40,159 nucleotides of DNA. Origin: Paraburkholderia ginsengiterrae (GTDB lineage: Bacteria > Pseudomonadota > Gammaproteobacteria > Burkholderiales > Burkholderiaceae). Numbering within the stretch: position 1 is the first letter of the stretch; each line of letters opens with the position of its first letter. Shown here piece after piece: positions 1-40,159 of this stretch. Location of the stretch: NCBI RefSeq assembly GCF_001645125.1, contig NZ_LXKA01000347.1:1-40159 (forward strand), written 5' to 3'. The notes under the pieces are model-generated. The model saw only the letters and a program-made list of their open reading frames with translations, was not told the DNA's origin and did not search any database. A program made the position numbers and the translations under genes.

Positions 1-30
1 GGCGCGACGCGAGGAGCAAAGCTGGGTAGA

Positions 31-63
31 TCGTCGGCAGCGTCAGGTGTGTATAAGGGACGG
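31..63 (+). other. Nextera read-1 adapter remnant at contig end
   Basis: These 33 bases match the Illumina Nextera transposase read-1 adapter (begins TCGTCGGCAGCGTC) at 30 of 33 positions. The three differences, at 47, 58 and 62, are all A to G. The RND gene on the minus strand reads normally down to about position 64, where it is in the conserved TM stretch ending VVVYI. It then runs into the adapter. The 30 bases before the adapter do not continue the gene and match nothing I recognise. This is a library artefact, so bases 1-63 should not be treated as genomic. Confidence 0.93.
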
Positions 64-2870
64 ATGTAGACCACGACCAGCGCGGCGAGGATAAGGGGCG
101 GCACGGCGACCATAGACTGGGCATACGCCTGGGCGGCGCCCGCGAACGCGCCGTGGATCGACGCGGGCATGCCGATGTCGCGCCCGGCCTGCTCGAGGAT
201 CTGGCCGGCCTCGCTGAGCGAGCCGCCATTGGGCAGGTTGAACGAGATGGTGCCCGCAACGAGGCCGCTCTGATGGTTGACCTGGGTTGCGGTGTGGCTG
301 TTCGAGTAGGTCAGCAATGCAGGCAGCGGGACCATGGTTTCGGCCGCGGTGCTGTCCGCGCTGCCGCTGGAATTGCCGCCCTTGCTGTTCGAGATGCTGT
401 TGGTCTGCTGGTTCGCCTCCGCGTCGGCGTTCAGCGAGTTCGTATTGGCGCTGCTGCCGGACGCGCTGCTCACGGCCGCCGCCTGCTGCACGGCCTTGAC
501 GGTCGCGCCGGACATCTGCGTCTGCTGGGTGCCGCTTGCGTTGCCGGCGGCCGCGCTCATGAAGATCTGGTTGAGCGCCTGCGGATACTGCCAGTAGGCC
601 GGTGCGACTTCCATCACGACGAAGTACTGGTTCAGCGGGTTGTAGATCGTCGACACGGTGCGCTGGCCGAACGCGTCGTACAGCACGTTGTCGATCTGGT
701 TCGGCTGGAAGCCGTAGCGCGTGGCGGTCGCGCGGCTGATGTTCAGGTACGTCTGCAAGCCGTGCTGCTGCAGATCCGAGTTCACGTCCTCCATTTTTCC
801 GCGGTATTTGCCGAGTTCGGCCACGAGTTTCGGCACCCACGTGAAGAGGGCGTCGGCGTCGTCGCTGGTCAGCGTGTACTGGTATTCGGCCGCGGCCTGG
901 CGTCCGCCGATCTGCAGATCCTGCTGGGCTTGCAGGAAGAGCTGCGCGCCCGAGACGGCATTGAGTTTCGGGCGCAGCCGGTTGACCACCTCGGTGGCCG
1001 ACAGATGGCGTTGCGCGAGCGGTTTGAGTTCGATGAATACGTTGGCTGTGTTGAGCGCGCGGCCGCCGGTGAAACCCGCAACCGATGCCACCGCCGGGTC
1101 CTGCTTCACGATGGCCTGCAATTGGGCGAGTTTCTTTTCCATGGCGGAGAACGAGATGCTCTGATCCGCAATGATCTGCCCGATCAGGATGCCGGTGTCC
1201 TGCTCGGGAAAGAACGTGCCGGACACAAACCTGACCAGGAACACGTTGAGCACGAGCAGACCGATCAACAGAAAGATGACTGCGCGCGAGTGGTCGAGCG
1301 CCACCGCGAGCGAGCGCGAATAGGCCTGCTTGAAGCGCTCGAATTGCGCTTCGCCCCAGCGTGCCCAGCGCGCCTTCGAATGCTTCGCCTGTTCGTGATT
1401 GAGCAGGTAGGCGCACATGACGGGCGTGATGGTCAGCGAGATCAGCAGCGACAGCAGGATCGCAATCGACAGCGTGACCGCGAATTCATGAAACAGCAGG
1501 CCGACAATGCCCGGCATCAGCAGGATCGGCAGAAATACCGCGATCAGCGAGAGGCTCATCGAGATCACCGTGAAGCCGACCTCGGCGCTGCCGCGCAGCG
1601 CGGCTTCTTTCGGCGGGAGACCGGCGTCGAGATGGCGCACGATGTTCTCCAGCACCACCACGGCGTCGTCGACCACGAAGCCGGTGCCGATCGTCAACGC
1701 CATCAGCGAGAGATTGTCGATGCTATAGCCGAGCAGATACATCGGCCCGAACGTGCCGATAATCGACAGCGGCAGCGCGACGGCGGGAATCAGCGTGGCG
1801 CGCGGCGACAGCAGGAACACGAACACCACGCCCACCACCAGCAGTACCGCGATGAACAGCGTGCGCTCGGTGTCGGCCACCGAGGAGCGCACCGACTCCG
1901 AGCGGTCGATCGCGACGTTCACGTGGATCGTGCTCGGCAACGCGGCTTCAATGACCGGCAGGCGCGCCTGGATCTGCTGGACCGTCTGCACGACGTTGCT
2001 GCCCGGCGTCGGATAGACGATCACCAGCACCGCCGACTTGCCGTTATAGAGCCCGGCATTGCGGATATTTTCGTTCGAGTCACGCACCTGGGCGACGTCG
2101 CGCAGCAGCACGGGCGCGCCGTTGCGGTAGGCGATTACGACGTCGCGATACGGCGCGGCTTTGCTGATCTGGTCGTTCGAGGTGACCACGTAGCGCTGCT
2201 CGCCCTGGTCGATGTGGCCTTTCGCGCTGTTCGCGTTGGCGGCGCCGATCGCCGCGCGCACGTCTTCGAGACCGATGCCGTAACTGTTCAGCTTGCCCGG
2301 TTCCAGCTCGACGCGCACCGACGGCAAGGCGCCGCCGCCGAGCGTAATTTGCCCGACGCCGCTGATCTGCGACAACTGCTGCTGGATTACCGAATCGGCG
2401 GAATCGTAGAGCTGGGCTTTCGTCAGCGTGTCGGAAGTCAGCGCGAGCACCATGATCGGCGCGCCGGCCGGGTTGTACTGACGGTAGGTCGGGTTGCTGC
2501 GCAGTGTGGTCGGCAGATCGGCGCGTGCGGCCTGAATGGCCGCTTGTACGTCGCGCGCGGCGCCGTTGATATCGCGGTTCAGGCCGAACACGACAATGAT
2601 CAGCGACGAACCCACGTAACTGATCGAGGTGAGCTGGCTGACGTCGGCAATGGTGCCGAGGCGCCGCTCCAGCGGCTCGGCGACCGTCGCCGCCATGATC
2701 TCCGGGCTCGCGCCCGCCATGTTCGCCTGCAGCGCAATTACGGGAAAGGCGATGTTCGGCAGCGGCGCGACCGGCAGTCGGAAATAGGCCAGCATCCCGG
2801 ACAGCGCGATCGCCAGCGCCAGCAGCACAGTGGCGACCGGGCGTTGGATGAAGAGCGCCGAGATGTTCAC
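64..2870 (-). CDS. mdtC: RND efflux pump inner-membrane subunit, MdtC-like (3' truncated by contig end)
   Basis: This is a proton-driven inner-membrane transporter subunit of the HAE1-type RND superfamily, expected to pair with the MdtB-like product upstream. About 935 codons are visible, against roughly 1030-1070 for the family. The reading frame is open to the window edge, but only down to about position 64 is genuine; TM10 to TM12 are missing. The start is GTG at 2870, overlapping the mdtB stop by four bases (GTGA), which implies translational coupling. The N-terminus begins NISALFIQRPVATVLL, the standard RND first helix. The TM4 proton-relay pair is present in GFVVDDAVVVLENIVR. One oddity is a stretch between about residues 771 and 846 that is rich in Ser, Asn, Gln and Ala; relatives have only a short loop there. 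Assignment to the family is firm. The exact symbol is by operon position. Confidence 0.9.
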
Positions 2871-5800
2871 GGCGCGTTCTCCGGCGGTGCCGCGGCGCCG
2901 CCATTGGCCGCGCCGCGCCGGCTTCTCGCGCGCTGCGCGAGGCGGTCGAAGAACAGGTAGATCACGGGCGTCGTGAAGAGCGTGAGCACCTGGCTAAGCG
3001 TGAGGCCGCCAATGATCGCGAGACCGAGCGGCCGGCGCAGCTCCGAGCCGGTGCCGGTGCCGAGCAGCATGGGCAGGGCGCCGAGCATGGCGGCGAGCGT
3101 GGTCATCAGGATCGGCCGGAAGCGCAGCAGCGATGCTTCGAAAATCGCTTCGCGCGGCGGCTTGCCGTGAACGCGCTCCGCTTCGAGCGCGAAGTCGACC
3201 ATCATGATGGCGTTCTTCTTGACGATGCCGATCAGCAGCACGATGCCGATGATGCCGATCACGTCGAGATCGCTGCCCGCGATCATCAGCGCGAGCAGGG
3301 CGCCGATGCCGGCCGACGGCAGCGTGGACAGAATCGTCACCGGGTGGATGTAGCTTTCGTACAGCACGCCCAGCACGATATACACGGCGACCAGCGCGGC
3401 GATCAGCAGATAGACCTCGCTCGAGAGCGAGTCTTCGAATGCCTGGGCCGCGCCCTGGAACGTCGAGGTGATCGACGGCGGCAGATTCACCGCGCGTTCG
3501 GCGTCGCGGATCTGCGCGACCGCGGCGCTGAGCGATGCGTCCTGCGCGAGGTTGAACGAAATCGTGACCGACGGGAACTGGGCGAGATGGCTGATCATCA
3601 GCGGCGATTGCTTGATGCTGATCTTCGCGATACCGGAGAGCTGCACCTGGCCACTGCTGCTCGTCTGGCTCGGCAAATACAGGTTGCCGAGCGACTGCAC
3701 GGTGGGCATCGTCTCGGGCTTCGCCACCAGAATCACGCGATACTGGTCGGACTGCTGGAAGATGGTCGACACGATGCGCTGGCCGAGCGCGTCGTAGAGC
3801 GCGTTGTCGATGGTGGCCGCGGTGATGCCGTAGCGCGCGGCGAGTTGCCGGTTCACCTCGACGTCGACGCTCAGGCCATTGGTGTTCAGGTCGCTCGTCA
3901 CGTCCGTGATCGCGGGAATCTGCTTCATGCGCGCGATCAACGCCGGCACGTACTGGTTGAAGGCGTCCTGGCTCGGCCCGCGCAGCACGAAGTTGTACTG
4001 GTTGCGCGAGATCGACGTGTCGAGCGTCAGGTCCTGCTCGGGCTGCAGATAGAGGCGGATGCCGGGCACGTTGGCGACTTCCTGCTGGATGCGGCGGCCG
4101 ATTTCCTCGGCGGTGACGGAGCGGTCGTCGCGCGGACGCAGATTGATCAGGAAGCGGCCGTTGTTCAGCGTCGGATTGGTCCCGTCGATGCCGACATACG
4201 AGGTGAGCGACACCACGTCGGGATCCTTGAGGATCGCATCGGCCAGCGCGCTCTGGCGACGCACCATGGCTGAATAGGAAACCGAATTGTCGGCCACACT
4301 AATCCCCTGGATTACGCCGACGTCCTGCACCGGGAACAGGCCCTTCGGAATCACGATGTAGAGGATCGCGGTGAGCGCGACGGTGATGAGCGCGACCACC
4401 AGCGTGAGCGTCTGGTGATCGAGCACCCATCTCAGGCCGCGCTCGTAGGCGTTGAGCGTTTTGTTGAACAGGCCTTCGCTGAAGCGCTCGAAGCGGCTCG
4501 GATGGCGCTGCGCCTGGGCGCGCAAGAGGCGCGCGCACAGCATCGGCACCACCGTCAGCGAGACCACGGCCGAGATCACGATGGTCACCGCGAGCGTGAT
4601 CGCGAATTCGCTGAAGAGCCGGCCGATCACGCCGCCCATGAACAGCAGCGGGATCAGCACGGCGATCAGCGAGACAGTCAGCGACAGAATGGTGAAGCCG
4701 ATCTGGCCGGCGCCTTCCAATGCCGCTTCGAGCGGGGTCTTGCCCTCTTCGAGATAGCGGACGATGTTCTCGATCATCACGATCGAATCGTCGACCACGA
4801 ACCCGGTGGCGATGATCAACGCCATCAGCGAGAGGTTGTCGATCGAATAGTTGAGCTGGTACATCACGGCGAGCGTGCCGATCAGCGACACCGGCACGGA
4901 GATGCTCGGAATGACGGTAGCGGGCACGTTGCGCAGGAACACGAAGATCACCAGCACGACCAGCACGATGGCGAGCACCAGTTCGAACGCGGCGTCCGAG
5001 ACCGACGAGCGGATCACGCCGGTGGTGTTGGCCACGACTGTGACCTGCAGGCCGGCGGGCAGCGTCGATTCGAGCTGCGGCAGCTGTTTCATGATCTGGT
5101 TCACGGTGGCGATCACGTTCGCCCCCGGCTGACGCTGCACGTTCAGCACGATCGCGGGCGTGCGGTTGTACCACGCCCCGCGTTCCACATCCTGAGCGGC
5201 CTGGCTCACGCGCGCGACATCGCGCAGGTAGACCGGTGCGCCGTTCTGGTAGGCGATCACGGTCTCCAGATAGTCTTTCGGGTCGGCGATCTGGTCGTTC
5301 GCGTTGATCGTGTAGTCGAGTTCCGGGCCGTCGAAATTGCCCTTCGGCTGGCTGACGTTGACGTTGGCCAGCAAGGTGCGCAAATCGTCGAGATTCAGTC
5401 CGTAGGCGGCGAGCTTCTGCGGGTCCGCTTCGACGCGCACGGCCGGCACGTTGCCGCCGGCCGTGGTCACGAGACCGACGCCGGGGACCTCGGAGATCTT
5501 GGTGGCGAGACGATTGTTGGCGGTGTCCTGCAACTGCGTCAGCGACATGGACTTCGAGGTGACCGCGAGCGTGAGGATCGGCTGGTCGGCCGGGTTGACC
5601 TTCGCGTAGGTCGGCGGCGCGGGCAGGCCGCTCGGCAGGAAGCTGTTGGCGGCGTTGATGGCCTGCTGGACGTTCTGCTCGGCAATGTCGAGATTCAGCG
5701 AGAGATCGAATTGCAGCGTGATGACCGACGCGCCTTCCGAACTGTACGAGACCATCTGCTGCAGACCGGGGATCTCGCCGAGCTGGACCTCGAGCGGCGC

Positions 5801-5992
5801 GGTGACGGTGGTTGCCATCACGTTCGGGCTCGCGCCGGGGTAGAAGGTCTGGACCTGGATGGTCGGATAGTCGACGTCGGGCAGCGACGAGACCGGCAGA
5901 AAGCGCACCGCGACCAGCCCTACGAGCACGAGCGCGATCATCAGCAGCGACGTCGCCACGGGTCTGAGGATGAACAGCCGGGAGAAATTCAT
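2867..5992 (-). CDS. mdtB: RND efflux pump inner-membrane subunit, MdtB-like
   Basis: Inner-membrane RND permease of 1041 residues, the usual family length. It exports drugs or bile-salt-like compounds by proton antiport, working with MdtA, MdtC and an outer-membrane channel not seen here. The N-terminal helix starts MNFSRLFILRPVATSLL. TM4 carries the Asp pair in GFVVDDSIVMIENIVR, and TM10 carries the Lys in GIVKKNAIMMVDFAL, so the proton relay is intact. The two large periplasmic porter and docking domains follow TM1 and TM7 in the normal order. The gene starts 12 bp after the mdtA stop and overlaps mdtC by four bases, giving one transcript mdtA-mdtB-mdtC. No strong Shine-Dalgarno precedes the ATG, consistent with coupling to mdtA. 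Confidence 0.95.
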   Translation of the reverse strand: MNFSRLFILRPVATSLLMIALVLVGLVAVRFLPVSSLPDVDYPTIQVQTFYPGASPNVMATTVTAPLEVQLGEIPGLQQMVSYSSEGASVITLQFDLSLNLDIAEQNVQQAINAANSFLPSGLPAPPTYAKVNPADQPILTLAVTSKSMSLTQLQDTANNRLATKISEVPGVGLVTTAGGNVPAVRVEADPQKLAAYGLNLDDLRTLLANVNVSQPKGNFDGPELDYTINANDQIADPKDYLETVIAYQNGAPVYLRDVARVSQAAQDVERGAWYNRTPAIVLNVQRQPGANVIATVNQIMKQLPQLESTLPAGLQVTVVANTTGVIRSSVSDAAFELVLAIVLVVLVIFVFLRNVPATVIPSISVPVSLIGTLAVMYQLNYSIDNLSLMALIIATGFVVDDSIVMIENIVRYLEEGKTPLEAALEGAGQIGFTILSLTVSLIAVLIPLLFMGGVIGRLFSEFAITLAVTIVISAVVSLTVVPMLCARLLRAQAQRHPSRFERFSEGLFNKTLNAYERGLRWVLDHQTLTLVVALITVALTAILYIVIPKGLFPVQDVGVIQGISVADNSVSYSAMVRRQSALADAILKDPDVVSLTSYVGIDGTNPTLNNGRFLINLRPRDDRSVTAEEIGRRIQQEVANVPGIRLYLQPEQDLTLDTSISRNQYNFVLRGPSQDAFNQYVPALIARMKQIPAITDVTSDLNTNGLSVDVEVNRQLAARYGITAATIDNALYDALGQRIVSTIFQQSDQYRVILVAKPETMPTVQSLGNLYLPSQTSSSGQVQLSGIAKISIKQSPLMISHLAQFPSVTISFNLAQDASLSAAVAQIRDAERAVNLPPSITSTFQGAAQAFEDSLSSEVYLLIAALVAVYIVLGVLYESYIHPVTILSTLPSAGIGALLALMIAGSDLDVIGIIGIVLLIGIVKKNAIMMVDFALEAERVHGKPPREAIFEASLLRFRPILMTTLAAMLGALPMLLGTGTGSELRRPLGLAIIGGLTLSQVLTLFTTPVIYLFFDRLAQRARSRRGAANGGAAAPPENAP

Positions 5993-6004
5993 CGCGGCGC
6001 GGCG

Positions 6005-7294
6005 CTACGAAGCCGTTGATGTCTGGCCTGGTGCGGCCGTGCCGGGCGCGGACGCCGGACGCGTCCGCTGGACGGCGGAGGCAGGGGCTGCCGTTGCCGC
6101 CGGCGTTGTTGCCGATGTCGCAGCCGATGCGCCCGTCGCATTCGACGCCGGCCGCGCGGAGCTCGCCTTGATCTTCATGCCGTCGCTCAAGCGGTCCATG
6201 CCGTCGGTGACGACCACGTTGCCCGCGGCGAGCCCCGCCGTGATCACCGTGTGCTGGCCGTCGCCCGGTCCCAGCGTGACCTTGCGGACCGACACCGTGC
6301 TGTCGGCGTTGACGAGGTACACATAGTCGCCGGGGGCGCCGTTCTGTATCGCGGGGGTGGGCACCAGCACCGCGTTCTGCAGCGTGTCGACCAGCAGCTT
6401 CACGTTGACGAACTCGTTCGGGAAGAGGGCTTCGTCGTCATTGGGGAAGCTCGCGCGCAGCGTGACCGTGCCGGTCGCCGTCGCCATCTGGTTGCTGATG
6501 GCGTACAACGTGCCAGTCGCCAGTTGGCGGGTATTGTCGCTGCTGAACACCGTGACGGGGAGCTGCGCCCCTGACTTGCTGCGCTGCAACACCTTGTCGA
6601 GCGCGCTTTGCGGCACCGTGAATTCGACCGTAGTCGGTTTCATCGAGGTGATGACGGCAATGCCCGGCTGGCTCGAGGCGGTCACGTAGTTGCCCGGGTC
6701 GACGAGGCGCAGCCCGACTCGGCCGGCCACCGGCGCGGTGATGTGGCAGTAGATCAGGTCGAGTTCGAACTGCGCAATGTTGGCCTCGTCGGCCTTGACG
6801 GCCGCTTCCTCCTGCTGCACGAGAAACTGCTGATCGGCATAGGTTTGCTCGGCAATCGACTTGCGCTCGTTCAATTGCGTAAAGCGCACGAGGTCGGCGC
6901 GGGCCTGGGCGAGCGCCGCCTTGTCCTTGGCCAGTTGGGCCTCGGCCTGGCGCTTGCTGATTTCGTACTGGCGCGGATCGATCTGTGCGAGGAATTGCCC
7001 CTTCTGGACCTCTTCGCCTTCGCGATAGCCGACCGCGGTCAGGTAGCCGCTCAGCTGCGGCAGCACGGTCACGGTGGCGACGGGGGTCACCGTGCCCAGC
7101 TCGCTCAGCGTTTCGGGCATGGGCCCGATGATCGCGGTGGCGACCGTCACGACCTGGGGGGCCGCAGCGGGTTTTTGCGTCTTCGAGCGAACCAGATGGA
7201 TGATCACCAGCGCGATCAGCGCCAGCACCACGACGGCGAGGATCAGGCGGCCGCGCCGTGGCCGCTCTGCCCGGGTTGACGGCGCTTCGCTCAT
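6005..7294 (-). CDS. mdtA: RND efflux periplasmic adaptor, MdtA-like
   Basis: Membrane-fusion (HlyD/AcrA-type) adaptor of 429 residues that links the RND pump to an outer-membrane channel. A short basic cytoplasmic tail is followed by one membrane anchor at about residues 16-36 (ILAVVVLALIALVII). Then come the lipoyl and hairpin region with a long Ala/Gln/Lys-rich coiled coil (residues about 100-180), the beta-barrel and the membrane-proximal domain. The Pro/Ala/Thr-rich tail is disordered. I chose the ATG at 7294 because a GGGAGC ribosome site lies about 6 bp upstream and the protein then starts as family members do. The open frame continues up to a TTG at 7435, which would add an implausible 47 residues. 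First gene of the operon. Confidence 0.93.
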   Translation of the reverse strand: MSEAPSTRAERPRRGRLILAVVVLALIALVIIHLVRSKTQKPAAAPQVVTVATAIIGPMPETLSELGTVTPVATVTVLPQLSGYLTAVGYREGEEVQKGQFLAQIDPRQYEISKRQAEAQLAKDKAALAQARADLVRFTQLNERKSIAEQTYADQQFLVQQEEAAVKADEANIAQFELDLIYCHITAPVAGRVGLRLVDPGNYVTASSQPGIAVITSMKPTTVEFTVPQSALDKVLQRSKSGAQLPVTVFSSDNTRQLATGTLYAISNQMATATGTVTLRASFPNDDEALFPNEFVNVKLLVDTLQNAVLVPTPAIQNGAPGDYVYLVNADSTVSVRKVTLGPGDGQHTVITAGLAAGNVVVTDGMDRLSDGMKIKASSARPASNATGASAATSATTPAATAAPASAVQRTRPASAPGTAAPGQTSTAS

Positions 7295-7606
7295 GACACG
7301 CTCCCGCCGGAGCGGAGGCATCCAGCGAACGCCGTCAATGGACGGCCCGGCCAATTGCTGTCGAAGAGCGTCATACAAACTCCCTGGCTGGGGTATCGCC
7401 GATATCGCCGATAGCGGCGACAGGAATCCAGACAATCACAAACAGAGTCTATCCGACTGTGGACCTTATTTCGTAACCGCATCTTGAGCCGCAGTTTCGA
7501 TTTGTTACTGTCGCTTGCGGTGTGAGGCGCTGCCGTATTTTTCCCCGGCGCGATCCCCTATACTTCCACACTCGATTTCGACCTGCCGCGATGCGTTGCG
7601 AATGCG
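7295..7606. other. Divergent intergenic region, mdtA / REC-kinase
   Basis: This 312-bp region separates the efflux operon from the divergent REC-kinase gene and must hold both promoters. Near the mdtA side there is a 9-bp tandem repeat (TATCGCCGA twice, then TAGCGGCGA, 7394-7420). Its last part forms a perfect 6-bp hairpin, TCGCCG (7405-7410) and CGGCGA (7415-7420), about 110 bp upstream of the mdtA start, so probably in its leader. A TATACT at 7559-7564, about 42 bp before the REC-kinase start, could be a -10 box, but no good -35 pairs with it. No gene is supported here. Confidence 0.5.
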
Positions 7607-8767
7607 ATGAGTGACACTATGCAGCCCCCGTTTGCCATTCTCTTCGTCGACGACGACGAGATGTCACGCAACCACTTCGCCCGGGCGATCGGTGCGGACT
7701 ACAGCGTGCATGTCGCCTCCGGCGCCGACGAAGCCATGGCGGTGCTGGGCCGGCATGGCTCGGAGATCGCCGTGATGGTGACCGATTTCCGCATGCCGGG
7801 GCGCGACGGCGACGATCTGCTGCGCCAGGTGGCGCAGGAATATCCGCAAATCATGCGGATACTCGTAACCGCGTACGCCGACAAGGACATGCTGCTGCAG
7901 ACGGTCAATACCGGCGACATCTTCCGCATCCTCGAAAAGCCGCTTCGGACCGACATGGTACGCGAGGTCCTGCAACTGGCGATCGCGCGCTACACGGAGC
8001 GGGAGACCCGGCAACAGCGGCTGCTGGCCATGGACGAGACGCTTGCCTTTCTCGCCCACGAATTGAACACGCCACTCGCGACCATCTCGCTCTTTGCGCG
8101 TTCCGTCGAGAATGACGTCGGCGAGCAATATGATCCGGAACGGCAAAGGGCGATCGGTCAGGCGGCGAGCTCCATGCTGAACAATGCGCAGTACTGCCTG
8201 ACGCTGATCTCGTCGTTCTGGGCGACGGTGCACAAAAGCGGTGGCCAGCAATCCGCGTCGGGCGCCGGCGCCCGCGAGGTGAGGGCGACCCGTCTGATCG
8301 CCACGTTGCTCGATACCTATCCGTTTGTCGCGTCGCAGCGCGACTGGATCAAGGTCGACGTGGCGGGCGATTTCGTCGTGCATGCCATGCCCAACTGCGT
8401 GGCGCTGGTCCTGTCGTCGCTGTTGTCCAATGCTTTGCGCGCGCTCGACGGTACGGATGCGCCGTCTTTGCAGCTCGAAGTCGTGGCAAGCCCGGAGCCG
8501 GAGATCCGGATTTGCGACAACGGACCGGGGATTGCGCCCGAGATCAAGGCACGTCTGCTGCAAGACCCCATCACCACCTACGGCGGCGCGGGCGGCCACG
8601 GCATGGGCATGATCTTTTGCAACCGGATCATGCAATCGTTCGGCGGGTGTCTGCGGATCGATTCGACTTACGGCGCGGGCACCACGGTCACCATGAGTTT
8701 TCCGGGTTTCAATGGCCGCATGCATGCCAGTGACAACGAGGTGCCGTCCGGCAGTCAGACCGCGTAG
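7607..8767 (+). CDS. Response regulator receiver fused to a histidine kinase (PhcR/PhcQ-like)
   Basis: Cytoplasmic signalling protein of 386 residues with reversed hybrid order, receiver first and kinase second. The receiver spans about residues 9-125, with acidic pocket D15-D17, phosphoacceptor D60 (VTDFRMPGRDG) and K111 (EKP). The kinase half has an H-box at H151 (FLAHELNTPLATI), N275 in the N-box (LLSNALRAL), DNGPGIA at 304-310 and a Gly-rich GGHGMGM lid. There is no membrane segment, so input must come from a partner, presumably the hybrid kinase encoded convergently 38 bp away. A receiver followed by a kinase is the layout reported for PhcR of the Ralstonia phc quorum-sensing system; the link to that system is my inference. 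There is no DNA-binding domain, so the output gene is not identified. Confidence 0.85.
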   Translation: MSDTMQPPFAILFVDDDEMSRNHFARAIGADYSVHVASGADEAMAVLGRHGSEIAVMVTDFRMPGRDGDDLLRQVAQEYPQIMRILVTAYADKDMLLQTVNTGDIFRILEKPLRTDMVREVLQLAIARYTERETRQQRLLAMDETLAFLAHELNTPLATISLFARSVENDVGEQYDPERQRAIGQAASSMLNNAQYCLTLISSFWATVHKSGGQQSASGAGAREVRATRLIATLLDTYPFVASQRDWIKVDVAGDFVVHAMPNCVALVLSSLLSNALRALDGTDAPSLQLEVVASPEPEIRICDNGPGIAPEIKARLLQDPITTYGGAGGHGMGMIFCNRIMQSFGGCLRIDSTYGAGTTVTMSFPGFNGRMHASDNEVPSGSQTA

Positions 8768-8805
8768 CAGTCAGGCGCGGGGCGCTCGCTGTCATCTCAG
8801 AGGCA

Positions 8806-11352
8806 TCAATCGTTCAGAAAGTCGCGATGATCGCGACGTGTCTTCGCCGAGTTGAAATACCCTTGCAGCGCGTCGGCGGAACGTCCGCCCAGCAGGCCGA
8901 TGCGCGCCAGCCAGTTGTCCTCCGCGGGCCATGCGCCCTCGACCACGCGCGGATAGATCTGCCGCGCGAACTGATGCAGCGCCTTCGCCCCGATGTTGCC
9001 GCTCACGCCAAGCAGCAGATGCAGGGCGCGGTGCGTCGCTTCGAGGTCGTCGGCGTCCGTACTGATCTCGAGGCGGTCCACCAGCTGGCGAATCTGCTCG
9101 ATGCCTTTGATGAACGAATCGTCCAGCAGATCGAGCGCGACCAGTTCTTCGAGGTGTTTCTCGTCGAGCAGATCGCTTTCCCGGATCGCGGGCAGCGCGC
9201 TGGCCGGCGCGGCGGCCGTGGGGGCGGGCGCTGCTTTGGCGGCAACGTTCGCCACCCGTTGCGGCGTCAACTGTCTGGCGAGGCAGATGTACAGCGAGCC
9301 GCCGTGCACGGGTTTGATCATGACCTCGTTCATGCCCGCCGCGAGGCAGGCCCGCACGGCGTCGTCGTCCGACTGGCTGGTGAGGGCGATGATCGGCACC
9401 GTGGCGTAGGCGTCGGTGCGGGCACGAATCGACGCGGTCGTTTCCACGCCGCCCATGCCCGGCATGTTCATGTCCATCACGATGGCGTCGATGACACCGT
9501 GCTCCTGCAAGCGAGCCAGCACAGCCTGGCCGTGTTCGGCCTCGACCACGCTTGCACCACATCGCTCCAGATAGGCTTTGGCCACCAGCCGGCTGTAGGT
9601 GTCGTCGTCCGCGACCAGAATCGACTTGCCGGCGAACGCGTCGGTTTTCTGGCTCAGATGGTGCCGGTTGCCGTTTTCAAAGAGCGCCTGGACCGAGGTG
9701 ATCAGTTCCAGCACGCTGGACGATTTGCTGATGATTTCGTCCATGCCGGCGCGCCGGGCGAGCACGCGCGCCACGGTGCCGGGCTCCGCCGTGTAGGCGG
9801 ATATCAGCACGTCCCAGTGTGGCGATTCATGGTCGGCGCGAATCCGCTCCGTGGCTGCATAGCCATCCAGAACCGGCATGTCGATGTCCATCAGGACAAG
9901 GTCGTGGTGCGCGGACTCCCGCAGCACCGCCAGCGCCACTTCGCCATTTTCCGCTTCGCTGACGTGCGCGCCCACCTTCAGCAACGCGCGGCCGGTTCGC
10001 ATGCGCTGCCCGGCGTCGTCGTCGACGAGCAGAATGCGCTTGCCTCTGAAAACCGGCGTGGCGCGTTCAAAGATCTTGTGTTCGTAGTCCTCGATTTCGC
10101 TCTTCGAGACCACTGGAAACTGCAGCGTGAACGCTGTGTACTTTCCGACTTCCGAGCGGCAGCCAATGGTGCCGCCGAAGGCGTGCATAGCGCGCTGGCA
10201 GTAAGCGAGCCCGAGCCCGGTGCCAGCCGAATTGCCCGACGTGCGAAACGGCTCGAACAGGTGTGACAGCATCTCGGGCGCAATGCCGGGTCCGGTGTCG
10301 CGCACCATGACCAAGTTCCGGTCGACCGTGAGCGTGAGCGTGGCCGAAGCATGCGTAGCAATGTGATGAAGCGCGTTCTTGATCAGATTGAACAGGGTGA
10401 ACAGGTAGACCGTTTCGTCGACCTTGAAGGTGAAATCCTCCAGCACCACGAGCTTGACCTTGTCGCGCTCCTTTTCGTCGGCGAAACCGTATTCTTCCAG
10501 CGCTTTGCGCGTGGTGGACGCCGCGCTCAGATAAGCGAGGCCGTCCGAGCGAATGGGTTTGGCGCTGACTTCGTCGAGTGTCATGGCGATAATGCGCAGA
10601 CCGCGCTCAATCGACAATTGCCCGTGCGCCAGATGACGATACAGGCTTGCCGCGCCGTCGTGCGACAGCGGCGACGCGCGGCTGGATTCCACCGTGGCCG
10701 GCAGTGCCTCTTCCACCCGATCCAGAACATGCTTCAACTGGCCGAGGGGGTTGCGCATTTCATGGGCGATCGAACCCGCGAGCGCCTGCAAGGCCCGGTT
10801 CTTTTCGACGAAGATGCGGCCTTTGCTGATCGCATGGCTAAACGCCATGCTGCACAAGACGACCACCGGCAGCAGCGCGAGGTTCGACTGATCTTCCGCG
10901 CTCACGACGATCGGCACAGGGGAGCTGAACACCGCGGCCAGCGCGCCGGCCAATACGCCGATGCCGATGCAACCCATCAGCAAAAACGGACTGTCGATGC
11001 ACAGCGCGAGAATGAAGATCATCATGACCTCGGTCATCATCCACATGGTGGAGAATGAATTCCGGATCGCGAGGAACGTGCAGACGAACGGCAGCACGTA
11101 GATCAGGCAGCAATGCCAGTAGATCAGCAGGAGGTGGTTGTAGCGCTTCGGCCAGCGTGCCTGGAAGACCAGCGGAATGCAGAGAGCCGCCGCGCTCAGC
11201 CGGAGGTAGAGGTTGTCGTACGGTTGGGGCAGGACATAGGTCCAGACTACGTAGTAGATGGGGTGGCACAGGAGGCCCAGGGCGCCGCCCCATCGAATTG
11301 CAAACCGGCTTCGTTCCAGCACGTCCCGCATGCTTTCGCGCGGTATGACCAT
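8806..11352 (-). CDS. Hybrid sensor histidine kinase of the CqsS/LqsS/PhcS quorum-sensing family
   Basis: 848-residue membrane sensor. Residues about 20-175 hold a multi-helix membrane domain with the motif HPIYYVVWTYVLPQPYDNLYLRL near residue 30, which resembles the sensor domain of CqsS/LqsS/PhcS kinases. Then follow the H-box H197 (SIAHEMRNPLGQL), N-box N322/N326, DTGPGIA at 352-358 and GTGLGL at 377-382. Two receivers come next: D489 with K543, and D627 with T658 and K680. A C-terminal HPt-like domain ends the protein, with H778 in HLLLGVSGNIGA; the usual Lys after the His is Leu. GGAGG lies 8 bp before the ATG. It is 17 bp downstream of the acyl-reductase-like gene and surely co-transcribed with it. 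It probably relays phosphate to a separate regulator. The ligand is unknown. Confidence 0.88.
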   Translation of the reverse strand: MVIPRESMRDVLERSRFAIRWGGALGLLCHPIYYVVWTYVLPQPYDNLYLRLSAAALCIPLVFQARWPKRYNHLLLIYWHCCLIYVLPFVCTFLAIRNSFSTMWMMTEVMMIFILALCIDSPFLLMGCIGIGVLAGALAAVFSSPVPIVVSAEDQSNLALLPVVVLCSMAFSHAISKGRIFVEKNRALQALAGSIAHEMRNPLGQLKHVLDRVEEALPATVESSRASPLSHDGAASLYRHLAHGQLSIERGLRIIAMTLDEVSAKPIRSDGLAYLSAASTTRKALEEYGFADEKERDKVKLVVLEDFTFKVDETVYLFTLFNLIKNALHHIATHASATLTLTVDRNLVMVRDTGPGIAPEMLSHLFEPFRTSGNSAGTGLGLAYCQRAMHAFGGTIGCRSEVGKYTAFTLQFPVVSKSEIEDYEHKIFERATPVFRGKRILLVDDDAGQRMRTGRALLKVGAHVSEAENGEVALAVLRESAHHDLVLMDIDMPVLDGYAATERIRADHESPHWDVLISAYTAEPGTVARVLARRAGMDEIISKSSSVLELITSVQALFENGNRHHLSQKTDAFAGKSILVADDDTYSRLVAKAYLERCGASVVEAEHGQAVLARLQEHGVIDAIVMDMNMPGMGGVETTASIRARTDAYATVPIIALTSQSDDDAVRACLAAGMNEVMIKPVHGGSLYICLARQLTPQRVANVAAKAAPAPTAAAPASALPAIRESDLLDEKHLEELVALDLLDDSFIKGIEQIRQLVDRLEISTDADDLEATHRALHLLLGVSGNIGAKALHQFARQIYPRVVEGAWPAEDNWLARIGLLGGRSADALQGYFNSAKTRRDHRDFLND

Positions 11353-11369
11353 CAGGCCTCCAATGACAT

Positions 11370-12596
11370 TTACGACCCCATCAATTCATGCTTGTTGCGG
11401 TGTTGCGTTTCCAGGCTGATCGGCGAACCGTTCTTGCCATGGAATGGGCCGACCGTAAATCCGTATTTCTTCAGGAGACCGTGCGTGTAGGACACCGACC
11501 ACACGGGCGGGCTGCCGATGATGAAGTCGGAAGCAATGCCTTCCTGCCAGGCGGAGTAGCCTTCGGCGAAACACGTGTAGCAATCGCGCGTGGTCGGCAG
11601 CCGGAATGGGAACGTGGTATTGAGTCCGGCAGGGCCACGCGCGAAGCACTCAATATATAGCGTATGTTCGCGAGACGCGAGTTCGGCCTCGACGCTCGCT
11701 GCCCGCGGATGGGAGTCGTCTATCCAGAATTGGGCGCGCTTGAGATCGTCGACGGTGAGGTACGGCACGCTGGTGCTGCTGGCAAGTATCGCCCCATCGA
11801 ACTGTGGCAACGGTGTGTCCGGACTGAACGTATGCACCGACACTCGGGTTTTTCCGAGCAGGTCCGATGCCATCAACTCCTTTGCCTGGTCATTGAGCAG
11901 GTTCAGCTTGTCCGGCAAGTCGATCAGGACCAACTCCTTCGGGGCATCCTTGTAGAGCGCGTACTTGGCCACGGTCGTGCCCAGCCGCCCGGCCGCACCG
12001 AACAGCGCGAGCTTGGTCCTGCCGAACTCGAGGTCGAGTTCATTGCAGCAGTGCATGGCCCAGTCTTTCAGCATTGCGGCGGTGGCGGCGTGACCCGTGG
12101 TGATATGAGGCGGCTTCGTGTCGCGCGGCAGGGCGCCGTAGTTGCAGGCGTAAGGAGTGGAAGCGCCCATCGCGACCATGTTCAGGCCTGCCTGCCTCGC
12201 CAGTTCCAGCGCCGGGAAAAATTGCGTCTCGCGGAATCGCTTGATGCCGCGCGGGCTTCCCAGCCACATTTCGAGGGGCACCGGGCAGGCGATATTGGCG
12301 CCGATAATCTGTGAACCCGAATAAATCGGCGACGCAATAAACGGTTTGGTGTTCCACAGCTCCTCTTCGAATGACGCGTCTCTGCGCTTCACATTGTGAA
12401 ATGAAAATGAAAGAGTGTCCCAGTCGGTAGCGTGAAACAGAAAGCCGATGCCGCCTTGGTTGGCGGGCAGATTATCCCGGATCTCTTCCGGGCTGATTAT
12501 GTGTTTGAGTGCCAAAGGGGCACTGTTTTGATGCAGGCTGGCACCGGCGTGGCAGTCGGAATAGGTCAATATTTCCGTATGTAAAGATGCTCTCAT
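11370..12596 (-). CDS. Acyl-ACP reductase-like dehydrogenase, candidate signal synthase
   Basis: 408-residue cytoplasmic protein. Its layout matches long-chain acyl-ACP reductase (AAR) of cyanobacteria, the enzyme that makes fatty aldehydes from acyl-ACP. Shared points seen by eye are the ITTGHAATA stretch (165-173; AAR has FTTGNTHTA), a Rossmann nucleotide loop GAAGRLG at 200-206, and the segment TCFAEGYSAW with C342. That Cys lines up with the AAR catalytic Cys in ACFAEA. A KKYGF segment also lies near the C-terminus as in AAR. The N-terminal 90 residues look specific to this branch. The ATG follows AAGGA by about 10 bp. It is the first gene of a two-gene operon with the CqsS-type kinase, where relatives have a signal synthase (CqsA/LqsA or PhcB). 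I infer that it makes the signal. Function is not proven, and a general oxidoreductase remains possible. Confidence 0.72.
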   Translation of the reverse strand: MRASLHTEILTYSDCHAGASLHQNSAPLALKHIISPEEIRDNLPANQGGIGFLFHATDWDTLSFSFHNVKRRDASFEEELWNTKPFIASPIYSGSQIIGANIACPVPLEMWLGSPRGIKRFRETQFFPALELARQAGLNMVAMGASTPYACNYGALPRDTKPPHITTGHAATAAMLKDWAMHCCNELDLEFGRTKLALFGAAGRLGTTVAKYALYKDAPKELVLIDLPDKLNLLNDQAKELMASDLLGKTRVSVHTFSPDTPLPQFDGAILASSTSVPYLTVDDLKRAQFWIDDSHPRAASVEAELASREHTLYIECFARGPAGLNTTFPFRLPTTRDCYTCFAEGYSAWQEGIASDFIIGSPPVWSVSYTHGLLKKYGFTVGPFHGKNGSPISLETQHRNKHELMGS

Positions 12597-12957
12597 TTGG
12601 CTATTTTCCTTAGGATGAACTTACGCTGGACTAATCAGCGGCGTGGTGCCGCTCCGGATTCACGGGCGACTCTTTAACTCTAGAGAAAACTGATGCAATA
12701 TGCCCGTCTGTTGGTTCGCATTGCCTAGAAAATCACTTACCGCTTTTCCTGGCTTGGGACATTGGGATCGACCCGCAGGCGCGGTATGCCGGTTTGACCA
12801 AGGCGGCTCGATCAAGGCAGCTCAGCCAAGGCGGCCGCCGGCCGACCTTATCCACAGAAAATGTTCATATCTTTGTGGACAAGTCCTGGGCAGGCGCTGT
12901 AACTGATTGAGCGCAGGGCGATTTCCGTCGCGGACCAGCGAACGCGCTTATGCCCGC
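12597..12957. other. Intergenic region upstream of the acyl-reductase/kinase operon
   Basis: 361 bp between the acyl-reductase start and the 3' end of the DedA-fusion gene; the operon promoter must lie here. Notable contents are a palindromic CTCTAGAG at 12677-12684, a Gly-rich 12810-12850 stretch with repeated AAGGCGGC or AAGGCAGC units, and two DnaA-box-like 9-mers listed separately. An open frame at 12700-12906 on the plus strand has unusual composition and no ribosome site, so I do not call it a gene. I see no convincing -35/-10 pair. Confidence 0.5.
12848..12882. promoter_or_regulatory. Inverted pair of DnaA-box-like 9-mers
   Basis: TTATCCACA at 12848-12856 is a perfect consensus DnaA box. 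TGTGGACAA at 12874-12882 is its inverse with one change (TTGTCCACA read on the minus strand). The two are separated by 17 bp of AT-rich sequence. This lies about 250 bp upstream of the acyl-reductase operon start. It could be a DnaA-titrating or DnaA-regulated site, or simply the operator of another regulator. No replication genes are nearby. Confidence 0.45.
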
Positions 12958-14964
12958 TTATTCCATCTGCGAGACGAGCAGCGACACCGGCACGCCGTGG
13001 CAACTCACGGTGGCAACGAGCGCGGCCCCGAGGTCCGCCCCGGAGGCCGCGTGCACATCCGGCAGACTCCAGTCTCTATCTACTCGCACGATGTTGATCG
13101 GCCACGAGCGCCGCGCCAGCCGTTCGTGCGCGAAAGCCCCGACCCAAAGCGGCGTCGCGGATGTCCCGTCGCCCACCGCGTAGCCGCTGGGCCAGAAGCG
13201 CAGCACGTCCCGTTCGTCGCGGCTATCGCCCGGCCGCATGAAAACGGCCGTTGAAGGCACGCCGTCGTTGAGCTTCGGCAGGACCGGCAAAGAGGTGGCC
13301 GCGACATTGGGCGAGGCGAGGGAAAGCAGGCTGTGCGGCGACAGGTCCGTGCCCTCGACCCAGCCTTGGGCGCGCAGTTGCCCGCGGATCGAATCGAGGT
13401 TCGATACCCACTGCAGCGTGAGCGGCTCCTTGAGATCGCCGCCCATATCCGAGCGGTAGCAGGGCAGGCGCTTCCACACTGAGAGCTTCCATTGCGATTG
13501 CGTGACCAGCACGGGCGGCGGCCGCTGCATGCTGTCCGGTGGCGGGGCGCCCAGACTGAAGCCGAGTTGCGCGCCCACGCTGACCAGCATGACCACCAGA
13601 ACCACGACCGGCATGAAGGGGCGTTCCGGCGGCGCCTGAGGGTGCCGCCACATGGCCGTGATTGCAATGATCGCCACCCAGGCGTACGCGAGCGCGGCGC
13701 CGCCGATGGCGTCGGACACCCAGTACCTGCCGAAGTACACGCCCGCCAGCGCGACCACGATCACCACCATGGTGCTGGCGGCTGCCACCAGCATGCCCTC
13801 CAGCATGCCGACCCGCCTCGCGAGGAGAAAGGCGAGGAAGCCGTAGACGGTGACGGTCGCCGCGACGTGATTGCTCGGAAAGACGTAGGAGCCGCCCATC
13901 AATGCGTTGGGCGGCGCGCGGTGCATGGCGAACTGCAGGGCGAAGATCAGCAGTTGGGAAAATACGACCGCCGCGAGCCAGTAGCCGATGGTGCGCCAGC
14001 GACGTTCCAGCAGCATCCACCCCGTGACCGTCACGATCAGCGCCCCAAGCGTGATGGTGTTGCCCAGCGTCGACAGTCCCGCGAGAACGGTGTCCCCCCA
14101 GGGCGTGCGTACCGATTGCAGAAAGTGATAAACGGAGAGGTCGACCCGGGTGAGCGGATCGCCGCTGATGACGTCGTCAAGCACCCCGAAAAAGAGCGCC
14201 CCGGACACCAGAACGATGAGTGTGGCCAGCAGGATGCTGCTGGCATCCGGCGTTTCGGGGTCGAGCATTTTCCGCGCGAAACGGCCAAACGGTCCCGGAT
14301 GCCGGCAGGCCCAGCTGCCCAGATTGCGGCCCGCCGCGCTCGACCATGCGTTGGCGTGCGAGAGCAGGAAGCCCGCCACACGAAAGCTCAGCCAGACAAT
14401 GCCCACCAGCAGGGCCAGGATGACGACCAGCCGGAACGACACCGCGCCGGCCAGCAGCACCGAGGCGCCGAATACCACGCCCGGCAGGATATGGGCGGGC
14501 GCCCAGATCAGCGCCGACAGCACGTTCATGGCGTAGAAGCGCAACGGCGTCATGCCCAGCATGCCCGCCACGACGGGCACGATCGCCCGCAAGGGAGCGA
14601 TGAAGCGCGCCAGCACGACGCTCTTGGCGCCATGTTTCCTGAAGTAGCGATGGCCCGCCTCGAGCACCTCCGGGTGTTTGGCGAACGGCCAGAGTTGGGC
14701 GATCTGATCCTTGTAGCGGCTGCCGAGCCAGAAGCTCATGCCGTCGCCGGCAATGGCGCCGGCGATCGCCCACACGAGTACCCAGACGAGGCTGAGCGAG
14801 CCGGTGCCGGTCAGGGCGCCGGCGAGGAACATGGCGGTACTGCCGGGGATGAAGGTGCCGATAACGGCAATCGCCTCGAGAAAGGCGGCGAGGAAGATGA
14901 CCGTGAGCGTCCACGCCGGGTGGCCGGCTAGCAGATGCAAAAGGTGGATGTAGGCGTGCTCCAT
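12958..14964 (-). CDS. DedA-PAP2-LssY fusion membrane protein with degenerate phosphatase site
   Basis: 668-residue polytopic membrane protein with three parts. Residues about 1-205 are a DedA (SNARE-associated) domain with the typical RFIAPLRAIVPVVAGMLGM stretch at 120-138; such proteins move lipids such as undecaprenyl phosphate across the inner membrane. Residues about 245-435 are a PAP2 phosphatase-like domain. Residues about 485-668 are an LssY-type C-terminal soluble domain. The PAP2 signature residues are poorly kept. The motif Lys is Q344, the Arg of RP is P351, PSGH reads PSNH (363-366), the third-motif Arg is G408 and its His is Y414; D418 remains. Loss of phosphatase activity is therefore likely. 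A stem-loop covers the region just before the ATG. The gene stands alone. Confidence 0.88.
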   Translation of the reverse strand: MEHAYIHLLHLLAGHPAWTLTVIFLAAFLEAIAVIGTFIPGSTAMFLAGALTGTGSLSLVWVLVWAIAGAIAGDGMSFWLGSRYKDQIAQLWPFAKHPEVLEAGHRYFRKHGAKSVVLARFIAPLRAIVPVVAGMLGMTPLRFYAMNVLSALIWAPAHILPGVVFGASVLLAGAVSFRLVVILALLVGIVWLSFRVAGFLLSHANAWSSAAGRNLGSWACRHPGPFGRFARKMLDPETPDASSILLATLIVLVSGALFFGVLDDVISGDPLTRVDLSVYHFLQSVRTPWGDTVLAGLSTLGNTITLGALIVTVTGWMLLERRWRTIGYWLAAVVFSQLLIFALQFAMHRAPPNALMGGSYVFPSNHVAATVTVYGFLAFLLARRVGMLEGMLVAAASTMVVIVVALAGVYFGRYWVSDAIGGAALAYAWVAIIAITAMWRHPQAPPERPFMPVVVLVVMLVSVGAQLGFSLGAPPPDSMQRPPPVLVTQSQWKLSVWKRLPCYRSDMGGDLKEPLTLQWVSNLDSIRGQLRAQGWVEGTDLSPHSLLSLASPNVAATSLPVLPKLNDGVPSTAVFMRPGDSRDERDVLRFWPSGYAVGDGTSATPLWVGAFAHERLARRSWPINIVRVDRDWSLPDVHAASGADLGAALVATVSCHGVPVSLLVSQME

Positions 14965-14971
14965 CGTGCGC

Positions 14972-15000
14972 GATCAGCCGTTCTGGCGTAACGGTTGATC
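14972..15000 (-). promoter_or_regulatory. Stem-loop next to the DedA-fusion start codon
   Basis: GATCAGCCGTT (14972-14982) and AACGGTTGATC (14990-15000) form an 11-bp stem with one G-T pair and a 7-nt loop. Read on the minus strand, the stem ends 7 nt before the DedA-fusion ATG at 14964, over the place of the ribosome site. No recognisable Shine-Dalgarno is left outside it. There is no T-tract, so it is a poor terminator for the upstream glycine-zipper gene. Control of DedA-fusion translation is a guess. Confidence 0.4.
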
Positions 15001-15047
15001 ATAACGCGAGGGAGCCGCCTTATGCTTTCTGGACGCTCGTCAGAGGT

Positions 15048-15779
15048 TCACGAAGCGCTGAGCGAATCGCCGGACACGTGGACGCGTTCGCCGACCTGCA
15101 CGGCCGGTTGCGTCTGATAGCTGAAGTTGCGGTAGCTGCCGTCCTGCATGCGGACCTGGACTTCATAGGTGGTCTGCTTGCGCACCGCGTGCTCGATGCC
15201 GTTGCCGGCGAGGCCACCGCCGACCGCGCCCGCGATCGTCGTGAGGATCTTGCCGCGGCCGCCGCCGATCTGATTGCCGACCAGCCCGCCCGCGAAGGCT
15301 CCGCCGAGCGCGCCGAGCCCCGTGGTCGGCTCGGGCGACTGCACCGTGTTGATCGCGACCACTTCGCCTGCATACGGATCGGCGGCGACCGGCCGCGGCG
15401 CCGGGTTGTTATAGTTTGCCTGGTAGCCCTGATTGTTCGCGTAGCCCGGCGCAGGCGTTGGGCTGGGGCGGTGCGTGTGGTGAACCGGCGGCCGGGCAGG
15501 GGCGGCTTGCTGCACCGGCTGCTGCGCGGCTTGTTGCACCGGCAGCTGCGCCGTTTGCTGAACCGGGACTGGCTGGGGTGCCGCGAGCGGTGCGCTGGCG
15601 ACTTGCGCGGCCGCCGTGACCGGCAGAGCGGGTTCCGTGACGGCATGCGAAGTCGGCAGCAGGCCGGTCATCGCCGCGATGCCGGTGGCGCTGGCCAGAA
15701 TGACGGCTACCGCCGCGCCGGCGACCAGCGGGTGAATGCGGCTGCGTTGCGGATTGCTGGAAGTGAGGTTCGTGTTCAT
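15048..15779 (-). CDS. Glycine-zipper 2TM domain envelope protein
   Basis: 243-residue protein with one membrane segment at about residues 17-38 (AGAAVAVILASATGIAAMTGLL). A long Pro/Ala/Gln/Val-rich spacer with repeated PVQQ-type units at about 55-110 follows. A glycine-zipper pair begins near residue 150 (GALGGAFAGGLVGNQIGGG, then GAVGGGLAGNGIEHAV). The end is a small beta-rich tail, as in SlyB/17-kDa-antigen relatives. It probably sits in the cell envelope and stabilises it, but the partner is unknown. The start at ATG 15779 has GGAG 8 bp upstream and gives a normal N-terminus; the longer frame to 15878 lacks both. There is no lipobox cysteine, so it is anchored by its N-terminal helix rather than by lipid. 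Confidence 0.85.
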   Translation of the reverse strand: MNTNLTSSNPQRSRIHPLVAGAAVAVILASATGIAAMTGLLPTSHAVTEPALPVTAAAQVASAPLAAPQPVPVQQTAQLPVQQAAQQPVQQAAPARPPVHHTHRPSPTPAPGYANNQGYQANYNNPAPRPVAADPYAGEVVAINTVQSPEPTTGLGALGGAFAGGLVGNQIGGGRGKILTTIAGAVGGGLAGNGIEHAVRKQTTYEVQVRMQDGSYRNFSYQTQPAVQVGERVHVSGDSLSAS

Positions 15780-15913
15780 GTTGGACTCCGCGAGTAGATG
15801 CCAGCAATAACGCCATCGCGAAGCGCTCGGTGCACACGAAGCGCGTGTTGCTTTGTAAGGGTTTGTGTAACTTTGCATGGGCTGGTTACACCTTTGTCGT
15901 TACGCCCTCTGCG

Positions 15914-16555
15914 TCACTCGTCCCGGACCAGTTGCAGAACGATGCGTTTCGCCGACGCGAGATGGTCCACCGTCATTGATCGCGCGAGGCGTGCGTTGCC
16001 TGCCGTGCATGCTTCGAGAATGCGTTGATGTTCGTCCTGGAAGGCCGGTGTATCGGCGAGCAGGGTGCTTTGCAATCGTTCATAGCGCTCGACCTGAGCG
16101 CGGAGTTCGCGGATCGCTTTCAACTGCCGCCCGTTTGCACAAGGGCGGTATAGCAGTTCATGAAACTCGCGATTCAGCTCACCCTGTTTTTGGACGGTAT
16201 CCGCGTCTCCCAGAAGTCGATGAACGAGTTCGGCGCGCGATAACGTCTCGCTGTCCATGCGTTTGACCGCGCGGAAGATGGCGTCTCCTTCGAGCAACAT
16301 GCGCAGGCCGTAAATCTCGTCCAGGTCGGACGCCGTCAAGGTTCGCACGACGGCGCCGCGATTGCGCATCAGCTCGACCAGCCCTTCGCCCTCGAGCTTC
16401 TGGATGGCCTCTCTCATCGGCACCCGGCTCACCCCGAACCGATCGGCGAGTTCGCGCTCGACCAGCCGCGCGCCGTCTGCCAGCTCTCCGGCCGCGATCA
16501 GTTCGCGAAGCGAGACGGCGATGGCGTCGGCCGTCGAATCCAGTTTGTGGTCCAT
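15914..16555 (-). CDS. GntR-family regulator, FCD subfamily
   Basis: 213-residue transcription factor. The winged helix-turn-helix is at about residues 10-75, with the recognition region DRFGVSRVPMREAIQKLEGEGLVEL split over the usual GntR signature. The FCD ligand-binding domain follows, with the NREFHELLY helix that normally supplies a metal-binding His. The start at ATG 16555 has AGGAACC about 10 bp upstream; the longer frame to 16609 would add an atypical tail that covers the operator. It is divergent from the OsmC-type gene, and the palindrome TGGTATACCA lies between them. It probably represses one or both genes until a small carboxylic acid is bound. The ligand is not known. Confidence 0.9.
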   Translation of the reverse strand: MDHKLDSTADAIAVSLRELIAAGELADGARLVERELADRFGVSRVPMREAIQKLEGEGLVELMRNRGAVVRTLTASDLDEIYGLRMLLEGDAIFRAVKRMDSETLSRAELVHRLLGDADTVQKQGELNREFHELLYRPCANGRQLKAIRELRAQVERYERLQSTLLADTPAFQDEHQRILEACTAGNARLARSMTVDHLASAKRIVLQLVRDE

Positions 16556-16583
16556 ATGCGAGGGTTCCTGTTGTCTGGAATAA

Positions 16584-16593
16584 TGGTATACCA
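16584..16593. promoter_or_regulatory. Probable GntR/FCD operator
   Basis: TGGTATACCA is a perfect 10-bp palindrome of the form bound by FCD-type GntR regulators (half-site TGGT, paired with ACCA). It lies 29 bp upstream of the GntR ATG and 71 bp before the OsmC-type ATG, so it can control both divergent promoters. Confidence 0.6.
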
Positions 16594-16663
16594 AAATGAC
16601 CGGGCGCATATAGAATGCACGTGTCGCGAGTTCAATTTTGGGTCAACAGCAAAGGAGAATGGC

Positions 16664-17140
16664 ATGGCGTACGGCGAGCACAAATACACGGTGTCGGTGC
16701 AATGGACAGGCAACCGCGGCAGCGGCACCTCGGGGTACCGCGACTATGGCCGGGACCACATCATCGCCGCAGGGAGCAAGCCCGCCATTCCCGGATCGTC
16801 GGACGCCGCGTTTCTGGGTGACGCGAACCGGTGGAATCCGGAAGATCTGCTGGTCGCTTCGGCGTCTGCCTGTCACAAGCTCTGGTATCTGCATCTTTGT
16901 GCGGACGCGGGCGTTGTCGTTCTGAGCTATCGCGACAATGCCGAAGGCACGATGCTCGATTCCCCGGAGCAGGGCCGCTTTTCGCAGATCGTTCTACGCC
17001 CGCACGTTGTGATTCGCGCAGGCGGCGATCTCGAACTGGCCGAGCACTTGCATCATGTGGCGCACGAGAAGTGCTATGTCGCGAACTCGGTCAACTTTCC
17101 GATTCTGTGCGAGCCGAAAATCGTGACTGGTGAGGTGTGA
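16664..17140 (+). CDS. OsmC-family peroxiredoxin
   Basis: 158-residue cytoplasmic protein of the OsmC/Ohr superfamily, which reduces organic hydroperoxides with thiols. Both redox cysteines are present, C70 in SASACHKLW and C137 in HEKCYVANSV, along with the conserved NPEDLLVAS helix start (N58, E60). The YGRDH and GSSDAAFLGD stretches place it in the OsmC-like rather than the Ohr branch. A strong AAAGGAG ribosome site at 16651-16657 is 6 bp from the ATG. It is divergent from a GntR/FCD regulator with an operator between them, so expression is probably induced by a metabolite rather than through OhrR. Confidence 0.92.
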   Translation: MAYGEHKYTVSVQWTGNRGSGTSGYRDYGRDHIIAAGSKPAIPGSSDAAFLGDANRWNPEDLLVASASACHKLWYLHLCADAGVVVLSYRDNAEGTMLDSPEQGRFSQIVLRPHVVIRAGGDLELAEHLHHVAHEKCYVANSVNFPILCEPKIVTGEV

Positions 17141-17162
17141 TGGATGCGTGGGGTGACCGGGG

Positions 17163-17325
17163 CCCGCTAGCGGGGTTGCAACGGTATTGATCAGGCGGGG
17201 GAGGGTGTTCCGACCGTACGGGATTTCCATGTCCCGGATGTCAATGCGCAACTAACGGTCAACTCCGTCTTGCGCCTCCGGACAACGCGCTGGCCGCTTC
17301 CGTGGAATCTGAAGACGGCCAGCGC
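17163..17325. other. Stem-loops in the OsmC downstream region
   Basis: Two inverted repeats follow the OsmC gene. CCCGC-TA-GCGGG is at 17163-17174. A perfect 10-bp stem is formed by GCGCTGGCCG (17287-17296) and CGGCCAGCGC (17316-17325) with a 19-nt loop. Neither has a T-tract on either strand, so they are not classical terminators. They may mark the 3' end between convergent transcripts. Confidence 0.35.
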
Positions 17326-17372
17326 TCGCGCGCTACGCTGCAGCTAGGCAGTCAATAGACCCGCTACGCCAA

Positions 17373-17567
17373 TCAACGATTGCCGTCGAGCAGGTCGCCG
17401 AGCATTTCGTCGAATGCGGCTTGGGCATCTTCGAGTTCCTGCAGCGCGGCGTCGAACGTTTGCAGCGCAAACTGCGAGGGCTGGCCGCTGCCGGCCGGCG
17501 GGAACTGCGTTTGCAGCGACGCGAAGGCCGACTGCACCCGCTGGGTCGCGGTCATTACGCGGGCCAT
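17373..17567 (-). CDS. Small hypothetical protein, possibly a remnant
   Basis: 64-residue frame, Ala/Gln/Leu-rich and likely helical, ending LEDAQAAFDEMLGDLLDGNR. Its composition is protein-like, but no ribosome site precedes the ATG at 17567. The same frame reads on upstream as DHEKARAEETAAM and further, to an in-frame TAG at 17655-17657, with no ATG, GTG or TTG on the way. The gene may have lost its start through a frameshift or deletion, or the small frame may be the whole gene. I do not recognise the family. Confidence 0.4.
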   Translation of the reverse strand: MARVMTATQRVQSAFASLQTQFPPAGSGQPSQFALQTFDAALQELEDAQAAFDEMLGDLLDGNR

Positions 17568-17681
17568 CGCCGCGGTTTCTTCGGCTCGCGCCTTTTCGTG
17601 ATCCCTGAAAACTCCATCTTTGTCTGGTCGGCCCGCGCCGTGTCGAAGGGGGGACTATGCCACGTTCTGTTGCGTTCGCGT

Positions 17682-18149
17682 TCAGGACAGCGGCAACGCG
17701 CCATTGGCCTTCACTTCCCGCAACGACAACGCCGATTCCACCGACGTCACGCCCGGCAGACCGCGCATCTCATCGCGCATGAATGTGCCGTAGTCGTCGA
17801 GGTCGCGCGCCACCACCTGGAGGATGTAGTCGGCGCTGCCGGATACGTTGTGGCACGCCAGAATCCGGGGGATCGCCTGCACCTCGCGTTCGAAGCGCGT
17901 GGCCGTCGCGCGGTCGTGCACGGCAAAGCGCACGTAGACGAACGCAATCACGCCGAGCCCGAGGGCCGAGCGGGACAGCATCGCGCGGTACTGATCGATA
18001 TAGCCGTCGTTTTCGAGGCGCTTGAGGCGGCGCGCGCAGGGTGTCTCGCTCAGGCCGACTGCTTCGGCGAGCCGCGCATTCGATATGCGGCCATCTTTCT
18101 GAATCGCGGCGAGGATCGCGCGATCGGTTTTATCGAGGTCGCTGGTCAT
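17682..18149 (-). CDS. Lrp/AsnC-family transcriptional regulator
   Basis: 155-residue regulator. The N-terminal helix-turn-helix is at about residues 8-55 (ISNARLAEAVGLSETPCARRLKRLE, split motif), and the C-terminal RAM domain spans about 65-145 for amino-acid binding and octamer assembly. The P-C-A-R in the recognition helix is common in the branch that controls LysE-type exporters. The gene is divergent from a LysE/RhtB-family exporter 155 bp away, the classic arrangement in which an Lrp-type protein activates amino-acid export. The start is ATG 18149. Confidence 0.93.
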   Translation of the reverse strand: MTSDLDKTDRAILAAIQKDGRISNARLAEAVGLSETPCARRLKRLENDGYIDQYRAMLSRSALGLGVIAFVYVRFAVHDRATATRFEREVQAIPRILACHNVSGSADYILQVVARDLDDYGTFMRDEMRGLPGVTSVESALSLREVKANGALPLS

Positions 18150-18211
18150 GGTTCGGCGATGCAGGTGGTGGATTAGGGGAAAGCTTGATCTGGATCCATA
18201 ATATTAGCGCA

Positions 18212-18229
18212 TTCCTCCAAAATAGGAGC
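18212..18229. promoter_or_regulatory. Candidate Lrp operator
   Basis: CTCC-aaaata-GGAG (18215-18228, with flanking bases) is a short inverted repeat with an AT-rich centre, the general form of Lrp/AsnC sites. It lies in the Lrp/LysE divergent region, about 65 bp before the Lrp ATG and about 75 bp before the LysE ATG. Confidence 0.35.
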
Positions 18230-18304
18230 TGCCGGACCAGTAATTCGCCAGAAAACTCTCCGCGGGCGATAGCAAGATAGAGGCCTCAAAAACAGGAGGC
18301 TTTG

Positions 18305-18958
18305 ATGATTTCCGCACACCTGCTGGCCGTCTATATTGCGGCGCTAATTGTCGTCTATGCCGTGCCTGGGCCGGACATGGCGCTGGTGTTGCAAACCAGT
18401 ATTGGACACGGCGTGCGACGTGGCTTCGCGGCTGCCGGCGGGCTTGGCCTCGCGCGCGCGACGCATGTGACGCTCTCGGCGTGCGGCGTCGCCGCGCTGT
18501 TGCGCAACGCGCCGTGGTTGTACGAGGTGGTGCGCTATGGCGGCGCGGTCTATCTCGCGTGGGTGGGTATCCAGATTTTTCGCTCGCCGGTGTTCGCGCT
18601 GCCGCAGGGCGATAATGCCGGCGGCCATGCGGAAGGTGCCGCGAGCGTGGAGTCGCGTCCGTTGCGGGCGGCTTTCGTCAAGGGCCTGCTGACCAATTTG
18701 CTGAATCCGAAGGCGCTCCTGTTTTGCTCGGTTCTGCTGCCGCAGTTCGTGCGCCCGGAGGCCGGGCCGGTTGCTCTGCAAATGATCGAGCTTGGTCTTG
18801 TGCTGGTTGCCGTCGGCGCGTGTTTCGACGCGATGTATGCCATCGGCGCCGCCCGGATCGCCGGGTGGATGCGGACCCATCCGCTCGCGCAGACTTTGCA
18901 GCGCTGGACCTTTTCGGCGGCGCTGATCGGTTTCGCGTTGCGGCTTTCGCTGGACTAA
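18305..18958 (+). CDS. LysE/RhtB-family amino-acid exporter
   Basis: 217-residue inner-membrane protein with about six hydrophobic helices. It carries the LysE-family signature near the N-terminus (VYAVPGPDMALVLQTSIGHG) and the conserved FVKGLLTNLLNPKALLF segment near residue 120. It exports an amino acid or homoserine-lactone-like compound; the substrate cannot be read from sequence. The start is ATG 18305, because AGGAGG at 18294-18299 is 5 bp away, whereas the TTG three bases upstream is too close. GCCTC (18283-18287) can pair with GAGGC (18296-18300) and partly mask this ribosome site. Probably activated by the divergent Lrp-type regulator. Confidence 0.92.
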   Translation: MISAHLLAVYIAALIVVYAVPGPDMALVLQTSIGHGVRRGFAAAGGLGLARATHVTLSACGVAALLRNAPWLYEVVRYGGAVYLAWVGIQIFRSPVFALPQGDNAGGHAEGAASVESRPLRAAFVKGLLTNLLNPKALLFCSVLLPQFVRPEAGPVALQMIELGLVLVAVGACFDAMYAIGAARIAGWMRTHPLAQTLQRWTFSAALIGFALRLSLD

Positions 18959-18982
18959 GGCAGCACGAATCGCGGCGTGACC

Positions 18983-19005
18983 GCCCGCCCGCTGGGCTGG
19001 CGGGC
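18983..19005 (+). terminator. Weak GC-rich hairpin after the exporter gene
   Basis: GCCCGCC (18983-18989) and GGCGGGC (18999-19005) form a 7-bp stem with a 9-nt loop, 25 bp after the exporter stop. There is no T-tract, so intrinsic termination would be weak. Confidence 0.3.
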
Positions 19006-19108
19006 CACGGCTCAGCATCACGCCCGCAAGCAGACTGATTGTGTTAATAAAGCCAGCACACATCCGCGCGCGCTTCGCGGCGGCACAATCACTCGCTTGC
19101 ACCCGTCG

Positions 19109-19429
19109 ATGAAAACTTTCCTGCTTTACGCCGTGACCGCCATTGCTGAAATTGTCGGTTGCTATTTGCCGTGGCGCTGGTTGAAGGAGGGCGGTTCCAT
19201 CTGGCTGCTCGTGCCCGGCGCGCTCAGCCTCGCGCTGTTCGCGTGGCTTCTGACGCTGCACGGCACCGCCGCGGGCCGCGTCTATGCAGCTTACGGCGGT
19301 GTCTACGTGGCGGTGGCGGTTGCCTGGCTATGGTGCGTCGACAACGTACGGCCAACGCCGTGGGATGCGGCCGGCGTTCTCCTGACGCTGACCGGCATGG
19401 CGGTCATTGCCTTCCAGCCGGGCGTGTGA
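19109..19429 (+). CDS. ynfA: YnfA/UPF0060 family membrane protein
   Basis: 106-residue protein with four membrane helices, matching YnfA in length and in motifs ([40 protein letters not shown]). YnfA belongs to the small-multidrug-resistance-like inner-membrane proteins; its physiological role is not settled. The start is ATG 19109, with no clear ribosome site. It is convergent with the DUF1993 gene 25 bp away, with no visible terminator between them. Confidence 0.92.
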
Positions 19430-19454
19430 GCTCGCCGATGCGTACCTGAGGGCT

Positions 19455-19964
19455 TTACTTGATGCCGCCCAGGAAGTCCAGCTTGCCAAGTTCAACGCCG
19501 TTGTGACGCAGGATGTCGTAGGCCGTCGTGACGTGGAAATAGAAGTTCGGCAGCACGAAACCGAGCAGATACGACAGCCCCGTGAACTCGATTGGGCCGG
19601 TACGCATTTTCAGCGTGATCGCGCGTTCTTCCGAACCGTCGATCTGTCCTGCATTGAATTCCTTCAGATAATCAATCGTCTTTTGAAGGCGGGCAATCAA
19701 CTCTTCGAAGGTCTGTTCGACGTCTTCGAACTTGGGCGCCTCGACGCCGGCCAGACGTGCGGCGCAGCCTTTCGCGGTGTCGCTCGCAATATAAACCTGG
19801 CGCACCAGCGGCAGCATGTCCGGTGCGAGCCGGGCATTCGTGAACACCGACGGTTCGATCTGTTTTGCGGCGGCGTGCGCCTCGGCTTTGCCCAGAATGA
19901 GTTGCAGGTTCGTCAGGCCGCGAATCAACACGGGCAGCGACGCTTGATACATCGAAATTGACAT
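19455..19964 (-). CDS. DUF1993 family protein
   Basis: 169-residue, mostly helical soluble protein of the DUF1993 family, which looks DinB-like in fold. Typical family stretches are the start MSISMYQASLPVLIRGLTNL, the ARLAPDMLPLVRQVYIASD segment, and FYFHVTTAYDILRHNGVELG near the end. The role is unknown. The start is ATG 19964 with AGAGGAA 8 bp upstream. The same frame stays open far upstream, to 21734, across the sedolisin gene on the other strand; that extension is a GC-driven shadow and not part of this gene. Confidence 0.88.
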   Translation of the reverse strand: MSISMYQASLPVLIRGLTNLQLILGKAEAHAAAKQIEPSVFTNARLAPDMLPLVRQVYIASDTAKGCAARLAGVEAPKFEDVEQTFEELIARLQKTIDYLKEFNAGQIDGSEERAITLKMRTGPIEFTGLSYLLGFVLPNFYFHVTTAYDILRHNGVELGKLDFLGGIK

Positions 19965-20267
19965 GGGGTTCCTCTGATTCTTCGATCGTGCGCGCGGTTC
20001 GCGCGCGAGGCAATGTAACGGCTGGATTGCCGCTTCAGCATCATAGCGCGAGCCTGCGCAACAAGTATCGATGCCACACCGCGTTGGCCATTCGGACAAC
20101 TGTCGCCTGTTCCGGAACTGTGTTCGAATGGATAGGTCGGACGATTTGACACAGGCCTTGAAACCGCAATCTGCCGCAGGTATTGGGCAATGAGGTTGCG
20201 CAAGTGCGTGCCGTGCCGGAGTCCGCATTGCGACTCGGGCCGTCAAGCTAACAGGAGAGTCGACACC
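19965..20267. other. Divergent intergenic region, DUF1993 / sedolisin
   Basis: 303 bp without a gene. It contains a perfect 10-bp palindrome GTTCCGGAAC at 20109-20118, operator-like, and a consensus -35 hexamer TTGACA at 20146-20151, about 120 bp upstream of the sedolisin start. No good -10 follows at 16-18 bp spacing. Nothing else is recognised. Confidence 0.45.
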
Positions 20268-21827
20268 ATGGTCAACAAGCACCCGCTGCCAGGCAGCGAG
20301 CGAACGGTGGAAGCCGGTTCGAAAGTCGTGGGGCAATGCGATCCGGCGGAGCGGATCGAGGTCTTCGTGATGCTGCGCCGGCAGCAGCAGGCGCAGTTCG
20401 ATGCGCTGATGAGCAAGATCGAAGCAGGCGACCCCTCTGTGAAACCACTCTCGCGCGAGGCGTTGGCGCAAGACTATGGCGCCGCGCCGGACGACGTCGT
20501 CAAGGTCAAGTCGTTCGCCGCCGCTCACGGTTTGACCGTGCTGCGCGAAGATCCGGCTGCGCGCACGGTCGTGCTGGGCGGCACGATTGCGCAGTTCCAG
20601 ACCGCGTTCGGCGTCAAGCTGGAGCACTACGAACATCACATCACCGGGCAGTTCCGTGGCCGCACCGGCACGATCAGCGTGCCGGACGATCTGCACGGCG
20701 TCGTGCAAGCCGTGCTTGGGCTCGACAACCGGCCGCAGGCGCGGCCGCACTTTCGCATCCGGCCGCCGTTCCAGCCGGCTCGAGGGAGGCAGGTTTCGTT
20801 CACGCCGCCGCAGATCGCGTCGCTCTACAACTTTCCGCAGGGCGACGGCAGCGGCGAGTGCGTCGGCATCATCGAGCTGGGTGGCGGGTATAACACCAGC
20901 GATCTCAAGGCGTACTTCGGGAGCCTGGGGGTGGCCGAGCCCACGGTGAAGTCGGTCGGCGTCGATCAGGGCAGCAATCAGCCGAGCGGCGACCCGAATG
21001 GACCGGACGGCGAAGTCACGCTCGACATCGAAATCGTCGGCGCGATCGTGCCTGGCGCGGCGATCGCGGTGTATTTCACACCGAACAGCGACGCCGGTTT
21101 TATCGACGCGGTGAGCCGCGCGGTGCACGACACGGCCAACAAGCCGTCGGTCATTTCGATCAGCTGGGGCGGCCCCGAGTCGAACTGGACCAGCCAGTCG
21201 GTGCAGGCCTTCAACAGCGTGCTGCAGTCGGCCGCGGCGCTTGGTGTGACGGTTTGCGCGGCGTCGGGCGACAGTGGTTCGAGCGACGGCACAGGTGGCG
21301 GCGATCAGGTCGACTTTCCGGCGTCGAGCCCGTATGTGCTGGCCTGCGGCGGCACGCATCTGAGCGCGTCGGGCACGTCGATCTCGAGCGAAGTGGTCTG
21401 GAACGACGGCGCCCAAGGCGGCGCAAGTGGCGGCGGCGTGAGCCGGGCGTTCCCGGTGCCGGCGTGGCAGGAAGGTTTGACAGTCACGTCGTCGAGCGGT
21501 AGCGGCACGGCGCTCAGCGGGCGTGGCGTGCCGGACGTGGCGGGCGACGCATCGCCGACCACGGGCTATACCGTGCTGATCGACGGCACGCAGACGGTGG
21601 TGGGCGGCACGAGCGCGGTCGCGCCGCTGTGGGCCGCGCTGATTGCGCGCATCAACGCGGCGAAGGGGCAGCCGGCCGGCTTCATCAATGCGAAGCTGTA
21701 CAAGGCGGCGGGTGCGTGCAACGACATCACGCAAGGCAACAACGGCAGTTTCGCGGCATCCGTGGGCTGGGATGCCTGCACCGGACTCGGCAGTCCGAAT
21801 GGCCAGAAGGTGGCTGCCGCACTATAG
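20268..21827 (+). CDS. Sedolisin (S53) serine-carboxyl endopeptidase, kumamolisin type
   Basis: 519-residue pro-peptidase of family S53, acid-active endopeptidases with a Glu-Asp-Ser triad. The activation domain spans about residues 20-165 (the propeptide, with GGTIAQFQTAFG) and the catalytic domain about 175-519. All catalytic residues are present: E249 and D253 in DGEVTLDIE, oxyanion D335 in SGDSG, and S449 in GGTSAVAPL. The C-terminal calcium-site residues D486 and D502 are also present. AGGAGA 10 bp upstream supports ATG 20268. There is no signal peptide or membrane segment, so secretion must use a leaderless route or the enzyme acts after cell lysis. It is followed 75 bp later by an S10 carboxypeptidase, a likely functional partner. 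Confidence 0.93.
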   Translation: MVNKHPLPGSERTVEAGSKVVGQCDPAERIEVFVMLRRQQQAQFDALMSKIEAGDPSVKPLSREALAQDYGAAPDDVVKVKSFAAAHGLTVLREDPAARTVVLGGTIAQFQTAFGVKLEHYEHHITGQFRGRTGTISVPDDLHGVVQAVLGLDNRPQARPHFRIRPPFQPARGRQVSFTPPQIASLYNFPQGDGSGECVGIIELGGGYNTSDLKAYFGSLGVAEPTVKSVGVDQGSNQPSGDPNGPDGEVTLDIEIVGAIVPGAAIAVYFTPNSDAGFIDAVSRAVHDTANKPSVISISWGGPESNWTSQSVQAFNSVLQSAAALGVTVCAASGDSGSSDGTGGGDQVDFPASSPYVLACGGTHLSASGTSISSEVVWNDGAQGGASGGGVSRAFPVPAWQEGLTVTSSSGSGTALSGRGVPDVAGDASPTTGYTVLIDGTQTVVGGTSAVAPLWAALIARINAAKGQPAGFINAKLYKAAGACNDITQGNNGSFAASVGWDACTGLGSPNGQKVAAAL

Positions 21828-21902
21828 TCTGCAAGACATACCCCGAAGGACGTTCCCTTCGGGGGACGACACACAAGACGTGAACAAAACCATGGAGCGA
21901 TC

Positions 21903-23558
21903 ATGACGAATACCGCATCAGCTTCCGTTAGTCCGCAGTCGTCGCACAATTCTCATGCATCAGCCGCGCCGGCGGCCGCCAGCACGTCGGCCAAAGCTGG
22001 GGATCAGCCGTTCTTCGATCCGGTTGCGTACGGCAACGGGCCGGACGATTCCATTACCGAAACCGCCGAAACCGCGGCGGTCACACACCATTCGGTCAGC
22101 ATTGGCGGGCGCAAGATCAACTACACGGCCACGGCGGGTCACCTCGTGATTGTCGATCCGAGCAGCTCGCAGCCGGAAGCCAGCATGTTTTACGTGGCCT
22201 TCACGCAGGACAACCAGAAGGAAGAAACCCGCCCGGTCACGTTTTTCTATAACGGCGGGCCAGGATCGTCTTCGGTGTTCGTGCTGCTCGGCTCGTTCGC
22301 GCCACGCCGGATCAAGACGTCGATGCCCGGCTTCACGCCGCCCGCGCCCTATGCGATGGAAGACAACCCGGACAGCCTGCTGGACAAGAGCGACCTCGTC
22401 TTCATCAACCCAGTCGGGACCGGCTACTCGGCGGCGATCGCGCCGAAGAAAAACCGCGACTTCTGGGGCGTGGATCAGGACGCGGATTCGATCAAGCAGT
22501 TCATCAAGCGTTTTCTGACCAAGAACAACCGCTGGAACTCGCCGAAGTACCTGTTCGGCGAGTCTTACGGCACCGCGCGCAGTTGCGTGCTGGCGTATCG
22601 ATTGCACGAAGACGGCGTCGATCTGAACGGCATCACGCTGCAATCATCGATTCTCGACTACACCCAGGCCGGCAATCCGGTTGGCGTGCTTCCCACGACC
22701 GCGGCGGACGCGTGGTATCACAAGAAGCTCGGCATCGCGCCGCGGCCCACCGATCTCGGCGTATTCGCCGAAGAAGTGGCGCAGTTCGCGCGCACAGACT
22801 ATCTGGCGGCGCTACGCAAGTTTCCGACCACCGATGCGGCCACCGTCGAAAAACTCAGCGAATACACCGGCATCGACAAGACGACCTTGCTGGCGTGGAG
22901 CCTCGATATCGCGTCGTACGACAGCCGCGGCAACTCGCTCTTCCTGACCACGCTGCTGAAGTCACAAGGCCTCGCGCTCGGCGAATATGACGGCCGCGTG
23001 ACGGCGATCGACACGGGCATTGCCGGCAAGATCGACCCGAACTCCGGGGGCAACGACCCGACCATGACCGCGGTCACCGGCGTCTACACGACAATGTGGA
23101 ACGTGTACCTGAACGAGCAGTTGAAGTACACGTCGAATTCGTCGTTTACCGACCTGAACGATCAGGCCTTCAAGTATTGGGATTTCAGCCATATCGATCC
23201 GACTGGCGCACAGAAGGGGCTCGACTCGAAGGGCAACATCATTCTGTACACCGCCGGCGACCTGGCCGCCGTGATGGCGCTTAATCCCGATTTGAAAGTG
23301 CTGTCGGCAAACGGCTTTTTCGATTACGTGACGCCGTTCTATCAGACCGTGCTCGATCTGCAGCAAATGCCGTTGCTCAGCCAGCAGGTTCGGCAGAACC
23401 TCTCGGCGCGGTTTTATCCGTCGGGGCATATGGTCTATCTCGACGGCGGATCACGTACCGCGCTGAAGGCCGATCTTGCAGCCATGTACGACGCGACCGT
23501 GTCGAATACGCAGGCGCTTGGCCGGATCCGCGCCCTGCAGGCGCGCGTGCCGAAGTAG
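21903..23558 (+). CDS. Serine carboxypeptidase-like peptidase, family S10
   Basis: 551-residue alpha/beta-hydrolase peptidase that removes C-terminal residues. The oxyanion-hole segment NGGPGSSS is at 117-124. The nucleophile is S221 in GESYGTARS, and the rest of the triad is D474 (NGFFDYVTP) and H509 (PSGHMVYLDGG). The first 35 residues are Ser/Ala/His-rich and disordered, and there is no signal peptide, as in the sedolisin just upstream. The start is ATG 21903 with a weak GGAGC ribosome site 5 bp before it. It is probably co-transcribed with the sedolisin and ends at a strong terminator. The endopeptidase plus carboxypeptidase pair would degrade proteins to free amino acids at low pH. Confidence 0.92.
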   Translation: MTNTASASVSPQSSHNSHASAAPAAASTSAKAGDQPFFDPVAYGNGPDDSITETAETAAVTHHSVSIGGRKINYTATAGHLVIVDPSSSQPEASMFYVAFTQDNQKEETRPVTFFYNGGPGSSSVFVLLGSFAPRRIKTSMPGFTPPAPYAMEDNPDSLLDKSDLVFINPVGTGYSAAIAPKKNRDFWGVDQDADSIKQFIKRFLTKNNRWNSPKYLFGESYGTARSCVLAYRLHEDGVDLNGITLQSSILDYTQAGNPVGVLPTTAADAWYHKKLGIAPRPTDLGVFAEEVAQFARTDYLAALRKFPTTDAATVEKLSEYTGIDKTTLLAWSLDIASYDSRGNSLFLTTLLKSQGLALGEYDGRVTAIDTGIAGKIDPNSGGNDPTMTAVTGVYTTMWNVYLNEQLKYTSNSSFTDLNDQAFKYWDFSHIDPTGAQKGLDSKGNIILYTAGDLAAVMALNPDLKVLSANGFFDYVTPFYQTVLDLQQMPLLSQQVRQNLSARFYPSGHMVYLDGGSRTALKADLAAMYDATVSNTQALGRIRALQARVPK

Positions 23559-23577
23559 CGCTGTCTGATGTTGCGGA

Positions 23578-23636
23578 AGCCCGCCGAACCTGGCAAATCA
23601 TCGCTCTTGTGCCAGGAGCAGAGGCGGGCTTTTTTT
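23578..23636 (+). terminator. Intrinsic terminator of the peptidase operon
   Basis: AGCCCGCC (23578-23585) pairs with GGCGGGCT (23623-23630). An inner arm, CTGGCA with TGCCAG, makes a long two-part hairpin. A run of seven T (23630-23636) follows directly. It starts 20 bp after the S10 stop codon. Confidence 0.85.
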
Positions 23637-23710
23637 ACCGCGGCATATTGAATGTGTTTTAATTAGCCTGCGAATTGAACTATTGCGTGCCGCCGCCGGC
23701 GCGCCGACGA

Positions 23711-24364
23711 ATGAACGCAGGCATTGCAGACAGGCATCGCATCCACCCTTTCGGCGACCCTCCCAGCAGGACACATGTGGCGGCTTCACCGGCGCTCGCG
23801 CGCCGGCGCGGCATCGCGCGTTCCGCCCGAAACGCGCGCGCCGCATTAGTGCTGGCCTTCACGGCGCTGCTCGCGTTGCGTGCGGGTGGTGTCCACGCGC
23901 AAGACGCCGCGATGCTCGATGAACGTGTCACCCAGCAGTCAGTGGCCGAAACGATTTGCCGGCCCGGCTATGCGGACACGGTGGCGCCGCCGTTCGACGA
24001 ATTGATGGCGCACAAGGACCGCATGCTGGCGGAACGTGGCATCAATGCGGACAACGGGGCGGCCTTCGCACTCGACCGGCGCGTGCCTATTGTGCTCGGC
24101 GGCTCGCCGGACGCCGCCTCCAATCTCGATCTTTTGCCGTGGGCCGGTCCGCAGGGAGAGCGCCGCAAGGCGCGCGCGGCGGTCATGCTCAAACGCTGTG
24201 TATGCGAAGGCAAATTGAGCCTCGCCGAAGCGCAAGCCGCGATCGTCGGTAACTGGTCGGTGGTTTATTCGGGCTTCAGTCAGACGTCTTGTGACGTGAG
24301 CCGGCTCGACGTCGCCACCGGAGGTGACAGCACCAGGACCGCCGCGAGCGACAACGCGCCATAA
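23711..24364 (+). CDS. Secreted HNH-like protein with a lost catalytic His
   Basis: 217-residue protein with a signal peptide (about residues 42-64, RAALVLAFTALLALRAGGVHA, cut before QDAAM). The mature part follows a bacterial HNH-nuclease-like pattern: TICRPGYADTVAPP at 81-94, an ALD-x-x-VP-x-x-LGG core at 120-131, N138-L139, then a Cys and LAEAQAAI near the C-terminus. In relatives the core reads D-H; here it is D122-R123, so the metal-binding or general-base His is missing and nuclease activity is doubtful. The start is uncertain. TTG 23675, ATG 23711 and GTG 23777 are all in frame, and none has a good ribosome site. It stands alone, with a terminator about 110 bp downstream. Confidence 0.75.
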   Translation: MNAGIADRHRIHPFGDPPSRTHVAASPALARRRGIARSARNARAALVLAFTALLALRAGGVHAQDAAMLDERVTQQSVAETICRPGYADTVAPPFDELMAHKDRMLAERGINADNGAAFALDRRVPIVLGGSPDAASNLDLLPWAGPQGERRKARAAVMLKRCVCEGKLSLAEAQAAIVGNWSVVYSGFSQTSCDVSRLDVATGGDSTRTAASDNAP

Positions 24365-24759
24365 GGCCACCGGTCCTCGGCCGCCCGGTTCATGCGTGTC
24401 AATTCGGCGGCGCTGGTTCAGGTCCCGCAACGCGGCGAGGGTGTGTGGTGAATGAGCGCGGCCAATGCACAAGCGACGGACTGATCCAGACGATCAGTCC
24501 GCCTTTTGCGCCCGTCCCCCGCAGGATGCCGTAGCAGTGCGCGTCGTGGCCCGGTTCTGAGGCGAGCGTCCACGTTTGACGCGTTTGCCGGACCCGTACT
24601 ACAACCTGAACAGATGTTTTGCTGTTTTTGACGCCGCCTGTTCAGGTACAGTGCACTAACGGTGCTTGTAAAGCCCGTTTTACGACACTGTGTCGCATCG
24701 CTTTTGCTGCCGATTGTGGCTATCCTGAAAACAGGACGAAAATCGCAGGGGAGAATTGA
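24365..24759. other. Intergenic region with a terminator and a leader
   Basis: 395 bp without a gene. It holds the strong terminator at 24477-24507. Beyond that is an AT-richer stretch at 24600-24745 that probably contains the promoter of the small bicistron starting at 24760. I see no tRNA fold and no convincing -35/-10 pair. Confidence 0.5.
24477..24507 (+). terminator. Intrinsic terminator
   Basis: CGGACTGATC (24477-24486) and GATCAGTCCG (24492-24501) form a perfect 10-bp stem with a 5-nt loop, followed by CCTTTT. It lies 113 bp after the HNH-like gene and isolates it from the bicistron downstream. Confidence 0.75.
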
Positions 24760-24918
24760 ATGATCGCCTTCTATCTGTCTTTGGCTGCTTTGGGCGCCGC
24801 CGGCGCGGCACTGATCCGCGAACTCGCCGCGGCGCAAGCGAAACAGCGCGCGGCCATGCGCCCGGTGCGGGTGCGATCCACGGATCGCGGCTCAAGCCGC
24901 GATGCCCGCCGAGGGTAG
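24760..24918 (+). CDS. 52-residue membrane protein, unknown function
   Basis: A small gene. The product has one predicted membrane helix at about residues 3-22 (AFYLSLAALGAAGAALIREL) and a strongly basic Arg-rich tail (about 11 Arg in the last 30 residues), so N-out, C-in topology is likely. A GGGGAG ribosome site lies 8 bp before ATG 24760, which makes translation credible. The stop is five bases before the start of an RRM-like gene, so the two form a bicistron. I do not recognise the family. A basic cytoplasmic tail beside an RNA-binding partner is suggestive but unproven. Confidence 0.6.
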   Translation: MIAFYLSLAALGAAGAALIRELAAAQAKQRAAMRPVRVRSTDRGSSRDARRG

Positions 24919-24923
24919 GCAGA

Positions 24924-25190
24924 ATGAACCTGATCGTGCGCAACATCGCGCAATCGTGCAGTGAACAGGAAGTGCTGGAATTCCTCAAGCACGAACTTGG
25001 GCACTATGCGAAAAGCGTGGAGGTGGTCGGCGCCGGCACGCCTGGTGCGTACGCCATGGTCAAGCTGGACGCGCAGGTGCCCTATGTGGGCGACATCATC
25101 GCGCGGCAGATTCAGGGCAAGCATCTGGGCGGTGTTGCGCTGGAGGCGAGCGCCGACCTGTTCACCGACGAACCGCCCCCTTCGCACTGA
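24924..25190 (+). CDS. Small RRM-like RNA-binding protein
   Basis: 88-residue protein that reads as a single RNA-recognition-motif fold. Beta-1 LIVRNI (residues 3-8) fits the RNP2 pattern, helix 1 is SEQEVLEFLKHEL, beta-2 is KSVEVVG, and beta-3 GAYAMVKL fits RNP1 in outline. Then come the second helix with RQIQGKHLGG and the final strand VALEA. The central aromatic residues of RNP1/RNP2 are only partly kept (one Tyr), so nucleic-acid binding is plausible but not certain. The start is ATG 24924, 5 bp after the small membrane-protein stop. Bacterial RRM proteins are usually post-transcriptional; the target is unknown. Confidence 0.68.
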   Translation: MNLIVRNIAQSCSEQEVLEFLKHELGHYAKSVEVVGAGTPGAYAMVKLDAQVPYVGDIIARQIQGKHLGGVALEASADLFTDEPPPSH

Positions 25191-25270
25191 ATCACCGCCG
25201 TTGACGCTTCGGCATGCCGCGCGCGGACATCGCTCGCGGCAGTCGCACTCCACTCAATACATTCCCTTTT

Positions 25271-26131
25271 TCATTGCTCGTCTGCCTGCGCAGGCCAGTC
25301 GAACGGCGTGTACGGCAACGCGCGCTTGTGACGCGTGATGTCGTAAAAGCGCAAGATGGTCGTGCGCGCCGAGTCGCTCACGGGTTTGCCTTCCAGAAAA
25401 TCATCGATAGCGTCGTATGGGATCCCGTACGCATCCTCGTCGGGCCGCAGCGGACGCAACATTTCAAGGTCGGCGGTCGGCACCTTGTGAGCCAGCGTCT
25501 CGGGTGCGCCCAAAGCCTTCGCCACGGCGCGCACGCGGCGCTTGTTGAGTCCGGCGAGCGGCAGCACATCGGCGCCGCCGTCGCCGAACTTGGTGAAGAA
25601 GCCCATGACCGATTCGGCCGCGTGGTCCGTGCCGATCACCACGCCGGCTCGCGCGCCGGCTACCGCGTATTGCGCAATCATGCGCTGCCGCGCCTTGATA
25701 TTGCCGTGCACGAAATCCCGTTGCGATTCGTCGTTGAATAGCACGCCGCTATGATCCAGCGCGGCGAGCATCGCGTCGGCGGCGGGCTTGATATCGATAG
25801 CGAGATTTTCGTCCGCGCGAATAAAGCGCAATGCCTCCTGTGCATCGGCTTCGTCTTTCTGCACGCCGTAAGGCAGCCGTACTGCCACGAAATGCGCGTC
25901 GTAATGTGCAGCGCGCAGCCGTTCCACGGCGAGTTGCGCGATGCGCCCGGCGGTGGTCGAGTCGACGCCGCCGCTAATACCGAGCACATACGTTTTCAAT
26001 CCGCTGCTGCGCAAATAATTTGCAAGAAAATTGATCCGGCGCTCGATTTCGTACCGGGCGTCGAATTCGGCGCTAATGTGCATTTCTGCGGAGATGCTTG
26101 CCTGGCGTGCGACTGGGTTGTGTTGCGTCAT
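25271..26131 (-). CDS. nadE: NH3-dependent NAD+ synthetase
   Basis: 286-residue enzyme that makes NAD from nicotinic acid adenine dinucleotide, ATP and ammonia, the last step of NAD synthesis. The N-type ATP-pyrophosphatase P-loop SGGVDST is near residue 54, and the family stretches GTDHAAES, FFTKFGDGGADVLPLAGLNK and KVPTADLE follow. Its length is close to the E. coli enzyme (275), and there is no glutaminase domain, so it uses free ammonia. I chose ATG 26131 because it gives a family-like N-terminus; the frame extends ten codons upstream to 26161. Single gene. Confidence 0.95.
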   Translation of the reverse strand: MTQHNPVARQASISAEMHISAEFDARYEIERRINFLANYLRSSGLKTYVLGISGGVDSTTAGRIAQLAVERLRAAHYDAHFVAVRLPYGVQKDEADAQEALRFIRADENLAIDIKPAADAMLAALDHSGVLFNDESQRDFVHGNIKARQRMIAQYAVAGARAGVVIGTDHAAESVMGFFTKFGDGGADVLPLAGLNKRRVRAVAKALGAPETLAHKVPTADLEMLRPLRPDEDAYGIPYDAIDDFLEGKPVSDSARTTILRFYDITRHKRALPYTPFDWPAQADEQ

Positions 26132-26554
26132 GGCTCTTTTTGGCTCCTCGCATTTGCGCAATGGTCAAACGATTAATACTTGTGCGCGGCTGGCGTAGAC
26201 GCGGCCCCGCGCCCGGTAGATGACGGGCAGTTTCAGCCGGCGCGTTGCAACGCATTTGTCCCGGCATTTACCGCTGCTTATTGACTTCAATTCACCCTTT
26301 CGATGTTTTTAATCCGCCGCGCTGAGCGGCAAACGGGTACGTTGATTAGCGACATGGTTAAATCGCCCGATCTTCATCGACAGATCGCAATGTGCTTAGT
26401 AACATCCTCGTTCCGAGCGCCGCATGAGCGTGCGAGCAGTCAATAATAATCAGGTTTGCTCCATTACGCGATGAACTACCCCAATCGGCCTGGCCGGCCA
26501 GGACTGGACCGCCTGACGTTCGCCTCGGTGGATCGTCGGTGCGAAGTGGCGTTG
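26132..26554. other. Divergent intergenic region, nadE / L,D-transpeptidase
   Basis: About 420 bp, relatively AT-rich from 26260 on. It should hold both divergent promoters. I see no strong promoter pair, no structured RNA and no gene. The L,D-transpeptidase frame is open back to TTG 26456 and ATG 26471, so its 5' end may extend into this region. Confidence 0.45.
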
Positions 26555-27559
26555 ATGCCGTATTCAATCCCCGTGCCGGGCGTCACGCCCGCATGGCAAG
26601 TTCTCCGCCGCCTCGCGCGCGCGTTGGGCACCGCTTTCTGCGTGCTCTGCTGCGGGGCAGCGATCGCGGCGCCGGCGCCCGGAGCGGCCCCGGCGCCGCG
26701 GCCGGCGTCAGCGCCGAGACCGGCAGGTCGTGCCGTGCCGGCCATCGACGCGTCGAAGGTCGCGGCGCCCGATGCAGCCGGCGTGGTCGATCCGCGTCGC
26801 GCATTCCTGTTGCGTGCCGTGTTCGCGCAGCACGTCACACGCAAGCTAAGCGTGCCGGCAGCCGAGCAGCGAGCCTACGCGGACCGGCTGCAGGCGGTGC
26901 TTGGCGCCAACACGCTGGGGGATCTGTCCGGCGAGTATGTCGTCCTGGTCGACCGCAATGCCAACGTGCAGGCACTGTTCATCTATTTCCGCGCCACGCC
27001 GGCCGACACCTGGCAGATGATCGGCGCGGCACCGGTGTCGACCGGGCGGCCCGGCGAGTATGACCACTTCATTACACCGCTCGGCGTGTTCGAGCACACG
27101 CCCGCGAACATGGATTTCCGCTCCGAAGGCACGCAGAACGAAAACCATATCCGCGGCTACGGCAAGCGCGACATGCGGATCTTCGACCTCGGGTGGGCGC
27201 AGGGCGAGCGGGGCTGGGGCAAGGGCGGCATGTCGCAGATGCGTTTCCAGATGCACGCCACCGACCCCGACCGGCTCGAGCCGCTCCTCGGTATTCGTCA
27301 TTCGAAGGGCTGCGTGCGGATTCCGGCGTCGCTCAATACGTTTCTCGATCACTACGGCATTCTCGACGCCGAATATGCCGCGCTCGTCGAGTCGGGTAAA
27401 TCGCTGTGGGTGCTGAAAAGCGACCGTCAGGTGACGCCGTGGGCCGGGCGTTACATCGTCGTGGTGGATTCGGAGCGCAAGAGCCGTCCAGCGTGGGCGC
27501 CCGCGCCGGGCAGCAAGGCGCGCGCCAAAGTGCCGGCCGGCGCGGACACGGCGGATTGA
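26555..27559 (+). CDS. YkuD-type L,D-transpeptidase
   Basis: 334-residue exported protein. The signal peptide is at about residues 15-39 (RRLARALGTAFCVLCCGAAIAA) and is followed by a Pro/Ala linker. The catalytic YkuD domain occupies the C-terminal half. The active-site motif reads GIRHSKGCVRIP, with H249 and nucleophile C253; a second conserved His is H234. Such enzymes make 3-3 cross-links in peptidoglycan or attach proteins to it in the periplasm. ATG 26555 gives a clean signal peptide; TTG 26456 and ATG 26471 are alternatives. No start has a strong ribosome site. The C-terminal 35 residues are basic and disordered. Confidence 0.85.
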   Translation: MPYSIPVPGVTPAWQVLRRLARALGTAFCVLCCGAAIAAPAPGAAPAPRPASAPRPAGRAVPAIDASKVAAPDAAGVVDPRRAFLLRAVFAQHVTRKLSVPAAEQRAYADRLQAVLGANTLGDLSGEYVVLVDRNANVQALFIYFRATPADTWQMIGAAPVSTGRPGEYDHFITPLGVFEHTPANMDFRSEGTQNENHIRGYGKRDMRIFDLGWAQGERGWGKGGMSQMRFQMHATDPDRLEPLLGIRHSKGCVRIPASLNTFLDHYGILDAEYAALVESGKSLWVLKSDRQVTPWAGRYIVVVDSERKSRPAWAPAPGSKARAKVPAGADTAD

Positions 27560-27578
27560 TGCGTGGCTGCTGCGCGCT

Positions 27579-28451
27579 TCACGAGCGCGCCAGCAGCACA
27601 CCAACAAGGGCGAAGGCAAAGCCCGCAATCTGCACCGGCAGCAGCGTCTCGCCGAAGCCGAGATAGCCTTCGAGCGCGGCGAGCGGCGGGGCGAGAAACA
27701 GCAGCGCGGTGGCGCGCGCCGCGTCGCCACGCCGGACCATCCACACCAGCAAGGTGACGCTCACGCCGGAGAGCATCACGATCCCCCATGCGAGCGAAGC
27801 CCACAACGTGGCTGAGGCAATCCAGCGATGCTCGCCGAGCGCCAGTGCAAGCACGGCCGCGACGAGCGCCGCGCCGAAATTCTGGATTGCGCTCGCGCTG
27901 CGAATATCGGCTTTCGCCAGCGAGCTCTTCTGAAACAACGTGCCGGCCGTGATCGCGCCGACCGCGACAATCGAGATCAGCACGACCAGCCACGCGGGCG
28001 CGGTGCCGAGCGGCGCCGGCGGCGTGGCCGACGCCAGTTTCGGTTGAAGCACCAGCACGACGCCGGCGAGGCCGAGCGCCATGCCGTACCAGCCGCGCCG
28101 CGACAGCCGCTCGCCGAAGAGCGGCGCCGCGACCGCGGCCGTGGCGAGCGGCTGCAACGCGCCGAGCAACGCCATCACCCCGGCGCTCAGGCCTTGCGCG
28201 ACCGCCCAGTAGCCGGCGCCGAGATAGACGCCCTGCAGCAGCGCGCCCGCCATCAGATGTTTGCCGAGGTCGCGGCCGCGCGGCCACGCAGCGCGTGTAG
28301 CGAGCGCAACCAGGGCGAATATCGACGCGGTGCCGCCAAAGCGTGCGAGCAGGAAAAGATTGGGATCGGCGTACGGCGTAATCGCGCGGGCAACCACGAA
28401 ACCGGTCGACCACAACACGACGAAGACGGCGGCGATCAGGGAGGCGAACAT
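27579..28451 (-). CDS. EamA/DMT-family permease
   Basis: 290-residue inner-membrane protein with ten predicted helices in two EamA repeats (LWSTGFVVARAITPYADPNLF in the first, FQKSSLAKADI opening the second). It probably exports a metabolite or amino acid; the substrate is unknown. I chose ATG 28451 because helix 1 (FASLIAAVFVVLWSTGF) begins right after it; the frame extends to 28592 with atypical sequence. No clear ribosome site is seen. The gene is convergent with the L,D-transpeptidase, 19 bp apart. Confidence 0.9.
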   Translation of the reverse strand: MFASLIAAVFVVLWSTGFVVARAITPYADPNLFLLARFGGTASIFALVALATRAAWPRGRDLGKHLMAGALLQGVYLGAGYWAVAQGLSAGVMALLGALQPLATAAVAAPLFGERLSRRGWYGMALGLAGVVLVLQPKLASATPPAPLGTAPAWLVVLISIVAVGAITAGTLFQKSSLAKADIRSASAIQNFGAALVAAVLALALGEHRWIASATLWASLAWGIVMLSGVSVTLLVWMVRRGDAARATALLFLAPPLAALEGYLGFGETLLPVQIAGFAFALVGVLLARS

Positions 28452-28531
28452 CGGTAAGGGCGGCGTGAAAAAAACCGCTATCTTGCCGGGATGCGGCAAG
28501 CGCGTCTTGTTCCAGCCTGCACTCAGCAGGA

Positions 28532-30091
28532 TCACTGCATCAGCAGGACGGCCCCCGCGCCGATCACGCCCCCGCATACCGCGCATGCCCACAGCAGCAC
28601 GCGCGTGCGCCGGTATTCGCGGGCGACGGCCGCCAGCAACCGCGCATTCTGCTGAGGGCTGCGCGCGCGATCGTGCTCATGCTGCAGATAGCGCACCGCC
28701 AGTTGCGGCAGGCGCGGCAGCATATGCGCGAGATGCGGCAACTCGCGCGAAAGCCGCTTGATCCAGCCGCGGTGATCGAGATCGCGCCGCGCGATTTCCG
28801 CGAGCACGCCGCGCGTGATATTCCACGTATCGACACCCGGATGCAGCGCGCGCGCCAGCATTTCCGCCTGATGGAACGAGCGTTGCGCGTTGGCGAGGCG
28901 CCCGGACACGGCGCCGTCGAATGGGTGCACCGCATGCAGCAGATGCTGGAACAGCGAGCCCGCCGAACGATCTTCCGGGTTGGCCGCGAAATGCGCTTCG
29001 GCGCGAGTGCGCAACTCGGCTTCGAGCATCTCCGCGCGCGTGTCGTGCGGCACGTGTCCCGCATCGCGATGCATTTCGGCAAGCCGCCCGTAATCCTGAT
29101 CGAAGAGGGCGGTCGCGCCATGCACGAAGAACTCGCGTTCGCCGGTCGACAGACTGGACATGACCGAGAATTCCGCCAGCACGAGCCGCCCCAGCGTGTC
29201 CGGCTCGATGCTGACGCGCACGCGGCGCGCGTCGAGCGTGGCGTGAAAGAAGCCGTGCTCGAAGGCCTGTTCGGTGACCACTTCGACGATATGCGTGGCG
29301 AGCGGCGCGAGCTTGATGTGATGCGCGTGCAGGCCGGGCAGGTCGCTGGCCGGCAAGGTGCTGATACGCTGCATCGTCAGCGTGTGGGCGGTGCAGAGAT
29401 CCCAGATCACGTTGGGGACGATGATGCGCGCGTCGCCGTCGAAGTGATGGCCGGTCTGGCTCAGATTGGCGGCTTCCGCGCGCAGGTCGAAGCGGCGCAG
29501 GATCTCGTCGGTGAAGGTTTGCGCCAGCGCGCGCAATTGCAGGCGGCGCGCGCTGCCGGAGAACTTCTCCAGCCAGCGGGCGACCCAGCGCAGGAGCGCG
29601 AGTTCGTCGCCGATCTGCTGCACTTGCTCGGCGCGCACCAGTTTGATCGCCACCTCGCTATGGCCGTTGACCGGCACCAGCAGCCGCGCGAAATGCGTCT
29701 GCTCGGCAAAGCCGCCGCGCACCGGCACCAGATCGACCGCGCTGAACAGGGTGGCAAGCGGGCGGCCGAAGGCGCGCGCCAACGCCTGTTCGGACTCGTG
29801 GGGAGGCAACGGGGCTTCCATGTGATCGATCGCCTCGATGGCGTCGTGCACGGTGCCGGTGGCGAGCTCGGGCCGTTCGGCCAGCGTTTCGGCGAAGCGG
29901 CTCGCGAGCGGCCCAAGCGCCGGCAGCACGCCGTTCAGGCTGCGGCCGCTCTGACTTGCGGTGTGCAGGCGGCCGAGCAGGTCGATCATCCAGTGCAGTT
30001 TGTGCTCGCGCGGGGCGGCAAGCCAGATCAGGCGCGCGCCGTAGCGCAGTGCGTGAAACAGGAGCAGTAGACGGCGAAACAGTGGCGGCAT
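28532..30091 (-). CDS. UbiB/ABC1-family protein lacking the kinase motifs (pseudokinase)
   Basis: 519-residue protein that follows UbiB along its whole length: HMEAPLPP, VAIKLVR, WVARWLEKF, LRRFDLRAEAANL, QDYGRLAEMHRDAGHVP, and a C-terminal membrane helix near 497-518. UbiB proteins are atypical kinase/ATPases of coenzyme Q synthesis. Here the family signatures are gone. KxGQ is RFAE (65-68), the Ala-rich loop is not recognisable, HADMHPGN is HATLDARR (283-290), and the D-F/C-G motif reads AEFSV (306-310). Only the ATP-binding K150 is kept. It is therefore probably a pseudokinase paralogue and not the CoQ enzyme. I chose ATG 30091; the longer frame to 30235 runs through a tandem repeat. Confidence 0.82.
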   Translation of the reverse strand: MPPLFRRLLLLFHALRYGARLIWLAAPREHKLHWMIDLLGRLHTASQSGRSLNGVLPALGPLASRFAETLAERPELATGTVHDAIEAIDHMEAPLPPHESEQALARAFGRPLATLFSAVDLVPVRGGFAEQTHFARLLVPVNGHSEVAIKLVRAEQVQQIGDELALLRWVARWLEKFSGSARRLQLRALAQTFTDEILRRFDLRAEAANLSQTGHHFDGDARIIVPNVIWDLCTAHTLTMQRISTLPASDLPGLHAHHIKLAPLATHIVEVVTEQAFEHGFFHATLDARRVRVSIEPDTLGRLVLAEFSVMSSLSTGEREFFVHGATALFDQDYGRLAEMHRDAGHVPHDTRAEMLEAELRTRAEAHFAANPEDRSAGSLFQHLLHAVHPFDGAVSGRLANAQRSFHQAEMLARALHPGVDTWNITRGVLAEIARRDLDHRGWIKRLSRELPHLAHMLPRLPQLAVRYLQHEHDRARSPQQNARLLAAVAREYRRTRVLLWACAVCGGVIGAGAVLLMQ

Positions 30092-30120
30092 TGGCGGTTT
30101 GTTTGACGGGCCGCGCGGTT

Positions 30121-30167
30121 TCGATAAGCATCGACAGGCATCGACAGGCATCGACAGGTATCGACGG
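30121..30167. repeat. 10-bp tandem repeat, about 4.7 copies
   Basis: Unit TCGACAGGCA, first copy TCGATAAGCA and fourth TCGACAGGTA, followed by a partial copy. The period is exactly 10 bp, close to one helical turn, so every copy faces the same side of the DNA. It lies between the divergent UbiB-like and DeoR-type genes, 30 bp upstream of the UbiB-like start. Confidence 0.85.
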
Positions 30168-30317
30168 ACTTGCGCGCACGGCCAAGGCGTCAGGTTAGCA
30201 GGTAAGTTGGCCGGTGAGCGGGTTCGGAGGAGCATCTGTGCGCCTTGCGTAATACAATACGGCGGCCATCTCCACCCTTCGCGAAACCCAAGCGTGCCGG
30301 CTTCCGGCCTTCCTCAG

Positions 30318-31073
30318 ATGCTCGCAGAACAACGTCACCAATACATTCTGGCGCAAGTCGCCAAAACCGGCGCGCTCTCGGTCGCGGAGCTGGTGCGCGA
30401 ACTGAACGTGTCGCGCGAGACCATTCGCCGCGATCTGAATGCGCTGGCCGGGCGAGGTCTGCTGGTCACTACGCATGGCGGCGCGTTGTCGAGCGACCGG
30501 CGCGAGCCTGACCTCGAGACTCGCGAAGCCGCCAACGCCGGCGCGAAGCGCGCCATCGGCGGGCGCGCGGCGGAGTTCGTGCCGGACGGCGCGTCGCTGA
30601 TCATCGACTCGGGCAGCACCACGCAGGCCGTGGCGCGGGCGCTGCTCGACCGGCACCGGCTGTCGGTGTACACGAACGACTGGCGCATCGCGCTCTTGCT
30701 CGGCCGCCGCAATGACAACCGTGTCACTTTGCTGGGCGGCGAATTGTCGGATAACGAAGATGCGACCTTCGGGCTCGACACGGTGCAGCAACTCACGCAA
30801 TACCACGCGGATTTCGCTTTCATCGGCGCGGGCGGGATTTCACCGGACGGCTTTGTGACCGACTACACCCGCATGGCCGCCGAAGTGCGCAGCCGCATGA
30901 TCGCCGCCGCCGACACGGTGGTGATCGTCGCCGACCACTCCAAGTTCGGCCGCGTGACGCCGGTGCGGATCAACGGTATCGAGACGGTGCGCTATCTGGT
31001 GACCGAGCTGGCCCCCGAGCGGGCGCTCGGCAAGGCGATCACGGCGCACGGTTTGGAAATCCTGATCGCCTGA
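30318..31073 (+). CDS. DeoR/GlpR-family transcriptional regulator
   Basis: 251-residue regulator. The DeoR helix-turn-helix is at about residues 5-57 (LSVAELVRELNVSRETIRRDL, then the GGA after THGG). The effector domain has the sugar-phosphate-isomerase-like pattern: DSGSTT near residue 95, YTND near 115, GAGGISPDGFVTDY near 176, and DHSKFG near 212. Relatives respond to phosphorylated sugars or glycerol phosphate. It faces the phosphonate operon in the same direction, 490 bp upstream of phnS, and could control it, but this is only positional. The start is ATG 30318. The frame is open back to 30099 through the 10-bp repeat, which I exclude. Confidence 0.9.
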   Translation: MLAEQRHQYILAQVAKTGALSVAELVRELNVSRETIRRDLNALAGRGLLVTTHGGALSSDRREPDLETREAANAGAKRAIGGRAAEFVPDGASLIIDSGSTTQAVARALLDRHRLSVYTNDWRIALLLGRRNDNRVTLLGGELSDNEDATFGLDTVQQLTQYHADFAFIGAGGISPDGFVTDYTRMAAEVRSRMIAAADTVVIVADHSKFGRVTPVRINGIETVRYLVTELAPERALGKAITAHGLEILIA

Positions 31074-31563
31074 GTACCTGAGCGCCTGAGCGCAAGGCGG
31101 CCAACGCACCGGCGCGCCGGCACCCCGTCGCTTGCCCTCCCACTGACATCTCCCGGCGATATTGTCGAGCAGACCCGGACCCACGAGGTTCGGGCCGATT
31201 TCCGGTCATCCGCCGGCTTCCGTCCTCTTCTGAACCTTCGCCATCCAGACTCGCAACCAGTAGACTGGCTTGGATATTATTGGCGAATTGTGTCGTTTTT
31301 TGGTTTTATGCAGAATCGTCATGGCGTTGTCACGGAAACCGGTGATCCTTGCCGTGCCCGATCAGGCATGGCTGGCAGCGCAAATGTCGTAGATGGGCTG
31401 TAAGTCAGGCAGGAGAAGAAGCAGTAAAGTTGTCGGCAATCTGCAATCCGCACGGCAACATGCTGCGGGCAACACGCAAGAGGCGCGGCGCTACCGCCGT
31501 CCAATCACAACAGGTATCGGGATATCCCGACCGTCTGGTTTTTTGCCTTTCGGAGAGAGCGAC
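31074..31563. other. Upstream region of the phosphonate operon
   Basis: 490 bp between the DeoR gene and phnS. A TATTAT at 31275-31280 in an AT-rich patch is a possible -10, with only a weak -35 (TCGCAA, 31251-31256). A perfect palindrome near 31517 is listed separately. The phnS frame is open back to 31393, but the signal peptide and ribosome site place its start at 31564. No other gene is supported. Confidence 0.5.
31517..31530. promoter_or_regulatory. 14-bp palindrome upstream of phnS
   Basis: TCGGGATATCCCGA is a perfect palindrome that ends 33 bp before the phnS ATG, close to where a repressor would block transcription. It is a candidate operator for the nearby DeoR- or GntR-type regulator. 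It could also form a hairpin in the leader. Confidence 0.45.
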
Positions 31564-32655
31564 ATGACAAAGACGAATTCCCTACACGCCACGGCCGGCC
31601 TCGCACGCAAACTGTTGCCGGCGCTGGTTGCCGCTGCGGCATTTGGCGGCGCTGCGATGCAAGCCCATGCGGCCGACGCAGTGGTGCTGTACACCGCCGA
31701 CGGTCTCGAAAACCTCTACAAGGACGTGCTGCCGGCCTTCGAGAAGCAGGAAGGCGTGAAGGTCAACATCGTCACGGCGGGTAGCGGCGAAGTGGTGAAC
31801 CGCGCCACGATCGAAAAGGATCAGCCGAAGGCCGACGTGATCGTCACGTTGCCGCCGTTCATCCAGCAAGCCGATCAGAGCGGCCTGCTGCAGGCTTACC
31901 AGAGCGCCAACTACAAGAACGTGCCGGCGATCGCCAAGGCGTCGAACGGTACGTGGGCGACCTTCGTGAACAACTACTTCTCGTTCGCGATCAACCCGGA
32001 AGTCACCAAGACCGAGCCGAAGACGTTCGCCGACCTGTTGCACCCGGACTTCAGCGGCAAGGTTGCCTACTCGAACCCGGCTACGGCGGGCGACGGCATG
32101 GCCGTGATCATCCTGACCTCGTCGCTGATGGGCGAAGACAAGGCATTCGACTATCTGAAGAAGCTCGAGCAGAGCGCCAAGTTCCACACCAAGGGCACGG
32201 GCTACCTCGACGTGCTGCTCTCGCGTAACGAGATCGCCGTCGCCAACGGCGACCTGCAGATGGATCTGGACGACGCGGCCAACGGCGGCCTGTCGCTCAA
32301 GCCGGTGTTCCTCGCAGCAGCGCCTGGCGGCCAGCCGACCACGTTCCAGCTGCCGTACGCGATTGGTCTGATCAAGAACGGTCCGAACCAGGCTGAAGGC
32401 AAGAAGCTGATCGACTACCTGATGTCGACGGACGTGCAGGCGAAGGTGCCGGACATCTTCGGCATTCCGGGCCGCACGGACGTGCCGCTCGCCGGCAAGA
32501 ACGGCGAAGCAGTCAAGCAGGCTATCGCGGGCGTGAAGCTGATTCCGGTTGACTGGAACCAGGTGATGGCGAAGAAGGCCGACTGGACTGCGCGCTGGAA
32601 GAACGACGTGATCGGTTCGTCGGGCAAGCAGATCGAAGTGGTCAAGCCGAAGTAA
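31564..32655 (+). CDS. phnS: 2-Aminoethylphosphonate ABC transporter, substrate-binding protein
   Basis: 363-residue periplasmic binding protein of the type paired with PhnTUV for 2-aminoethylphosphonate uptake. The signal peptide is residues 1-36 (cut after AHA, before ADAVVLYTADG). The mature fold starts with VVLYTADGLENLYKDVLPAFE and has the typical TAGSGEVVNR and NPATAGDGMA binding-cleft segments, as in iron- and phosphonate-type class II proteins. GGAGAG 7 bp before ATG 31564 supports the start. It is the first gene of phnSTUV and is followed by two strong hairpins, consistent with higher expression than the rest of the transporter. The substrate is inferred from the operon. Confidence 0.9.
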   Translation: MTKTNSLHATAGLARKLLPALVAAAAFGGAAMQAHAADAVVLYTADGLENLYKDVLPAFEKQEGVKVNIVTAGSGEVVNRATIEKDQPKADVIVTLPPFIQQADQSGLLQAYQSANYKNVPAIAKASNGTWATFVNNYFSFAINPEVTKTEPKTFADLLHPDFSGKVAYSNPATAGDGMAVIILTSSLMGEDKAFDYLKKLEQSAKFHTKGTGYLDVLLSRNEIAVANGDLQMDLDDAANGGLSLKPVFLAAAPGGQPTTFQLPYAIGLIKNGPNQAEGKKLIDYLMSTDVQAKVPDIFGIPGRTDVPLAGKNGEAVKQAIAGVKLIPVDWNQVMAKKADWTARWKNDVIGSSGKQIEVVKPK

Positions 32656-32674
32656 ATCGCCGTTCGCTGCTTAG

Positions 32675-32750
32675 GCACTGCTAATGCAGTGCTCAGGCAG
32701 CGTTAAAGCAGTGGAATCAGGCGGCGCTTCGGAGTGTTCCGAGGCGCCGC
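32675..32750 (+). other. Two intercistronic hairpins between phnS and phnT
   Basis: GCACTGC-taat-GCAGTGC (32675-32692) is a perfect 7-bp stem. GCGGCGCTTCGG (32721-32732) and CCGAGGCGCCGC (32739-32750) form a 12-bp stem with one G-U pair and a 6-nt loop. There is no T-tract. Such structures after a binding-protein gene commonly protect its mRNA or cut back read-through, raising binding protein over membrane parts. Confidence 0.7.
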
Positions 32751-32782
32751 GTCAGCATGAATTTTGTTGGAGGATGAACCCG

Positions 32783-33883
32783 GTGAATACGGCCAGTCTT
32801 GCTCACCCAGGCGCGCTCGGCGCCTCGCCAGACGCGCTCGATGCCGCGCGTTCGAACACGCCGGGCGGCGTGCAGATCGACCATCTGACGGTGCGTTTCG
32901 GTTCGCGCACCGTGCTCGACGACCTGTCGTTGACCATCCAGCGCGGCGAATTGCTCACCGTGCTTGGCCGCAGCGGTTGCGGCAAGACCACGCTGCTGCG
33001 CTTTATTGCCGGGTTTATCGAAGCCGACGGCCTGTCGGGCACGCTGACGGTAGCCGGTCACGATCTGACGCACGTGCCGCCGCACAAGCGCAATCTCGGC
33101 CTGCTGTTCCAGAGCTATGCGCTGTTCCCGCATCTGTCGGTGTTCGAAAACGTGGCCTTCGGCCTGCGCGCGCGCCGCACACCGTCCAAGGACGTCGCGC
33201 GGCGCGTGGCCGACGCGTTGAAGCTCGTGCAATTGGGCGACGCCGGGCACGTGATGCCCGCGCAGCTCTCGGGCGGCATGCAGCAGCGCGTGGCGCTCGC
33301 GCGCGCGCTCGTGATCGAGCCCGATGTGCTGCTGCTCGACGAACCGCTTTCCGCGCTCGACGCCAATCTGCGCGCGTCGGTGCGCTCTGAACTGAAGGCG
33401 CTGCATGAGCGCCTGCCGAATCTGACGATCGTCTGCGTGACGCACGACCAGGATGACGCGCTGGTGCTGTCCGATCGCACACTGCTGATGCGCGAAGGCC
33501 ATATTGCGCAGCTCGGCACGCCGCAACAGCTGTACGACACACCGGCCGACGGCTTTGTCGCGCGCTATCTGGGGGCAGCCAATCTGCTGCCGCCGCAGGT
33601 CGCCTTCAGCATGACCGATGCGCGCTACAACGAGCGCGACCGGGTGGCCTGTCTGCGTCCCGAGGCGCTGCGCATCGTGCCGCTCGGCGAAGGGCAGTTG
33701 CACGGCGCGGTTGCGTCGGTCGAATGGTATGGCGCGGTGTTGTCGGTATCGGTCGTGCTGGACGCGATGCCGAACGAACCGGTGCTGGTCCATATGCAGC
33801 GCGGCCACGGCATGACGCCGGAAAAGGGCGCGCGCATTTCCCTGCATTACGAGGCAGACGATGTCGTCCTTATCACCCCCTGA
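32783..33883 (+). CDS. phnT: 2-Aminoethylphosphonate ABC transporter, ATP-binding protein
   Basis: 366-residue ATPase that drives phosphonate import. It has Walker A GRSGCGKTT, the Q-loop in LLFQSYALFPHLSVFENVAFG, the signature LSGGMQQR, Walker B LLLDEPLSALD, and the H-loop in CVTHDQDDA. A C-terminal TOBE-like domain starts near residue 280 (ARYLGAANLLPP). Start choice: GGAGG (32769-32773) touches the ATG at 32774 with no spacing, too close to work, and is 9 bp from the in-frame GTG at 32783. I therefore favour GTG; three residues are at stake. It overlaps phnU by 23 bp. Confidence 0.92.
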   Translation: MNTASLAHPGALGASPDALDAARSNTPGGVQIDHLTVRFGSRTVLDDLSLTIQRGELLTVLGRSGCGKTTLLRFIAGFIEADGLSGTLTVAGHDLTHVPPHKRNLGLLFQSYALFPHLSVFENVAFGLRARRTPSKDVARRVADALKLVQLGDAGHVMPAQLSGGMQQRVALARALVIEPDVLLLDEPLSALDANLRASVRSELKALHERLPNLTIVCVTHDQDDALVLSDRTLLMREGHIAQLGTPQQLYDTPADGFVARYLGAANLLPPQVAFSMTDARYNERDRVACLRPEALRIVPLGEGQLHGAVASVEWYGAVLSVSVVLDAMPNEPVLVHMQRGHGMTPEKGARISLHYEADDVVLITP

Positions 33884-34805
33884 TACGCCCAATCCGCTCG
33901 GCACGGCGGACGCCGATGCCCGCCGCAGGGCCAGCGCGGCCGCTCACACCGCCTCGGTGAAACGCCGTGAACGCGCGGCGCAATGGCATCTTCTGTTCCT
34001 TGCTGTGGTCGTGCTCGGACCGCTCGTCATCTATCCGCTCGTGCGGCTCGTGCTGCTGAGTCTGACCGGTCCGCACGGTTTGAGCGTGCAGGCCTATTCG
34101 GCGTTCTTCGGCAATCCGGAAACGAGCGGCGTGATCGGCACGGCGTTGTGGATTCTGTTCGCGAGCGCCGGGCTCGCGTCGCTGCTCGGCATCGCGCTGG
34201 CTTCGCTGCTGTTTTTCAAGCCGTTTCCCGGCGCGCGGCTGGTCACGCGCTTCCTCGAATTGTTCGTCGCGTTCCCGTCGTTTCTGGTCGCGTTCACGCT
34301 GATCTTTCTATACGGTTCGCAAGGCTCCGTCAGCATCGGCTTGCAGAAGCTCTTTCATCTGCAGGCGCCGCCGCTCGATTTCCTGTTCGGCGTAGGCGGC
34401 GTGATTCTCGCGGAAGTGGTGTTCTACGCACCGTTCGTCGTGCGTCCCACGCTGGCTTCGTTCGCCACGCTCGACATGCGTCTGATCGAGGCCGCCCGCA
34501 GTCTCGGCGCGAACGGCTGGATGGTCGCGTTCAAGGTGATCTTGCCGCTCGCGTGGCCGGGCATCGCCGCGGGCACGATCCTGTGCTTTCTGCTGACGCT
34601 CAACGAGTTCGGCATTCTGCTCGTGCTCGGCAGCGCGCATCTGATCACGCTGCCGGTGGCGATCTACAGTTCCGCCACCGTCGACCTCGATCTGCCGACC
34701 GCCGCCGCCGGCGCGGTCGTGATGCTGATCATGTCTTTGTCGCTGTACGCGTTGTACCGCCAGGTCAACCGTCGCAAGGTGAAAGGAGCGGGCCATGGCC
34801 GTTGA
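33861..34805 (+). CDS. phnU: 2-Aminoethylphosphonate ABC transporter, permease PhnU
   Basis: 314-residue inner-membrane permease with about six helices after a 40-residue polar N-terminus. The EAA loop that contacts the ATPase is EAARSLGANGWMVAFKVILP near residue 212. It is a BPD_transp_1-type protein and forms the channel with PhnV. The start at ATG 33861 lies inside the 3' end of phnT (23-bp overlap), and its own end overlaps phnV by 11 bp, so the transporter genes are translationally coupled. Confidence 0.9.
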   Translation: MSSLSPPDTPNPLGTADADARRRASAAAHTASVKRRERAAQWHLLFLAVVVLGPLVIYPLVRLVLLSLTGPHGLSVQAYSAFFGNPETSGVIGTALWILFASAGLASLLGIALASLLFFKPFPGARLVTRFLELFVAFPSFLVAFTLIFLYGSQGSVSIGLQKLFHLQAPPLDFLFGVGGVILAEVVFYAPFVVRPTLASFATLDMRLIEAARSLGANGWMVAFKVILPLAWPGIAAGTILCFLLTLNEFGILLVLGSAHLITLPVAIYSSATVDLDLPTAAAGAVVMLIMSLSLYALYRQVNRRKVKGAGHGR

Positions 34806-35658
34806 ACTCGACCCGACCGTTTTGCCGGTCATGCACAAGAAATCGCGGCCGGTGCGCCGCAGCCTGGTGGCGCGCATGCTCGGCAGCCTGTTTCTCGGCT
34901 TTGCCGCGCTGCTGTGCTTCTGGCTGTTCGTGTTGCCGGTGCTGGTCGTCGCACTGTCTAGCGTGGCGGCGCACTGGTCCGGCACGATCCTGCCCGAAGG
35001 GTTCAGCATGCGCTGGTTCGAGCGTCTCGGTTCGAGCGACTTCGACGCGCTTCGGACCAGTCTCGAGATCGGCATGGGCGTCGCGGTGCTCGGCACGATT
35101 CTCGGCCTGTGGCTCGCGCTCGCGCTCGAAGGACGCGACCGCCGCGGTCTCGGCGCTGTAGTCGACACGATCGCGATGATGCCCAACGGCGTGCCGAGCG
35201 TGGTGCTCGGGCTCGCCGTGCTGATTGCGTATCACAAGCGTCCAATCGATCTGTCGAGCTCCGCGGCGATCGTGGTGTTCGTGCAGCTCGCGCTGGTGCT
35301 GCCGTTCTGCTACCGCTGCGCGGCGGCCGCGCTGCGCCCGGAACTGACGATCCTGCGCGAGGCAGCGGCGAGTCTCGGCGCGCCCCCTTCGATGGTGTTG
35401 CGTCGCGTCGTGCTGCCGCAACTCGTGCCGGCAATACGCGCAAGCCTCGCGCTTGGCTTCGCGCTGTCGCTCGGCGAACTCGGCGCCACGCTCACCGTCT
35501 ATCCGCCGGGCTTCGCGACGGTGCCGATCGTAGTCGTCGGCCAGGTGGAGCGCGGCTATTACCTGCCGGCCTCCGCGCTGTCGCTGATCCTGCTGCTGGT
35601 CTCGCTCGTGGCGCTGTTGCTGATCGCGGCGCGCGTTCCAGGCCGCCGGGCGGACTGA
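34795..35658 (+). CDS. phnV: 2-Aminoethylphosphonate ABC transporter, permease PhnV
   Basis: 287-residue second permease with about six helices (first at about 30-55). The EAA-type loop is REAAASLGAPPSMVLRRVVLP near residue 187. The N-terminal GSSDFDALRTSLEIGMGVAVLGT stretch opens the transport domain. Ribosome site GAAAGGAG lies 8 bp before ATG 34795, inside the end of phnU. It is the last transporter gene; a 76-bp gap with an inverted repeat separates it from the regulator. Confidence 0.9.
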   Translation: MAVELDPTVLPVMHKKSRPVRRSLVARMLGSLFLGFAALLCFWLFVLPVLVVALSSVAAHWSGTILPEGFSMRWFERLGSSDFDALRTSLEIGMGVAVLGTILGLWLALALEGRDRRGLGAVVDTIAMMPNGVPSVVLGLAVLIAYHKRPIDLSSSAAIVVFVQLALVLPFCYRCAAAALRPELTILREAAASLGAPPSMVLRRVVLPQLVPAIRASLALGFALSLGELGATLTVYPPGFATVPIVVVGQVERGYYLPASALSLILLLVSLVALLLIAARVPGRRAD

Positions 35659-35676
35659 CGGGCAACTTCTGAGGCG

Positions 35677-35709
35677 TGAGCATGCGTGCCATGGCGATAC
35701 ACATGCTCA
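35677..35709. promoter_or_regulatory. Inverted repeat upstream of phnR
   Basis: TGAGCATG (35677-35684) and CATGCTCA (35702-35709) are perfect 8-bp arms separated by 17 bp, ending 25 bp before the likely phnR start. This may be an autoregulatory operator of PhnR or a leader hairpin. Confidence 0.45.
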
Positions 35710-35734
35710 TATCGATGTGGCGAAATTTGTCAAA

Positions 35735-36469
35735 ATGACCGAAAATATGCAAACTGCTTCTGTCGATCCGATCGAGGTTGTGCGCAGACATTCACTGACG
35801 GCGCTGGTCCGCGACGAAATCGAACGGCATATCACCGAAGGCGCGCTGGCGCCCGGCGACAAGCTCAACGAGGCCGACTGGGCCACGCGTCTGCAGGTGT
35901 CGCGCGGGCCGGTGCGCGAGGCGTTTCGCGCGCTGGAACAGGCCGGTCTCGTGCGGACCGAGAAGAATCGCGGCGTCTTTGTGCGCACGGTTTCGCTCGC
36001 GGAAGCGGACGAGATTTACGCGGTGCGCGCGGTGCTCGAAGAGGCGGCGTGCCGGATGCTGGCGGCGCGTATCGACGCACCCAGGCTCGCGGGGTTGCGC
36101 GAATGGCTCGACGCCATGCGCGAGGCGCTCGATGCCAACGATCACGATGCCTATACGCGCGCTAACGTGGCGTTTCACGACGCGATCGTGGCGGGCTCGG
36201 GTAACCTGAAGCTGTATGAGACGTATCGAAGGCTGGTGAGCGAACTGAGCCTGTTCCGGCGGGCCGCGCTGGTGGTGCACGCCGACGCCATGGAGCGCTC
36301 GCTGGCCGAGCATCGCGCGATCCTGACGGCGCTGGCTTCGCGCGATGCCGAGCACGCCGCGGCGCTGATGCATGCGCACGTGAACGGCGGCTTGCAGCGC
36401 GCCCATGCGGCGTGCGAAACGGCGGCGCCGCTGGGTGTGGTGCAGGTGCTGCCGGCTTCGAACGATTGA
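35735..36469 (+). CDS. phnR: Phosphonate-operon GntR/FCD regulator (PhnR-like)
   Basis: 244-residue transcription factor. The GntR winged helix is at about residues 18-85 (ADWATRLQVSRGPVREAFRAL), followed by an FCD domain with the metal-site helix ANVAFHDAIV near residue 145 and HAHVN near the end. By position inside a phn operon it matches the phosphonate-utilisation GntR regulators. It probably senses 2-aminoethylphosphonate or a breakdown product. The start is uncertain: GTG 35717, ATG 35735 and ATG 35747 are in frame with no clear ribosome site; I use 35735. Confidence 0.85.
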   Translation: MTENMQTASVDPIEVVRRHSLTALVRDEIERHITEGALAPGDKLNEADWATRLQVSRGPVREAFRALEQAGLVRTEKNRGVFVRTVSLAEADEIYAVRAVLEEAACRMLAARIDAPRLAGLREWLDAMREALDANDHDAYTRANVAFHDAIVAGSGNLKLYETYRRLVSELSLFRRAALVVHADAMERSLAEHRAILTALASRDAEHAAALMHAHVNGGLQRAHAACETAAPLGVVQVLPASND

Positions 36470-36474
36470 GATAG

Positions 36475-39239
<2,765 letters not shown>

Positions 39240-39243
39240 GAGC

Positions 39244-39816
39244 GTGGCATTGAGTCTGAACGACATCCGTTCCTTGTTTGAGCAATATGGTGGTCTGGCA
39301 TATAGCGGCGAGCCGGTGACGCAGCTCGAACATGCTTTGCAGAGCGGCGCGCTGGCGGAAGAGGCGGGTGCCGGCGAGGAGCTGGTCGCCGCGGCGTTTC
39401 TGCACGACCTCGGGCATCTGCTCAATCTGCAAGGCGAGACACCGACGGAGCGGGGTATCGACGATCTTCATCAGTATTTCGCGCTGCCTTTCTTGCGGCC
39501 GATCTTGTCGAACGCGGTGCTGGAGCCGATCCGTATGCACGTCGACGCCAAGCGCTGCCTGTGTGCAATCGACGCCACTTACTTTGGCCAGCTGTCCGCC
39601 GATTCGGTGCGGAGTCTGGAGTTGCAAGGCGGCATCTTCAGCAGGGAAGAGGCTGAGGCGTTCCTGCAGAAGCCCTACGCGGAAGACGCATTGCGCCTGC
39701 GTAAATGGGACGATCGCGCCAAAGACGCGAGCCGCGTGACGCCGGATCTCGATCATTACCTAGGCGTTGTCGAGCGAGCGATGCTTAAGCACGCGGCTGC
39801 TTCTGTTTCTGTTTGA
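39244..39816 (+). CDS. Phosphonate-operon HD-domain protein, PhnZ-like oxygenase candidate
   Basis: 190-residue HD-fold protein. The metal ligands of mixed-valent di-iron HD enzymes are present: H30, H54-D55 (FLHDLGH), H76, H99 and D156/D157 (RKWDDRAK). Also kept are Y20 and E23 in GGLAYSGEPVTQLEH, the Tyr-Glu pair characteristic of PhnZ. PhnZ oxidatively splits hydroxy-aminoethylphosphonate, but its partner hydroxylase PhnY* is not here. The gene fits the phosphonate-operon-associated HDIG family, so it may act on a 1-hydroxyphosphonate. The start is GTG 39244, 4 bp after phnY, with GGGAG just upstream; last gene of the operon. Confidence 0.85.
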   Translation: MALSLNDIRSLFEQYGGLAYSGEPVTQLEHALQSGALAEEAGAGEELVAAAFLHDLGHLLNLQGETPTERGIDDLHQYFALPFLRPILSNAVLEPIRMHVDAKRCLCAIDATYFGQLSADSVRSLELQGGIFSREEAEAFLQKPYAEDALRLRKWDDRAKDASRVTPDLDHYLGVVERAMLKHAAASVSV

Positions 39817-39827
39817 GACCAGGCCGC

Positions 39828-39848
39828 GCAGGCGAATATTGCGCCTGC
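39828..39848 (+). terminator. Weak hairpin after the phosphonate operon
   Basis: GCAGGCG (39828-39834) and CGCCTGC (39842-39848) form a perfect 7-bp stem with a 7-nt loop, 12 bp after the HD-gene stop. A T-rich but broken tail follows (AGATCTTCTGATTTCTTCG). Confidence 0.45.
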
Positions 39849-39926
39849 AGATCTTCTGATTTCTTCGCAATTTCTTCGTCATCTTCGTGCGGTTTCTGGC
39901 GCAATTCATGCACGTCAAAATAACGC

Positions 39927-39955
39927 TTGCAAGGCGCTCGCGGGCTCGCTAGAAT
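39927..39955 (+). promoter_or_regulatory. Promoter P1 of the presumed rRNA operon
   Basis: TTGCAA (39927-39932), a 17-bp spacer, then TAGAAT (39950-39955): a strong sigma-70 promoter. The downstream bases CTCGCTCTTTCG match the discriminator region of P2, which supports a shared function. Confidence 0.65.
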
Positions 39956-40059
39956 CTCGCTCTTTCGTGCTTCGGACAACGGGGCGCGGGAGGCGGGAGA
40001 GCCAGCAGTGGCAAGGCTTTCGGCGCGGTGGACAGGTTTGAAAAGCTGGAAAAAACCTG

Positions 40060-40088
40060 TTGACGGCGTAGCGAAAGTTCTTCATAAT
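40060..40088 (+). promoter_or_regulatory. Promoter P2 of the presumed rRNA operon
   Basis: TTGACG (40060-40065), a 17-bp spacer, then CATAAT (40083-40088), followed by CTCGTTTCTCTG. Together with P1, 133 bp upstream, this is the tandem-promoter layout of ribosomal RNA operons. Confidence 0.7.
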
Positions 40089-40159
40089 CTCGTTTCTCTG
40101 CTGCTGATGCAGCGACGCAGAACGAAGCGGTGCCGGGTGGTTGAAGTGCGGTGCCGGTT

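Follow-up and report, generated by a model that had tools for sequence, protein, structure and literature searches.

A candidate LqsS-type signalling module of Paraburkholderia with an acyl-thioester reductase gene in the synthase position

Studied synthases of the CqsS/LqsS receptor family produce alpha-hydroxyketones, and in the CqsA/CqsS and LqsA/LqsS/LqsR systems the synthase is a PLP enzyme. The Phc system (phcBSRQ) is built on the methyltransferase PhcB, the sensor PhcS and the receiver-kinase protein PhcR, and phcA is the usual endpoint of its pathway. Secreted signals are read by studied members of the CqsS/LqsS sensor family, according to the accessible parts of two reports (PMC3376566, PMC3285556).

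We analysed a window of 40,159 nt from Paraburkholderia ginsengiterrae, in which an earlier note had proposed a quorum-sensing pair of an acyl-ACP reductase (AAR)-like synthase and a CqsS/LqsS/PhcS-type kinase. Both open reading frames are in place: a reductase of 408 aa (11370-12596, minus strand) with an AAR/thioester-reductase fold, which we propose as the signal synthase, and downstream of it, after a gap of 17 bp (11353-11369), a hybrid sensor kinase of 848 aa (8806-11352, minus strand). A gene left out of the earlier note (7607-8767, plus strand) encodes a 386-aa PhcR-like receiver and histidine kinase protein with D60 and H151; it is convergent to the kinase gene, and 38 bp separate it from the kinase end. 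The locus shares with the CqsA/CqsS and LqsA/LqsS/LqsR systems the six-helix sensor family, an adjacent gene in the synthase slot and a partner that is convergent or nearby. However, no LqsA-like gene was found at the locus, and the AAR-fold reductase stands in its place; moreover, the partner protein resembles PhcR rather than LqsR, and the kinase has two receivers plus a Hpt domain. In P. xenovorans LB400, an LqsA-LqsR-LqsS locus (L136) is separate from the reductase-kinase locus (L092). The PhcR-like protein is shared with the Phc system, whereas the window sensor is not PhcS-like and the enzyme is not a methyltransferase. In searches of the open-access PMC library, judged by titles and opening lines of abstracts, we recognised no reductase-kinase signalling system of such kind; most subscription papers and preprints lie beyond that library. 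The pairing of the receptor with a fatty-acyl reductase, in place of the usual synthase, suggests that cells communicate through a class of molecule yet to be described.

The reductase and its family

The dinucleotide-binding loop GAAGRLG and the catalytic-type cysteine C342, both pointed out earlier, were located in the translation at residues 200-206 (11979-11999, minus strand) and at codon 11571-11573 (minus strand), respectively. C342 was invariant in all 33 aligned orthologues (the window sequence and 32 of the 43 named loci), as were most residues of the loop, and it was also conserved in the alignment with four distant relatives. It aligned with C294 of cyanobacterial AAR, although the profile-profile alignment set the two five columns apart; C294 is the catalytic cysteine according to the accessible part of the AAR report (PMC7089970). 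The fold and the catalytic cysteine are common to cyanobacterial AAR, PigE, TamH, the carmabin TAD and the window reductase, and AAR and the window reductase also share a glycine 19 residues past that cysteine. Identity to AAR and the thioester reductases is, however, only about 20%, and a serine replaces AAR R314. The dN/dS values of the reductase against seven loci were approximately 0.07-0.11, and judging from these ratios the gene is under purifying selection.

The resemblance to AAR was weak by single sequence but became firm once profiles were used. NCBIfam TIGR04058, the AAR equivalog model, matched the single reductase sequence at E=3.4e-4 and 20 bits, or 19.4 bits when the genome was searched. 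The curated cut-off is 449.7 bits, and membership of the cyanobacterial-type equivalog was rejected; a Pfam scan of the sequence gave no family above cut-off. A profile of orthologues only, whose match covered residues 118-328, retrieved the carmabin TAD (9e4x, 6.3e-10) and AAR (6jzu, 1.5e-3), and addition of the four distant relatives brought these to 1.4e-67 and 1.9e-17, with PigE (4ppm) at 1.3e-18; 9e4x and 9e4s are named as carmabin-pathway TAD from the structure titles in the Foldseek listing. These profiles firmly place the predicted enzyme among AAR-fold thioester reductases in the wide sense (AAR, PigE, TamH, TAD).

The earlier note had raised the possibility that the enzyme groups with a known catabolic dehydrogenase family; in the profiles the reductase grouped with AAR and thioester reductases instead. 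Kinship with malate/lactate dehydrogenases was considered and rejected, as Pfam Ldh_1_N scored E=0.016, under its cut-off, and the match to malate dehydrogenases of the PDB was limited to the nucleotide-binding stretch. With an AlphaFold model, Foldseek ranked shikimate dehydrogenases under TAD and AAR, while in a second structural comparison they stood first or level by Z score (12.8; TAD 12.0, AAR 11.8). Structure, taken from a poor model computed from close orthologues only (pLDDT 55.5, and below 50 at residues 316-373), thus does not split these families, whereas the sequence profiles do.

The window reductase stands alone by the kinase, not beside ADO and not in a natural-product cluster. 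Outside the genus, seven relatives were found in the family sample (25-31% identity) and five in the phylum sample, all of them distant, and the plasmid collection held one distant match, in Streptomyces. Three relatives (L150, L151 and L157) have NRPS/PKS-like neighbour genes, named by eye.

The kinase, its synthase slot and the PhcR-like partner

The kinase comprises a sensor domain (residues 1-190; 10783-11352, minus strand) with six membrane helices predicted by hydropathy, followed by H197, an ATPase domain, receivers with D489 and D627, and a Hpt domain with H778. The sensor bears the conserved CqsS/LqsS family motifs, namely the PQP and LPF cores and W104xxT107, and its profile also retrieved CqsS-like kinases. 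In a tree of 47 rows, with long branches and a midpoint root, the kinase fell into one group with kinases of the LqsS type and with a sister class linked to KAS III, while PhcS lay on a distant branch. By its sequence, then, the kinase is assigned to the CqsS/LqsS receptor family; the CqsS/LqsS part of the earlier assignment stood, and PhcS membership was rejected. The Phc link itself is real, as judged by sequence comparison, but it runs via the PhcR-like protein and not via the kinase.

Genes adjacent to related kinases were then compared. An LqsA/CqsA-like gene was adjacent in 17 of the 21 loci read (9/9 and 8/12 in the two sets); in the sister class, a KAS III enzyme gene lay beside the kinase at 12 of the 15 loci. 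The reductase therefore occupies the usual synthase slot of this kinase family, as had been proposed. The KAS III module, present in the same genus (L143-L146, L148, L180-L182 and L190-L193), shares with the window a sister kinase with an enzyme gene directly upstream and, in some genomes, a PhcR-like partner. The domain order of its kinase is as in the window kinase except for a Hpt match, and its enzyme is a FabH-like condensing enzyme, not an AAR-fold reductase. We found no description of this module in the open-access library searched. The KAS III-linked kinase occurs in 22 of the 59 genomes with the reductase-linked kinase and is absent from the other 37.

A PhcR-like protein was present in all 59 genomes with the kinase and in 14 of 84 without it (Fisher test, with ancestry ignored). 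Its gene lies beside the kinase in 43 of the 59, beside the KAS III kinase in six and in a phc-like operon in ten. The PhcR-like proteins form one family in a 26-row tree, the receiver and kinase domain order matches the PhcR type, and the window protein is 57-62% identical to those of phc-like operons in the genus. No DNA-binding domain was found in the 386-aa protein, and no phcQ-like gene adjoins it at the window locus.

The reductase adjoins the kinase in 43 of 43 named loci. An intact reductase next to the kinase was found in 56 of 145 genus genomes, which are all 56 with a near-full-length reductase: 55 of 55 with comparable coordinates, and a 56th (G093, L189) whose locus sequence was fetched. 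This pairing is far beyond chance, and the neighbourhood survey suggested earlier thus found the pair conserved. The kinase is present in 59 of 143 Paraburkholderia genomes, and receptor and reductase occur together in about four in ten species examined. Four genomes retain the kinase with a decayed reductase, which shows that the kinase can persist without the enzyme. A DedA-like gene lies upstream at 17 of the 43 loci, at varying distance, and the flanking genes are variable.

Proposed mechanism and alternative explanations

Sequence and neighbourhood show the fold, the catalytic residues, the constant pairing, the family of the receptor and the co-occurrence with a PhcR-like protein. On this basis we favour with moderate confidence an LqsS-type cell-cell signalling module in which an acyl-thioester reductase has taken the place of the synthase, and whose output goes to a common PhcR-type hub. 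Neighbourhood and fold lead us to infer a signal, either a fatty aldehyde or a compound derived from one. The reductase would accept acyl-ACP or acyl-CoA, take the acyl group onto C342 and reduce it to an aldehyde, probably with NADH. The aldehyde or a derivative would leave the cell and bind the six-helix sensor, and binding would switch the protein between its kinase and its phosphatase state. Phosphate would pass within the kinase from H197 via D489/D627 to H778 and then reach the PhcR-like protein at D60; this protein would be a hub that kinases of the KAS III-linked and Phc types use as well. The phosphotransfer route is a prediction of the model, as are the substrate and product, export, ligand binding, density dependence and output. 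Counted against the model are phcA, reported missing in PsJN (PMC3639386), the four genomes that retain the kinase with a decayed reductase, the negative regulon search for the upstream block and the poor structure model.

The pair might instead sense the internal lipid state, with the reductase draining acyl-ACP or adjusting lipids and the kinase reading its own membrane or fatty-acid status, with no intercellular message. The central acyl-ACP pool is the target of AAR-type enzymes in the accessible part of the AAR report (PMC7089970), and the lack of a fixed exporter or aldehyde-processing gene next to the pair fits this explanation and counts against a signalling module. We nevertheless consider it unlikely, given that studied members of the sensor family read secreted signals (PMC3376566, PMC3285556), that most other loci of this family have a signal-synthase-type gene in that slot, and that the kinase outlives reductase decay in four genomes. 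Those four genomes are also compatible with a reductase that removes or modifies an acyl signal from elsewhere (KAS III or Phc modules, or neighbours) which the kinase reads, as is the KAS III-linked kinase in 22 of 59 genomes; the 37 genomes without that kinase, and the position of the reductase where synthases sit in related loci, make such quenching or tuning quite improbable.

Record names link many carriers to soil or plants, and the kinase might detect an aldehyde or fatty compound from either source that the reductase helps to process. This we regard as very improbable: AAR-fold enzymes produce rather than remove aldehydes, in the accessible parts of two reports (PMC7089970, PMC9594044), and the reductase precedes the kinase in one transcription unit and is not a separate target gene. 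That the two genes are chance neighbours with unrelated functions is barely credible, with the pairing kept in 43/43 named loci and 56/56 genomes while the flanks vary.

Returning to the signalling module, a broader and rather doubtful extension is that CqsS/LqsS-type receptors repeatedly recruited unrelated acyl-processing enzymes as synthases. In Paraburkholderia, the AAR-fold reductase and the KAS III enzyme would then each be paired with a receptor kinase of its own, and their signals, one of them an aldehyde or aldehyde derivative and both of undescribed classes, would converge on a PhcR-type hub which in other settings works in the Phc circuit with its methyl-ester signal. The result would be a quorum network of several channels. 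The common PhcR-type partner suggests a way for one protein to merge several acyl signals.

Upstream block and a possible gene fusion

No regulon was found for the stretch 5′ of the reductase: TTTCTCTAGAGTTRA had one exact genome copy and two with 2 mismatches, against five control matches. The core CTCTAGAG was absent upstream of the 12 KAS III genes examined, and positions 6000-16000 gave no Rfam match up to E=0.1. An alignment of 44 upstream stretches delimited a conserved block (12626-12720, minus strand, limits approximate) that contains TTTCTCTAGAGTTAA at 12674-12688 and is probably a promoter or regulator site. In one genome (L194), reductase and kinase read as a single 1282-aa open reading frame, explained either by a fusion of the genes or by an error in the sequence.

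Gene order around the reductase and the kinase

The 408-aa enzyme is encoded by an open reading frame at 11370-12596(-) in the window, which lies in a genome of 8.5 Mb, and the gene of an 848-aa hybrid kinase (8806-11352(-)) starts 17 bp after it. A 386-aa PhcR-like protein is encoded convergently at 7607-8767(+), and its gene ends 38 bp from the end of the kinase gene. We consider that the three genes belong together as one set.

The earlier note had paired enzyme and kinase as a possible quorum-sensing system, and we found that the two genes remain neighbours in other genomes. The reductase adjoined this kinase class in 43/43 named loci, every record of which is Paraburkholderia or 'Burkholderia sp.'. 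Among the 145 genomes of the genus sample, reductase matches were identified in 59 and were near full length in 56; the 55 of these that had a kinase row all carried that kinase in the same orientation, 19-87 bp off as measured between matches, and locus L189, fetched from the 56th genome (G093, outside the 143-genome kinase sample), also carried the pair. Adjacency thus held in 56/56 genomes with a near-full-length reductase, a count that is not independent of the named loci, because the named loci and the genus handles overlap. At L194 (3235-7083(-)), identical in place to L070, a single 1282-aa ORF spans both genes; it is either a natural fusion or an error of sequencing or assembly.

Other kinase classes have other genes in this slot. 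An LqsA-like gene adjoined the shorter LqsS-type kinases in 9/9 loci read in the family (L134-L142), with the LqsA of L136 above the curated cut-off (630 vs 428 bits), and an LqsA/CqsA-like gene was identified in 8 of 12 further loci of related kinases; the four without it were L201 (a short contig), L205, and L208 and L209, both from one small genome. Beside the sister class of long hybrid kinases, a FabH-like KAS III (above the Pfam cut-off) was found in 12 of the 15 loci read, the others being L147, L178 and L179. Searches of one open-access library found no description of the CqsS/LqsS receptor family with a synthase of the reductase type, and we rate the receptor and the PhcR-like partner as known families and the enzyme in the synthase slot as new.

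The window's genome also carries a KAS III gene (273-1307(+)) and a sister hybrid kinase gene (1342-3915(+)) on another contig (L148, contig C333), with no PhcR-like neighbour, a candidate second signal module. By eye, the FabH active-site residues Cys, His and Asn appear to be retained in this KAS III.

Four genomes (G012, G013, G028 and G104) carried the kinase and only a decayed reductase remnant at the expected place; in 4/4, the PhcR-like protein was beside the KAS III-type kinase. One loss suffices for the four remnants, because their kinases form one clade. A diverged kinase orthologue in another genus of the family (L133, 276-2816(-)) had no synthase neighbour and adjoined an apparent transposase gene. 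Together with the decayed reductases, it argues that the kinase can be retained without the enzyme.

Family and cofactor of the enzyme

As a single sequence, the reductase matched no Pfam family above the cut-off and scored 20 bits against the NCBIfam model of cyanobacterial acyl-ACP reductase (AAR). A profile of its orthologues alone matched the carmabin-pathway thioester reductase TAD (9e4x) at 6.3e-10 and AAR (6jzu) at 1.5e-3. When four distant relatives were added, the values became 1.4e-67 for TAD, in large part owing to that addition, 1.3e-18 for PigE and 1.9e-17 for AAR. Profile-profile comparison, a kind of check that the earlier note had proposed, gave a firm overall match with the distant set (probability of 99.1 over residues 129-387), but with the Cys off by five columns. 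In the alignment from the profile with the four added relatives, C342 lies within CFAEG and AAR C294 within CFAEA, and a manual count placed a Gly 19 residues beyond the Cys in both. The nucleotide loop is GAAGRLG, corresponding to GATGDIG in AAR (PMC7089970, in part). Foldseek with a poor model of the reductase placed TAD and AAR in rows 1-17, ahead of shikimate dehydrogenases; in a second structural comparison with the same model, shikimate dehydrogenases came top or tied by Z. Our verdict, judged from sequence, is that the product is a predicted thioester reductase of the AAR fold, outside the AAR equivalog family.

D226 after the second strand, and a Ser where AAR has R314, suggest that the cofactor may be NADH rather than NADPH. 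TamH, a related reductase, is described as specific for NADH (excerpt of PMC9594044). Distant AAR-fold relatives (20-30% identity) occurred at L150, L151, L157, L152 and L153, where by eye they adjoin NRPS/PKS-like or transporter-like genes or make up the terminal part of an NRPS-like protein.

The kinase and its putative signal

The kinase has six predicted membrane helices, followed by H197, an ATPase domain, two receivers (D489 and D627) and an Hpt domain (H778); H197 is conserved in 44/44 alignment rows and D489 in 43/44. A search with the sensor domain matched 97 of 143 genus genomes, and the matches were split by hand into orthologues (59 genomes, 76-93% identity), the sister class (36 genomes, ~26-36%, open frames mostly 860-940 aa) and shorter kinases (28-36%, mostly 445-575 aa). 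In a 47-row tree, midpoint rooted and computed with a program warning on long branches, the two long classes were sisters (97/97), LqsS-type kinases joined them, and PhcS was far off. The earlier assignment to a CqsS/LqsS/PhcS type is therefore kept on the LqsS/CqsS side and dropped for PhcS. Two rows of this tree are, from their names, shortened kinases in which the second receiver and the Hpt region are partly or wholly missing: L082 (11244-13430, ~728 aa) and L090 (11186-12862, ~558 aa, in an uncultured symbiont).

A three-class sensor profile matched 21/398 genomes of a phylum sample, including kinases of 680-735 aa, of which the only one read (L211) adjoins a CqsA-like gene. In Vibrio cholerae CqsS, W104 and S107 are reported to read the head group of the signal (PMC3376566, in part). 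The motif at that position is WxxS in the CqsS-like protein of L211, W104xxT107 in 44/44 rows of this kinase and WxxA in the one sister sequence compared. These differences are consistent with a different signal head group, though only suggestive of it.

The PhcR-like partner and a possible relay

The product of 7607-8767 combines a receiver and a kinase, the build described for PhcR in part of PMC8578825. It shares 57-62% identity with PhcR-like proteins of phc-like operons, which were found in part of Paraburkholderia, including genomes with the reductase module. In eleven such loci (L163-L173, domains checked at L165), the genes run in series from methyltransferase-like through PhcS-like kinase to PhcR-like, and in 10/11 a PhcQ-like receiver is called after the last of these; six more (L183-L188) have the first three, and PhcQ too in one.

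At E<=1e-60, the PhcR-like family was identified in 73/143 genomes, with one copy in 71 and two in G007 and G083. It was present in 59/59 genomes with this kinase vs 14/84 without (Fisher 4e-27, ancestry not corrected), and in 31/36 with the sister kinase; the other five had none at this threshold, with a fragment in one (L193). Of the 59 genomes, 43 have the gene no more than 7 kb from this kinase and six have it next to the sister kinase; in the remaining ten it lies elsewhere, and all ten places, when read, proved to be phc-like operons. Among the 22 genomes with both kinases, it was beside this kinase in 15, beside the sister in six, in a phc-like operon in one, and beside both in none. 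A shared hub would produce such a distribution, with phosphotransfer to it inferred. In four genomes (L174-L177), the PhcR-like protein was away from any kinase read; no kinase or synthase adjoined, and ABC-transporter-like genes were near by eye.

The most likely working order of the module is that the reductase would reduce an acyl thioester to an aldehyde, which, itself or as a derivative, would be released from the cell and sensed by the six-helix domain of the kinase; a relay would then run from H197 through D489/D627 and H778 to D60 of the PhcR-like protein, and on to output. The usual last Phc step may differ here, since the phc operon of P. phytofirmans PsJN is reported, in an excerpt of PMC3639386, without a phcA homologue.

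B. xenovorans LB400 is also named in this excerpt among the carriers of the 3-OH-PAME system. In G143, which matches LB400 by coordinates, the one PhcR-like protein found lies beside the reductase-kinase pair, so the listing may rest on these kin. Reviews, as excerpted, also ascribe an LqsA-LqsS cluster to B. xenovorans (PMC3376566, PMC3285556); this is most likely L136 (G143, contig C3), which is distinct from the reductase-kinase locus of that genome (L092).

In the window (within 2867-7435(-)) and in 3/43 named loci, the PhcR-like gene has as its neighbour an RND efflux adaptor gene (MdtA-like by eye), and a relative (72-75%) lies near the phc-like operon at L173 (14605-15861), L183, L185 and L186. 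It is possibly an exporter or a target, or else a coincidence. Further along the window, 31393-39816(+) holds a gene run that we take to resemble a phosphonate uptake and breakdown cluster.
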